Shown one piece after another: positions 1 through 64,000 of a DNA stretch of 64,000 nt. The DNA is from Unio delphinus (Eukaryota; Mollusca; Bivalvia; Unionida; Unionidae), in the NCBI GenBank assembly GCA_029339505.1, contig JAQISU010000025.1:2004501-2068500 (forward strand), read 5' to 3'. A program made the position numbers and the translations under genes. The notes below the pieces were generated by a model, which was not told where the DNA came from, did not search any database, and saw only the letters and a list, made by a program, of their open reading frames with translations. Every line of letters begins with the position of its first letter. Position 1 is the first letter of the stretch.

Positions 1-244
1 CCGGAATTTTTTTTTTTCAAGCATGCAAAATGGTGCAATCTGGTGCTATCTGAACCTTGAAAAAGGGATCTAACAAAAGTGACTAAAAACTGCCAAAAAT
101 ATTATAAAAAAAAAATAAATAAAAAAAAAAAAATAAAAAATTTGGAACCCCCTTTGTATCTTTTATCAAAAGCAGTGAATAGGCTTTTTTTAAGGGGGGG
201 GGGGGGCGGCCCGGGCCCCGTGGGCCCCTATAGCAGGTCAGGCC

Positions 245-247
<3 letters not shown>

Positions 248-303
<56 letters not shown>
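248..303. repeat. (TA)n microsatellite
   Basis: Uninterrupted TA dinucleotide tract of about 56 bp, preceded by a G-run and a GC-rich patch at 195-245. Confidence 0.98.
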
Positions 304-306
<3 letters not shown>

Positions 307-425
307 GCTGAATCATTGATAGCCCTCGAGATATGTAACGTTTTCGTTTAAAGGAAACCATGCGTGCCAATTTTCCATACATAATGTATACAACTAGTGG
401 TATTTCAAAGATACAGCGTATATAC

Positions 426-531
<106 letters not shown>

Positions 532-1021
532 CATTTCAAATTCATTTAAGACTGTTTGAGACTTCAGGCAACTATGCAATGACGAAACCGACATAATGAA
601 TTCATTCTGCACAGCTCGTACACGTGTCCGCTGCAAAATATACTGCTTCACTATGTGCATAAAATTGTAATCTCCTTTGTAAATAATACGTCGCTTCTTT
701 TATTTTTTTAAACTTCTGTTTTCATTCATAATGATTGTAAATATAAGACATTTATGATTTAGACATAAAAGATGGCTTATTTGAAATAAGGTAGACCACT
801 ACAGAGATAGCATGGTGAAGTACATGAACAATAAACGTGCAGCATGCTGAAGCGAGTGGAAAATATTTCGTACAAAAAAATGAGGAACCATCAAGATGTA
901 ATTATAATATTTAAAGGTAGCACAGTTGATCTACTCCATTTCTATTTTTGCAGTTTCAGTTTGGTTTGCGCTTTATTGCCATCATTTATAGGTCTAGAGA
1001 CATCATGGTATGACAAAGGAG

Positions 1022-1024
<3 letters not shown>

Positions 1025-1101
<77 letters not shown>
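1025..1101. repeat. (AG)n microsatellite
   Basis: Uninterrupted AG tract; the Arg-Glu repeat in the overlapping frame is only its translation. Confidence 0.98.
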
Positions 1102-1103
<2 letters not shown>

Positions 1104-2996
1104 TGAGGGAGGAAATGTACAGAGGTTTTTATATGAAACTGTGTCCCACGTTTAACTGAGTTAATAGAAAGGGAATATTACTATTTTGATTATTATTGTA
1201 TTACTTCGAGAGTTGAATAATCAGTGAAAATTCATCACGGAGTTGGAGAATATAGTGTGTTAACCAAAACAAATTTACACTGAGCGAGTAACGCTAGAAG
1301 CTCTGTTCAAAGTATGAAATTCATTCCTCGTATGGAAGAGATTGATCATTTTCAAAAGCGGCCGATAACTGGTTCGAAGATGAACTCCGTTCAAGATGTT
1401 GATGGGTTTATATCACGAAAAAAAAAAATACAAAAAAAACCCCAAAACGACAAATTGAAGAATAGTTATTCATATAAATTGAAGAACAGTTATTCAAATA
1501 AATGTATGTAATTACCATTACTTATTAAAACTGAATCAATGTAAAGTTAACCTAATAAATGAAAATATGTCATATTTTGTCAGAAACGTCCTATAATTCT
1601 TTAGTAAAAGCGATAACTATTTCATCTGTTTGTTAATACTAATACTTTTTGCTATCGTTAGAGTAAAACAGCATCCATAGGAAAGTTTATTTCAAATATA
1701 GTGTACAGACAGTGGTTAGAAGTGGGGAGAATTATTAGGTGGAGAAAAACAGATTATTTGTAACAGCCTAGGTCCAGTAGAATAAGAAAAATAGTTAGAA
1801 GACTGAATTATAAACATAATAACCAGGAATACAAAATTCAAATTCATACTGCTATAGGAAACTCAAGTGTCCTTGAGTAGATTCTGTTTTGATTTTGTTG
1901 CAGCAGTGATATTTAGCTGGCACATTTATGGAAATTATAATATCTCATTGAATATTATCTTTTTCATTTAGTGAGAGAAAGCCAGTATTATTATCTGTCT
2001 ATTTTCATAAGCATCTTTTTATCTAGACATTTGGGAAATTATTCATAAACACAATCTGATAACGAAGTTAACGACGTAGCCGCCCTCCCGTTTCCAAAAA
2101 AGCAACAGATGTACGTTTAAGGACAGAGACCGATTTTATCAGAAAGGGTTGTGGTGGCCGAGAAAATTGTATTGACAGTCTGAAGAAAAATGTCATGCCT
2201 GATCATATATGTTAAAGGATGAGAAAGAAGCAGTACTACATCTCCTGATGGATGTAGATACTACCTGGCATGGAGATCGGAAGGAATATCTTGCTCTGTT
2301 CTTCAAACCCAAGCAAAGCATACGGTACTCTCTTATCAAAGTTTATGATAGCTTTGTGAAGAAAGCTCAGACCAGGATGAGGTTCCAATCAATGTGATGA
2401 AGATCACGGGACAGATGATCGCGATCGACAAGAGTACAGACCTGATGCATATTACAGGATTGAGTAGACATAATCAGGGGTATTTGTTTAAGATTGTGAG
2501 GAGATTTGTCAGTTCCTGCCTTCAGGACATTCCATGTCGAAGAACATCAGGCGGGTGAGGGTTTTCATATTATCCTATTGCATAAGTTCAGTGAGACTAT
2601 GTTTTAATAATTAAATATAATATGGGCATACACCTGTATATAATGTTGGTTATTGTTCTTTGGAAAAAAACTCAATTTTCACAGAAGCATATGTGAATAT
2701 TTTATTAATATTAACATTTATTAAAATGTAAATAAACTCCAATATTATATTCAATCAGCGAATTAACAATTTAAAAATATCGTGCCGACAAGAATAACTG
2801 CATCAAACATATTAAACCCAGTTAAATAAATATATTCGGCATTAAATAAATAAATAAAACACAATTTGACCCCATCAATTAAGTGATAATTAGAAATTGC
2901 AAATGACTATAAGCTTTTAACAATTATTTATAAATTTATGCAAATGTATCTTATCGTAGTACCGGTACCATGTGATTGTGGTCTGGATTCCTTATT

Positions 2997-2998
<2 letters not shown>

Positions 2999-3083
<85 letters not shown>
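2999..3083. repeat. (TA)n microsatellite
   Basis: Uninterrupted TA tract of about 85 bp. Confidence 0.98.
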
Positions 3084-3085
<2 letters not shown>

Positions 3086-3344
3086 GTAATTTTTATTTCG
3101 AAGTTGTCGTATCCATACACAAGTTATACCTTAGTTATACCTTAATCATACACGAGGAATGGACGGTTCAAACGCGATCATAATTTATTACTTCTATATT
3201 ACTTATATTGTCGTTTAAAAATCAGATAAAGAAATAAATACCCTATGCATTTTTTGATCGCCATTTAACACCGGCCACATTACAAAATAGCTTAAAATAC
3301 GAAGTTTCCATCTATTTATTTATGTAGCTGTACGGAACGCCTGC

Positions 3345-3405
3345 TCACGTAGCTTAGGTGATAGGGTGCACGGAAAGGGTTCAGGAGATCTGGATTCGAG
3401 CTCAT
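3345..3405 (+). repeat. Possible tRNA-derived SINE head
   Basis: TAGCTTAGGTGATAGG resembles a pol III A box and GGATTCGAGCTC, about 45 bp downstream, resembles a B box. Spacing fits a degenerate tRNA-like promoter. No cloverleaf, body or tail could be established, so this is a weak call. Confidence 0.25.
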
Positions 3406-3984
3406 TTCCAACAGTGCACATTGTTCCCGGTGACATATTTTTAAACCGACAAGATTTTGGTCAAGTGACTGGAATGGTATCATCATTACCTATCACGAAG
3501 AGTATGTGCGTACCTGACACTCGTAGAGACTTCCCGGTTCTAAGTTCAACTCCGTGCTCTAAATTAGGGAAAGTTTATGCCGATAAGATTCAGCTATTTG
3601 CCATATGACATTTCACATTCAAGACACGAACGCAAGGCACAGAATAGAAACCATTCACGTCTCAAGGACCGACACGGAAAATGAGAGGTAAAAAAAATTA
3701 TAACATTGTATGAATTTTTTTAAAATTATCAACGATCAAATTTTAAAATAGAGATATGGATAATTATAAACTAGTTGAAGTCATAAGCATCAATTTTGTA
3801 ATGAAAAGGATGATATGTCTTTGATGATATGATTTCGTTATTTTCAGCTTTCAGTATGGTTTTACATTTATGGCAGATTGGGGTCGAGTCCATCATGTAT
3901 CGCAGATGATTAAAGATATAATGAATTTAGATATGTATATAATAATTCATGATGTTTATATCCTTCTTCTAATTAGTATTATTA

Positions 3985-4017
3985 CTAATTATTACTAATT
4001 ATTATTATTATTATTAT

Positions 4018-4058
<41 letters not shown>

Positions 4059-4167
4059 AGGTGGTCGCCGTTTTGTCTTTTAACAATGAAAATGTAAACG
4101 TTTTGTTGCAGCTGTTGGTTCAACCAGCCACTCCATGAGATCCCTCTAGATCTTTCCATTATTATTA

Positions 4168-4227
<60 letters not shown>

Positions 4228-4228
4228 C
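3985..4228. repeat. (ATT)n and (TAG)n trinucleotide tracts
   Basis: An ATT tract running into a TAG tract (to about 4059), about 95 bp of unique sequence, then a second ATT tract (4155-4228). The Asn/Thr-rich minus-strand frame over it is a translation artefact. Confidence 0.95.
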
Positions 4229-4479
4229 AATTAAATTATGACAGAGCGTATGCAAATTCGAAATTGTTCCATTAGTTTTCAAGTAACGTAAATGAGAAAA
4301 AAAATGTAAACTTCTTCTTAAAAGAAGCGTTGACGAGACTCCATATATGTTGAACAGAAGAAAAATGCTTGGCTTAAATGTAGTAAGAATACTATTTATT
4401 TGTGATGGAAGGATAATCCTTTAATCCAACGAATTTTCTATTATCTCCAACAGAAGTGAACGAAAGGGGAAAAATAACA

Positions 4480-4483
<4 letters not shown>

Positions 4484-4576
<93 letters not shown>
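4484..4576. repeat. (CT)n microsatellite
   Basis: Uninterrupted CT tract of about 90 bp. Confidence 0.98.
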
Positions 4577-4578
<2 letters not shown>

Positions 4579-4950
4579 CATGTGCCTACATATTGTTAGT
4601 GCCTACCACACTTATAATATGGCATCATTTTGGCTAAATAATTTAGAATCTTTTGGAACGTTTACTAGTCTCTACTCACACAATCTACATAATGGAGTAA
4701 AACACTTTCAGAACGTAAATATTATAAACTGCGACATATGTGACCTGACCGACGTCGTAATTTAGGGGTATTAGTTTCATAGTTCAGGAGAACAGCGACC
4801 CATATAATAATTTATCGTGCATTTCTTGTATCTTCTACGGCAAAGTTCACAGACCTGATAGTCATATAAACGTAATACACTATTACAGGTGAAAGCAAAG
4901 GAATTGAGAAAAAAAAACATAATTTCCATTACCTACGTACATACCATGCT

Positions 4951-5155
4951 TCATACATACATACATAAATACATACACACAGACACACACGTACACACAC
5001 ACACACACACACACGCATGCATGCATACACGCACGCACGCACGCAAAAAGGCACACACATCCCCACCCCCACACATACATACATACATACATACATACAT
5101 ACATACATACATGCATGCATGCATGCAGGCATGCAGGCAGGCACGCACGCGCGCG

Positions 5156-5211
<56 letters not shown>

Positions 5212-5293
5212 TACATACATACATACATACATACATACATACATACATACATACATACATACATACATACATACATACATACATACATACATA
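4951..5293. repeat. Compound CATA/CA/CG microsatellite, left half
   Basis: CATA, CA, CATG/GCAG and GC tracts in succession, ending in a pure ACAT run at 5205-5293. The sequence that follows starts a pogo-like element, and a matching TACA run resumes at 15768. The two tracts may therefore be one microsatellite split by insertion. Confidence 0.9.
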
Positions 5294-5593
5294 AGCCCGT
5301 TCGCGTATAAGCCGACCCCCACCCAAAAAAAAAAAAAATGAATCGGTAAAACTGTTATAAAGTGCATGACACGTGTATAAGCCGACCCATAATTTCTAGA
5401 CTACCGGTACATCACAAGATGCACAAAGTGAATTCTGAATACATTTATTTAGGCAAATCACATATTTAAATAAAATGAAAGTAAGAAAGCTAATGTATAT
5501 GTTGATATAAAAACAATTCTAAAATGTTAAGTCTTAATGAAAATTTAATTAATCCTCATTCTAAAATCATGAATTATGAAAGTTCAATCACTT

Positions 5594-5933
5594 TTAGAAT
5601 CCTTTAGAATCGGGCTCTGTATCAGACTCGCCAAACAGTTCACGAAACTCGGCTTCTGTTACGGGCGTGCTTTCATCATCTACGTAGTCATTGTCATCAT
5701 GGTCATCCGATAGTCCGGTTTTTAAAACGAGAGCACCAGCCGGCAGATGCAACAAATTCTGAATCTGCCAACTTATATTTATTATTCTGCGCCATCTGCA
5801 TAGCATACTTGCTTCTCGTTCACAAAAATTCGCGTGCTGAAGCACAGTTATTTGCTTCTGCATATTCAATAACGTTAAGTTTGAATGCTTCATCATACGC
5901 AAAACGCTGTCTTTTACTTTCTATACTACTCAT
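5594..5933 (-). pseudogene. Decayed pogo/Tigger-like transposase remnant
   Basis: The conceptual minus-strand translation starts at the ATG at 5933. It reads like a CENP-B/pogo amino-terminal helix-turn-helix: a basic start, then a segment in which the residues FKL, V-I-YA, A-REF and W-RR are recognisable. It then jumps directly to an acidic tail (DDHDDNDYVDDES, ELFGESDTE) typical of the extreme carboxy end of pogo transposases. The DDE catalytic core is missing, and a run of five T just after the REF codons shifts the frame. It is therefore an internally deleted, frameshifted relic. TATAAGCCGACCC motifs at 5302 and 5380, and the related GATAAGCCGACCC at 15701, may belong to its termini. Family assignment is inferred from motifs; no search was possible. 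Confidence 0.55.
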
Positions 5934-6611
5934 GTTATCCGATTGAATTGAAAATAAACTTCTAAAGAGATTAAACTGAAATAATTTCTTATAGTGGTAG
6001 TGAAATATTTATATACCTTATCCTGTAATTATTTCCACAGTTGATTATCAATTTGTATTTGATAATTATTTATCTTTTGTTGTTTATTTGTGTGTTTTTT
6101 AAACTACCGGTAGTGTGATTCAATTAATCAAAATATGACTGGTTTCAGCGTTGACATGATTCAAGTATTGTGACAGTTGATAACTTTGAGGAGAAGCCAT
6201 GTCCACTACCATATCTCAGTAAACGATACATCTGAGAGTCGGCATATTTTAGTAAAGTCATTGGCATTGTGCAACAAAAAACAAACAAACCCCTATTATC
6301 CCCGAGGCATTTAACACAGATTAAGCATATGGTAGCTATTGTGCAACACTCTACCGTTGAGAAACCACTTTGCTTTACAAACAACCAATCAACAGTAGTA
6401 TATAAACTGTGGCTTCCTATTACGTCTAAAACACCTATCAATGAAATCCAACAAATCATATTGTTTTACAATTATTCACGCTGGCTCGTATATTGCTATG
6501 TTATTTACCTTTCCTAAGCGTGCGCGCAACAAACCCATATGGAGCCTCTCGCTATTGTTTTTTTAATACTATCGTACATGTATTTCTACTCTCAATAAAA
6601 ATGTTTGTCGC
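5934..6611. other. Non-coding, nothing recognised
   Basis: AT-rich stretch between the pogo relic and the 207-bp repeat unit; the short frames at 6145-6517 show no domain I recognise. Confidence 0.5.
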
Positions 6612-6681
6612 ATATACCTTCAGTATCGTAATTCTTTTTTTTTTACGTAGATTCTTTTCATATTTACACTGAAATAGGCTA
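6612..6681 (+). repeat. Partial 207-bp host tandem repeat unit (left flank of the LINE insertion)
   Basis: Matches 15250-15317 (ATACCTTCAGTATCGTAATT and following). It ends in GAAATAGGCTA (6671-6681), which recurs at 15106-15116. The LINE A plus B unit therefore interrupted this repeat array. Confidence 0.85.
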
Positions 6682-6772
6682 ATTTGACTTATTTACTAAA
6701 CGCTGTGGACATTAGCAATAAAACACTACAAGTACTAGAATTGAGTTGAGAAGTCCACAGTTAAAAAAAAAA

Positions 6773-6814
6773 ATGGCTCGTACCAAGCAAACGGCTCGTA
6801 AATCCACCGGTTGA
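6773..6814 (+). CDS. Histone H3 amino-terminal tail mini-ORF in the LINE leader
   Basis: ATG preceded by a run of A opens 13 codons reading MARTKQTARKSTG, exactly the first 13 residues of histone H3 counting the initiator Met, then TGA. It includes the K4 and K9 contexts (ARTKQ, ARKS). The fragment lies 91 bp inside the left target-site duplication, so it moved with the LINE RNA and is not flanking host DNA. LINE copy C has the same mini-ORF with four synonymous differences. It could be a functional upstream ORF, a fossil of transcription from a histone promoter, or a remnant of insertion in an H3 gene. Function is unknown. Confidence 0.85.
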   Translation: MARTKQTARKSTG

Positions 6815-7123
6815 GTGTTTTATGTGTTTATATATTCATTTTGGATTCATTTTGGATTATATGGTATAGGTAAAAAAAATTTCATTTAGGCCGTGTAGAG
6901 TAGTGCTCACAATTGTGAGTACTGCGAGTACTTTGCTCTAACTTGTTTAGTGCAAGGAGTGAGCGAAATCTCACTTATTTTGACATGCAACCAATTTTTT
7001 GACTGTAATATTTGAATTACAATTAGTTTTTCTAATCTATTTAGCACAAATATCTCACAATTACTTTTTTCAGCACCCCTTTTTTGAATATTTTTGTTGC
7101 AAAATCATTAGGGTCTCTTAAAA

Positions 7124-8569
7124 ATGACAGACAGTGACACTAGCGAAGACATGAACTCAAATGAGACGACTGATAGATATCAATTTCGTGTCAAGGACTT
7201 TTTCCAAACCAAGATGGAAGGTATTGGCAATGAGAGAAAATTATTGATCTATCACCAACAAGGTTGTCAGACGATAGACTTTGGGGACGTTGAGAGGATA
7301 CCCTCCCAGACTGAGGTCTTGACTGCTATGCAGACGCTAGATATCAGTATCGACAAAATTGAGGGACTGCAATATAATGGCCCAAACAAATATATTGTGT
7401 ATACCAAAGATAGGAAAGAACTCTTTTGTCAATCAGAAATCCAAATCATGGGAGTGAGAGCTCAGATATACAGAACACCTCCTATTCAACGGAAACTGCA
7501 AGCGCAGATGGTAGAAGTCACAATATCTGGACTATATCTGGACTACCTCTAGAAGTCAAATCCACAGTTTTCAGAGAAAAGTTGATGTATATGTACAAAA
7601 TCAATCCGGGAGAGGATAAACACCGAAGAGTTTATGGACATTTTGGAGTCTTATCTGGAGAGAGAACCATTATGGTGATGCCGGACGAAGTAAAAAAAAT
7701 CCCGCCTAACTTCTACATTTTAGGATTCTTATGTAAGTCCTGGTATCGTGGGTGTGAACAAAATCGGATCTGCCCAAGATGCAAATGTATAGGGCACGCT
7801 GCCAAAAATTGCACCCAACCCCCACCGCAGCGAGCACAAAATACCTATGCTGCTAAGGCCGCCCAAGGGACCCAAGAAGAGCAAGGACAAATGACGGAGC
7901 AAGGTCAATCAAGTCAATTAGGGATGCCACAGGTAGATAGGGTCCAAGAGGAAATCCCAATTGAAGAACCTTTCACAACTCCAAGGCGTACGGCGAGGAA
8001 AAAGGAGCCACTTGCCCCCCTAAAAACAGCCAATAAATTTGAATGCTTGGCAATTGAGGAAGAAACGGGGGAAGAGGAAGAAATAGATATAAGTGATACA
8101 ACCTCTAGAAGTTTCTCATAAAACATCGACGCCTATGAACAAGAAAAAAGAGAAAAAGAGAAAACAAATTGAAACCTTGACAGACTCCTCCTCCCTAAGT
8201 CAGGGACCAACAACAAACGAGAAACCAAAAAAGAAGGCAAACAAGAAAAAGAAAAAAAAGACAACGCGAGTAATAAACCTTTCGGAAGAATCATCAGTGT
8301 CACTGGAAAAATCTGGAAAAAACGAAACTGAAAACTTGGAAAGGTCCAATGAAACGACACAACCAATCGCACAGAAGGAGGATATGGAAATAGAAATAAC
8401 TGACGGAGAAATACAACGAATGCACCAGGAGACAGAAAGGACTGACGGAACTGACAATAACGAACAAGAACTGTATACAACGACAGAGACAAACGTAAGA
8501 GAGACAATTGACAATAATGAACAAACAAATGGGGGACCTGTGCCCCCAAGACCTTTAGTATCATATTAA
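7124..8569 (+). pseudogene. LINE A ORF1 (RNA-binding, CCHC zinc knuckle), frame broken
   Basis: Product of the nucleocapsid-like ORF1. Starts at MTDSDTSEDM; the frame is lost at a perfect 11-bp tandem duplication (ATATCTGGACT at 7523-7533 and 7534-7544). It continues in a second frame that contains a retroviral-type knuckle (CPRCKCIGHAAKNC, around 7771-7812), then shifts again near 8100 into a Lys/Glu-rich tail ending GGPVPPRPLVSY. The same order, knuckle and GGP-PP ending occur in copy C, which confirms that the three frames are one gene. ORF1 proteins of this class bind element RNA. The terminal tail is highly charged and probably disordered. Confidence 0.85.
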
Positions 8570-8647
8570 TTAATAAGTAATAATAATCTATTATAAACCT
8601 ATTTAAAGTATATTTTAAATACTACATTATATTGAAAACCTTTTAAA

Positions 8648-11600
8648 ATGCCACCTGGACCTAATATGGAGGATATAAACCTCCATATCGCATCTATCAA
8701 CGCAAATGGTTTAGATATGAATAAAATCGCACGCATATTAAAATTACCACAGGAAATAATACTAATACAAGAAACGCACAACAAACTAACACAACAAATG
8801 ATTGGTATACTCGAATCAAAAATGGAAGCAATAGTAGTTAATAGCTTAGCTAAACAAACAGACAAAAAGGCAGGGATTGCGATAATTATAAGAAACACAA
8901 CTAGGCAAAATTGGGAGGAGGTAAAAGTAGATAGTGCCTTGGAAGGGAGGGTACTACATATTAAAAGTAAAAAAATAGATATTATAAACATATATGCTCC
9001 TGCAGAACGAGAACGTCACTTAGACTTTATAAATAATCTAACTAAATACTTAAATACATTTACGGCACAACATCTGATTATGGGGGGAGACTTTAACTGG
9101 GTGGGAGACAGTATAGACCGAACTGGAACCTTTACCACTCACGACTTATATGCAATGGCAACTATGGATAAATTTTTTAAAACCAATAAATTAATAGATG
9201 TGTATAGAAAACTAAATCTATTAAGGACATAATATACACATGAATATGTAGGTAAGGGGAAACATAGGGAAATAAAAGCTAGTAGATTAGATAGATTTTA
9301 TGTTTCAGATTTTGACTATAAAATATACAAAAAAGCTGAAATTTCAGACTTTAAACTTTCGGATCATAAATTAATAATACTAGAAATAGTGATCAAAAGT
9401 AATAGATGGGGAAGGGGAATATGGAAATTAAACAACTCAATTCTTGAAGATGAAGCTCTAATTCAAGAAATAAAAGAAGAAATTCCAAAAATTATACAGA
9501 ACACAATGGAACAAAAAATTGCTGATATAGCATCGGATTGGGATAGTTTAAAAAAGGAGATAAAGAGGATAGCTATATATCACTCAACTAAACAAAAGAA
9601 AATTCAAAATTTGGCGAAAGCGCAATGTAAATATGTGTTAAACTCTGCACACACAACATTGAGGGATAAAGAAAACTGTACTAAATATTTAGAACAGTTA
9701 GAAAATGTAGAAAACAAGGGGAATGAAATAAGGGCGGGAAAATATCACCAAATATATACACAAGCTAGAGAATTATATAAAAGGGAGGAAAAGAAAAATG
9801 GGCAAAACAAAGCACTAGACACCTTAATTAGCAATGGAAAAGAAATAACTACTAAAGCGGAAATTTTGAACGAGGTTAAAAATTGCTATGCAACATTATA
9901 TACCTCTCAATCCATAGACACAGACACGATAACAAACTACTTAAACTCTATACAATGTGAGATGATATCATCGGAACACAAGAAACGGTGTGATGCTTTC
10001 ATCTCTGTGGAAGAAGTGCTATCCACAATTAAAGAACTAGCAAAAAAGAAAGCTCCAGGTAGAGATGGACTCACTGCTGAATTTTATAAAAAATTCAGTA
10101 GTGAAGTGGCACCTATTTTGGCTAATTTATTTAATAACATACTTTTAAAAAATGATAAAATGACAAAAAGCATGAGGGAGGGTATAATTACTATTATATA
10201 TAAAGGGAAAGGGGATAAAAATGATCTAAAAAATTGGAGACCCATCTCTCTCCTAAATACTGATTATAAGATTCTAAGTAGAATTTTAGCTAGGAGGATA
10301 AAAGAAGGTATAGACACCATAGTCGACATTAATCAAACATGCGGCGGCACAAATAGGAGCATACATAACAATATACTAAACATTAGGACAATAATAGATT
10401 TTGTAAAAACCTCAAATCAAAAATGTGCTATGGTACTTTTTGATCAAGAGAAAGCTTTTGATAGACTAGAACCTAATTACACACAAAATGTGCTTGAGAA
10501 ATTTGGATTTGGAATGAACTTTCGAAACTGGACAAAAATCATGTACAATGACATAACTGCTCAGGTACAAATCAACGGAACTGTTACGGAAAAATTCGAC
10601 ATAAATAGGTCAGTGAGGCAAGGCTGCCCACTGTCCATGCTATTATACGTAATAGCAATAGAAATCTTGAGTATTAGGATTAGAAATAACACTAATATAA
10701 AGGGCATAAAAATTCCTAACCTAAGAAGGGAATTTAAAATGCTCCAACATGCTGATGACTGTACAAACTTTATAAATGATCCAAATTCCTTTCAACATCT
10801 AATAAAGGAATATGAAGACTTTGGTAAAGCTTCAGGATCAAAAATTAATCATGACAAAACTGAGATACTATTAATAGGCAACTGGAGGGGAAACCATCCG
10901 GGTTTACCCCCCGACATAATAAAACGAAAGGTCAAAGCCCTAGGGATCTTCTTTGGGGAAAATGAAGAAAAGGAAAATCTAGATAATATAAAAACAAAAG
11001 TAAGGCAAATAATAGATATCTGGGCCCCAGTGCCATTAAGCTTAATAGAACGTTCACAGGTTGCAAAAACTTACATGTACTCAATCCTGGCATACTTAGT
11101 AAACACTGTGGACATAAAAAACAAAACACTAGATACAATAGATAATGAAATCATAAATTATATTTGGGATCAAAAACTACACTACATACAAAAGTCAACA
11201 TTATATAGGTCAAAACAGAAAGGGGGTTTAGCCTTGCCGAATCCTCTTTTAATAAAACAAAAAAGCATTTTAAATAGGTTAAAAGGATAAACAACACACC
11301 CCAAACACCTTGGGAAGCAATATACATATTTTGGTTAGGGATCAGCATGAAACACAGACAGGACATATATAGGAATAATAAATTAGTTAGGACTTTTGAA
11401 CTACCGTCTTCTTACAAGGAAATAAAGGGTTTATTAGTTAAGAATATTAATAATAAAAAACTTTGGGAACAAAGTAGTGATGATACATATGGACTGATTT
11501 TAGAAGAAGAAACCAAAATAAATAAATTAAAGATAGAAAGGGAAAAACCTCACATTAACTGGGATAGGGTTTGGGAAAATTGGAATAAAATTAACTCTTT

Positions 11601-11979
11601 CAAAATACAGAGTATAATTTATACATATATCCACAACGCCTGGCCAACAGGTGAAGTGGCCTACAAACGACGGATGATTAAAAAGCAAATAAATTGCCCA
11701 CTATGCAATAGAGACATGTATACAAAGGACCATGTGATAACTCAATGTGACGAAACAAAGGAAGAGAGAACAAAACTAATTATGGAAATTATTAAGATCG
11801 ACAAATACGACAAACGTCAACTACTCTTCCTAGACGGCAATTTTAATAAAGCTTTGGTTCGACAAATAACAGATTTTATAATAGCGACTTTAATTAAATG
11901 TGGTCCCCTAATGAAGGTTAGGGGTATAATAAATAATTTAAGTAATAGAAATTTTCAAGAAAATTTATATTTGACTTGA
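8648..11979 (+). pseudogene. LINE A ORF2: AP endonuclease + reverse transcriptase + C-terminal zinc knuckle
   Basis: Endonuclease at the start (IASINANG, IQETH, YAPAERERH, MGGDFNWVG, and SDHKLI at about 9358-9378). An in-frame TAA at 9230-9232 interrupts it where copy C has GAA; reading then continues in the same frame to 11290. The reverse transcriptase shows GRDGLTAEFYK, WRPISLLNTDYKIL, DQEKAFDRLE, VRQGCPLS and the catalytic box HADD (in place of the usual Y/F-ADD) near 10750-10762. A frame break near 11290 leads to the last part (11347-11979), with a CPLC-x8-H-x4-C knuckle. The product nicks target DNA and copies its RNA at the site. With only two lesions this copy is fairly young. Confidence 0.93.
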
Positions 11980-13168
11980 ATTTATTTTAAAAGATTTAAA
12001 TTAGACTTATTTTAAGTCTGTTTTGAATTTATTTGAAGTTCAATTCGAATTGAATTAAATTTAATTTAATTTAATTTAAATTGAATTTAAATTTAAGTTT
12101 AAATTAGAATCTAAATTGAGTTTAAATTTGAATTTTGTTTTATTTTGCTTTGTCTTAAATTTTATAAAAAAATTTAATAGAAAAAAAAAAAAAAAAAAGA
12201 TAGAGGGTTTAAAAAAAAGTACATACGAGGACGCTGCAGGGCTATACTACACGGCGCTACGCGAAGTAGGAAGGCCTGCAGAAGAGTGTGGAAAAAGATG
12301 AAAAGAAAAGAAAAAAAAAAGAAAAGAAAAAAGAAAAAAGAAAAAGAAAAAACCCAATGATGGAAATGAATTTATGTAATTTAATTTCATATTTGTATTT
12401 AACAAATTTAAACAAAATTTTTCCTCTAGCTCTCTGGAACCTTTTTCCATACTTTCTCTGTTATGGCTACATCCTATAGTAGCCTTAACCCCCGTATTTA
12501 GGGGAAAATAAACATTTTTCGGCATTTTTGGAATTTTAACCAAATAAATAAATACAAATGGCCGGATAAATTGAGAGAGGAATAGCACAGTCAAATAAAT
12601 TTGTGCGACTTCCTACCTCAAGGAAAACGGACCAACTTTTAATAAATTAACCGAATAGATAAATTGAGACTCACAAAATATTTAAATTCTCGCACCTCAA
12701 TTTATACCAAATTCAAAATTTCAATAATTTAAAAATTTTATATTAACTCGAAATTTTATTGAATAGTAAGACAACTGGGAATGATTTGAATCTACAAGGC
12801 TGTCCTAAACACAAACACAAGTACTTAATAAAAAGTACTCCATACAAAACAGAATAGCATTATACATATAGCATACACCAGGACAATAGGGACCCCTAGC
12901 CAGGGTCGCCCATAAGGAAAGGTCCCTAAAGAGTTTGGGTAGGTCAACTCCCAACTAGAAGGGACTATTAGAATAACACTAAGAATATATAAATACCCCT
13001 TTTCATTTTATAACCCCCTAGGGGGAAAAATTTAGAACTTAAAGAATAAAAATAAAAAAACAACATAAAAAAAATCTGGGGGGAACACACTTACAAATAA
13101 AACTTTTTCAATTTTTTTGATTGGGGGGGGGCATCTGTCTGGTACCCCCCCCCCAAAAAAAAAAAAAT
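11980..13168 (+). other. LINE A 3' untranslated region and tail
   Basis: AT-rich, no coding. Holds a conserved stem-loop (12230-12292), then blocks shared with copies B, C and D: a TTTCCATACTTTCTCTGTTATGG-like stretch near 12450, the GGACAATAGGGACC block near 12881, a G-run/C-run box with GTCTGGTACC near 13137, and a terminal A tract. Confidence 0.8.
12230..12292 (+). promoter_or_regulatory. Conserved LINE 3'-UTR stem-loop (copy A)
   Basis: Left arm CTGCAGG and right arm CCTGCAG pair perfectly around a loop containing GGCGCTACGCGAAGT. In copies C and D the left arm is CCATAGG, with right arm CCTATGG (C) or CCTGTGG (D, one G-U pair). Three base pairs have changed on both sides between A and C. 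This is the place where a LINE reverse transcriptase commonly recognises its own RNA, so a role in priming is inferred. Confidence 0.7.
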
Positions 13169-15105
13169 AAAACACTAGAAAACATTGATAATGAAATAGT
13201 AGGCTACATATGGAATTTCAAGACACATTACAAAAAAAAAATCGACACTATATAGGTCTAAACTAAAGGAGGGATTAGCCTTACCTAATCCCACCCTAAT
13301 AAAATGTAAAAATTTATTAAATAGGTTTTAAAGTTTAGGCAGCACACCACAAACACCTTGGGAAGCACTATACATTTTTTGGTTAGGATTTGGCATGAGA
13401 AACAGACAGGACATATACACAAACAACAAATTGAGTAAGAAAATCGACACACCACACTTATATGGGGGGGGGGGGCTAAAGAAACTTTATATAGGTATAG
13501 GGACTACAAAGAACTATGGGGAATAAGTAAGGATAAGACATATGACTGGATTTGTGATTTAGATGCAACTTCAAGTAAAAATAAAGTAGAGATAGAGAAT
13601 CCACATGTAAATTGGGCTAGGAGGCATTGGTCTGACATCAACTCTCCTAAGGTACAGAGTGTCATCTACACGTACCACCACAACGCCTGGCTTTCGGGCG
13701 AAGTGGCACTTAGAAGACGAATGATTCAGGCCCCTGTTAGCTGCCCTCTATGCAGAAATGCACCGTTCAAAAAAAAACAAAAAAACATACGATGACTCAA
13801 TGTGACAAAACAAAGGAAGAAAGGATCAAACTTTTTATTGAAATAATGAAGGTAGACAAGTACGACAGACGTCAAATACTCTTCCTAGACGGAAACTTTA
13901 ATAAAAACTTAATACGACAAATTACAGACTATATAACGAAGACGTTAATGAAATGTGGACCACTGATAAAGGTTAGGTAAATTTCCTATAATTTAAAAAA
14001 AAATAAATAAACAAACATACAAAACGTTTTCTTTATTTTTTTATTATTTAAAAAAAATAATTATTTATTATTTAAATAATTATTTAAATAATGAAAGATG
14101 CTATATTAGTGTTGTACATTATATAGAATTTAATTATAATACTAAATACCATCTTAATGGGGAAAGTACATTAATGATGACGCAATGGGGCTATATCACA
14201 TGGCGCTACGCGAAGTGAGCAGGCCTATGGAAGAATTTGGAAAATCACCCCATTAGGGTGTTTTATATTTATTTTATACTTTTTTTATTCAGTAAATTTT
14301 AAAAGTTAAAATTAATTTAAATTAGGCACCTCTTCTTCTCTGGATACTATATCCAAACTTTTTTCTTTCATATCGAGATCCCCACTAGACATGATACCCA
14401 TTAAAGGGTAAATTGTGAAAACAAAAGCTTTGGGAAAATTTCTTAGATTAATTAACATAAATAAATAAAAGACGACCCTAATTGAGTCAGAAGCTGTATA
14501 ACCAAATAAATTCGTACAGACCCTTACTCAAGGCAGGCGGACCTAGACTATTAAATATTATTGGAAAGTAAATTGGTGTACATTAAATCTATAATTAAAT
14601 ACACTTCAATTTACACAAAATTCAAAATTGAACTAAAATTTATTAAATAAAAGATTTTACGCGATAACCCATTTACAGAGTTATCAAAAAATAAGACAAA
14701 TGGTGGAAAAATTTGAACGGAAAAGGCTATCCTTACAAAAACACAAAGTATAGACTTATATATAGCAACATACAAATAGCACCAACAAAAAAAGCAAACA
14801 CAAGGACAATAGGGGACCACTAGCCATGGTCAAATGATAAAATAAAGTGGAATACTAATTTGGGCAGGTCTATTCCCATCTAGTAATGTCCTACTTAAAT
14901 AACACTAGGGAAAGAAAAAATACCCCTTTTCAAACATATAATCCCGATGGGAAAAATTAAATGGGGACTTAAATGGAAAAATAAAAAACTTTCAACAACA
15001 TATCAGGGGGGAACAAACATAAACATAAAACCTATTTTTTACCTTTTTTATGATGGGGATGGGGTGGGGGGCACATGTCTGGTGCCCCAAAAAGAAAAAA
15101 AAAAA
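13169..15105 (+). mobile_element. LINE copy B, 5'-truncated, in tandem behind copy A
   Basis: Begins directly after the A-run of copy A, inside the carboxy-terminal third of ORF2 (homologous to the NKTLDTIDNEIINYIW region of A). It runs through the zinc-knuckle end (broken; one readable piece at 13750-13980) and the 3' untranslated region, and finishes with GTCTGGTGCCCC plus A-rich tail at 15080-15105. It abuts the right copy of the duplication GAAATAGGCTA. Either B inserted into the A tail of copy A, or both were made in one event by template switching. Confidence 0.88.
14178..14235 (+). promoter_or_regulatory. Conserved LINE 3'-UTR stem-loop (copy B)
   Basis: Left arm CAATGGG, right arm CCTATGG; one mismatch and one G-U pair, same loop core GGCGCTACGCGAAGTGAGC. 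Decayed version of the element seen in copies A, C and D. Confidence 0.6.
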
Positions 15106-15460
15106 GAAATAGGCTAGCGTGCATTTCTACAAAACCGTAGAGTTTAATTATTACTGATTAGCTGAGGGTTAAATACTTGACTAGAGATTATTAATATGGC
15201 GGTTCTTTTGGAAAATGCACGTATTTCCGAAGTTCAAATAACACGTATGACTGTATACCTTCAGTATCGTAATTCTTTTATTTTTTACGTAGATTCTTTT
15301 CATATTTACACTGAAATGAACCAGCGTGCATTTCTACGAAACCGTAGTTTAATGATCACTGATTAGCTAAGGGTTAAATACTTGAATAGAGATTACTAAT
15401 ATGGCGGTTCTTTTGTAAAATACACGTATTTGCGTCGTTCAAATAGCAGGTATGGCTGTA
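15106..15460 (+). repeat. Host tandem repeat, period 207 bp, right flank of LINE insertion
   Basis: AGCGTGCATTTCTAC occurs at 15116 and 15323, with the intervening sequence conserved (for example GATTAGCTGAGGGTTAAATA). The second unit reads ACTGAAATGAACCAGCGTGC where the interrupted unit reads ACTGAAATAGGCTA / GAAATAGGCTAGCGTGC. It therefore serves as a paralogous empty site for the LINE insertion. 15460-15767 holds nothing else recognised except TAAGCCGACCC and a possible pogo terminus. Confidence 0.85.
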
Positions 15461-15767
15461 TTATCTGGTGGATGGACATCTGTCAAATAGATGTCAAGTA
15501 CGTTAAAACACGTTTTTCATTCATTATCCTACCACTTAAATTAGAAAAAAATATGTTTTACTTCACGACAGGACAAATCTTATCAGCCATGTGGCATCAT
15601 TAGGCATGTGATCTCATATTCGGCGATCGCCGGAAACAATAAATATTGGAAATCGAGGGGAAAAAACATTATAAATTTCAGATTTGGAACTTGACCTGCA
15701 GATAAGCCGACCCCCCCCCCTTCTTCCATATCTTATATTTTTCCTAAATTTCTCGTCTTATACACGA

Positions 15768-15971
15768 GTACATACATACATACATACATACATACATACA
15801 TACATACATACATACATACATACATACATACATACATACATACATACATACATACATACATACATACATACATACATACAATACATACATACATACATAC
15901 ATACATACATACATACATACATACATACATACATACATACATACATACATACATACATACATACATACATA
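15768..15971. repeat. (TACA)n microsatellite
   Basis: About 204 bp of TACA with one slip near 15879. Possibly the right half of the tract ending at 5293. Confidence 0.98.
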
Positions 15972-16084
15972 CTTAACTAGTCAAAACAACACTCGCACTG
16001 GGACAAAGGTCAGTCCATTTTATTTGCCCTTTCCGCCCTCCTCCAAGTAAAAAAAAAGCTGACTGGAGTATGGAAATTCCATAG

Positions 16085-16491
16085 GTGGCAAGACGATTAT
16101 TCTTGGAGATTTAAACTTTCACTTTGACTGTCCTGGAAACCCATACATATCAAACTCCTAGATTCCGTTCATGTTTTCAACCTTAAACAGTCAGTTAACG
16201 AACATGGTCACATTTTAGATTGGATTCTTCATACACCTGATGATAGCATACTACGGCCCGCCCTCGTATCCAACGAACTTGCATCAGATCACTTTTGCAG
16301 TATATGCCATCTGGACGTATCATTCCCTAACCCTCCACCTTTATTTGCTACTTACGAAAACCTCCGTATGATAAATAGAACCAAACTGATGCATGACATC
16401 CAAGCAGACCTAACATTTGTTTACCTTCAACAGCAGAACATCTCGATAACTGCCTGCATTCATTGTTAGAAAAACATGCCCCAGCCATCTA
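16085..16491 (+). pseudogene. CR1-like LINE, endonuclease fragment
   Basis: Conceptual frames read IILGDLNFHFDCPG and, further on, a SDHF motif (near 16285), the endonuclease catalytic signatures of CR1-type LINEs. Followed by EKHAPAI, after which LINE D begins; the reading resumes at 37614. Frames are shifted several times. The 10-bp CAGCCATCTA at 16482-16491 is the left copy of the LINE D target-site duplication. Confidence 0.75.
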
Positions 16492-17320
16492 TTTTTTTTT
16501 TGGGGGGGGGGGGGGCACCAGACAGATGCCCCCCTCCCCACCAAATAAAAAAAAGTAAAAAGTTTTTATGTGTATTTGTGCACCCCCAAGTATGTTGTTT
16601 TGTTTGTTTTTTATTTTCTTTTTAAAAACCCATTTTTTTTCCCCATCGGGGTTATACATTTGATTTGGGGTATTTATAAGGTCCCTAATGAGTTTTTCCG
16701 TAGATCCTTACTAGGTGGGAATTGATCTACCCACACTAGTAGTCTACTTATATAATTGGGTTGACCATGGCTAATGGTCACCTATTTCCTTGTGTTTGCT
16801 ATTTATGTTGGTGCTATTTGTCTGTTTGCTATATAAGGTATATACCTTTGTATTAGTGTAAAGGAAAGCCTTTTCATTCAAATTTTTACCCAGTTGTCTT
16901 CCTTTATGTCTTCCATAAAAGGAACACATGTATGTTCGATATATTTAATTTAAATAATGCTATTTATTTAAATTTGGAATTTTGTATAAACTGAAGTGCG
17001 TTTATTTAAATATTTTTTTTAGTGTTTTTCAATTTATCTAATATTATTTTTTTCCTTAGGTCCGTCTGCTTTGAGAGAGGACCTGTACAAATTTATTTGG
17101 CTGTACAGTTCCTGTCTCAATTTGGTCCGGCCTTTACTTATTTTTTTTAATTAAAATTAAGAAATTGTTTCCAAAATTGTTTATTTTCCCTTAAATAGGA
17201 GCCATGTCTATTACGGGAGATAGACATGGCAGGTAAAGTATGGATTTAGTATCCAGAGAAAAAGAAGTATGTGCATTGAGGTAGATAAAATATATATTTG
17301 GGTGATTTTTCCAAACTCTT

Positions 17321-17371
17321 CCACAGGCCTGCTCACTCCGCGTAGCGCCATGTGATTTAGCCCTATGGTGT
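17321..17371 (-). promoter_or_regulatory. Conserved LINE 3'-UTR stem-loop (copy D)
   Basis: Minus-strand arms CCATAGG and CCTGTGG pair with one G-U; loop core is GGCGCTACGCGGAGTGAGC. Same element as in copies A and C. Confidence 0.65.
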
Positions 17372-17504
17372 CCTCATATGTACTTTCCCCTCACAAAATG
17401 TTATTAATCTTAAGTAAAGAGTTAAAGTATATAAATACTTTTTTTTTTAAAAATTTTCTTTTTTTTAAATTAATTTTTAATTAAATTGAAAAATAAATTT
17501 ATAA

Positions 17505-18348
17505 CTATTCCCTAATCTTCATTAGTGGTCCACATCTTAATATTGTCTGCGTTATATAGTCCGTTATTTGTCTAACCAATTTTCTGTTAAAGTTTCCGTC
17601 TAGGAAAAGTAACTGCCGTCTGTCATATTTGCCTATCTTCATTATTTCTATTATCAGTTTGATTCGTTCTTCATTTGTTTCCTCACATTGAGTTATTGTG
17701 TGGTACTTTGCATATGGGACACTTTTGCATAGAGGGCAACTAATTGGGTTCCGTATCATACGTCTTCTAATAGCCACTTCGCCTGTTAGCCAGGCGTTGT
17801 GGAGGTACGTGTAGAGTATACTCTGTACCTTAGGAGAGTCGATATTGGACCAATGCCTCCAAACTCTGTCCCAATTTACATATGGATATTCTATTTCTAT
17901 TGTAGATCTGGTTTTATTAGTTTCTAAGTCCAAAATATAGTCATATGTGTCTTCCTTTTTCAGTTCCCATAATTTTTTGTTTTCCCTAAACCTATATAAT
18001 ACCCCTTTTATTTCCTTATATACGTGTGGTGTGTCTACTTTCTTAACTAATTTGTTGTTCATGAAAATGTCATGTCTATGTTTCATTCCAAATCCTAACC
18101 AAAAATTGTATATTGCCTCCCATGGTGTTTTACTAAACCTTTTAAATATATTTAATATACTTTTTATTTTTATTAGGAGGGGATTTGGCAAGGCTAATCC
18201 CCCTTTTTTTCTATATAACGTCGATTTTTTATGTATTGTGTTTTGTAATTCCATATGTAATCTACTATTTCATTATCAATATTCTCTAGTGTTTTGTTGT
18301 TAATGTCCACAGCGTTTATTAAATATGTCAAATTTGAATACATATATG
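17505..18348 (-). pseudogene. LINE D ORF2, C-terminal part with zinc knuckle
   Basis: A long frame carries the post-reverse-transcriptase domain and CPLCKS-x8-H-x4-C. It ends in GGPLMKIRE, equivalent to CGPLMKVR at the end of ORF2 in the other copies. The upstream end is cut at 18348 by insertion of P1; the matching upstream part resumes at 34067. Confidence 0.85.
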
Positions 18349-18354
18349 TTCTTG

Positions 18355-18732
18355 AGCAGCAGAGAGGGTGAACCCTACAACGTTTTGAGACAAAATTTGA
18401 TTGAAATCCTTAAAACGAGCCTTCCTACGATCTCATTTTAACCAAAAAGAGGGTGAACCCTACAACGTTTTCAGACAAAATTTTGATTGAAATCTTAAAA
18501 CGAGCCTTCCTACGATCTCATTTTAACCAAAAAAAATGTCTCAGGGGAAAACCCTACAACGTTTTCAGACAAAAAATTTATTGAAATCTTAATGAGCTTT
18601 CCCTACGAAATCTCATTTTAACTAAAAAAATGAAAACGGAGACTTTTACGATTTTTTAATCAATTTTGGTCGCAACTTGTTGTTATCCACCCTCTCTGCT
18701 GCTACAGGTTAACAAAAAATAAGAAATGATTT
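18355..18732 (+). repeat. P1 left terminal inverted repeat
   Basis: About 378 bp, matching 33684-34060 in inverse orientation. It holds three imperfect tandem units (spacing about 85 and 94 bp) with the shared core ACCCTACAACGTTTT-AGACAAA. Its inner edge (18688-18703, CACCCTCTCTGCTGCT) is the inverse of its own outer edge, so the repeat itself has inverted ends. Confidence 0.95.
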
Positions 18733-18773
18733 GATCCAGTCTTTATGATGAAAGTCCTTAGGACGAAAATCAT

Positions 18774-20123
18774 TTATGATTTCACAAACAGACTAATCGC
18801 TAACACCTCTTCTTGTAAATCAATCAGATTATTAGATTGGTCTGTGAGTTTGAAATTAATTCTCGTTAACGAATTATTATGGCATCGCATGTAGACAGGA
18901 TTAATTGGGTTTTCAATAATTAGGAATCCTGGAGGAGCTGTTGGTGCAAATGAATAAAGAATATATCCCTGCTGAGCTTGATTTGATTGCTCTAGATTAA
19001 TCTGATAGCTTCCTTCAATTACATCACATACTAAATTAAGCGCAATCACCGTTGAAATATTCACGTTGAACGGAGCGATATGCCTACCACCACCATCTGG
19101 ATCATTATTATGTTTGAGAAGGACAGTTGAATCTGATTTTTTTAGCGCTTTGATATCGGTTTTAACAATTCTTGCTAATTCATCAGCGTTGTATTTCGGA
19201 AACTTGAAATTACGCAGATTGTCTTCTGTGATATTGTAATCGGTTAGGAATCGTTGTTTATTGTCGCTGTTGTCATTAATTATTGTTTGAATAATTAGTT
19301 CATAGATATATTCCATGTCGGATATAAGTTGATTTATTATTTCAACGTGTTTTTGCGATTTTGTTTTCCGTAGTTGTTCTAGTTGTGTGTCATATAATTG
19401 TTTAATCTCATTAAAATAACCACGGACGTCAGTTAGCGTAAATGAAATAGTAACAGATGAGTCGGTTGTTCTTTTAATGATAAAATCCCATTGCAATGTG
19501 TCTTTGTTGGTGAATATAAATCTATCGGCGATTTTTCCTTTTCTTATATCAGATAAATCATCTCGATAACTGGGATTAATTTCATGATATGATTGTACAT
19601 CCGTGGTTAAGTCGGTGGTGGATTTTTCCGGTGGTAATTCAGGCCATCCTAGTACGGTTCTAATAGAACTTTGATAGATATCTACGACGTATCCTTCCGT
19701 GCTTATCTCAATTGCGGATGATAGTGTCGGCTCATGAACTGTTATAGCGATTTTTGATTCTTTTCCAGTAATCGATTTTATTCTACGCGCGAATTCATTA
19801 TTGATTTGTTCAATTTGGTATGATCCGGTTGGTATCGAAACGACGTTCCAGTCTGGGGTTCCGTCGGGTTTATTCTTATTTGCAAACACTAAAGAATTAT
19901 TGGGTTGTTGACCACCAAATGATTTTGATCTGATATTAGGCCAACTGTGATACACTCGTAGTTTTGCTAGCGCTATCTCCTTCACGGGGACTGGGCTAGG
20001 GAAATTCACACTAAACTCGGGTTCCGTTGATGTTATTGATATCATACTTGTTTGTACTGGGTTCGTGTTCTCCACTACTCGTTGAAGTAATTCCATCGGT
20101 GTCGTCATTGTTATTATACTCAT
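18774..20123 (-). CDS. Putative minor capsid (penton-like) protein, 449 aa
   Basis: Last gene before the left inverted repeat. Recognisable stretches are LAKLRVYHSWPNI with SFGGQQPNNSLVF near residues 55-80, IPTGSYQIEQINNEF near 100, a charged coiled-coil-like middle (about 230-300), and a beta-rich end with LTRINFKLTDQSNNLIDLQEE. The same kind of ending (LTDQ-N-LIDL-E) and the GSYQIEQIN motif are, as far as I remember, typical of the second structural protein of Polintons/adintoviruses, thought to form pentons. The assignment is by resemblance, not proof. Start: MSIITMTTPME, conserved in P2. The gene overlaps a tandem duplication of its own start region (20124-20340). Confidence 0.6.
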   Translation of the reverse strand: MSIITMTTPMELLQRVVENTNPVQTSMISITSTEPEFSVNFPSPVPVKEIALAKLRVYHSWPNIRSKSFGGQQPNNSLVFANKNKPDGTPDWNVVSIPTGSYQIEQINNEFARRIKSITGKESKIAITVHEPTLSSAIEISTEGYVVDIYQSSIRTVLGWPELPPEKSTTDLTTDVQSYHEINPSYRDDLSDIRKGKIADRFIFTNKDTLQWDFIIKRTTDSSVTISFTLTDVRGYFNEIKQLYDTQLEQLRKTKSQKHVEIINQLISDMEYIYELIIQTIINDNSDNKQRFLTDYNITEDNLRNFKFPKYNADELARIVKTDIKALKKSDSTVLLKHNNDPDGGGRHIAPFNVNISTVIALNLVCDVIEGSYQINLEQSNQAQQGYILYSFAPTAPPGFLIIENPINPVYMRCHNNSLTRINFKLTDQSNNLIDLQEEVLAISLFVKS

Positions 20124-20274
20124 GTTGTCGCTCTAATTTTGACACCGCGGAATCATAAATACTGACCATCACTGAGAACTCACAATTTGGTATGGTTGAG
20201 GTTATTGAGATCATTCTGGTTTTTGGGTTCGTGTTTTCTAATTCCATCGGTGTTGTCATTGTTATTATATTCAT
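20011..20274 (-). CDS. Small overlapping ORF produced by a 151-bp junction duplication
   Basis: Starts MNIITMTTPMELENTNPK like the penton-like gene and continues with VSIYDSAVSKLERQHEYNNND like the end of the 181-aa gene upstream. The DNA segment containing the end of one gene and the start of the next is duplicated in tandem with a period of 151 bp (GTTGTCGCTCTAATT at 20124 and 20275). 151 is not a multiple of three, which is why this frame fuses the two. P2 keeps an equivalent frame (49957-50295). Translation is uncertain. Confidence 0.4.
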   Translation of the reverse strand: MNIITMTTPMELENTNPKTRMISITSTIPNCEFSVMVSIYDSAVSKLERQHEYNNNDDTDGITSTSSGEHEPSTNKYDINNINGTRV

Positions 20275-20725
20275 GTTGTCGCTCTAATTTCGATATCGCG
20301 GAATCAAAAATACTGACCATCGCTGAGAATTCACTATCTGATATAATTGTATTATCGAGTGACGACGATATCATCAGGGATAACTGCGAATATGCGGTTG
20401 ATGCAATATGAAATTGAATTAAGTAATTCTGCAGTTTACTCTGGCTGCATGATGATATCTTTTTTGCTATCCCGGTTGATATACCCCCGATTGTAGCCAC
20501 CGCAGAAATGCAAATTGGAACTACGACCGGGGCAATCATTGTAACAGATGCTAGTATTATTCCGGCACCAGTGAGAACGCTTGACACCGAGTACACAGTA
20601 ATATCAATTGCGGTGATTCTTCGTCGGTATTTTTTTATTTTTATTTGATACTCCTCGGCGAGGGTTTTGAGTCTAGTTTGAAATTCTCTGACCTGATCAT
20701 AGCGACATTGCGTTGATGAAATCAT
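20180..20725 (-). CDS. Small membrane protein, 181 aa, function unknown
   Basis: A basic amphipathic amino end (residues 1-38, with KIKKYRRR) precedes two hydrophobic helices (about 40-62 and 66-86, rich in Val, Ile, Ala, Gly), then a polar tail. This looks like a membrane hairpin with the amino terminus inside. In P2 the tail stops earlier (165 aa) because a GAA codon is TAA, so the last residues are not constrained. I do not recognise the family. Its place among virion genes suggests a virion or membrane-interaction role, but that is inference only. Confidence 0.6.
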   Translation of the reverse strand: MISSTQCRYDQVREFQTRLKTLAEEYQIKIKKYRRRITAIDITVYSVSSVLTGAGIILASVTMIAPVVVPICISAVATIGGISTGIAKKISSCSQSKLQNYLIQFHIASTAYSQLSLMISSSLDNTIISDSEFSAMVSIFDSAISKLERQHEYNNNDNTDGIRKHEPKNQNDLNNLNHTKL

Positions 20726-20735
20726 TTTTATTTTA

Positions 20736-20802
20736 AAAACGCTAGCGTTTTCAATTGTGAAATCTAAAGGATTTTCCTTTCAATTGAAACCACTAGTGGT
20801 TT
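20736..20802. repeat. Two palindromes between membrane-protein and fibre-like genes
   Basis: AAAACGCTAGCGTTTT at 20736-20751 and AAACCACTAGTGGTTT at 20787-20802. Both belong to the palindrome family scattered in P1/P2; the corresponding site of P2 has a mutated first copy and a different palindrome (AAATCGTAACGATTT at 50781-50795). Confidence 0.85.
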
Positions 20803-20804
20803 TA

Positions 20805-22219
20805 TTATTTACTTAAATCCGCTGCGAATTCTAAGCACCAGGTGATTTCTTTTCGAATGGTGTTATCAACCGCGACAATCTCAAATTATTCTTCACCCCG
20901 GATAATTACTGTTGCGGTGCCACCAAAGTAGGTTTTACCGCTTACGATGATATCAAATTGCTTGTTAGAGATTAACGTCATCCTGTAGATACCATGAGGC
21001 CACTTCTCGATATTGACTTTCAATTTAGCATTAGATTATTTTACCCAATCAAAGGTCCCATGCTTTACCCTTTCAGAGGTTTCTTTTAGTTTAAGAATAT
21101 CGTAGTAAACGTCGATATAGGTTTTATTGATTTCGGTATATTTCATCATCGTTCCATCGCGGCGTTTAAAAAATGAAATCAAAAGGAAGTCGGCTCCAAT
21201 GCCCGTTAAGGTTAGATAATTCCCGTTGAGTTGAGAATATGTCGTCGTGATATTGTAGCTTTCAGAGCCCTCAAAGAAATTTTTAACCATTTTGCTGATG
21301 CGTATTTGTTCGTCAACCGCGCTTTTAATTTCAGCGAGAGTCGGGCCTGTCAACGATGTGGTTTCAGATTCATCACGTGTTCTCCACAAAAATCTATCCA
21401 CGATGGTATTAAGTGTTGTTTGTCTCACCATAAACCTAATAATATCGTTGAGAGTCATCGTAGATGTAGCGGGGACACCAAAGAAATTATTAGCGACGTG
21501 GGCATTGTGAGTATGCCTGATAATAAACTCGCTGATTTCAGCGAGAGTCGAGTCTGCCATAGGTGGGGATCCAAAAAACCTAACAATGACGTCGTTAGTG
21601 GGTTTTTGTACCCGCTCAACATTTTCTATTATTTTAGAAATATCATTGTAAATCTCGAGATAATTTGCCTTGATTTCATTTTCATTCATCATCCTTCCCG
21701 CGTCCTTGTTAAAAAAGAAAATTTTTGCGAAAAACTGAAAACTGTTTTCCGTGTTCTTCAATTTTAGATTGAAGTGTTGCTAGTTCTAACAGAGAATTAT
21801 CCAACTCATGGTCGTGGGCGGCAATCTTGTCGGTGATCGTAGACACAAGTGCACCTGGTTTAAGTCGTCCGTCGTTGGAATACAACGCAATAGAGTTTTC
21901 AGTGGCGTCTTGCTGCCGTTTTAAAATGTCATCCGCGGATATATTACTGGCTTTAAGTCGTCCGTCGTTGGAATACAGCGCAATAGAGTTTTCAGCGGCG
22001 TCGCGCTGCCGTATCAAAATGTCATTCAATGACACATCACTGGATTTCAATTTACCCTGTTTGTCTTGAAATACAACTATTTCATTAGGATCAACATTTG
22101 TTAAGTTCAACGTCTCAGCGATTTCATCTTCAATTATTTTTTTTTATATCCTTGACAGAATCAGGTGGTGCAGTGCCATCGGGTTTGGGTTTCAAAGTTC
22201 TGCCCCAAATATCAATCAT
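20805..22219 (-). pseudogene. Fibre-like repeat protein gene, broken copy
   Basis: Counterpart of the intact 450-aa gene of P2 (50794-52146). Lesions seen by comparison: a run of nine T at 22137-22145 where P2 has eight, which shifts the frame shortly after the start; a deletion of the first FFG-repeat around 21725; a nonsense codon (TAA for GAA) at about 21036; and a changed carboxy end. P1 also has an extra 29-residue unit of the DILxRQxDAxENSIALYSNDGRLK repeat (21830-22030), i.e. two where P2 has one. Two separate readable pieces remain. Confidence 0.8.
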
Positions 22220-22243
22220 GTTATTGTAAAACTCTTTCTCTCT

Positions 22244-22699
22244 CTAAAATCGTTTTTGACGACTTCGTTGAAAAATCTTCGATTTTCTCCAGCGATTACT
22301 AGTGTATTCATTCACGACAACATGTGGTGGTTTTCCGCTTGGGTTACTCAAGGAGTTAGAAATAGCGTTAAGGACATTTAATACTTCGCTGCCACATATT
22401 GGTGGGTCATTCATTTGTTGTGTTGGTAGCGTAGAATACCAAGTCTTCATTGAAAATTTTTTTATATAACGCATAAATTCTTTTGGCGGTAATAATCCAT
22501 ATGAATCAAAATAGACAATCCCACGTGGATCAATAGCGTATGCAACCCAGTGAGTTCCAGGTCCGGTGCTGTTATCTAAATTAATGATTCCGGTTTCAGT
22601 GTTGTTTGGTTGATGTGGTAATGGATCTTTCATAAAGACACCTCTGAAGTTTTTAATCGCTAGTTTTTTAGCAGCATCGAGTAAATCAAAATTGGACAT
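22244..22699 (-). CDS. Adenain-type cysteine protease (virion maturation), 151 aa
   Basis: Catalytic residues of the adenovirus protease fold are in order from the ATG at 22699: His50 in GTHWVAYAID, Asp65 in IVYFDSYG, Gln at 94/95 (LPTQQ), Cys102 in PPICGSEVLNVL. The amino end (MSNFDLLDAAKK, NFRGVF) is also as expected for Polinton proteases. Family role: cleaving capsid-associated precursors during virion maturation. Upstream codons in the same frame (to 22765) overlap the preceding gene and are probably not translated. It is intact here and frameshifted in P2. Confidence 0.92.
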   Translation of the reverse strand: MSNFDLLDAAKKLAIKNFRGVFMKDPLPHQPNNTETGIINLDNSTGPGTHWVAYAIDPRGIVYFDSYGLLPPKEFMRYIKKFSMKTWYSTLPTQQMNDPPICGSEVLNVLNAISNSLSNPSGKPPHVVVNEYTSNRWRKSKIFQRSRQKRF

Positions 22700-22722
22700 G
22701 GGAACCATCATAGACTCTCCAA

Positions 22723-23184
22723 TTAATAAACCGGTCCTAGTCTTATACCCTTTCCGCTGTACCACGAATACGGGGTTCCTGGTAGTCTTAGACCCTTTCC
22801 CTTTTTTTTATATCCTTTCCCAGTTGCTTTCTTTAGTGCCATTCCTGCTGCAGTACCAACGGCTCCTAACGCTGCCGCTTTAGCCACCGCTGGGGCTGCT
22901 GCTGCAATCAATGCTGGAATCGCAGCTAACAACGGAAATATACCGCCTGTTTTAATCATATTTTTGATAGCAGCCGCAGAAAGAGTAATCTGAACACCTT
23001 TTTTGGCTGCAAGTGCATCATTGAAATGTTTTATTTGACGAGTTGTCAGTGATAATTTATTTGCACCACCAGTCATTTGGTTGGGTTTCAACGTGATTGT
23101 GGTTCCACATTTTTTAGCTGATTCCGATTGCAATTTTTTTAATTGACCGGGAGTTAACGCAACACTAATAGTACTATATGACAT
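22723..23184 (-). CDS. Hydrophobic/basic minor virion protein with C-terminal repeat
   Basis: Three parts: two copies of a short alpha-beta motif (VALTPGQLKKLQSESAKKCG and related SLTTRQIKHFNDALAAKKGVQITLS), an Ala/Gly/Ile-rich hydrophobic stretch (about 85-120), and a basic Gly/Lys tail with GLRLPGTPYSWYSGKG. In P2 the tail repeat is present twice plus a partial copy. Similar proteins occur in many invertebrate Polintons and I regard it as a core- or membrane-associated virion protein, analogous to adenovirus pX or pVI. Start chosen at MSYS, conserved in both copies; an in-frame ATG lies three codons upstream. Lies between protease and capsid genes, in the same orientation. Confidence 0.6.
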   Translation of the reverse strand: MSYSTISVALTPGQLKKLQSESAKKCGTTITLKPNQMTGGANKLSLTTRQIKHFNDALAAKKGVQITLSAAAIKNMIKTGGIFPLLAAIPALIAAAAPAVAKAAALGAVGTAAGMALKKATGKGYKKKGKGLRLPGTPYSWYSGKGIRLGPVY

Positions 23185-23226
23185 GTTATACATAATTGAT
23201 TGATTCTAAATCGTTGACAATTTCAA

Positions 23227-24639
23227 TTACATGTTTTCCACTGGTGCATCTACCACTCTCATTCTTCCACCAACACCTTCAAGTAGCATTGATTTATCAC
23301 TGAGAATGACAGCAACCGCTCTATAATCAGCAATACCACCACGAGTCACATTAGCTCTAAAATGTATATCAACAACAGATTGTCTCATCAAATCGAGATG
23401 TTCCAGTGAGAAGTAATAGATCGGATACAGATTTTTAAAATCATATTGTGATATTTGCAAACCAGTATCGACATTTTGATCGCGTGCCATAAATGACAAC
23501 AGACGATGATAAACTCGTGCAATATGATTTTCTGTGTAATTAAGCTGTATATCCTCGGATGGTTCCTGTTGGCCGTTTATTCTCAGTGAGACGTCTTTCA
23601 CACCTAATTGATCAAATATCATATGACTGAAACGTTGATCGCCAACTCGTGTGTTATCCTGTAACGCAATAAATATATGACGTGGCGCAGAAACGCCTTG
23701 TTTTGATGCTAGATTCCACGTGAATAACCCGTTCAGATTTGATTGCTTCACATCTGTACTCACGGTTAGCCAACTCAACAACGACTTTCCTCCTTGGTCC
23801 ATAAATGATAGTAATCGTTCTTCTGCGGTGATTGCTGGAGTCAACACTGGCATCCACAATGATATTTTTGTTAAATTGACTTTACCGGCATCAGCATTTG
23901 GATTTGCATTGTCTGCTGGAATCCTCCAGATTGCGTCACTATCATCACTCTTTCGTACAAGCGATACTGTATGCTTCGCTCCATAAATAACTTTTCGAAC
24001 GTTTCTACAGAATCCAAATATATGATGCAGTGGAATAGCGCATGAAAATGATTTACGCGCTCCTTGCAACATTGAAATACGTGTTGCAGCTCCTAGATTG
24101 AAATTAACATCGTTGTTTATAATCATATCTTCGGCATCAATATTAGCGGTGCCAGCATTATTCTTTGGTCGTCTTACAACAAATTGTTTTCCTCCAGCGG
24201 TATTTGTAGCATCTTTTGCAAACATCATAGAGGGTCCTGCTGATCTTGTATAATCATCGGAATATCTCGCTAACCCGATTATTGTTGTAGCCACATCAAC
24301 ATCACGATCTATGGACTCAATTTCTTTTCCATCAATGAGATATCTAGCACTCTCAAATAACGCCATGATACCATTATTGACAAAACCGACTTGAGTACCA
24401 GCTGGACACGGTGCTGGTACAGCAGGAGTATCATCAGCTGTTACAAGTTCTCCTTCGATTTCGATAAACGCTTCACAAGGCAAAAAGTATTTACTGGTAT
24501 CATGGACTTGAAGATCAATTCTTGCTCGACTATTTGAGTCTATTGCATGATAGGCGTAATATTGATAATCGCGTACAGAATCATCCTTGCCAACTGGAGC
24601 GTCTATATCAAATGCTGGATCATGTGACTTTTTGAACAT
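23227..24639 (-). CDS. Major capsid protein, double jelly-roll type, 470 aa
   Basis: Central structural gene. Recognisable blocks: SRARIDLQVHDTSKYFLPCEAFIEIEGEL (beta strands near 30-65, shown here only in part by residues SRARI and FIEIEGEL), NNGIMALFESARYLIDGKEIESID (about 90-113), ARYSDDY, FSCAIPLHHIFGF, and near the end YFSLEHLDL with VDIHFRANVT. These are typical of the Polinton/adintovirus hexon-like capsid protein, whose trimers make the icosahedral shell. Length fits the family. Start MFKKSHDPAFDID is the same in P2. No lesions seen in either copy. Fold assignment is from sequence resemblance only. Confidence 0.85.
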   Translation of the reverse strand: MFKKSHDPAFDIDAPVGKDDSVRDYQYYAYHAIDSNSRARIDLQVHDTSKYFLPCEAFIEIEGELVTADDTPAVPAPCPAGTQVGFVNNGIMALFESARYLIDGKEIESIDRDVDVATTIIGLARYSDDYTRSAGPSMMFAKDATNTAGGKQFVVRRPKNNAGTANIDAEDMIINNDVNFNLGAATRISMLQGARKSFSCAIPLHHIFGFCRNVRKVIYGAKHTVSLVRKSDDSDAIWRIPADNANPNADAGKVNLTKISLWMPVLTPAITAEERLLSFMDQGGKSLLSWLTVSTDVKQSNLNGLFTWNLASKQGVSAPRHIFIALQDNTRVGDQRFSHMIFDQLGVKDVSLRINGQQEPSEDIQLNYTENHIARVYHRLLSFMARDQNVDTGLQISQYDFKNLYPIYYFSLEHLDLMRQSVVDIHFRANVTRGGIADYRAVAVILSDKSMLLEGVGGRMRVVDAPVENM

Positions 24640-24680
24640 TTTATTCTATTTATCAGAGTCTAAATCGCGATTTTCCATTT

Positions 24681-25130
24681 TCATTGTCGTATTTTTTTAA
24701 AGCCACTTCCTGCTATCATATTTGCAATATTGCTTTGGTCGGGGGTTAAAACCATCGACGCTAATTTTTCATCTACTGCGTTATTTATAATTCTACTAAC
24801 ACTTGCAGGCATTTCCGCTGTAGACGGTAACGGTTTTGAAAATCTTTTGGATTTCATCCGTGATTTCACTAATGATGTTAATTTATTCTTCGCAGTTGAA
24901 AACGCTTTTCCAGCAAGATCTCCAACAGCACCAATACCCTTATCACGAATAACTTCAATTGCTTTCATTCCTAATTGTTTAGCCAACGGCATCACTTTTG
25001 GAGCCATTCTCGCAAATAACCCTAAAATGGTATTACCTAAACCATCTCCGTAGTATGCTCTATAAACCGGAAACCGTGAATTAACTACGTAGACGGGGGT
25101 TGGTTTATCATGATTGTAGTGTATGATCAT
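24681..25130 (-). CDS. pVI-like minor capsid protein, 149 aa (putative)
   Basis: Amino end with a short Tyr/Pro-rich region and a GDGLGN motif, then an amphipathic region (GLFARMAPKVMPLAKQ, about 37-60), Gly/Ala helices, a basic patch (KSRMKSKRFSK) and a carboxy end with NNAVDEKLASM. Layout recalls the adenovirus pVI precursor, which has a membrane-active amphipathic helix and protease sites; GLGN and GSGF could be cleavage positions but I cannot verify them. Directly downstream of the 289-aa gene and upstream of the capsid gene. In P2 the basic patch is shorter. Confidence 0.5.
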   Translation of the reverse strand: MIIHYNHDKPTPVYVVNSRFPVYRAYYGDGLGNTILGLFARMAPKVMPLAKQLGMKAIEVIRDKGIGAVGDLAGKAFSTAKNKLTSLVKSRMKSKRFSKPLPSTAEMPASVSRIINNAVDEKLASMVLTPDQSNIANMIAGSGFKKIRQ

Positions 25131-25189
25131 TATTTGAAATCAGAAACAATTTTTCAATTGTTATTTATCTAATCAATTGACTTTTCAAT

Positions 25190-26059
25190 TCAGTCACTAT
25201 GATATCCACTTTCCACTAACTCTCCAATGAAATCTCGATATGTGCTGATATCCATGATACCACCCTGAAATAATCGTCTACAGATATCAGCTGCTTCATT
25301 AATTATTTCCGGTGAGTTATTTCCGGCTCGGAACCCTCCTACAAGAACCTCTAATCGTGATATATCACTGAGAACACTACCAGGACATGAAACGCTAGCG
25401 TTTCCAACTAGACCACTCCCCAGAAATTTCTTCTCATCGTATGGCTGTCTTATTTGGAGTTGAAATTTTCTCTTGAAGTCTCTGTATTCCTTCATCCTTC
25501 TATCTAAACTCCCAGTATTTATTTCATACACTATATCAGCCCATTCATTATGTGACATTCTATAATCCGAATAATTGTCCGTGAAAAACTTCTCTTGTGA
25601 ATCATAGCTGTTAGCAGCGAATTCACCTAAATTGTCTATATCCTCGTTGAGAATTTGTTGTTTAGCGCTCTCGGTAAATATAATTGATTTAGGTAGTCCA
25701 CTAACTAGTTCTTCCTGAAATCCTTTAAATTTTCGTTTCGAAGCGGTTGATATGTCCTGAGGAAGTGATTGCAAGGATTTTTTTGTTTGTTTAGTTCTTT
25801 TTGCTATTTTTTCTAACACAAGAATAAGACCCTCTTCTTTTCTTTTACCGTCAGGATCATCTCCCAGTATAGCACGCTCTATCTCCTTCGTTGCTGTGGT
25901 TACTGGTTTAAACAATTCTTCAGATCCCGCAGCAAAATCAGTCTGAAGACTCTGTCGTTGTTGTAGTTTATTCCGTACAGAGTCACGAATTGGTACAAAT
26001 CTCTTGATTGCATCCAGTCGTTCACGAGTCAATCGGGTTGTTAATGCTTCATTGACCAT
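25190..26059 (-). CDS. Conserved structural-block protein, 289 aa, function unknown
   Basis: Predominantly charged and helical; Lys/Arg/Gln-rich first half (coiled-coil-like, about 40-110), and a better conserved carboxy end, SRLEVLVGGFRAGNNSPEIINEAADICRRLF. I remember similar carboxy ends (AGN--PE--NE---I---L) from other invertebrate Polintons, but no function. Residues 219-224 are GNASVS, encoded by the palindrome at 25389-25404; P2 shares this insertion. Both copies are intact, arguing that the gene is needed. Confidence 0.6.
   Translation of the reverse strand: MVNEALTTRLTRERLDAIKRFVPIRDSVRNKLQQRQSLQTDFAAGSEELFKPVTTATKEIERAILGDDPDGKRKEEGLILVLEKIAKRTKQTKKSLQSLPQDISTASKRKFKGFQEELVSGLPKSIIFTESAKQQILNEDIDNLGEFAANSYDSQEKFFTDNYSDYRMSHNEWADIVYEINTGSLDRRMKEYRDFKRKFQLQIRQPYDEKKFLGSGLVGNASVSCPGSVLSDISRLEVLVGGFRAGNNSPEIINEAADICRRLFQGGIMDISTYRDFIGELVESGYHSD
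25389..25404. repeat. In-frame palindrome GAAACGCTAGCGTTTC
   Basis: Perfect 16-bp palindrome inside the 289-aa gene, encoding the NASVS core. Present at the same position in P2 (55326-55341), so it predates the split of the two copies. Confidence 0.95.
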
Positions 26060-26502
26060 TATTTGAAATCAGAAACAATTTTTCAATTGCAAAACACTTT
26101 TTCAATTGTGAAACAATTTTCCCGAACCCGACATAACACCATCGTGGAAGTGTTAAGGGCGTTATCATTGATGTTGAAAGTGTCATAATTGCTATAAAAA
26201 TAATTAATATCACACTTTCAACATTTTATGACATGTCGGATGAGTTTTAATACCACCGTGGAAGTGTTATGTCATCGTGAGACACCTTCTATCAGGTATG
26301 TGGAAAGTGTGGAAATCCTTATAAAAATAATTAATACCACACTTTCCACATTGTTGTTTTTATTGATCAATCTGAACCGTCCATCAATTTTTATTCAGTG
26401 TGAAATATTTTCACTGTTTTTGACATTATCAATCAAAAAATGCTAAAAAAAATTAAAATCTCTATGAGGGACGGTCACAATCAAATAATGATAAATGGTC
26501 AA
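26060..26502. promoter_or_regulatory. Intergenic region with duplicated hairpin and TATA-like blocks
   Basis: About 440 bp without a gene. Two related blocks each contain TATAAAAATAATTAATA (26191 and 26321) framed by an inverted repeat: GAAAGTGT with ACACTTTC in the first, GGAAAGTGTGG with CCACACTTTCC in the second. The block ACACCATCGTGGAAGTGTTA / ACCACCGTGGAAGTGTTA is also duplicated. P2 lacks almost all of this and has three 26-bp repeats instead (56105-56165), so it is not essential for the element. Probably a regulatory or parasitic insertion; function unknown. Confidence 0.5.
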
Positions 26503-26904
26503 TCAAAATTGTTCATTTTCTTGAATTAACGCCCGTAGGTTTCTAACTTTAGAATTAACCACCTTTTTCAATTCGTATTCGTACCCCAATTCCTTTCGTA
26601 TTCGTTCTACGATGGTATACAACGGAGCGAACACACTTACGTCACTGGAAAATGCGAGAGAGTCCCGAATAGAATTCTGAATTCTCTTGATGAGCGCATA
26701 CTTCTTTGGTAGCATATATTTATTGTTGTTAACTCCGTATTCAATATCCTGAAAATCAGACATGATTTGATCAGGATTTAACCCATCTGATAGTTCAATA
26801 TCCCAACTTTTCAATTTTGAAATCTCGGATAAAATGCTATTCATGTTTTCAGAATTCATTATTCTATAATAATGATATATTTCTAAATGAAAAATATGAC
26901 GCAT
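26503..26904 (-). CDS. Small conserved protein, 118-133 aa, function unknown
   Basis: Mostly helical and charged, with no domain I recognise: SEISKLKSWDIELSDGL, MLPKKYALIKRIQNSI and a carboxy end of KVRNLRALIQENEQF. Two candidate starts: the ATG at 26904 (133 aa, overlapping the end of the HNH gene) and the ATG at 26859 (MNSENMNS, 118 aa), which avoids the overlap and seems likelier. The P2 copy differs at only a few residues and is intact. Confidence 0.55.
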   Translation of the reverse strand: MRHIFHLEIYHYYRIMNSENMNSILSEISKLKSWDIELSDGLNPDQIMSDFQDIEYGVNNNKYMLPKKYALIKRIQNSIRDSLAFSSDVSVFAPLYTIVERIRKELGYEYELKKVVNSKVRNLRALIQENEQF

Positions 26905-27398
26905 TAGACATAACTAAATTGAACTTTTTGTCCCGTCCTTTTTGAAATAGCCGATCGATAAATCCCCTCTGCAACGAATCGTACTGAGGCTCTACAAATA
27001 TCGAAATACTTGCCGGCTTCATATATTTATTGAAATATTTTTTCTTCGTTAGTTATTGTATTCAAAGATTTTACTGGTCTCGCTTTTTTTGAGCATTTTC
27101 CAGTCTCTCCTCGTTTGGTATTCTCACTTTGTGTGATAGCCTGCAGATTTGATAAAGAATTGTTCTTTGGATTAGAATCGATATGATCAATAACAAAATC
27201 ATGCTCGATCAATCCATAAAAGCATTCATACACGAAACGATGATTGCGATAAGTTTTCTTTCCCTTAACAGTGAACACCAAATACCCCATACCATTGTCA
27301 GCACCAACTGGTTTCTTCAGTCTACAGTGCCTTACAACACCATCACTGGATGCTTCATAATTTGTAATCAAGGGATGGTGTCTGAATTCTTGGTTCAT
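26864..27398 (-). pseudogene. HNH endonuclease (NUMOD4-HNH type), truncated in P1
   Basis: The first part is intact: ITNYEASSDGVVR (NUMOD4-like), HRFVYECF and VIDHIDSNPKNNSLSNLQ (HNH_3-type core, His in DHIDSN and Asn-rich). Immediately after NEEKIF the codon TCA of P2 is TAA here (near 27027), removing the DNA-binding NUMOD1/helix-turn-helix tail that P2 retains. Such proteins nick or cut DNA; in this context it may be a homing-type nuclease hitchhiking in the element, or a replication/recombination nuclease. Confidence 0.85.
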
Positions 27399-27412
27399 TC
27401 GTATACATAATA

Positions 27413-27754
27413 CTATTGTTTGTCTAATTCATTGTTTGGTTTAATGATGAATCTTTCGATGTAGTCTTGAGGAGTTCTTATGATTTTGTCAGGGACGTTG
27501 TCAGTGTCAGGGACTTTTTCAGGGTCATAATTTCTGATTGATTGTCCATTTTTTATTCTTTTATCATAATAACGCTTCAACTCCCTGTATCGCTTACCAC
27601 CGCAATTCAAACACAACTGAGATTTTCCCCTGACCCCAACCCCACATCGTATGCAGGGTAACGGGCCAAGGCTTCCACGTCGAAAGCTTTGCATATGATA
27701 CCCACAAAACTCATTTCTGCATGATTTGTTACACGGGGTTACTGATCCAATCAT
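27413..27754 (-). CDS. Zinc-finger protein, 113 aa, unknown role
   Basis: Eight cysteines plus a His in the first 55 residues: CNKSC, CGYH, CIRCG and CLNCGGKR, i.e. two probable zinc sites of which the second resembles a zinc ribbon. The tail ends with RTPQDYIERFIIKP and contains a small repeat that is expanded in P2 (KVSILDAD units). First gene of the leftward block, divergent from the polymerase gene with only 63 bp between the two starts. Could be an early transcription regulator; this is inference. Confidence 0.6.
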   Translation of the reverse strand: MIGSVTPCNKSCRNEFCGYHMQSFRRGSLGPLPCIRCGVGVRGKSQLCLNCGGKRYRELKRYYDKRIKNGQSIRNYDPEKVPDTDNVPDKIIRTPQDYIERFIIKPNNELDKQ

Positions 27755-27817
27755 AAGCCACTTTCAGTGATTCATTATATATAAATCTTTCATTTAAATG
27801 CTTGTTTTAATTATAGC
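27755..27817. promoter_or_regulatory. Divergent promoter region, zinc-finger gene / polymerase
   Basis: The 63 bp between the two start codons contain TATATATAAATC (27775-27786), a plausible TATA box for the rightward polymerase gene about 30 bp before its ATG. It is nearly identical in P2 (57453-57515). Its reverse strand is also TATA-like, so it may serve both directions. Confidence 0.5.
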
Positions 27818-30800
27818 ATGAGGGAATTAAGGAGAATGCCTTCGAAAAATGCTGAATTCAATGCTGATAAGGAGTTTAAGAGATTATTGAAAATTAATCC
27901 TAAATTTAATCTCGATAAACCAAAAAAACGTAACAAACGTCCAAGAGACGGAAATATGAAAGAGTTTAAGAGATTATTGAAAATTAGTCCTAAATTTAAT
28001 CTCGATAAACCCAAAAAACGTAACAAACGTCCAAGAGACGGAAACATGAAAGAGTTTAAGAGATTATTAAAAATTAGTCCTAAATTTAATCTCGATAAAC
28101 CAAAAGAAACGTCCAAGAGATTACCCTGGAAAGATGCTCAATTCAATCTCGATATAGTTTCTAATACACCAAAGAATACAATTCTTGATAAAGCCATGAT
28201 TAGTAAAATCAGAGACTGTTTTAATGAATTCAAGCGTGATGGAGCATCTTATTGTTGGTCAACATTTCGAATTGATGGTGTTGTTGACGCTACCATGAAT
28301 GATGAAAAAGCAGCAGTGATAATTTCACGTGTTGGGGAAAAACGGCATTTTTTCCGAATCAAATTCATTATCGAAGTCGATGGTAAATGGATTATTAGGG
28401 ATAAATTTGAACCAATCCTCAAGAATAAAAAAGCTGTCATTGTGAGTAGAGATTCCAAACCAGGAATTCTAACCGGAATCGATAAGCCATACTACGAAAG
28501 ATCTTATCCCGTAACAGCAATGGTTTATGGGATATATCCGTTAAATGATAAACCCGATATCGCAAAACTAGCTCCTATGAAATATTCGTCAGGGCTTAAT
28601 TGTGTAGCAACACGGGTACTAGAACACTTCACAAATGCGTCCCGGGGGAATAAACTAACTGATCTAAGACGAAAAAAAATAACCGAGTGGGAACTGACAG
28701 TGAAACAGAACGGTGCAAAGATTTCTGATATAGCTAAATTAGAAACATCATTAAGATTTCCAATAACCGTTATGACGATAACCGGAGAAGTATTATACGA
28801 ACCGAAATATAACAAAAATGGAGCGCCAATACAGATTATTGATCATAACAAACACGCGTGGACACCTGTGGTAACAGTATTTCCACGAGAACGAACCGTG
28901 AAATATATCCCTAAGGAGTTCATCGGGGATGTTTTCTATGGAGAGAAATTATTCGATGCTATTCATGCGTTGTGTAAAGATGATCCTGTGTCAGTGTGGT
29001 TACTTAGAAGTGATGAAGATCCCGAAATAGGATTCGATCAATTTGTAAGACCGAATGGCGAATTATATCGCGTTGAAGAATTAGATAACAGAATGAGAAA
29101 AATCGCTAGTGATTTTTCACCGGAGAGTTTCCATGAAAAACTACTCACGGATAGTTTTACTATTCCATCAGTGGTAGCTCACTTCGCAAGAGAAAACAAC
29201 TCATGGCGTCCAACACGAAGTGATTTTCTCGAAGATGTTAAATTGAGTTGCGTCGAATTTGATCATGGAGGACTGTGGAATACGAAATACTCACGTGATG
29301 GTATGATTTCAATTGATATATCCGCGTGTTATCCTGGAAGTTTTCTCGGATATGGGGAATGTGCTGAGTACTTCAAACGATTTGGACACCCCACGCATGA
29401 AATGACTCGTGTTGCGATTAATGGGCCATTACCTGATTTTGATTTAACCGGATTCGCTCGTGTGATATCATTTGAATTAGCTACAGGGTTACATCCGTGT
29501 AGTTATGTTTGGCTCGGTAGACACCTATCTGAAAAACACTGGATGCCAATAGTGCTATTGAGATATATGATTGATTGTGGTATGCTAATATCGTTGATTG
29601 TTTCCGAGGCTATTATATGCTATCGAGCTCAGAAAGAAGTTTGGCTACCACAACCCGATCTAGATCGTATAATCAGCGAACTACGAAAACAGTGTCCAGA
29701 TTTCAGTGAAGAAGAAATCATAAATTGGTCTAAGAAGTTATTTGAAAGTAAAAAAGAACAAGCAAAGGATCTCGGACGAAGAATAATCGGTAAATTTACC
29801 CAGGGTGGACGATACGACAATGCAAAATATTCTTCGCGGTTGATCATAGACGTCGCTGAATACGATTTTATTGTAACGGATTTAATGAAACAGGGAAAAC
29901 TTGTATCCCGTAAGGATGCTTTTCTATCCAATGGTGAGAAATTAGGTACGGTTGTAACCTACTGTGATGGATATAATTCCCAGTACACACATTTGAGAAG
30001 TTCAATGCTAGCCTATGCTTCTATTAATCTATTTTCGATGATAAATAGATTTCCTAATACCGCGGTTAGAGTGGCCACTGATTCGATGTATATACACAAT
30101 AAGTACAAATCAGCTGTAGCGGCATTCACAGATCCCGAAGAAAATTGGGGGCGTTGGCGATTTAAAAAGGAGATGCTACATGAGTATTGTGAATCCGCAG
30201 ACGTTGCCATGGATGATAAATATCTTTGTTGTAACCGTATTGAAATTCAATCAGAATTTTCTAATGCACCACCGGTATCTGATCCAGTATGTAGATACAA
30301 GACAATTTATTTAAACGGTTGTGGTGGGTCAGGAAAGACAACTCGTGCAATTGAATTATTTCGTCGGTCAACCATGATTGTGCTAACACCGACTCACAGA
30401 CTCGCCAGAGAGATGATACAGCGAGGGGTAAATGCTTGCACTTACCACAGTTTCTTTCGATGGAAGGGTGACAAATGGACTCCTGAGCGTATGGGTGATA
30501 AATTCATTCCTGAAATCATAATTTGGGATGAAATATGCACAGTGTCATTAGATGTATTACAAACATTTCTTGAGTGGTTGTTAAACAAAAACACAAAAGT
30601 CGTCATGTGCGGTGATCACAGCCAACCACCACCATTTGTCGGTGCATCTCCACATGAATGGCTAAGGAGTTTTGTAGACTATTATGAAGAAATTACCACT
30701 GATTATAGATCAATTGATGAACGATTACGAGAATTTAAGAAACTAATTAGATTACAACCGGATAGAATCCAATGCGAAATAGCGCGTGAAGTGATTTCAG

Positions 30801-31346
30801 GAAACTCCAATGAATGATTTCTGGGAAACATGGAGACCAAATGATTTGATAATTGCAAGTAGAAAAATAGTCAGGGACACACTTCAGATGAAGCTATTTG
30901 AATTGCATAAAGAAAAATTTCCAACGCTTCCAGTACCCCTTTGTTATAGGCCATCGGATACACGAAAACAGAACATTGAAGTTGATATTCCAGGACAGAG
31001 TGAAAAACAAATTCTCGTATTAAATGATATTGTGCTGGTTGATATCAGCGTCGTCGAAAATGCATTGCGTGCTAATAAATCCCCGTGGACGCTAGGATAC
31101 GCAGCAACAATACACTCTTCACAGGGATTGACTATATCGGATACAATTGTTTGGATGGTGGATAATCACATCGAATGGTCGAATTTAGTCTATCTCGCAG
31201 TATCCAGAGTACGAAAAATAAACCAACTTCGAAGAGTTGTTTTCGATGATAATGACACAACAATAAGTGATATTGATGTTAGCATCATTAATAAAAAACT
31301 CTCCGGTTACAAACAACAGGACAAAAAAAAAACAACGAGAATTTGA
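27818..31346 (+). pseudogene. Family B DNA polymerase fused to superfamily 1 helicase (frameshift in helicase)
   Basis: Residues 18-100 are three 30-residue repeats (KEFKRLLKISPKFNLDKPKKRNKRPRDGNM type, here only named). Residues 110-480 are conserved in P2 but I see no clear 3'-5' exonuclease motif. Polymerase palm: motif A SIDISACYPG with Asp500, motif B region KDLGRRIIGKFTQGG (650-664), motif C VATDSMY with Asp755 (ATDS instead of the common DTDS). Helicase: Walker A GCGGSGKT (834-841), Walker B IIIWDE (Asp904), a GDHSQPPP motif III, and after the break the YAATIHSSQGLT and AVSRVRK motifs. An extra G at 30800-30801 relative to P2 shifts the frame just before residue 1000. Replicates the element, presumably protein-primed. 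Polymerase and helicase in one chain is unusual for Polintons. Confidence 0.9.
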
Positions 31347-31548
31347 TATTGATGCTAAATTAATAATTACGCTGAAACAACAACAGAATAATCACTGCGC
31401 GAGTTGCAATTGTATAATGCGTTGGCAGTATTCGGATAAGGATCCTCGCCAATTCACCGTAGACAGAAAAAATAACAATCTTGGTCATGTCAGAAACAAT
31501 GTTATGTTGACTTGTCTTGAGTGCAATAGGCGCAACGGCGCTAGTTAA
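31347..31548 (+). CDS. HNH-like nuclease domain at the end of the helicase gene
   Basis: The frame encodes CASCNCIMRW, then FTVDRKNNNLGH and LTCLECNRRNG: two CxxC pairs around a degenerate HNH centre, as in small zinc-stabilised HNH nucleases. No ATG lies suitably in this frame after the helicase. It is joined to the helicase frame only through the A-run at 31323-31332, which has ten A here and eleven in P2. It could be a carboxy domain of the polymerase-helicase made by frameshifting, or a former domain now out of frame. The stop overlaps the stop of integrase on the other strand by 8 bp. Confidence 0.65.
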
Positions 31549-32485
31549 GACCATGCGGTGGCAATTGAGTATCCTCGGGAATTACCTGTAGTTGTTGTCG
31601 AGTAAATCCACGTTGAGGGGCAGTTGAATCCAGTTTATAGACTGGAGGTCTACCAGTTGATCGTGTTATACTAGATATATTGTGTGCAGTAACACTCCAA
31701 ATAGGATCAGTAGCCCTTTTTCTACCCCCTTCAAGCTCTCCTGGTTCATATAAATACCTAACAGTGACATTACTACCAAGAATTGGTTCTTTGAAATCTT
31801 TTTGTGGTTGTACGGGTATAGACTTCTTTTTAATAGCGTTGATAGGTTTCATGTTGATTGTTCTAGTAATCTCGTTATTCAGTGCAGTAATCACAGATGG
31901 TAACCTTTTAACCCATTCACGGGATCTTTTTTCTTGAATGAATTCTTTTGCGTATTGATATCCAAATAACCGCTCAGCAATTGTTCGATTAAATCGTTCT
32001 ACAATGGCCTGATCGCGATGTAGCGCAGTATGCCCTCGTCGTATGGTGACATTATGATGTTTCATTGTAGATAACACTGCACCCTGAAATTCCTTGCCAG
32101 GATCAACCTGCAATAGATTTGGCCAGTGCAGAGGACCTCGTCGATAAATCCTCTCAAATGCAGAAGCGACTTCAGTGGCTGATTTTGTTTTTAACGGTTC
32201 TGCTTCTTTTTATCGACTTGCAATATCAACTACGGTTAAAGCATATTTGTAACCACGATCATGTGGCAGAAATAATATATCAGCCTGATGAACTTCATTA
32301 GGAACTGTCACATCAAAATGCGAGAATTGAATTTGTTTAGGCGGTGGTAGATAAATTTGCCATAGTGCCTCTTTGGATAACCAATTAGCCGCAGTGGTTT
32401 TTTTCACTTTTGCAGCGCTAGCGAGTTTACGGACTGCTGATTTACCCCTCCAGTATCCTCTTGGGGAATAATAAATTGATTCCAT
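31541..32485 (-). pseudogene. Retroviral-type integrase, one nonsense codon
   Basis: Same protein as the intact P2 integrase. A TAA at 32210-32212 replaces the Tyr codon of P2 six residues after the VVDIAS strand, between the first and second catalytic aspartates. It lacks the NASVS insertion found in P2. Everything else (zinc-binding-like amino end, D-D-E core, chromodomain-like carboxy end) is present. Start taken at MESIYYSPRGYW (ATG 32485). Confidence 0.92.
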
Positions 32486-32489
32486 ATTA

Positions 32490-32849
32490 TTAATTACCGG
32501 CACCTAACATCAATTTACTTTTCATAGCCGATTTTATCAAAAATGAAGCCAATTTTTCTTTGAAGGATTTATCAGGAATAGCATTTAACGCATGAATTAA
32601 TTTCACATCTGCTAGATGCCTGTGTTGCAAATTGCTGCTTTCATAAGCAACATCATGAAGGTGACAGGCCTTATCAATGGCGTTTATTGGTTCTTCACCG
32701 GGTCGGGACTGATTTTGATCATTGAGTCTGATATCAAGTCTGGTTCCCGGTCCACAGTAGCTATATCCTGATAGGTGCTTTTCTCCGGGGTATTTTGCCC
32801 ATGGGGTTCCAGGGAGCTTTGCCAATTTGGCTGCGATATCACCTCCTCG
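32490..32849 (-). CDS. Viral phospholipase A2-like domain without its own ATG
   Basis: Contains the calcium-binding loop YSYCGPGTRLD and the catalytic helix DKACHLHDVAY (His-Asp), the two signatures of secreted and parvoviral VP1-type phospholipase A2. The known viral role is breaching endosomal membranes during entry. The frame has no ATG before the domain: the first possible initiator is a TTG at 32825. It is the -1 frame relative to the zinc-ribbon gene upstream and joins it at the slippery heptamer 32849-32855. P2 is the same (62282-62641), so this is not a random lesion. LPGTPW-KYPG at the start resembles the LPGTPYSWYSGKG repeat of the minor virion protein. Confidence 0.85.
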   Translation of the reverse strand, partial: RGGDIAAKLAKLPGTPWAKYPGEKHLSGYSYCGPGTRLDIRLNDQNQSRPGEEPINAIDKACHLHDVAYESSNLQHRHLADVKLIHALNAIPDKSFKEKLASFLIKSAMKSKLMLGAGN

Positions 32850-33007
32850 TTTTTTTTAAAATCAGATCTCATAGACACAAATCTAAATTTCTTTGTACCA
32901 CATTGCACGCATTTACCAGAAAGCGCTGATCGGTTATTTCTGGTTGTAATCGTTGTCACGCCATCTGTGCCAGTACGCGTTTTACACTTCACACAATATA
33001 GATCCAT
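32684..33007 (-). CDS. Zinc-ribbon protein, 107 aa in the 0 frame
   Basis: Starts MDLYCVKCKTRT and has a second pair CVQCGTKKFRF: a four-cysteine ribbon (about residues 5-44) like the DUF5679 proteins of Polintons and adenovirus-like elements. After the slippery run the 0 frame continues for 55 polar, low-complexity residues that overlap the phospholipase in another frame. Translation could thus give a short zinc-ribbon product and, by -1 frameshift, a ribbon-phospholipase product. Start codon lies 5 bp from the divergent ATPase ATG. Confidence 0.75.
   Translation of the reverse strand: MDLYCVKCKTRTGTDGVTTITTRNNRSALSGKCVQCGTKKFRFVSMRSDFKKNEEVISQPNWQSSLEPHGQNTPEKSTYQDIATVDREPDLISDSMIKISPDPVKNQ
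32849..32855 (-). promoter_or_regulatory. Putative -1 frameshift site A AAA AAC
   Basis: Minus-strand A AAA AAC in the codon phase required for tandem slippage (AAA in P site, AAC in A site) of the zinc-ribbon frame. A -1 shift enters the phospholipase frame with no stop codon. Conserved in P2 (62641-62647). A GC-richer stretch with CCCTGG and CCATGGG follows about 35 nt downstream and might fold; not modelled. Confidence 0.65.
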
Positions 33008-33012
33008 AATTT

Positions 33013-33684
33013 ATGTATAGAGATATGGATATAATTGATTTTTCAGCGACTAAAACAAGAGAACCAGTTAAGCATCATGCAGCGCTACCAAACTCTATCC
33101 GGATGATTATAATCGGGCCATCTGGATCCGGTAAAACGCAATTGTTACTCAATTTAATAATGATATGGATGAAGTGGGATAAGTTGTATTTAATTGCCCC
33201 TAGCGTAGATGATCAACGATGTTATGAAGTGCTAAAAGATTTTAACGACAGCGCGGTAGAAAAATCCGGAGAGGGTATTATTGAGTTTATAACCGATATC
33301 GATGAAGCACCGAGCATTGATGATATTGATGGAGATATTAACAATTTAGTCGTATACGACGATATAATGTTAGATAAACAAAAAAATCCTGCTAGGATCT
33401 TTTCCCGGGGGCGTCACAAAAACACTGACGTGATATATGTCACTCAACGCTACACTCAGGTTCCAAAAGTCATCAGAGATAACTGCAATATTCTTTCTGT
33501 ATTCAACGGCGTTGATACACATACGCTACGGAATATTTGGCAGACATGGTGTTCTGATATGGACTTCAATCAATTTAAAAACTTCTTTAGTCATGCTCAG
33601 TCAACCCCGTACGGATTCGCAACAATAAATTTGCATGATCCTCGGACACGATATCGTATCGGACTGGATCAAATATTCGGTTAA
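33013..33684 (+). CDS. Packaging ATPase, FtsK/HerA (A32-like), 223 aa
   Basis: Walker A GPSGSGKT at residues 35-42, Walker B NLVVYDD at 111-117, then a sensor-like TDVIYVTQRYTQVP and a conserved arginine region (SRGRHKN). Matches the genome-packaging ATPases of Polintons, virophages and large DNA viruses in size and motif order; it drives DNA into the capsid. A second in-frame ATG (MDIIDFS, 33025) is possible. Last gene before the right inverted repeat, with its stop codon at the very edge of it. Intact in both copies. Confidence 0.95.
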   Translation: MYRDMDIIDFSATKTREPVKHHAALPNSIRMIIIGPSGSGKTQLLLNLIMIWMKWDKLYLIAPSVDDQRCYEVLKDFNDSAVEKSGEGIIEFITDIDEAPSIDDIDGDINNLVVYDDIMLDKQKNPARIFSRGRHKNTDVIYVTQRYTQVPKVIRDNCNILSVFNGVDTHTLRNIWQTWCSDMDFNQFKNFFSHAQSTPYGFATINLHDPRTRYRIGLDQIFG

Positions 33685-34060
33685 AATCATTTCTTATTTT
33701 TTGTTAACCTGTAGCAGCAGAGAGGGTGGATGACAACAAGTTGCGACCAAAATTGATTAAAAAATCGTAAAAGTCTCCGTTGTCATTTTTTTTGTTAAAA
33801 TGAGTTTTCGTAGGGAAAGCTCATTAAGATTTCAATAAATTTTTTGTCTGAAAACGTTGTAGGGTTTTCCCCTGAGACATTTTTTTTGGTTAAAATGAGA
33901 TCGTAGGAAGGCTCGTTTTAAGATTTCAATCAAAATTTTGTCTGAAAACGTTGTAGGGTTCACCCTCTTTTTGGTTAAAATGAGATCGTAGGAAGGCTCG
34001 TTTTAAGGATTTCAATCAAATTTTGTCTCAAAACGTTGTAGGGTTCACCCTCTCTGCTGC
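33684..34060 (-). repeat. P1 right terminal inverted repeat
   Basis: Inverse of 18355-18732, about 377 bp, same internal tandem units. Ends CTCTGCTGC followed by the duplication TTCTTG. Confidence 0.95.
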
Positions 34061-34066
34061 TTCTTG

Positions 34067-35490
34067 CAACCTGTGAACGTTCGATTAGACTTAGTGGCAT
34101 CGATGCCCAGATATCTATTATTTCTTTTAATTTTGGTTTTACTTTATTGCAGTTTACCTTCTCTTCATTTGCCCCGAAGATTATCCCCAGGGCTTTAACC
34201 TTCTTTTTTATTAGGTTCGGGGGTAATCCAGGGTGATTTCCCCGCCAGTTTCCTATTAGTAAAATTTCAGTTTTTTCATGGTTTATTTGTGATCCTGAGG
34301 CTTTACCAAAAGCTTCATATTCCTTTTGCAAGTGTTTAAAAGAATTTGGATCATTTATAAAGTTCGTACAATCATCAGCATGTTGTAGCATCTTACATTT
34401 TTCTGACAAGTTCGGTATTCTTATCCCTTTTATATTAGTGTTATTCCTGATCTCAGGATTTCAATTGCTAATACGTATAATAGCATTGATAGTGGGCAGC
34501 CTTGCCTCACTGATCTATGGATTTCAAATTTATTCGTAGTCGCTCCATTAACTTGTACTTTTGCAGAGATATCATTGTACAAGATTTTGGGCCAATTTTG
34601 GAATTTTATTCAAAACCCAAATTTATTCAGTACTTTTTGTGTATAATTTTGTTCTAATCTGTCAGAAGCTTTTTCTTGATCAAACAGTACCATAGCACAT
34701 TTTGAATTTGTGTTATTTATAAAATCTATAATAGTCCTAATGTTAAGTATGTTGTTATGTATGCTTCTATCTTTACCTCCGCATGTATGATTTGTGTTTA
34801 CTATTGTGTTTATCCCGTGTTTAATCCTCTTAGCTAGAATTATACTCAGTATTTTGTAATCCGTGTTTAGGAGAGAGATGGGTCTCCAGTTTTTTTAAAT
34901 CGGTTTTGTCTCCTTTCCCTTTCTACATAATAGTAATCAGTCCCTCCCTCATGGTATTTGTCATTTTGTCGTTTTTTAGGAATATATTATTATACAATGA
35001 TTCTAAAATAGGCGCCACCTCACTTTGGAATTTTTTATAGAATTCCGCAGTGAGGTCATCTCGTCCTGGTGATTTACCTTTGGCAAGTTCTTTTATTGTG
35101 GTTTGCATTTTTTCCACAGAAATGAGTTCATCGCACCGTATCTTGTGCTCAGGTGAGATCATTTCACATTGTATTGTATTTAGATATTGTGTTATAGTGT
35201 TATTGTCTATGTTTTGAGAAGTGTAGAGTGTTTTGTAGTATTTGTGAACTTAGTTCATTATTTCTGCCTTAGTAGTAACTTCCCTCCCTTCTATTTTTAG
35301 AGTGTCTAGTGTTTTTCCACCCTCTTTCCTTTTTTCCTCCCTTTTATATAATTCTTTGGCCTGCTTGTATATATGGTGGAATTTTCCCGCCCTTGTTTCA
35401 TTTCCCTTTGTTTCATATTCTTCTAGCTTTTCTAATTGTTGGGAGTAGCTCTCCTTATCCCTCAAAGGTGTTGTTTCTGCATTTATCAAT
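34067..35490 (-). pseudogene. LINE D ORF2, reverse transcriptase part
   Basis: Minus-strand frames in pieces: GRDDLTAEFYKK near 35070, a WRPISLL region near 34880, VRQGCPLS near 34500 and QHADDCTNF near 34385. At least four frame breaks or stops. Continues across P1 into 18348-17505. Confidence 0.88.
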
Positions 35491-36452
35491 GCTTTTAATT
35501 GTAATTTTTCTATTTTTTGAATCCGTTTACGTTTAGTTGAGTGATCTATAGCTATTTGCTTTACTTTTTGTTTAAATCTATCCCAATCCGTTGCTATATC
35601 AGCTATTTTTTTGTTCCTTTTCGTTTGTAAGTATTTTAGGAATTTCTGCCTTTATTTCTTGAATTACTAGTTCATTTTCAAGAACTGAGTTATTTAACTT
35701 CCAATTTCCCTTTCCCCATTTGCTATTTTTTATCACTATTTTTAGCGTTATTTGTTTGTGGTCTGAAATTTTATAATATAGAATTTCCGCTTTTTTGTAT
35801 GTTTTATGATCAAAATCTGATACATAAAATTTATCTATTCTACTAGCTTTTTTAATTCCCTGTCTTACATAATCATGTGTATATTCTGTTCTTAAGAGAT
35901 TTAATTTTCTATACACATCTGTTAGCTTATTTGCTTTTATAAGTTTACCCATCACAGTCATGACTGCTAGGTCTGTAGTTGTTAATTTACCAGTTCTATC
36001 TATATTATCCCCCACCCAATTAAAATCTCCCCACCCCATAATCAGTTGTTCTGCTGTGAAGCTATTTAAGTAATTAGTTAGATTTATTATAAAGTCGTAG
36101 TGACGTTCTATTTCTGCTGGAGCATATACGTTCATAATATGTAATTTGTCATTTTTTTATGCATTATTATTCCCTTTAAACTATTATCTTCCTTCATAAT
36201 TTCCCAGTTTTGCCTATCTCTATTGCGTATTATTATTGCCACTCCCGCTTTAGTGTCATTGTCTTTTGCTTCATTATTCACTACTATTGCATCCATTTTG
36301 AATTCTAGTTCATTTATTAGTTCTGATGTAAGTTTGTTGTGTGTTTCTTGAATTAGTATTATGTCCTGTTTTAATTTTATTAGTTGTGCAGTTTTTTCCT
36401 TATATATTCCGTTAGTGTTTATTGATGTGATATGGAATTTTTTTTCTTCCAT
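35491..36452 (-). pseudogene. LINE D ORF2, endonuclease part
   Basis: Frames carry ITSINTNGI, IQETHNK, YAPAEIERH, GWGDFNWVGD (one residue more than in A, from a frame slip) and SDHKQITL. Broken near 36135. Confidence 0.88.
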
Positions 36453-36534
36453 TTTTGGTCCAGGTGGCTTTATATTTAATTATTCCATTTATAAACTTAT
36501 TATTTTTTTTATGTTCTCTTGATTTTTTAATTTA

Positions 36535-37603
36535 TTATGTTGGAGTTTGGGACATTAGCCCCTCGTCCGTCTGTCTCCTAAAGTCTTTTGTCTCTCTGTC
36601 TTGTATTTCCATTTCGTCAGTCTCGTCCGTTATGGTTCCGGTTAACTCTTCTATGTCACTCTCTTCTTTGGATTCTGAAGATAAATTCGGTTCTATAATA
36701 TTCTCTCTCGGTCTTCTTCTTGGTCTGTTTGGTTTTCTCCTCTGAGGTGCTTGTTTTGGGGTTTGTGCATCCACTTCTTGACTGTTTGAGGAATCCGTTA
36801 AAGTATCTGTTTTCCTTTTTCTCTCTCTCTCCTCCTTTCTGGTACTATTGGTGTGGATTCAAGAGGCAGGATGTCGCTCATTTCTATTTCATCCGTAATT
36901 AGATCTTCTGATATTTCTTCTATAGGTAGCCCTGTAAATTTGTTGCCTGTTTTCAAAGGTTTGGCTGGTACCATTTTCTTTGTGGTCCTTTTTGGTGTTG
37001 TGAAGGGCTCTTCTGTTTCTAGTATCTGTTCTCCCCTCTCTACTTGTTGTTCTTCTACTACAACTACATGTGGTTCATGGGGTTGCTGCATTTCTTGTAA
37101 TTCTTGTTTTTCTTCTTCTCCTAGCGCTGCTTTTGCTGCATAGGATGTTGGGTCTTTTACTGTTGCCGATCTCGTCCAATTTTTTGCTGCATGCCCTATG
37201 ACTTTGCATCTGGGGCATGGTCTGTCTGTTTCACATCCCCGATACCAGGACTTGCAAAGGAAACCCATAATGTAGAAAAAAGGTGGGATTTTCTTTACCT
37301 CGTCAGGGACCACTTTGACTATCCTATCCCCATTTTTTACTCCTTCATGTCCATAACACGTAGCTTTTTATCATCCACGAATTGGACTTTATGTACTAGC
37401 ATCAGTTTCTCCATAAATACCGTACTTGCGATTTCTACTGGGAGTCCTGATATGAAAACGTCCACTGTTTTGGGGGTTTTTGGGGCTATGTCCCTCACTA
37501 TGGGTTCCGTTTCCGAGATTTTAACCCTCTGTCCCAGGATGAGCAATTCGCTCTGTTTCAGCAGGGTTTGGGTTTTCTTGGGATACAGGATGTATTTATT
37601 CCT
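36535..37603 (-). pseudogene. LINE D ORF1 fragment with damaged CCHC knuckle
   Basis: Begins mid-gene at the 5' truncation (37603) and reads VFISGLPVEI, CPRCKVIGHAAKNW (last Cys changed to Trp) and a Glu-rich tail. Three frames. Same gene as 7124-8569 and 43534-44973. Confidence 0.85.
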
Positions 37604-37613
37604 CAGCCATCTA

Positions 37614-38509
37614 GTGCAGAGTATCAATTCAAACGTGTTCTCTCTGATATATCAGCTTTAGGGACCAGACTCCCACTGCTTAAAGATACCGTCGTAAAGC
37701 GGAAAGGCTTTAGCTTTCCACCAGACTCACTATTCATTAACAACTATGAAGCCGTTAAGAAAAACTTCACAAACAAAGTCCATTTAGCCGAATTATCCCA
37801 CTAGAGTATTAAGATCTCAGAGAGTTCCACGGAAAAGAGCTCTTCGAGATTACTAACACACTAATGTCAAGGAACAAATGTACACCACTTCCAACTGCCT
37901 TCTCTCCAGTAGACCTTCCGGACATGTTTACAGATTGCTTCAGTGACAAGGTATACACCATTATAGAAAAGCATGACAACACAATCTGAATTGACTCGTC
38001 GTCACCATACAGTTGCGATTTAGAATTCCAGCGACAACCGTTAGCAGCATTTCGTGATGAAGAGTACACCAAAGTCATGTGAACTTGATCCACTTCCAAC
38101 ATCACTGCTGCTTGAGAGCTTAGATTCAATTTCGCCTTCACTAACGGATGTTATTAATAGCTCTCTCTCATCCGGTAAATTCCAATCATTTTTTCAAACT
38201 GCCATTATAAAACCTTTGCAAAAGAAATCAACATTCCACATAACGATTTAAAGAACTACCACACAGTTTTTAATCTCCCGTTCATATAAAAAAATCTTAG
38301 AAAAAGTTGTTCTAACCCATCTTGAATCTCATCTGAATTCAAACAGTCTTTTCAGCAATGTACATTCTGCATATCGCCCTTGCCCCAGTACTAGAACTAC
38401 TCTTCTGATAGCATTTAATGGCATTCTCTTTGCATTGGATATCGGAAAGATTCCAGTCCTCACCCTTCTTGATTCGTCTGCAGCATTTGATACAATATAA
38501 CATGATATA
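37614..38509 (+). pseudogene. CR1-like LINE, middle fragment up to reverse transcriptase
   Basis: Resumes the reading lost at 16491. The segment includes a CR1-type linker, then the motif CELDPLPTSLL (38090-38120), IIKPLQKK, KILEKVV and the LLDSSAAFDT box of the reverse transcriptase, immediately followed by the deleted Polinton. Several frame breaks and stops, so an old copy. Confidence 0.8.
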
Positions 38510-38688
38510 GCAGCAGAGATGGTGGACAGACCGAAACTATTTCAGACAAACCGAAACTATTTCAAGCAAGTCAAAACTATTTCAAACAAACCGAAACTAT
38601 TTCGCAGACAAAAAAAAAAGAGAAATTGTTTCGGTTTCTCCCACTACGGAGACAGACCCGGCGCCGATTTCGTTGTGGAGACAAACTG
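38510..38688 (+). repeat. Left inverted repeat of the deleted Polinton
   Basis: Contains four copies of an approximately 21-bp motif (CGAAACTATTTCAGACAAAC and variants). Inverse match to 40330-40583, which is longer because of inserted palindromes. Confidence 0.85.
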
Positions 38689-38719
38689 TTGTGGTAAATG
38701 TCTTTACGATGAAAATACT

Positions 38720-40082
38720 TTAGGATTTCACAAACAGACTAATTTCTAAAATCTCTCCTCGTAAATCAATCAAATTATTGAATTGGTCAGTGAGTTTGAA
38801 ATAAATTCTCGTTAGTGAATCATTATGACATCGGATATAGACCGAATTAATTGGATCGTCAATTATTAAAAACCCTGGAGGAACTGTCGGTGCAAATGAA
38901 TAGAAAATATATCCCTGGTGGGCTTGATTTGATCTTTCGAGATTTGTTTGGTAACTTCCTTCGATGACACCATATGCTAAATTCACTGCAATCACCGAGG
39001 ATATATTAACATTTTGGTGTACGATATGCCTACCACCACCATCTGGGTCATTATTATGTTTGAGGATGGTTGAGCCAATGTGTTGCTGTCTCCATGCGGT
39101 GAATATCGCAGTAAACGTTTCATTGATAAAATCATTAACGGATATTTTTTAGTTCGTTTGCGTTATACCCAGGAAACTTGAAATTCGGTAGATCGGCTTC
39201 TATTATATTGTATACAGTAAGGAAGTTTGGTTTAGAGTGAATAATGTTGTCATCGCTATGATTAATTATTACTTGAATTACTCGCTGGTTGATATATTCC
39301 ATGTCGGATACAGGTTGATTTAATATTTCAATTCGTTTAATGATTTCACTCCGATTAGACTCACGGAAAGCCTGTTGTAGTCGCTGTAGTTGTTGACTGT
39401 GTTTTTGATTGATCTCTCTAAAGTATTCAATAATTTTTTTTGGTAAATATTTATATATGTAATTAATTCTGGAGTCTGTCCAACCTTAAATCTCGAAAAG
39501 GCGAAATCCTGATCAACAAAATTAAAATAACTACCCGGAAGTGATGACTTTTTTATATCGAGGAGATGTTCTTCATATGATGTGGTGATTTCATGGTATG
39601 ATTGTTTATCCGTGACATAATCAGATTTTTTTAGGCTCGGGTAGTGGTGTTATTTCAGGCCATCCTAGTATTGTTCTTATAAAACTCTGATAGATTTCTA
39701 CGGCATACCCGGGTGAGTTTATCTCAATCGCGGACGATAGTGTTGGTTCATGAACTGTTATAGCGATTTTTGATTCTATTCCAGTAATGGATTTTCTTCT
39801 GTGCAGAAATTCGTTATTGATTTGTTCAATATGGTATGACCCAGATGGTAACGAAACAACATTCCAGTCTGGAGTTCCGTCTTGTTTATTCTTACTCGCA
39901 AACACCAAGGAATTATTCAGTTGTTGACCACCAAATGATTTTGATCTAATGCTAGGCCAACTATGATATACTCGTAATTTTGCTAGTGCTATTTCTTTCA
40001 TGGGAATCTCAGTAGGGAAGTTCACACTGAGTTCAGGATTCGTTGAGGTTATTGATATCATGCTGGTTTTCACCGGTGTCAC
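38720..40082 (-). pseudogene. Penton-like gene relic in the deleted Polinton
   Basis: Carboxy part (38720-38995) and amino part (39621-40082) are readable; the middle is frameshifted. Clearly diverged from the P1/P2 genes, so it derives from another lineage. Confidence 0.88.
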
Positions 40083-40334
40083 TCAACGATACACTCAAAT
40101 ACCAAAAGTGATCAGAGATAATTGCAATATTTTTTGCGGCATTTAATGGAGTAGACATAAATACGCTACGAAATATATGGCAAACTTGGTGTGGCGGTGA
40201 TATGGATTATAATCTCTTTAGCAATTTCTTTAGTCGAGCTCAGTCAACTCCAAATGGATCTGTAACTATAAATTTGCATGACCTGAGATCAAGATATCGT
40301 ATCGGACTTGATCTAATGTTCAGTTTAAACAATT
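40073..40334 (+). pseudogene. ATPase gene relic, C-terminal part
   Basis: Reads VTQRYTQIPKVIRDNCNI, then, after frame breaks, SRAQSTPNG and RYRIGLDLMF, as in the end of the packaging ATPase. Head-on fusion point with the penton-like start at about 40073. Confidence 0.88.
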
Positions 40335-40583
40335 CGTCTCCACAGCGACATCAGTGTCGTGTCTGTCTGGAGACAGAGTTTCAATAGCGTAAAATCCTAA
40401 AGGATTTCAACCGAAACCATTTCTTTTTTTTGTCTGCATAAAATAGTTTCGGTTTGAAATAGTTTCGGTTCAAATCCTTCAGGATTTTACTGAAATAGTT
40501 TCTGTTTGAAATCTTTTAGGAATTTGTCTGAAATAGTTTCGGTTTGTCTGAAATAGTTTCGGTCTGTCCACACTCTCTGCTAC
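40330..40583 (-). repeat. Right inverted repeat of the deleted Polinton
   Basis: About 75 bp longer than the left one. The additions include hairpins AAATCCTAAAGGATTT (40392-40407) and AAATCCTTCAGGATTT (40472-40487) and a degenerate third at 40509-40525. Confidence 0.8.
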
Positions 40584-40590
40584 TGATATA

Positions 40591-40865
40591 TTACTTCATC
40601 GTCTCCAGCATGTAGTTGGCATTCAGAATACAGCCTTACTGTAGTTCAAGTCCTATTTAGTCAACAGAACACAAATTGTATCTACATTCCAGCCCAATTG
40701 ATATATGTTGTAGTGTTCCGCAGGTGTATGTCCTTGGACTTGTTCTTTTCATTATATACACTCAGCCGCTCTCAAGTGTCATAAATCACCATCCAGTGTC
40801 CCTCCAATTGTACGCTGATGACACCCAAGTATATTAATCTAGCAACCCAAAGATTGTATTTACAG
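40591..40865 (+). pseudogene. CR1-like LINE, last reverse transcriptase fragment
   Basis: Continues with LLHRLQHVVGIQ, FKSYL, VLGLV and the catalytic box LYADD (near 40806-40820), all in shifting frames. Ends where a SINE-like repeat begins. Confidence 0.78.
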
Positions 40866-41090
40866 CTTCCTCGCTTAGCGCTCAGCATAGGAGGTTAGTG
40901 TTAGGACAGGTCGACCTGGTGTCAGGATAATGTGACTGGGTGATACATCATTCCACATTTCTGCGTTATAATTCCGCAGTGCTAGACATCATTATATACT
41001 GCGACATTGCAGACATCGTAGCGATATGACTGAAAACTTGTTAAAGTTCAGCTAAAAATCCTAATCGCACACAATACGCACACAAACACG
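40866..41090 (+). repeat. SINE-like repeat of a type known from molluscs
   Basis: CTTCCTCGCTTAGCGCTCAG, GGTGTCAGGATAATGTGACTG and ATATGACTGAAAACTTGTT are blocks I remember from a very widespread repeat in bivalve and gastropod sequences. From memory only. Confidence 0.5.
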
Positions 41091-42486
41091 CAGCAGCCTT
41101 GTATATGTTTTTCCTCACACAAAATAGCAAGCACTTAGTTATTGTGTTGGTTCTGTTCATAATCACCTACTCACGAACTAATTGAATTATTAACTGATTT
41201 CAAAAATAAATTTATACGTTCTACAACTAATGTACTAAAGCTGGTAAAATAAATATTTTCTTGATAGTACACGCCTTTTACTTACAGGAACCGTTCTACT
41301 TTTCCTGGGAGTTGTCATCGGAATAAACATATCTTCCAGCAGTAAGTACATCAGAACATTTGTAAAAATTATTGATAGATTTGTGAATTTTGTTAATAGA
41401 AAATCATATGTTCTGTGGGAAATGTTTGTAAACTAATGATAGTCATTGAAATTTTCTTCTCATTTATAATACGCACAAGAATAATACACACGATTCTGTA
41501 AACCAACGATAATTATTTCTTGTTCTCATTTATAATTAGCCAGAGAAATACAATTCACAAATCGCATTAGCCCGTATCATTCTCAAGACAGCTGTATACT
41601 ATTAGACTGATTCCGTCACATCACTGTAAAACATGAAACAATATTATGAAATTACACCATCGTGCTGCAAATTATAGACACATTAAAACAGTAGCTCTTT
41701 GATTGAATTAATTATAATTTTCAAACATTTGTGAATAGCTTCAACATTACTACGCCAACACTAATCCAATATTCTGTCGAGTGGAGATCTCAGGCTGTCT
41801 TTCAGTTCCACGTAGTCTACATCGAGTTTGTGGAATTGTATCTCTGGCGGTATTCTTCAGTGAGCAAAATAAAACTATCAACCGCGTCCATCCACAAAAT
41901 CTCCCTTATGATCGAGGATACTAATGACTGATATTGACACCGAGCAAATCAAAAGTAACCACACTAACGAGAATATAAGTAACAAAGTTTAGTAGTGTTT
42001 TGTAAAAAAAAATGGTTAGAATATCATCAGGTAACCCGTTAAGCTTGAGTTTATTAGTTTATATTATAATAGTCCTACCACGTGCAGCAGGAAAAGTAAG
42101 TTCAATGATATCCAAAATTACAAGTTTCATTTTTCTTTTAAAACCGATCACTTCCATTTACAGACTATATGCAAAAGTACTTTCCTCCGACACAGATGAA
42201 CTCAGAAAATGACGACTTGACAATGGAACTTTTCCACATGTGCATAGTGAATTTTGCACTCTGCTAAACATCGTTTTGCCAATATTTTTACGAAGCAATT
42301 TTCTTAATTTAAATTACAATCAATATCTGTATCAGACATTTCTCAACAAGTCATCACAACGAATAAAGTAAAGTGTCGATTAGGTAGAACATTTTTTTGT
42401 AAGACTCCTTACATACATCGTAGAAAAGTCCTCTTGGAAATTTATTTATTTTAAGAAATGAGCTTCTTATTTAACTGAAGTCATAA

Positions 42487-42537
<51 letters not shown>

Positions 42538-42840
42538 GTCTGCCATGAATGGTCTTTGAACACATACTATACAAAAAACTTCACAGTAAATCGCCCAATA
42601 GCAGAAAGCCTTTCGTTGTAGCTATGATGCATAAACCATACGACTGATGACGTAATGGTTGTTCATACAGCGTGTAATCGATTTCTGTCTTCATGGCATC
42701 TTAAAACATGCAAAATTTGAATTCAGTTCTTTTTACCTGAATGATGTATATCTAGCAATTGGAAATAATATCGCTGTACGTGTTATAATCTGCAGCATTG
42801 CACATGACATACCTTTCTTAAGTCTTGCAGAGGTATTTGG
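41091..42840. other. Host DNA, nothing recognised
   Basis: AT-rich, short frames only; an ATT microsatellite lies at 42490-42537. No domain, RNA gene or element end seen. Confidence 0.55.
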
Positions 42841-43060
42841 AGGCCCCGAGTGGCCGAGTGGTCTAAAGCTCTTTCCATTACGAATCACTGCCATCTCATC
42901 TTTGAGTGGATTGAGTCTCCGATTCGGCCAGTGTGGTTATGTGAGAAAGCTTGCCCCGGTTCTTCCTCCATCATTAATACTGGCCGCCAAGTATAGCCTA
43001 TTGTGCTGAGAAAATGGCCTTAAACCCTACAACAACAAAAACAACAACAGCAGAAGTATT
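42841..43060 (+). repeat. tRNA-derived SINE with ACA tail
   Basis: GAGTGGCCGAGTGGTCTAAAGC gives a clear A box of a Ser/Leu tRNA type, GATTCGGCC a B-box-like piece. The body holds ATACTGGCCGCCAAGTATAG, and the end runs into CCTTAAACCCTACAACAACA. A body with CTGGCCGCC next to a cytosine-rich TTCCTCC is what I remember from mollusc V-type SINEs. Confidence 0.7.
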
Positions 43061-43240
43061 TATGTGTTACTTTCAATAAATAATTCGTCTGTAAAGGATG
43101 TGAATACAAGCATAATAGTTCAAGTAAATTTATCAGGATAATGGACATTTTTGTTGTGCCTGCAATACCATGATATGTTCTCTTTAAATATAAACGCGCC
43201 ATTCTAGTACTTGTAGTTGGGAAGTGTACAGTACAGTTAA
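43061..43240. other. Short host or LINE leader sequence
   Basis: Contains TTTAAATATAAACGCGCC (about 43182), TATA-like, some 65 bp before the H3 mini-ORF of LINE C. The start of LINE C cannot be fixed because its right target duplication lies outside the window. Confidence 0.4.
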
Positions 43241-43248
43241 AAAAAAAA

Positions 43249-43293
43249 ATGGCTCGTACCAAGCAAACTGCACGCAAATCCACCGGATTATAA
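43249..43293 (+). CDS. Histone H3 tail mini-ORF in LINE C leader
   Basis: Same 13 residues as in copy A plus one Leu, then TAA. Codons differ from A at ACT/ACG, GCA/GCT, CGC/CGT and GGA/GGT, all silent. The preceding CAGTTAAAAAAAAAAATGG is also shared with copy A, while the rest of the leader is hardly alignable. Confidence 0.85.
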   Translation: MARTKQTARKSTGL

Positions 43294-43430
43294 GGAAAAT
43301 AAGGTTTAGTGTGGAGTATATTCCATTGAGTAAGTGTCGAGCTGTGCTCAACAATTGTGTTAGTACCTTAGGTACTTTGATTTTTTGTATTGTGCTTATG
43401 CATTTAGTTAATTTTGTTATTGTAGCACGT

Positions 43431-43455
43431 TATCTTTATTTTCAGCACCCCTTTT
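43431..43455 (+). promoter_or_regulatory. Conserved acceptor-like TTTTCAGCACCCCTTTT in the LINE leader
   Basis: Pyrimidine-rich run ending in CAG before CACCCC, found also in copy A (7060-7086). It has the form of a 3' splice site between the H3 mini-ORF and ORF1. It might equally be a promoter or RNA-binding element. Confidence 0.35.
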
Positions 43456-43533
43456 GTAATTTTCATTAGTATTTTGCTTGTATAAATTTGCCCAGACAAA
43501 CACAATTGACTGACGACGCAGACTGTACTAGAA

Positions 43534-44973
43534 ATGGCAGAGGCTATTGGGACAAATCCCCCAAAGAAGTACAAAATCACGGACTTTTTCAATACTGTAG
43601 TAGAAGGGGAACTTGGCCACAGGAAGTTGGTGATTTACCACAGGGAAGGGTGCCAGACCATAGATTTTGGGTCGGACAAGATTTTTCCTAGACAGACTGA
43701 AGTTTTAACAGAACTAAAAGTGTTAGGGACGAACCTAGCAGAGATAGATGGACTGCAATATGGAGGGAGGAACAAATATACTTTATACCCCAAGGGTAAC
43801 AAACCCCTTCTAAAGCAAAAAGAGTTAATACTAGGCGGGCAAAAGGCGAAGATCACGGACGCAGACCCATTTGTACGGGATATAGAAATGAAACTGGTAT
43901 ACTTATATATCTCGGGTCTACCCCTAGAGATTCGAACCGAAGCAGTGACCCATAAATTGCAGACCCAGTATGGAATTCATGTGGGTAGCAATACCCAAGC
44001 ATCCTGCTGGAGACACAAAGATGTGCTAAGTGAAGAGAGAATAGTCAAAGTCCACCCAGACCAGGCTGCGCAAGTCCCAGCATATTTTTATGTTCTTGGC
44101 TTCCTATGTAGGACCTGGTATCGTGGCTGTGACAAACACCGCCCATGCCCTAAATGCAAAGTAATGGGGCATGGCCCAAAATTTTGTCCAGCTGCCAGCC
44201 AAACCAGGGATCCTAATTCATATGCGGCGAAAGTAGTAGGAGAGCCCGAATTAGGAACCGAAGAACCTGAACAACCTGAACAACAACAACAACAACAACA
44301 ACAAGTCCTGGAATCACAAACTCAAATGCAAGTGCAAGCGCAAATACACGCGCCACAGGACAGTCAACATAATGAACCACAAGTGGATAGACAAGATGAA
44401 ATTCTCGCGCAAGATGATACTTATGTTACTCCAAAAAAAAAAACAACCAGAAGGGAGATGCCGACAGCACCCCTAAAAACAGGTAACAGGTTCGAAGGAT
44501 TACCAATAGAAGAAATCGAAATGGAAGAACTAGGGATTCAACCTATGCAAAGTGAGGAGGAGACTGAAAATCAGGGAAAAAACGCTTCCACGCCAATAGT
44601 GCCTCAAAGAAAAAGGAAAAACAATACCCTATCTGGCACTTCTACAAGTGATGAGTCTCAGACACTCACTGAGAAACCTGTACCATAAATAAAACTGACC
44701 GATAAAACCAGGAAAAGGGAAAGGAAAAGAAGAATAGAGGAAGAGCCCCTAGTTGACTCATCCTCAGGAGAGTATGACCCAGACTTCGACCTCCTACCCT
44801 TATACCAAAAAGCGATACTAATTGACTATACCTCAACCTCAACCGATCTGACATACGACGCGACAAATGAAAACTTGGACACAACAAATGGAAGTAAAGA
44901 GGAATCAAACCTCTCAGAACAAATAGACGTGACTGACGGGGGACCTATGCCCCCAAATGATATTTCACAATAA
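43534..44973 (+). pseudogene. LINE C ORF1, CCHC zinc-knuckle protein, one nonsense codon
   Basis: Starts MAEAIGTNPPKK; middle region ISGLPLEIR and knuckle CPKCKVMGHGPKFC (about residues 208-221), a Gln-run, then an acidic tail. TAA at 44686-44688 interrupts it; the same frame continues to GGPMPPNDISQ at 44973, matching the end of copy A. Otherwise uninterrupted, thus the best copy of ORF1 in the window. Confidence 0.88.
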
Positions 44974-45045
44974 ATAAATAAACTAACTTTAATTAACTAT
45001 AGATAATAGATAACGTACTATAATATTGCTACCTGGATACCTAAA

Positions 45046-48000
45046 ATGGAGGAAAGAAATTTCCGTATTGCATCACTAAACATAAATGGAATAGATAAGG
45101 ATAAAATTGCACAACTAATAAAATTAAAACAGGACATCTTACTAATACAAGAAACACACAATAAGTTAACACCAAATATGATAGCAGAACTAGAATCCAA
45201 AATGGACGCAATAGTTGTAAATAGCGAAGCACATGAAAACGATAGGAAAGCGGGGGTAGCAATGATAATTAGAAACAAAAATAGGCAAAATTGGGAACGA
45301 ATACCAGAAGAAACTAGTTTAAGGGGAAGGGTAATTCATATAAAATTAAATAAGGTACATATTTTGAATATATATGCTCCTGCAGAAAGAGAAAGGCACT
45401 ATGACTTTATAGGAAATCTAAATAACTATTTAAAAAAATACACAACAGAGCATCTGATTATAGGGGGGGGGGCTCTTTAACTGGGTGGGAGAAAACATAT
45501 ATCGAACCGGAAACTTAACAACTAAAGATCTATCTTCATCTGATGTAAAGAATAGATTATTAAAGAAATATAACCTAATAGATGTGTATAGAAGATTGAA
45601 CCTCTTAAGAACTGAATATACACATGATTATGTTAACTTAGGAAGAAAAAAATCAAGTAGAATAGATAAATTTTATGTAACACATTTTGACCATAAAAAA
45701 TACAAAAATGCTAAAATTTTAGACCACAGAATTTCGGACCATAAACTAATAACCTTAGAAATGGTGATAAAAACAAATAGATGGGGATCGGGTGAATGGA
45801 GACTAAACAACTCGATACTTGACGACGAGGATTTAATAAATGAAATAAAACTTGAAATCCCTAAAATACTTACAAATGAAGAGGGAAAAAATAAAACAGA
45901 TATTGCAAAGGATTGGGATAAGTTTAAACAAAAAGTTAAGCAAATAGCGATATATCACTCAACTAAACGTAATCGGATTCAAAAAATAGAGAGACAGGTT
46001 TTAAAAAGACTAATAAATGATAACAACACACCTTTAAGGGATAAAGAGAACTACTCTAAACAATTAGAGAAGTTAAGAGAGTACAAAACAAAGGGAATGG
46101 AAATCAGGGCGGGAAAATTTCACCACTTATACAAACAGGGCAGAGAACTCTTTAAAAGGGAAGAAAAAAGGAAAGGTGGGGAAAGGGCAATTGATACACT
46201 AGTCATTAATGGGATAGAAATTACAACTAAAGCAGAAATTATGGAAGAAATTCACAATTACTACAAAACACTTTACACCTCTAACAACATAGACAACGAC
46301 ATAATCATGCAATACTTAAATACAACACAATGTGAGTTGATCTCATCTGAGCACAAGAAACGGTGCGATGAGCTCATCTCTGTGGAAGAAATCCAAACCA
46401 CAATAAAAGATTTGGCAAAAGGTAAATCACCAGGTAGAGATGGCCTCACGGCGGAATTTTATAAAAAAATTCCAAAGTGAGGTGGCACCAATTTTAGAGG
46501 CATTATTTAATAATATTTTACTAAAAAACGACAAAATGACAAAGACAATGCGGGAGGGTCTAATTACTTTAATTTACAAAGGGAAAGGGGACCGAACAGA
46601 CTTAAAAAACTGGAGGCCCATCTCCCTCCTTAACACCGACTACAAAATATTGAGTAGAATTTTGGCAAATAGGATTAAACACGGGATAAACACCATAGTA
46701 AACACTAATCAAACATGCGCGGGTAAAAATAGGAGCATACATGACAATATACTTAATATTAGGACAATAATAGATTTTGTAAACACTAATAACTCGAAAT
46801 GTGCTATGGTACTTTTCGACCAAGAAAAAGCTTTTGACAGATTGGAACATAATTACACACAAAAGTACTGGAAAAATTTGGCTTTGGAATAAATTTTCTG
46901 AACTGGACTAAAATAATGTACAATGAAATAACTGCGAATGTACAAGTTAACGGGGCGAAAACCCAAAAAATTAATATACATCGATCAGTGAGGCAAGGAT
47001 GCCCACTATCGATGCTATTATACGTAATAGCAATTGAAATTCTGAGTTTAAAAATTAGAAATAATACTAATATTAAAGGATTAAAAATTCCTAACTTAAA
47101 AGAGGAATTCAAAATGCTACAGCATGCCGATGATTGCACAAACTTCATTAATGATCCAAATTCTTTCAACCACTTACAGAAAGAATATGAGGCCTTCGGG
47201 AGGGCCTCGGGATCAAAAATAAACCATGACAAAACGGAAATTTTAAAAATAGGAAACTGGAGGGGGAACCATCCTGGTTTACCCCCCCCCCCACCTGATT
47301 AAAAATAGAGTGAAAGCCCTGGGAATATTCTTTGGGGCAAACGAAGTAAAGGAAAACTGTTTAAAAGTTCAAAAGAAAATAAAAGAAGTAATAAATATCT
47401 GGGCACTGAAGCCGCTTAGTCTAATAGAACGTTCACAGGTTGCAAAAACATATATGTATTCAAATCTGACATTTTTAATAAACTCTGTGGACATTAAAAA
47501 CAAGACACTAGCAACAATAGATAATGAAATAATAGATTACATTTGGAATTTCAAGACACACTATATAAATAAGGAAACGTTATATAGGACTAAATTAAAA
47601 GGGGGATTGGCCTTACCTAATCCCCCCGTAATAAAACTAAAATCAATCTTAAATAGGCTTAAAAGATTAAATGCTACACCACAGAAACCATGGGAAACCA
47701 TTTTTTGGATAGGCTTTGGAATGCGCAACAAACAAGAAATATACATGAACAACAAATTAGTGAAAAAAGTAGCCGCACCACACTTATATAGAGAAACTAA
47801 AGATATATTATATAAGTATAGGGACATTAAAGAAATTTGGGAGTTAGGACTGGATAGAACATATGACTGGATTTTATAAAAATTATCATTTCAACATAGA
47901 CCAAAAGTTCAAGTACAACATCCCTATGTGAATTGGGACAGAGTTTGGAGGCATTGGTCCAGCATTAACTCGTTTAAGGTACAAAGTATCATGTACACGT

Positions 48001-48326
48001 ACCTCCACAACGCCTGGCTAACAGGCGAAGTGGCAATTAAACGGAGATTAATAAGGACCCCTGTTAGCTGCGCTCTATGCAATAATGCCCCATACACAAA
48101 ATACCACGTAATTATAAAATGCGACAAAACAAAGGAAGAAAGGACAAAACTAATAAAAGAAATAATGAAGGTAGACAAATATGACGGACGCAATCTACTC
48201 TTCCTTGACGGAAATTTCAATAAACAATTAATTAGACAAATAACGGACTTTATAACGGATACTTTAATAAAATGTGGTCCACTAATGAAGGTTAGGAACA
48301 AAGTTTCAAATTTAAATTTAATGTAA
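45046..48326 (+). pseudogene. LINE C ORF2, endonuclease-reverse transcriptase, several breaks
   Basis: Endonuclease IASLNINGIDKD, IQETHNK, YAPAERERH; frame lost at an expanded G-run (45463-45472) inside the conserved GGDFNWVG. Continues 45485-46480 (with SDHKLI), shifts near 46470 and 46870, carries VRQGCPLS and QHADDCTNF (46990-47150), shifts again at the C-run 47283-47292, and ends with the CALCNN-H-C knuckle in 47928-48326. Confidence 0.92.
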
Positions 48327-48515
48327 TATAGAAAACATACCAATTTAATTTTAAAGTTTTAAATTTTAAATTTTAAATTTTTGAAGTTTTAAATTTAAAA
48401 TTTTAAAATTTTAAAGTTGAAAAAAAATAAATTATTTCTACTTTAAAACTGAATATTATACAATTTGTGAGGGGGAAGTATAGATGAGGACGCCATAGGG
48501 CTAAATCACAGGGCG
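48327..48515 (+). other. LINE C 3' untranslated region, part before P2
   Basis: A/T homopurine-type stretch, then GAGGACGCCATAGGGC (48486-48501), the left arm of the conserved stem-loop. P2 is inserted in the loop; the right arm CCTATGG is at about 63767-63773. Confidence 0.8.
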
Positions 48516-48744
48516 AGCAGCAGAGAGGGTGAATCCTACAACGTTTTTAGACAAAATTTGATTGAAATCCTAAAACGAGCCGTCTTATAATCTTATTTTA
48601 ACCAAAAAAAGGCGAACCCTACAACGTTTTCAGACAAAAAATTGATTGAAATCTCCCTACGAAATCATTTTAACTAAAAAAAGGAAAACGATTTTTTAAT
48701 CAATTTTGGTCGCAACTTGTTGTCATTCACCCTCTCTGCTGCTT
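48516..48744 (+). repeat. P2 left terminal inverted repeat
   Basis: About 229 bp, shorter than in P1 because one of the tandem units is missing. Outer AGCAGCAGAGAGGGTG and inner CACCCTCTCTGCTGCT are again inverse to each other. Confidence 0.93.
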
Positions 48745-48794
48745 AGTGATTTCAGTTCTGGTTCACAAAAATAATAAATAATTTGATCAAGTCT

Positions 48795-50144
48795 TTAGGA
48801 TTTCACAAACAAACTAATCGCTAACACCTCTTCTTGTAAATCAATCAGATTATTTGACTGGTCGGTGAGTTTGAAATTAATTCTCGTTAACGAATTATTA
48901 TGGCATCGCATGTAGACAGGATTAATTGGGTTTTCAATAATTAGGAATCCTGGAGGAGCTGTTGGTGCAAACGAATAAAGAATATATCCCTGCTGAGCTT
49001 GATTTGATTGCTCTAGATTAATTTGATAGCTTCCTTCGATAACATCACACACTAAATTAAGTGCAATCACCGTTGAAATATTCACGTTGAACGGAGCGAT
49101 ATGCCTACCGCCACCATCTGGATCATTATTATGTTTGAGGAGGACAGTTGAGTCTGATTTTTGTAGTGCTTTGATATCGGTTTTAACAATTTTTGCTAAT
49201 TCATCAGCGTTGTATTTCGGAAACTTGAAATTACGCAGATTGTCTTCTGTGATATTGTAATCGGTTAGGAATCGTTGTTTATTGTCGCTGTTGTCATTAA
49301 TTATTGTTTGAATAATTAGTTCATAGATATATTCCAGGTCCGATATAAGTTGATTTATTATTTCAACGTGTTTTTGCGATCTTGTTTTCCGTAGTTGTTC
49401 TAGTTGTGTGTCATATAATTGTTTAATCTCATTAAAATAACCACGGACGTCAGTTAGCGTAAATGAAATAGTAACAGATGAGTCGGTTGTTCTTTTAATG
49501 ATAAAATCCCATTGCAATGTGTCTTTGTTGGTGAATATAAATCTATCGGCGATTCTTCCTTTTCTTATATCAGATAAATTATCTCGATAACTGGGATTGA
49601 TTTCATGATATGATTGTACATCCGTGGTTAAGTCGGTGGTGGATTTTTCCGGTGGTAATTCAGGCCATCCTAGTACGGTTCTAATAGAACTTTGATAGAT
49701 ATCTACGACGTATCCTTCTGTGCTTATCTCAATTGCGGATGATAGTGTCGGCTCATGAACTGTTATAGCGATTTTTGATTCTTTTCCAGTAATCGATTTT
49801 ATTCTACGCGATAATTCATTATTGATTTGTTCGATTTGGTATGACCCTGTTGGTATCGAAACGACGTTCCAGTCTGGGGTTCCGTCGGGTTTATTCTTAT
49901 TCGCAAACACTAAAGAATTATTGGGTTGTTGACCACCAAATGATTTTGATCTGATATTAGGCCAACTGTGATACACTCGTAGTTTTGCTAGCGCTATCTC
50001 CTTCACTGGGACCGGAGAGGGGAAATTCACACTGAATTCTGGATTCGTTGATGTTATTGATATCATGCTTGTTTGTACTGGGTTCGTGTTCTCCACTATT
50101 TGTTGAAGTAATTCCATCGGTGTCGTCATTGTTATTATACTCAT
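48795..50144 (-). CDS. Putative minor capsid (penton-like) protein, P2 copy
   Basis: 449 aa, same length as the P1 protein, with only a handful of substitutions (for example LQQIVENTNP for LQRVVENTNP, ELSRRIK for EFARRIK). Intact in both copies. Confidence 0.6.
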   Translation of the reverse strand: MSIITMTTPMELLQQIVENTNPVQTSMISITSTNPEFSVNFPSPVPVKEIALAKLRVYHSWPNIRSKSFGGQQPNNSLVFANKNKPDGTPDWNVVSIPTGSYQIEQINNELSRRIKSITGKESKIAITVHEPTLSSAIEISTEGYVVDIYQSSIRTVLGWPELPPEKSTTDLTTDVQSYHEINPSYRDNLSDIRKGRIADRFIFTNKDTLQWDFIIKRTTDSSVTISFTLTDVRGYFNEIKQLYDTQLEQLRKTRSQKHVEIINQLISDLEYIYELIIQTIINDNSDNKQRFLTDYNITEDNLRNFKFPKYNADELAKIVKTDIKALQKSDSTVLLKHNNDPDGGGRHIAPFNVNISTVIALNLVCDVIEGSYQINLEQSNQAQQGYILYSFAPTAPPGFLIIENPINPVYMRCHNNSLTRINFKLTDQSNNLIDLQEEVLAISLFVKS

Positions 50145-50295
50145 GTTGTATTTCTAATTTTGACACCGAGGAATCATAAATACTGACCATCACTGAGAAT
50201 TCACAATCTGGTAATGTTGATATTATTGAGATCATTTTGTTTTTTGGGTTAGTGTTTTCTGATTCCATCGGTGTTGTCATTGTTATTATATTCAT
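49957..50295 (-). CDS. Overlapping ORF of the junction duplication, P2 copy
   Basis: 112 aa; starts MNIITMTTPMESENTNPK and runs further into the penton-like gene than the P1 version. The duplication is therefore older than the two copies. Confidence 0.35.
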   Translation of the reverse strand: MNIITMTTPMESENTNPKNKMISIISTLPDCEFSVMVSIYDSSVSKLEIQHEYNNNDDTDGITSTNSGEHEPSTNKHDINNINESRIQCEFPLSGPSEGDSASKTTSVSQLA

Positions 50296-50746
50296 GTTGT
50301 CGCTCTAATTTCGATATCGCGGAATCAAAAATACTGACCATCGCTGAGAATTCACTATCTGATATAATTGTATTATCGAGTGACGACGATATCATCAATG
50401 ATAATTGCGAGTATGCGGTTGATGCAATATGAAATTGAAGTAAGTAATTCTGCAGTTTACTCTGGCTGCATGATGATATCTTTTTTGCTATCCCGGTTGA
50501 TATACCCCCGATTGTAGCCACCGCAGAAATGCAAATTGGAACTACGACCGGGGCAATCATTGTAACCGATGCAAGTATTATTCCGGCGCCAGTGAGAACG
50601 CTTGACACCGAGTATATAATAACATCAATTGCGGTGATTCTTCGTCGGTATTTTTTTATTTTTATTTGATACTCCTCAGTGAGGGTTTTGAGTCTATTCT
50701 GAAATTCTCTGACCTGATCATAGCGACATTGAGTTGATGAAATCAT
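50249..50746 (-). CDS. Small membrane protein, P2 copy
   Basis: 165 aa; hydrophobic helices identical to those in P1. The stop after IRKH comes from a G to T change, shortening the tail. Confidence 0.6.
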   Translation of the reverse strand: MISSTQCRYDQVREFQNRLKTLTEEYQIKIKKYRRRITAIDVIIYSVSSVLTGAGIILASVTMIAPVVVPICISAVATIGGISTGIAKKISSCSQSKLQNYLLQFHIASTAYSQLSLMISSSLDNTIISDSEFSAMVSIFDSAISKLERQHEYNNNDNTDGIRKH

Positions 50747-50756
50747 TTTTATTTTA

Positions 50757-50795
50757 AAAACACTAGCGTTTTCAATTGTGAAATCGTAACGATTT
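50757..50795. repeat. Palindromes at the end of the fibre-like gene
   Basis: AAAACACTAGCGTTTT (50757-50772, one arm mutated) and AAATCGTAACGATTT (50781-50795, arms of seven with one central base). The second reaches into the fibre-like stop codon at 50794-50796. Confidence 0.75.
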
Positions 50796-52146
50796 AGTTA
50801 TTTACTTCGCATATGAATTCTAAGCACCAGGATATTTCTTTTCTAATGGTGTTATCAACTGCGACAATCTCAAATTCTTCTTCTCCCCCCGCGATAATTA
50901 CTGTCGCGGTGCCACCAAAGTAGGTTTTACCTTTCACGATGATATCAAATTGCTTGTCAGAGATTAACGTCATCCTGTAGATACCATGGGGCCACTTCTC
51001 GATATTGACTTTCAATTTAGCATTAGATTCTTTTACCCAATCAAAGGTCCCATGCTTTACCCTTTCAGAGGTTTCTTTTAGTTTAAGAATATCGTCGTAA
51101 ACGTCGAGATAGGTTTTTTTTATTTCGGTATTTTTCATTATCGTTCCATCGCGGCGTTGAAAAAATGTAAATAAAAGGATGTTAAATGCCATAGTTGTTC
51201 GGGTTTGATAATCAGTAACGAGGTCAAAATATGTCGTCGTGATATTGCTATCGTTATAGATTCCAAAGAAATTTTTAACCATTTTGTTGGTGGATTTTTG
51301 TTCGTCAATAGCGCTTTTAATTTCAGCGAGGGTCGGGCCTGTCAACGATGTGGTTTCAGAAACAGGTGTTCTCCCTAGAAATCTATCAACGATGGTATTA
51401 AGTGTTGTTTGTCTCACCATAAACATATTAATATCTTTGAGAGTCATCGTAGATGTAGCCGGGACACCAAAGAAATTATTAGCGACGTAGGCATTGTGAG
51501 TATGCCTGATAATAAACTCACTGATTTCAGCGAGAGTCGAGTCTGCCACAGGTGGGGATCCAAAAAACCTAACAATGACGTCGTTAGTGGGTTTTTGTAC
51601 CCGCTCAACATTTTCTTCTATTTTAGAAATATCATTGTAAATATCGAGATAATTTGCCTTGATTTCATTTTCATTCATCATCCTTCCCGCGTCCTTGTTA
51701 AAAAAGAATAGCGATAGATAGTTTTTGATTTCAGCGAGAGTCATGCCAACCACAAGCGGTGTTCCAAAGAATTTATGTATGACATTTTTGCGAAAACTAT
51801 TATAACCTCGTATAAGATCATTCAGCTCACGTTCGTTGGTAGCAATCGCGTCGGTGATCGTAGACACAAGTGCGCCTGATTTAAGTCGTCCGTCGTTGGA
51901 ATACAGCGCAATAGAGTTTTCAGCGGCGTCGCGCTGCCGTATCAAAATGTCATTCAATGACACATCACTGGATTTCAATTTACCCTGTTTGTCTTGAAAT
52001 ACAACTATTTCATTAGGATCAACATTTGTTAAGTTCAACGTCTCAGCGATTTCATCTTCAATTATTTTTTTTATATCCTTGACAGAATCAGGTGGTGCAG
52101 TGCCATCGGGTTTGGGTTTCAAAGATCTCCCCCAAATATCAATCAT
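50794..52146 (-). CDS. Fibre-like repeat protein, 450 aa (intact copy)
   Basis: Unknown function. Residues 35-90 have a Leu/Asp-rich unit of about 29 residues (VSLNDILIRQRDAAENSIAL and following). From about 115 to 300 there are four degenerate repeats of 36-60 residues with the signature FFG-P------TLAEI, alternating with coiled-coil-like stretches. The end (about 375-450) is beta-rich and may be a globular head (KWPHGIYRMTLISD, FEIVAVDN). Repeats whose number differs between copies, with a globular end and a place among virion genes, suggest a trimeric fibre that would bind the host surface; that is inference. Start MIDIWGRSLKP. Confidence 0.55.
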   Translation of the reverse strand: MIDIWGRSLKPKPDGTAPPDSVKDIKKIIEDEIAETLNLTNVDPNEIVVFQDKQGKLKSSDVSLNDILIRQRDAAENSIALYSNDGRLKSGALVSTITDAIATNERELNDLIRGYNSFRKNVIHKFFGTPLVVGMTLAEIKNYLSLFFFNKDAGRMMNENEIKANYLDIYNDISKIEENVERVQKPTNDVIVRFFGSPPVADSTLAEISEFIIRHTHNAYVANNFFGVPATSTMTLKDINMFMVRQTTLNTIVDRFLGRTPVSETTSLTGPTLAEIKSAIDEQKSTNKMVKNFFGIYNDSNITTTYFDLVTDYQTRTTMAFNILLFTFFQRRDGTIMKNTEIKKTYLDVYDDILKLKETSERVKHGTFDWVKESNAKLKVNIEKWPHGIYRMTLISDKQFDIIVKGKTYFGGTATVIIAGGEEEFEIVAVDNTIRKEISWCLEFICEVNN

Positions 52147-52170
52147 GTTATTGTAAAACTCTTTCTCTCT

Positions 52171-52612
52171 CTAAAATCGTTTTTGACGACTTCGTCGTTG
52201 CCAGCGATTACTAGTGTATTCATTAACGACAACATGTGGTGGTTTTCCGCTTGGGTTACTCAAGGAGTTAGAAATAGCGTTAAGGACATTTAATACTTCG
52301 CTGCCACATATTGGTGGGTCAATCATCGTTTGTGTTGGTAGCGTAGAATACCAAGTCTTCATTGGAAGGGTTTTTATATACCGCATAAACTCTTTTGGTG
52401 GGGCTAATCCATATGAATCAAAATAGACAATCCCACGTGGATCAATAGCGTATGCAACCCAGTGAGTACCAGGTCCGGTGCTGTTATCTAAATTAATGAT
52501 TCCGGTTTCAACGCTGTTTGGTTGATGTGGTAATTGATCTTTCATAAAGACACCTCTGAAGTTTTTAATCGCGAGTTTTTTTAGCAGCATCCATTAAATC
52601 AAAATTGGACAT
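52171..52612 (-). pseudogene. Adenain-type protease, frameshifted start in P2
   Basis: The T-run at 52576-52582 has seven T where P1 has six, so the normal start (ATG at 52612) leads out of frame after about ten codons. All catalytic residues lie downstream, in a frame that could start at a later non-AUG or run from the upstream frame by slippage. The core is otherwise unchanged. Confidence 0.85.
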
Positions 52613-52632
52613 AGGAATCTTCGATTCCTTAA

Positions 52633-53157
52633 TTAATAAATCGTTCCTGGTAATCTTAGACCCTTTCCGCTGTACCACGAATACGGGGTTCCTGGTAGTC
52701 TTAGACCCTTTCCGCTGTACCACGAATACGGGGTTCCTGGTAGTCTTAGACCCAATCCGTGAACGGATCGTCCCTTTTTTTTATATCCTTTCCCAGTTGC
52801 TTTCTTTAGTGCCATTCCTGCTGCAGTACCAACGGCTCCTAACGCAGCCGCTTTAGCCACCGCTGGGGCTGCTGCTGCAATCAATGCTGGAATCGCAGCT
52901 AACAACGGAAATATACCGCCTGTTTTAATCATATTTTTGATAGCAGCCGCAGAAAGAGTAATCTGAACACCATTTTTGGCTGCAAGTGCATCATTGAAAT
53001 GTTTCACCTGACGAGTTGTCAGCGATAGTTTATTTGCACCACCAGTCATTTGGTTGGGTTTCAACGTGATTGTGGTTCCACATTTTTTAGCTGATTCCGA
53101 TTGCAATTTGTTTAATTGACCGGGAGTTAACGCAACACTAATAACACTATATGACAT
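52633..53157 (-). CDS. Hydrophobic/basic minor virion protein, P2 copy
   Basis: As in P1 but with a longer tail: GLRLPGTPYSWYSGK occurs twice and a third partial copy ends the protein (LRLPGTIY). An RSVHGLG insertion precedes them. The 48-bp DNA units (52640-52750) are nearly identical, i.e. recent. Confidence 0.6.
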   Translation of the reverse strand: MSYSVISVALTPGQLNKLQSESAKKCGTTITLKPNQMTGGANKLSLTTRQVKHFNDALAAKNGVQITLSAAAIKNMIKTGGIFPLLAAIPALIAAAAPAVAKAAALGAVGTAAGMALKKATGKGYKKKGRSVHGLGLRLPGTPYSWYSGKGLRLPGTPYSWYSGKGLRLPGTIY

Positions 53158-53185
53158 TATACATAATTGATTGATTCTAAATCGT

Positions 53186-54595
53186 TTACATGTTTTCCAA
53201 TGGTGCATCTACCACTCTCATTCTTCCACCAACACCTTCGAGTAGCATTGATTTATCACTGAGAATGACAGCAACCGCTCTATAATCAGCAATACCACCA
53301 CGAGTCACATTAGCTCTAAAGTGTATATCAACAACTGACTGTCTTGTCAAATCGAGATGTTCCAGTGAGAAGTAATAGATCGGATACAGATTTTTAAAAT
53401 CATATTGTGATATTTGCAAACCAGTATCCACATTTTGATCACGTGCCATAAATGACAACAGACGATGATAAACTCGTGCAATATGATTTTCTGTGTAATT
53501 AAGTTGTATATCCTCGGATGGTTCCTGCTGGCCGTTTATTCTCAGTGAGACGTCTTTCACACCTAACTGATCAAATATCATATGGCTGGAGAGTTGATTG
53601 CCAACTCGTGTGTTATCCTGTAACGCAATAAATATATGACGTGGCGCAGCAACACCTTGTTTTGATGCTAGATTCCACGTGAATAACCCGTTGATATTTG
53701 ATTGTTTAACATCTGTACTCACGGTTAGCCAACTCAACAACGACTTTCCTCCTTGGTCCATAAATGATAGTAATCGTTCTTCTGCGGTGATTGCTGGAGT
53801 CAACACTGGCATCCACAATGATATTTTTGTTAAATTGACTTTACCGGCATCAGCATTGGGATTTGCAGCATCTGCTGGAATCCTCCAAATTGCGTCGTTA
53901 TCATCACTCTTTCGTACAAGCGATACTGTATGCTTCGCCCCGTAGATAACTTTTCTGACGTTTCTACAGAATCCAAATATGTGATGCAGTGGAATCGCGC
54001 ATGAAAATGATTTACTAGCCCCTTGCAACATTGAAATACGTGTTGCGGCTCCTAGATTGAAATTAACGTCGTTGTTTATAATCATATTCTCGACATCAGC
54101 ATCACTATTATCACGTTTTTTTGGTCGTCTTACAACAAATGGATTTCCTCCAGCGGTATTCTTACCATCTTTTGCAAACATCATAGAGGGTCCTGCTGAT
54201 CTTGTATAATCATCAGAATATCTCGCTAACCCGATTATTGTTGTAGCCACATCAACATCGCGATCTATGGACTCAATTTCTTTTCCATCAATGAGATATC
54301 TAGCACTCTCAAATAACGCCATAATACCATTATTGACAAAACCGACTTGAGTACCATCTGGATACGGTGCTGGTACAGCAGTAGTATCAGCAGCTGTTAC
54401 AAGTTCTCCTTCTACTTCAATAAACGCTTCACAGGGCAAAAAGTATTTACTGGTATCATGGACTTGAAGTTCAATTCTTGCTCGACTATTTGAGTCTATG
54501 GCATGATAAGCGTAATATTGATAATCGCGTACAGAATCATCCTTGCCAACTGGGGCGTCTATATCAAACGCCGGATCATGTGATTTTTTGAACAT
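53186..54595 (-). CDS. Major capsid protein, double jelly-roll type, P2 copy
   Basis: 469 aa, intact, one residue shorter than P1. Most differences lie in two surface-loop-like places (TAADTTAVPAPYPDG and KKRDNSDADVEN), the rest is almost identical. Confidence 0.85.
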   Translation of the reverse strand: MFKKSHDPAFDIDAPVGKDDSVRDYQYYAYHAIDSNSRARIELQVHDTSKYFLPCEAFIEVEGELVTAADTTAVPAPYPDGTQVGFVNNGIMALFESARYLIDGKEIESIDRDVDVATTIIGLARYSDDYTRSAGPSMMFAKDGKNTAGGNPFVVRRPKKRDNSDADVENMIINNDVNFNLGAATRISMLQGASKSFSCAIPLHHIFGFCRNVRKVIYGAKHTVSLVRKSDDNDAIWRIPADAANPNADAGKVNLTKISLWMPVLTPAITAEERLLSFMDQGGKSLLSWLTVSTDVKQSNINGLFTWNLASKQGVAAPRHIFIALQDNTRVGNQLSSHMIFDQLGVKDVSLRINGQQEPSEDIQLNYTENHIARVYHRLLSFMARDQNVDTGLQISQYDFKNLYPIYYFSLEHLDLTRQSVVDIHFRANVTRGGIADYRAVAVILSDKSMLLEGVGGRMRVVDAPLENM

Positions 54596-54639
54596 TTTAT
54601 TCTATTTATCAGAGTCTAAATCATAAACGATTTTCCATT

Positions 54640-55077
54640 TCATCGTCGTGTTTTTTTAAAGCCGCTTCCTGCTATCATATTTGCAATATTGCTTTGGTCG
54701 GGAGTTAAAGCCATCGACGCTAAATTTTCATCTACTGCGTTATTTATAATTCTACTAACACTTGCAGGCATTTCTGCTGTAGATGGCAATGGTACCGGTT
54801 TCTTTTTTCGTCTCACCAATGATGTTAATTTATTCTTCGCGGCTGAAAACGCTTTCCCGGAAAAATCTCCAACAGCACTAATACCCTTATCACGAATAAC
54901 ATCAATGGCTTTCATTGATAATTGTTTAGCTAACGGCATCACTTTTGGAGCCATTCTTGCAAATAACCCCGCAATGGTATTGCCTAAACCATCTCCGTAG
55001 TATGCTCTATAAACCGGAAACCGTGAATTAACTACATAGACGGGGGTTGGTTTATCATGATTGTAGTGTATGATCAT
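54640..55077 (-). CDS. pVI-like minor capsid protein, P2 copy
   Basis: 145 aa. The basic patch is SLVRRKKKPVPLP instead of the longer version of P1; amphipathic region identical except for few residues. Confidence 0.5.
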   Translation of the reverse strand: MIIHYNHDKPTPVYVVNSRFPVYRAYYGDGLGNTIAGLFARMAPKVMPLAKQLSMKAIDVIRDKGISAVGDFSGKAFSAAKNKLTSLVRRKKKPVPLPSTAEMPASVSRIINNAVDENLASMALTPDQSNIANMIAGSGFKKTRR

Positions 55078-55106
55078 TATTTGAAATCAGAAACCATTTT
55101 TCAATT

Positions 55107-55124
55107 GGAAACGCTAGCGTTTTT
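55107..55124. repeat. Palindrome GGAAACGCTAGCGTTTTT after the pVI-like gene start
   Basis: Inserted between the 289-aa gene stop and the pVI-like start. P1 has no palindrome at this place (25150-25195 has other, CAATTGA-rich sequence). Confidence 0.9.
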
Positions 55125-55126
55125 AT

Positions 55127-55996
55127 TTAATCACTGTGATACCCACTTTCCGCTAACTCGCCAATGAAATCTCGATATGTTTTGATATCCATGATACCGC
55201 CTTGAAATATCCGTCTACAGATATCAGCTGCTTCATTAATTATTTCCGGTGAGTTATTTCCGGCTCGGAACCCTCCTACAAGAACATCTAATCGTGATAT
55301 ATCACTGAGAACACTACCAGGACATGAAACGCTAGCGTTTCCAACTAGACCACTCCCCGAAAATTTCTTCTCAGCGTATGGCTGTCTTATTTGGAGTTGA
55401 AATTTTCTCTTGAAGTCTCTGTATTCCTTCATCCTTCTATCTAAACTCCCAGTATTTATTTCATACACTATATCAGCCCATTCATTATGTGACATTCTAT
55501 AATCCGAATAATTGTCCGTGAAAAACTTCTCTTGTGAATCATAGCTGTTAGCAGCGAATTCACCTAAATTGTCTATATCCTCGTTGAGAATTTGTTGTTT
55601 AGCGCTCTCGGTAAATATAATTGATTTAGGTAGTCCACTAACTAGTTCTTCCTGAAATCCTTTAAATTTTCGTTCTGAAGCGGTTGATATATCCTGAGGA
55701 AGTGATTGCAAGGATTTTTTTGTTTGTTTAGTTCTTTTTGCTATTTTTTCTAACACAGGAATAAGACCCTCTTCTTTTCTTTTACCGTCAGGATCATCTC
55801 CCAGTATAGCACGCTCTATCTCCTTCGTTGCTGTGGTTACTGGTTTAAACAATTCTTCAGATCCCGCAGCAAAATCAGTCTGAAGACTCTGTCGTTGTTG
55901 TAGTTTATTCCGTACAGAGTCACGAATTGGTACAAATCTCTTAATTGCATCCAGTCGTTCACGAGTCAATCGGGTTGTTAATGCTTCATTGACCAT
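55127..55996 (-). CDS. Conserved 289-aa protein, P2 copy
   Basis: Intact and near identical to P1, including the GNASVS hexapeptide at the palindrome 55326-55341. Confidence 0.6.
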   Translation of the reverse strand: MVNEALTTRLTRERLDAIKRFVPIRDSVRNKLQQRQSLQTDFAAGSEELFKPVTTATKEIERAILGDDPDGKRKEEGLIPVLEKIAKRTKQTKKSLQSLPQDISTASERKFKGFQEELVSGLPKSIIFTESAKQQILNEDIDNLGEFAANSYDSQEKFFTDNYSDYRMSHNEWADIVYEINTGSLDRRMKEYRDFKRKFQLQIRQPYAEKKFSGSGLVGNASVSCPGSVLSDISRLDVLVGGFRAGNNSPEIINEAADICRRIFQGGIMDIKTYRDFIGELAESGYHSD

Positions 55997-56164
55997 TATT
56001 TAAAATCAGAAACAATTTTTCAATTGCAAAACAATTTTTCAATCCCGACCTAACACCATCGATTTTGACATCCCTTGAGGGTCGGCTAAAAAAATGATTA
56101 ATGGTCGGGCAATCAAATAATGATAAATAGTCGGTCAATCAAATAATGATATATGGTCGGTCAA
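55997..56164. promoter_or_regulatory. Intergenic region with three 26-bp repeats
   Basis: TCGGTCAATCAAATAATGAT-type units begin at 56105, 56131 and 56157. Replaces the 440-bp hairpin-rich region of P1. Confidence 0.6.
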
Positions 56165-56566
56165 TCAAAATTGTTCATTTTCTTGAATTAACGCACGTAG
56201 GTTTCTAACTTTAGAATTAACCTCCTTTTTCAATTCGTATTCGTACCCCAATTCTTTTCGTATTCGTTCTACGATGGTATACAACGGAGCGAACACACTT
56301 ACGTCACTGGAAAATGCGAGAGAGTCCTTAATAGAATTCTGAATTCTTTTGATGAGCGCATACTTCTTTGGTAGCATATATTTATTGTTGTTAACTCCGT
56401 ATTCTATATCCTGAAAATCAGACATGATTTGATCAGGATTTAACCCATCTGATAGTTCAATATCCCAACTTTTCAATTTTGAAATCTCGGATAAAATGCT
56501 ATTCATGTTTTCAGAATTCATTATTCTATAACAATTATATATTTCTAAATGAAAAATATGACGCAT
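56165..56566 (-). CDS. Small conserved protein, P2 copy
   Basis: 133 aa from the longer start, few differences from P1. The longer start would overlap the HNH gene end by 32 bp; MNSENMNS (ATG 56521) is the alternative. Confidence 0.55.
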   Translation of the reverse strand: MRHIFHLEIYNCYRIMNSENMNSILSEISKLKSWDIELSDGLNPDQIMSDFQDIEYGVNNNKYMLPKKYALIKRIQNSIKDSLAFSSDVSVFAPLYTIVERIRKELGYEYELKKEVNSKVRNLRALIQENEQF

Positions 56567-57056
56567 CAGACATAACTAAATTGAACTTTTTGTCCCGTCC
56601 TTTTTGAAATAGCGTCTTGGTTATTCCCTCTGCAACGAATCGTACTGAGGGTGGACAAATATCGAAGTGCCTACTGGCTTCATTCATTGATTGAAATATT
56701 TTTTCTTCGTTAGTTATCGTATTCAAAGATTTCACAGGTCTCGCTTTTTTCGAGTATTTCCCAGTCCCCCCTCGTTCGGAATTTTCACTTTGTGTGATAG
56801 CCTGCAGATTTGATAAAGAATTGTTTTTCGGATTAGAATCGATATGATCAATAACAAAATCATCCTCGATCAATCCATTGAAACATTCATACACGAAACG
56901 ATGGCAGTAATATTTCTTCTTTCCAGCACCAAACATCAAATACCCCATACCATTATCCCACCCAACTGGTTTCTTCAGTCTGCGCTTTCTTACAACACCA
57001 TCACTGGATGCTTCATAATTTGTGATCACAGGGTGTTGTCTGAATTCTTGGTTCAT
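56535..57056 (-). CDS. HNH endonuclease with NUMOD4 and C-terminal helix-turn-helix, 173 aa
   Basis: Complete version: NUMOD4-like ITNYEASSDGVVR-RLKKPVG (about 10-32), HNH core CHRFVYECFNGLI and VIDHIDSNPKNNSLSNLQAI (about 50-90), and a NUMOD1-type DNA-binding tail with KIFQSMNEASRHF and PPSVRFVAEG (about 118-150). This architecture is known from homing endonucleases of phages and organelles. Here it is a free-standing gene inside a eukaryotic virus-like element. Confidence 0.88.
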   Translation of the reverse strand: MNQEFRQHPVITNYEASSDGVVRKRRLKKPVGWDNGMGYLMFGAGKKKYYCHRFVYECFNGLIEDDFVIDHIDSNPKNNSLSNLQAITQSENSERGGTGKYSKKARPVKSLNTITNEEKIFQSMNEASRHFDICPPSVRFVAEGITKTLFQKGRDKKFNLVMSDASYFSFRNI

Positions 57057-57068
57057 TTATATATTATA

Positions 57069-57452
57069 CTATTGTTTGTCTAATTCATCGTTTGGTTTAA
57101 TGATAAATCTTTCGATGTAGTCTTGAGGAGTTCTTATGATTTTATCCTTGATACTGACTTTGTCAGCGTCAAGAATACTGACTTTGTCAGCGTCAAGAAT
57201 ACTGACTTTGTCAGTGTCAGGGTCAAAATTTCTGATTGATTGTCCATTTTTTATTCTTTTATCATAATATCGCTTCAACTCCCTGTATCGCTTACCACCG
57301 CAATTTAGACACAACTGAGATTTTCCCCTGACCCCAACTCCACATAGAATACAGGGTAACGGACCAAGGCTTCCACGTCGAAAGCTTTGCATATGATACC
57401 CACAGAACTCATTTCTGCATGATTTGTTACACGGGGTTATTGATCCAATCAT
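57069..57452 (-). CDS. Zinc-finger protein, P2 copy with expanded repeat
   Basis: Cysteine positions as in P1. The region before RTPQDYIERF has a 24-bp unit repeated (TACTGACTTTGTCAGCGTCA at 57150-57215), encoding KVSILDAD about two and a half times. Start chosen at the MIGS ATG (57452), as in P1. Confidence 0.6.
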   Translation of the reverse strand: MIGSITPCNKSCRNEFCGYHMQSFRRGSLGPLPCILCGVGVRGKSQLCLNCGGKRYRELKRYYDKRIKNGQSIRNFDPDTDKVSILDADKVSILDADKVSIKDKIIRTPQDYIERFIIKPNDELDKQ

Positions 57453-60126
57453 AAGCCACTTGCAGTGATTCATTATATAAAAATCTTTCATTTAAATGCT
57501 TGTTTTAATTATAGCATGAAGGAATTAAGGAAAACGCCTTCGAAAAATGCTGAATTCAATGCTGATAAGGAGTTTAAGAGATTATTGAAAATCAATCCTA
57601 AATTTAATATCGATAGACCCAAAAAACGTCCAAGAGACGGAAACATGAAGGAGTTTAAGAGATTATTAAAAATTAGTCCTAGATTTAATCTCGATAAACC
57701 ATAAAAACGTCCAATAGACGGAAACATGAAAGAGTTTAAGAGATTATTGAAAATCAATCCTAAATTTAATCTCGATAAACCAAAAAGACGTAACAAACGT
57801 CCAAGAGACGGAAACATGAAAGAGTTTAAGAGATTATTGAAAATCAATCCTAAATTTAATCTCGATAAACCAAAAAAAACGTCCAAGAAATTACCCTGGA
57901 AAGATGCTCAATTCAATCTCGATATGGTTTCTAATACACCAAAGAATACAATTCTTGATAAAGCCATGATTAGTAAAATCAGAGATTGTTTTAATGAATT
58001 TAAGCGTGATGGAGCATCTTATTGTTGGTCAACATTTCGAATTGATGGTGTTGTTGACGCTACCATGAATGATGAAAAAGCAGCAGTGATAATTTCACGT
58101 GTTGGGGAAAAACGGTATTTTTTCCGAATCAAATTCATTATCGAAGTCGATGGCAAATGGATTATTAAGGATAAATTTGAACCAATCCTCAAGAATAAAA
58201 AAGCTGTCATTGTGAGTAGAGATTCCAAACCAGGGATTCTAACCGGCATTGATAAACCATACTACGAAAGATCTTATCCCGTAACAGCAATGGTTTATGG
58301 GATATATCCGTTAAATGATAAACCCGATATCGCAAAACTAGCTCCTATGAAATATTCGTCAGGGCTTAATTGTGTAGCAGAACGAATAATAGAACACTTC
58401 ACAAATGCATCCCGAGGAAATAAACTAACTGATCTGCGACGTAGGAAAATAACCGAGTGGGAACTGACAGTGAAACAGCATGGTGCAAAGATTTCTGATA
58501 TAGCTAAATTAGAAACATCATTAAGATTTCCAATAACAGTTATGACGATAACGGGAGAGGTTTTATACGAACCGAAATATAACAAAAATGGAGCACCAAT
58601 ACAGATTATTGATCATAACAAACACGCGTGGACACCTGCGGTAACAATATTTCCACGAGAACGAACCGTGAAATATATCCCTAAGGAGTTCGTCGGGGAT
58701 GTTTTCTATGAAGAGAGATTATTCGATGCTATTCATGCGTTGTGTAAGGATGATCCTGTGTCAGTGTGGTTACTTAGAAGTGATGAAGAATTCGATCAAT
58801 TTGTAAAACCAAATGGTGAATTATATCGCATTGAAGAATTAGATAACAGAATGAGAGAAATCGCTAGTGATTTTTCACCGGAGAATTCCCATGAAAAACT
58901 ACTCACGGATAGTTTTACTGTTCCATCAGTGGTAGCTCACTTCGCAAGAGAAAAAAACTCATGGCGTCCAACACGAAGTGATTTTCTCGAGGATGTTAAA
59001 TTGAGTTGCGTCGAATTTAGTCATGGAGGACTGTGGAATACGAAATACTCACGTGATGGTATGATTTCAATTGATATATCCGCGTGTTATCCCGGAAGTT
59101 TTCTCGGGTATGGGGAATGCGCTGAGTACTTCAAACGATTTGGACACCCCACGCATGAAATGACTCGTGTTGCGATTAATGGACCATTGCCTGATTTTGA
59201 TTTAACCGGATTCGCTCGTGTGATATCATTTGAATTAGCTACAGGGTTACATCCGTGTAGTTATGTTTGGCTCGGTAGACACCTATCTGAAAAACACTGG
59301 ATGCCAATAGTGCTATTGAGATATATGATTGATTGTGGTATGCTAATATCGTTGATTGTTTCCGAGGCTATTATATGCTATCGAGCTCAGAAAGAAGTTT
59401 GGCTACCACAACCCAATCTAGATAGAATAATCAACGAACTACGAAAACAGTTTCCAGATTTCAGTGAAGAAGAAATCATAAATTGGTCTAAGAAGTTATT
59501 TGAAATTAAAAAAGAACAAGCAAAAGATCTCGGAAGAAGAATAATCGGTAAATTTACCCAGGGTGGACGATACGACAACGCAAAATACTCTTCGCGGTTG
59601 ATCATAGATGTCGCTGAATACGATTTTATTGTAGCGGATTTAATGAAACAGGGAAAACTTGTATCCCGTAAGGATGCTTTTCTATCCAATGGTGAGAAAT
59701 TAGGTACGGTTGTTACCTACTGTGATGGATATAATTCCCAGTACACACATTTGAGAAGTTCAATGTTAGCCTATGCTTCTATTAATCTATTTTCGATGAT
59801 AAATAGATTTCCTAATACCGCGGTTAGAGTGGCCACTGATTCGATGTATATACACAATAAGTACAAATCAGCTGTAGCGGCATTCACAGATCCCGAAGAA
59901 AATTGGGGGCGTTGGCGATTTAAAAGGGAGATGCTACATGAGTATTGTGAATCCGCAGACGTTGCCATGGATGATAAATATATTTGTTGTAACCGTATTG
60001 AAATTCAATCAGAACTTTCTAATGCACCACCGGTATCTGATCCAATCTGTAGATACAAGACAGTTTATTTAAACGGTTGTGGTGGGTCAGGAAAGACAAC
60101 TCGTGCAATTGAATTATTTCGTCGTG

Positions 60127-60142
60127 GAAACGCTAGCGTTTC
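60127..60142. repeat. Palindrome GAAACGCTAGCGTTTC in the helicase
   Basis: Adds five residues net (GNASVSN replaces ST of P1) just after Walker A. Frame preserved. Confidence 0.95.
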
Positions 60143-61100
60143 TAACATGATTGTGCTAACACCGACTCACAGACTCGCCAGAGAGATGATACAACGAGGG
60201 GTAAATGCTTGCACTTATCACAGTTTTTTTTCGATGGAAAGGTGACAAATGGACTCCTGAGCGTATGGGTGATAAATTCATTCCTGAAATCTTAATTTGG
60301 GATGAAATATGCACAGTGTCATTAGATGTATTAAAAACATTTCTTGAGTGGTTGTTAACCAAAAACACAAAAGTCGTCATGTGCGGGGATCACGGCCAAC
60401 CACCACCATTTGTCGGTGCATCTCCACATGAATGGCTAAAGGGTTTTGTAGACTACTATGAAGAAATCACCACTGATTATAGATCACTTGATGAACGATT
60501 ACGCGAGTTCAAAGCGCTAATTAGATTACAACCGGATAGAATCCAATGCGAAATAGCGCGTGAAGTGATTTCAGAAACTCCAATGAATGATTTCTGGGAA
60601 GCGTGGAGACCAAACGATTTGATCATTGCAAGTAGAAAAATAGTCAGGGATACACTTCAGATGAAGTTATTTGAATTGCATAAAGAAAAATTTGCAACGC
60701 TTCCAGTACCCCTTTGTTATAGGCCATCGGATACACGAAAACAGAATATTGAAGTTGATATTCCAGGACAGAATGAAAAACAAATTCTGGTATTAAATGA
60801 TATTGTGCTGGTTGATATCAATGTCGGTGAAGATGCATTGCGTGCTAATAAATCCCCGTGGACGCTAGGATACGCAGCAACAATACACTCTTCACAGGGA
60901 TTGACTATATCGAATACAATTGTTTGGATGGTGGATAATCACATCGAATGGTCGAATTTAATCTATCTCGCAGTATCAAGAGTACGAAACATAAATCAAC
61001 TTCGAAGAGTTGTCCTCGATGATAATGACACAACAATAAGTGATATTGATGTTAGCATCATTAATAAAAAACTCTCCGGTTACAAACAACAGGACAAAAA

Positions 61101-61107
61101 AAAAAAC
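61101..61107 (+). promoter_or_regulatory. Putative -1 frameshift site between helicase and HNH domain
   Basis: A AAA AAC in the codon phase of the helicase frame (codons AAA, AAC at 61102-61107). A -1 slip enters the HNH-domain frame, which stays open to 61322. P1 has one A less and no longer fits. Confidence 0.5.
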
Positions 61108-61322
61108 AACGAGAATTTGATATTGATGCTGAACTAATAATCACTTTGAAGAAACAACAGAATAATCACTGCGCGAGTTGCAATTGTATAATGCGTTGGC
61201 AGTATTCGGATAAGGATCCTCGCCAATTCACCGTAGACAGAAAAAATAACAATCTCGGTCATGTCAGAAATAATGTGATGTTGACTTGTCTTGAGTGCAA
61301 TAGACGCAACGGTGCTAGTTAA
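61108..61322 (+). CDS. HNH-like domain downstream of helicase, P2 copy
   Basis: Same CxxC--CxxC HNH-like sequence as P1 with few changes. No ATG start in frame; reachable by -1 frameshift from the helicase. Convergent with integrase, overlapping by 8 bp. Confidence 0.6.
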
Positions 61323-62277
61323 GATCATGCGGTGGCAATTGAGTATCCTCGGGAATCACTTGTAGTTGTTGTCGAGTAAACCCTCGCTGAGGGGCAGTTG
61401 AATCCAGTTTATAGACTGGAGGTCTACCAGTTGATCGTGTTATACTAGATATCTTATGCGTAGTGACGCTCCAAATAGGATCAGTAGCCCTTTTTCTACC
61501 CCCTTCAAGCTCTCCTGGTTCGTATAAGTACCTCACAATGACACTACTACCAAGAATTGGTTGGGAAACGCTAGCGTTTCTAGGGAAATCTTTTTGTGGT
61601 TGTACGGGTATTGACTTCTTTTTAATCGCGTTGATAGGTTTCATGTTGATTGTTCTAGTAATCTCGTTATTCAGTGCAGTAATCACAGATGGTAATCTTT
61701 TAACCCATTCACTGGATCGCTTTTCTTGAATGAATTCTTTTGCGTATTGATATCCAAATAACCGCTCAGCAATCGTCCGATTAAATCGTTCTACAATGGC
61801 CTGATCGCGATGTAGCGCAGTATGCCCTCGTCGTATGGTGACATTATGATGTTTCATTGTAGATAACACTGCACCCTGAAATTCCTTGCCAGGATCAACC
61901 TGCAATAGATTTGGCCAGTGCAGAGGACCTCGTCGATAAATCCTTTCAAATGCAGAAGCGACTTCAGTGGCTGATTTTGTTTTTAACGGTTCTGCCTCTT
62001 TGTATCGACTTGCAATATCAACTACGGTTAACGCATATTTGTAACCACGATCATGTGGCAGAAATAATATATCAGCCTGATGAACTTCATTAGGAACTGT
62101 CACATCAAAATGCGAGAATTGAATTTGTTTAGGCGGTGGTAGATAAATTTGCCATAGTGCCTGTTTGGATAACCAATTAGCCGCAGTGGTTTTTTTCACA
62201 TTTGCAGCGCTAGCGAGTTTATGAACTGCTGATTTACCCCTCCAGTATCCTCTTGGGGAATAATAAATTGATTCCAT
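61315..62277 (-). CDS. Retroviral-type (RVE) integrase, 320 aa, intact
   Basis: From the ATG at 62277: amino-terminal helix-turn-helix-like region (about 15-45, NVKKTTAANWLSK), catalytic Asp69 (HQADILFLP), Asp128 (QVDPGKEFQG) and Glu163 (IVERFNRTI), spacing D-35-E as in retroviral and Polinton integrases. The carboxy end (PIWSVTTHKISSI, VYKLDS, RGFTRQQLQVI) is beta-rich, chromodomain- or SH3-like. It inserts the element with 6-bp target duplications. The palindrome at 61565-61580 adds NASVS near residue 235, in a linker before the carboxy domain, so it may be tolerated. Confidence 0.95.
   Translation of the reverse strand: MESIYYSPRGYWRGKSAVHKLASAANVKKTTAANWLSKQALWQIYLPPPKQIQFSHFDVTVPNEVHQADILFLPHDRGYKYALTVVDIASRYKEAEPLKTKSATEVASAFERIYRRGPLHWPNLLQVDPGKEFQGAVLSTMKHHNVTIRRGHTALHRDQAIVERFNRTIAERLFGYQYAKEFIQEKRSSEWVKRLPSVITALNNEITRTINMKPINAIKKKSIPVQPQKDFPRNASVSQPILGSSVIVRYLYEPGELEGGRKRATDPIWSVTTHKISSITRSTGRPPVYKLDSTAPQRGFTRQQLQVIPEDTQLPPHDLN
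61565..61580. repeat. Palindrome GAAACGCTAGCGTTTC in the integrase
   Basis: Net insertion of 18 bp compared with P1 (six residues). Frame preserved. Confidence 0.95.
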
Positions 62278-62281
62278 ATTA

Positions 62282-62641
62282 TTAATTACCAGCACCTAAC
62301 ATCAATTTACTTTTCATAGCCGATTTTATCAAAAATGAAGCCAATTTTTCTTTGAAGGATTTATCAGGAATAGCATTTAACGCATGAATTAATTTCACAT
62401 CTGCGAGATGCCTGTGTTGCAGATTGCTGCTTTTATAAGCAACATCATGAAGGTGACAGGCCTTATCAATGGCGTTTATTGGTTCTTCACCGGGGTCGGG
62501 TTGATTTTGATTATTGAGTCTGATATCAAGTCTGGTTCCCGGTCCACAGTAGCTATATCCTGGAAGGTGCTTTTCTCCGGGGTACTTTGCCCATGGGGTT
62601 CCAGGGAGTTTTGCCAATTTGGCTGCGATATCACCTCCTCG
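62282..62641 (-). CDS. Phospholipase A2-like domain, P2 copy
   Basis: Same signatures and the same absence of ATG as in P1. Its stop is 4 bp from the integrase start codon. Confidence 0.85.
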   Translation of the reverse strand, partial: RGGDIAAKLAKLPGTPWAKYPGEKHLPGYSYCGPGTRLDIRLNNQNQPDPGEEPINAIDKACHLHDVAYKSSNLQHRHLADVKLIHALNAIPDKSFKEKLASFLIKSAMKSKLMLGAGN

Positions 62642-62799
62642 TTTTTTTTCAAATCAGATCTCATAGACACAAATCTAAATTTCTTTGTACCACATTGCAC
62701 GCATTTACCAGAAAGCGCTGATCGGTTATTTTTAGTTGTAACCGTCGTCACATCATCTGTGCCAGTACGCGTTTTACACTTCACACAATATAGATCCAT
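62476..62799 (-). CDS. Zinc-ribbon protein, P2 copy
   Basis: 107 aa, four ribbon cysteines conserved, length of the 0-frame tail identical to P1. Confidence 0.75.
   Translation of the reverse strand: MDLYCVKCKTRTGTDDVTTVTTKNNRSALSGKCVQCGTKKFRFVSMRSDLKKNEEVISQPNWQNSLEPHGQSTPEKSTFQDIATVDREPDLISDSIIKINPTPVKNQ
62641..62647 (-). promoter_or_regulatory. Putative -1 frameshift site A AAA AAC, P2 copy
   Basis: Identical heptamer and phase as at 32849-32855. Confidence 0.65.
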
Positions 62800-62804
62800 A
62801 ATTT

Positions 62805-63476
62805 ATGTATAGAAATATGGATATAATTGATTTTTCAGCGACTAAAACAAGAGAACCAATTAAGCATCATGCAGCGCTACCAAACTCTATCCGGATGATT
62901 ATAATCGGGCCATCTGGATCCGGTAAAACCCAATTGTTGCTCAATTTAATAATGAGATGGATGAAGTGGGATAAGTTGTATTTAATTGCCCCTAGCGTAG
63001 ATGATCAACGATGTTATGAAGTGTTAAAGGATTTTAACGAGAATGCATCAGAAATTAAGGGTGAGAACGCCATTGATTTTATAACCGATATCGATGAAGC
63101 ACCGAGCATTGATGATATTGATGGAGATATTAACAATTTAGTCGTATACGACGATATAATGTTGGATAAACAAAAGAATCCTGCTAGAATATTTTCCCGT
63201 GGGCGTCACAAAAACACTGACGTGATATATGTCACTCAACGCTACACTCAGGTTCCAAAAGTCATCAGAGATAACTGCAATTTATTGTCTGTATTCAACG
63301 GAGTTGATAATCATACTCTTAGAAATATTTGGCAGACATGGTGTTCTGATATGGACTTCAATCAATTTCGAGATTTCTTTAGTCATGCTCAGTCGACTCC
63401 GCACGGATTCGCAACAATAAATCTACATGATCCTCGGACACGATATCGTATCGGACTTGATCAAATATTCGGTTAA
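62805..63476 (+). CDS. Packaging ATPase, P2 copy
   Basis: 223 aa, intact. Differs from P1 mainly at residues 78-90 (NENASEIKGENAI for NDSAVEKSGEGII). Confidence 0.95.
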   Translation: MYRNMDIIDFSATKTREPIKHHAALPNSIRMIIIGPSGSGKTQLLLNLIMRWMKWDKLYLIAPSVDDQRCYEVLKDFNENASEIKGENAIDFITDIDEAPSIDDIDGDINNLVVYDDIMLDKQKNPARIFSRGRHKNTDVIYVTQRYTQVPKVIRDNCNLLSVFNGVDNHTLRNIWQTWCSDMDFNQFRDFFSHAQSTPHGFATINLHDPRTRYRIGLDQIFG

Positions 63477-63514
63477 AATCGTAAAAGAATTATTAACCCA
63501 GAACTGAAAACTTT

Positions 63515-63742
63515 AGCAGCAGAGAGGGTGGATGACCACATCGTTGCGACCAAAATTGATTAAAAAATCGTTTTCATTTTTTTAGTTAAAATGATTTCGT
63601 AGGGAGATTTCAATCAATTTTTTGTCTGAAAACGTTGTAGGGTTCGCCTTTTTTTGGTTAAAATAAGATTATAAGACGGCTCGTTTTAGGATTTCAATCA
63701 AATTTTGTCTAAAAACGTTGTAGGATTCACCCTCTCTGCTGC
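63515..63742 (-). repeat. P2 right terminal inverted repeat
   Basis: Inverse of 48516-48744, 228 bp. Confidence 0.93.
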
Positions 63743-63748
63743 TGGGCG

Positions 63749-64000
63749 CTACGCGAAGTGAGCAGGCCTATGGAAGAGTTTAGAAAACACCCAAATTTTA
63801 ACGTAATTAATATATGCATTCTCTTTTACATACTTTTTCTATAGAAGCGAGTATTCTTTTTCTCTGGATACTATATCCTAGCTTTTTCTTCATGGCTATA
63901 TCCCATAATAGTCATGAATCCCAGATTAAGGGACTTAAAATAATTTTGGAAACTTTATTAAGTTAAATAATTAAAGGACGGGCAAATTGAGACAGGAACT
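63749..64000 (+). other. LINE C 3' untranslated region after P2 (incomplete)
   Basis: CTACGCGAAGTGAGCAGGCC and TATGGAAGAG continue the stem-loop; then the CTCTGGATACTATATCC and GAGACAGGAACT blocks shared with copies B and D. The window ends before the tail. Confidence 0.85.

Follow-up and report, generated by a model that had tools for sequence, protein, structure and literature searches.

R2, the LINE of the 28S rDNA, encodes a restriction-like endonuclease and has a single ORF. It is without a promoter of its own, and its transcript is freed from that of the 28S gene by a ribozyme, as described in PMC8789037. The APE-type Tx1 clade also includes target-specific members, such as Keno in the U2 snRNA genes, and Utopia elements combine variable 5' boundaries and occasional tandem insertions with families that weakly prefer U2-like sequences (both according to an excerpt of PMC4640811); L1-Tx1 elements are common in molluscs (excerpt of PMC10294476). 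The homes named for target-specific LINEs in these portions of the literature are rRNA genes, small nuclear RNA genes and simple repeats. No LINE targeting histone H3 was found in our literature search, and in the available part of PMC6934838 H3 appears only in the role of FISH controls. Here we analyze a 64,000-nt stretch of the Unio delphinus genome (the window), in which two LINEs, copies A and C, begin with the start of a histone H3 gene, together with their relatives across the genome. We put at about 0.7 the probability that these LINEs prefer one site inside H3 genes and are driven by the H3 promoter, the majority of the surviving copies lying off target.

The H3-derived stretch in copies A and C comprises 13 codons and the H3 5' leader, to which copy C adds the H3 TATA box (window features are on the plus strand unless otherwise indicated). 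The mini-ORF of copy A occupies 6773-6814, with its ATG at 6773, the 13 codons of MARTKQTARKSTG (6773-6811) and TGA at 6812-6814, and is preceded at 6744-6772 by the host H3 5' untranslated leader with its A-tract; comparison by blastn with the array histone unit L028 aligns unit positions 1755-1823 with window positions 6744-6810 at 95.7% identity, the leader thus starting at H3-unit position 1755. The mini-ORF of copy C (43249-43293) has its ATG at 43249 and encodes the same peptide plus Leu in 14 codons, MARTKQTARKSTGL (43249-43290, with MARTKQTARKSTG at 43249-43287), before TAA at 43291-43293; an H3 promoter piece with TATAAA and 5' leader forms the front of this element at 43173-43248 (blastn L028 1713-1824 against window 43173-43287, 89.6%). 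All 13 residues are identical to those of H3 (tblastn within the window, E 0.005-0.006), the ATG stands in the strong start context AAAATGG in both copies, and the four differences between the two sets of 13 codons are all silent, the bodies of the two elements being 73.8% identical over the blastn pieces. The sequence-only reading of the window, which had reported the peptide in both copies and its silent changes, was accurate on these points. By eye, an inverted 13-nt copy of an H3 leader segment, ATTCTAGTACTTG, can be seen at the 5' end of copy A (6729-6741, minus strand), looking as if a cDNA end had folded back.

Copy A sits in the ORF2 of an outer, 5'-truncated LINE, D, the frame of which is continuous over the site when the flanks of A are joined. 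The 5' part of LINE D, an ORF2 fragment interrupted by copy A, spans 6682-6728 and its 3' part 13178-15105, with its own 3' end at 15071-15105. The repeat GAAATAGGCTA (6671-6681 and 15106-15116), previously read as the target-site duplication of copy A, belongs to this outer element and is ruled out for A, which has its own duplication, AATAAAACACTA, at 6717-6728 inside the ORF2 of D and again at 13166-13177, where the first A is possibly part of the tail. A separate duplication, GCAATACCATG, likewise flanks copy C, at 43162-43172 and, just past the window end, at 64615-64625 (L029); this copy therefore does not lie within an H3 gene, and a genuine H3 gene in its flanks is ruled out. The earlier claim that the H3 fragment travels with the element holds. 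A paralogous empty site had been suggested at about 15309-15330, a region in which we find a repeat (15116-15256 and 15323-15461) of 88.7% identity.

Copy A further contains an ORF1 region with a broken frame (7124-8121), in which a CX2CX4HX4C zinc knuckle was recognized by eye and Pfam gave no match to it, the reverse transcriptase (RT) part of ORF2 (9389-11290; Pfam RVT_1, E 5e-31), a C-terminal zinc-binding part of ORF2 (11347-11979; zf-RVT, Pfam) and a 3' end in which the hairpin motif GCATCTGTCTGGTACC is followed by a run of C residues and an A tail (13131-13165). Copy C has an open ORF1 of 384 aa (43534-44688), again with a zinc knuckle recognized by eye, and an ORF2 region with a broken frame and an RT (45027-48296, 73.7% identical to A 8649-11922). 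Outside the H3 finding, a Maverick-like viral element (48516-63743, no strand assigned) splits the 3' part of copy C, and a related one (18355-34061) lies in LINE B, which extends on the minus strand from 16529 to about 37608, is 5'-truncated within ORF1 and is flanked by TAGATGGCTG, a target-site duplication identified by eye. Both viral elements encode a double jelly roll capsid protein, an integrase, an A32-like ATPase and a helicase; the dispersed locus L021 shows a similar capsid and integrase after its ORF1, and it is possible that Maverick-like elements prefer LINEs of this clade. Scans of viral contigs revealed no relatives of the RT, the H3 start pattern or the capsid protein. Copies B and D, being 5'-truncated, are uninformative on the presence of the leader.

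A search of the 2.5-Gb genome with 201 bases around the mini-ORF returned 308 candidates, 40 of which were scored. Of these, 21 are H3 genes belonging to arrays on eight contigs; the remainder consists of copy A and 18 additional dispersed loci. All 18 additional loci, each of which was fetched, carry the H3 leader and mini-ORF ahead of a LINE ORF1, so that full-length copies without the fragment were not encountered, although this count is biased because the query held the H3 piece and LINEs of the clade without it would escape. An ORF2 match is present in 15 of the 18. Three of these loci (L009-L011, on contig C45) are a single LINE locus repeated about 52 kb apart by segmental duplication, which leaves 16 distinct loci in addition to A and C; L010 and L011 were left out of the leader, insertion-site, start-point and tree comparisons as duplicates of L009. 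Body identity among copies with ORF2 is 73-99%. A second ORF1 lineage (L019, L021 and L024) has an ORF1 only about 27-31% identical to that of C and a body identity of 67%, taken from short pieces in L021 and L024; in its three members neither a 3' end motif nor an ORF2 match was found within the 10 kb fetched, and they are absent from the junction test and the tree. In L019, a 442-aa ORF1 (6433-7761, minus strand) ends in an A-rich poly-lysine stretch. The 10 kb fetched for this locus yielded no ORF2 of the clade, and the locus perhaps records an H3-led transcript cut off early after ORF1.

The ORF2 of these elements combines an APE endonuclease (Exo_endo_phos, E 2.8e-6 in L018 and 7.3e-9 in L026) with an RT (RVT_1, E 4e-31 and 5.5e-11, respectively), as is characteristic of APE LINEs of the L1/Tx1 group, and the best PDB matches are L1 endonucleases and L1 ORF2p. 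On these matches they are taken to be L1-type LINEs, presumably of the Tx1 clade, in which we place them by the resemblance of their RT motifs. A protein search with the ORF1 of C yielded no match at E 0.001 among 1786 candidates, and one with the RT yielded 1371 matches, few of them named among the best 120.

The histone genes of the host are arranged in tandem, each unit of about 6.94 kb having H1, H3, H4, H2B and H2A all on one strand; among the named matches listed, the H1 protein is closest to those of the bivalves Mytilus, Saccostrea and Crassostrea, with gastropods lower, which by itself indicates a mollusc host, probably a bivalve. Array unit L028 has TATAAA at 1729 and the H3 ATG at 1786, and the piece carried by the LINEs corresponds to the host H3 gene from the transcription start region, its position estimated from the TATA box, to codon 12-13. 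The 5' ends cluster at H3-unit position 1755 or 1741, downstream of TATAAA: A, L012, L013, L016 and L021-L025 start at 1755 give or take a few bases, and the H3 part begins at 1741 in L009, L014, L018 and L026, and near 1747 in L019 and L020, where some of it is possibly chance flank, while small insertions leave the start point of L015 unfixed. The H3 part of L017 (from 1723) and that of C (from 1713) include the TATA box; starting upstream of it, these two copies are most easily explained by a parent located at an H3 promoter. At its other end the H3 part stops at TCCACNG, beyond which each family has its own sequence, with a reading frame that is closed by a stop codon after 13-20 codons in all 20 rows compared, C-terminal peptide residues that vary among families and a first ORF1-like frame 147-370 nt downstream of the mini-ORF ATG. 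TCCACCG (TCCAACG in L020) is followed in L014, L016 and L020 by AAACGGCARGGAAATACATG, which looks as if the H3 target stretch had been repeated in altered form. Frameshifts were observed in three of the nine array H3 genes of one set that was read (L030, L033 and L038), none of them due to a LINE; these genes are either pseudogenes or assembly errors.

The 3' ends of the elements, marked by the motif CATCTGTCTGGTGCC, comprise a hairpin motif followed by a run of C residues and an A tail, and the sequence beyond the tail is readable in 15 copies. The H3 gene at the target reads CTCGTAAATCCACGGGAGG. The A-tail of L012 and L014 is followed by GTAAATCAACTG, which continues into the leader and ORF1 of another LINE. 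The same 12 bases also stand directly before the H3 leader of L014, forming a 12-bp target-site duplication, and its H3 part stops where this duplication stops; L012 occupies the same site in a similar LINE but lacks a duplication, and at its joint the sequences overlap briefly (TTGAG). The tails of L017 and L020 are followed by GGAAATCCACCGG and GTAAATCCACCGG, respectively, with another LINE after each, and L017 has a single H3 leader, located 5' of the inner element, which would fit a 5' joint closed on homology. Compared with shuffled sequences, the match to the H3 site has p values of 0.017 (L012), 0.007 (L014) and 0.0025 (L017), and was reached by 0 of 2000 shuffles for L020 (uncorrected, 15 tests). 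Four of the 15 readable 3' junctions lie at GTAAATCCACNG or a near copy of it, repeated insertion at one sequence being a defining trait of target-specific LINEs. In the copies seen, H3 thus ends at, or next to, the distal edge of a target site into which some of the elements still insert. L021 (5' flank only) and L025, which belong to different ORF1 lineages, are both inserted at TTGTAAAYCCAG, a look-alike of the H3 site, in one repeated sequence, seen in two copies, and the match of L025 to the H3 site is borderline (p 0.065). We take this repeat to resemble half a tRNA-Thr gene; it was not called as a tRNA, and ARAGORN and Rfam gave nothing.

Counting against a preference for the H3 site, H3-likeness is absent from the insertion site in 10 of the 15 readable junctions (p > 0.2); as judged by eye, A, C, L009, L013, L015, L016, L022 and L023 have unrelated duplications of their own. 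None of the 25 array H3 genes judged, out of 27 known, is interrupted by a LINE: 18 were read at the site (one in L027, two in L028, nine in L030-L038 and six in L039-L044) and seven were judged by the regular spacing to the next unit (six in C403 and one in C200), the last units of C403 and C200 being the two that were not judged. A genome-wide search for five A residues directly preceding H3 codons 9-15, two mismatches being tolerated, returned no matches, and copies inside the multicopy target gene, a further trait of target-specific LINEs, were thus not seen among these genes. H3 insertions may be missing from the assembly due to collapsed or purged array copies, or H3 genes may be visited rarely, the leaders having been acquired some time ago. 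The sequence-only reading had listed H3 genes as a preferred landing site among its alternatives; this fits the data best, with the amendment that most of the copies observed lie off target and have taken the H3 start along.

Relative to host H3, the first 36 coding bases show 0-2 changes in 15 of the 18 distinct copies, four in C and L013 and five in L015, and the 16 noncoding bases that precede the A-tract are unchanged in 11 of the 18, with one change in four of them and two in L013; C and L015 have small insertions within the noncoding leader, for which a gapless comparison overcounts their differences. Despite body differences that reach about 27%, 15 of the 18 distinct copies keep a near-host leader, noncoding part included. 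Five family representatives (A, L014, L018, L023 and L026), whose bodies are 75-86% identical, i.e. 14-25% apart, present 0-2 differences at 27 positions that are either noncoding or third in a codon, against the 4-7 predicted from the body rate; by simple product, the chance of zero differences at 27 positions is 0.0004-0.002 for 75-80% identity. Copy C differs from these five at 9-11 of the 27 positions, a figure overcounted by an indel, and the leaders of C, L013 and L015 are clearly unlike array H3, which counts against the H3-site reading.

These data bear directly on the proposal that the silent changes reflect protein-level selection on a histone mimic, that is, a peptide with the H3K4/K9 context acting on chromatin readers or writers. 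The ratio of 23 silent to 4 replacement changes in the 36 nt relative to host H3 (18 non-independent rows, counted base by base, which gives L015 two replacements though one residue differs), the four silent and zero replacement changes of C, and the strong start context would all be in keeping with such a peptide. However, a source H3 gene itself under protein selection gives the same silent bias, and the changes in C would fit a second host H3 gene as its source. A selected peptide would let the noncoding leader and the third positions drift, and protein selection is therefore disfavored by an untranslated leader that is as conserved as the codons; replacements in L013, L015 and L020, a changed residue 13 in L014, L016 and L020, and C-terminal residues that differ by family also speak against it. 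There is no need to invoke selection for a histone mimic, and on leader conservation and the family-specific peptide ends we have set it aside as the main cause, judging it very improbable.

An H3 start captured only once, long ago, is harder to dismiss. Kept by descent, it would serve as an internal promoter (start site and downstream element) and as a target-matching leader, H3 genes not being used today. Such a capture would account for a piece that is found at the same place in every fetched copy, always with a stop before ORF1, and for the failure to find an interrupted H3 gene. It would also suit ACCGG, which most families have in place of the ACGGG of array genes: the ACNGG character requires only two changes on the RT tree (L020 left unscored) and therefore counts for descent, lowering our confidence in the H3-site reading. 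The final leader bases may thus be inherited, or another H3 gene may be their source. On the other hand, the noncoding and third positions are nearly unchanged though the bodies of the five families are 14-25% apart, L025, L026 and L021 carry the host ACGGG, the junction shifts by a few bases among families, and the TATA region is present in C and L017. Moreover, the leader occurs as AAGTCC, AAGTCT or AAGTGT, and the first two are each common to several families, AAGTCT being found in L009, L012 and L023 and even in L024, of the second ORF1 lineage. Mapped on a tree built from 15 RT regions, the AAGT[CTG] character requires six changes, the most that these labels allow on any tree, and this variant does not follow the LINE tree. 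Descent from one ancient capture consequently strikes us as unlikely, and the leader pattern is that given by renewal from host H3 genes, with the last bases perhaps from the element. Template switching, in which the RT, on finishing the cDNA, would jump from the LINE RNA to an H3 mRNA and so add the H3 5' end, explains both the ends at the H3 start and the identity with host H3, but it needs a jump at codon 12-13 in all copies seen, leaves aside that the same sequence serves as an insertion target and conflicts with C and L017, which hold sequence upstream of the expected mRNA start; we give it hardly any credence.

In the H3-site reading, an L1/Tx1-type endonuclease would prefer the CTC/GTAAATCCACNGG boundary in the H3 coding region, at codons 9-13, with a bottom-strand nick between CTC and GTAAATCC. 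An element landing in an H3 gene would come under the H3 promoter, which would transcribe the H3 leader, codons 1-13 and the LINE as one RNA to be copied to new sites. At another H3 or H3-like site the leader would be absorbed by homology, as L017 suggests, and promoter and leader would be renewed from the host; at an unrelated site the H3 leader would arrive as a passenger. The 13-codon ORF would then be an upstream ORF left over from the site; it is probably translated, but its peptide would not be the reason for its retention. It seems somewhat more plausible than its opposite that a whole LINE group, including two strongly diverged ORF1 lineages, lives on replication-dependent H3 genes in this way, cutting at codons 9-13, taking the H3 promoter, renewing its leader at each visit and thereby coupling its expression to S phase.

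Should this be the case, a protein-coding, S-phase-regulated gene family could serve as a LINE home site, a natural endonuclease aimed at H3 would exist, and the promoter problem of LINEs would have been solved by borrowing and renewing a host promoter. H3 start fragments of this kind should, with due caution, not be taken for histone mimics. In the proposed reading, the H3-led LINEs would resemble R2 in having a multicopy host gene as home and in being transcribed from a host promoter; they differ from it by their L1-type APE endonuclease, two ORFs, a protein-coding target and many off-target copies, and they were seen in 0 of the 25 judged array target genes. Membership among gene-targeting LINEs so far fails on one defining feature, copies within the gene, whereas the likeness in working that we propose is independent of such copies. 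With Utopia they share variable 5' boundaries, occasional tandem insertions and a weak target preference, and they differ from it in that Utopia has a restriction-like endonuclease and another target. The Tx1 clade is similar in its APE endonuclease type, our putative assignment being made from RT motifs and best PDB matches to L1. Whereas the targets given for that clade in the excerpt of PMC4640811 are rRNA genes, small RNA genes and repeats, that of the H3-led LINEs would be a site in histone H3.
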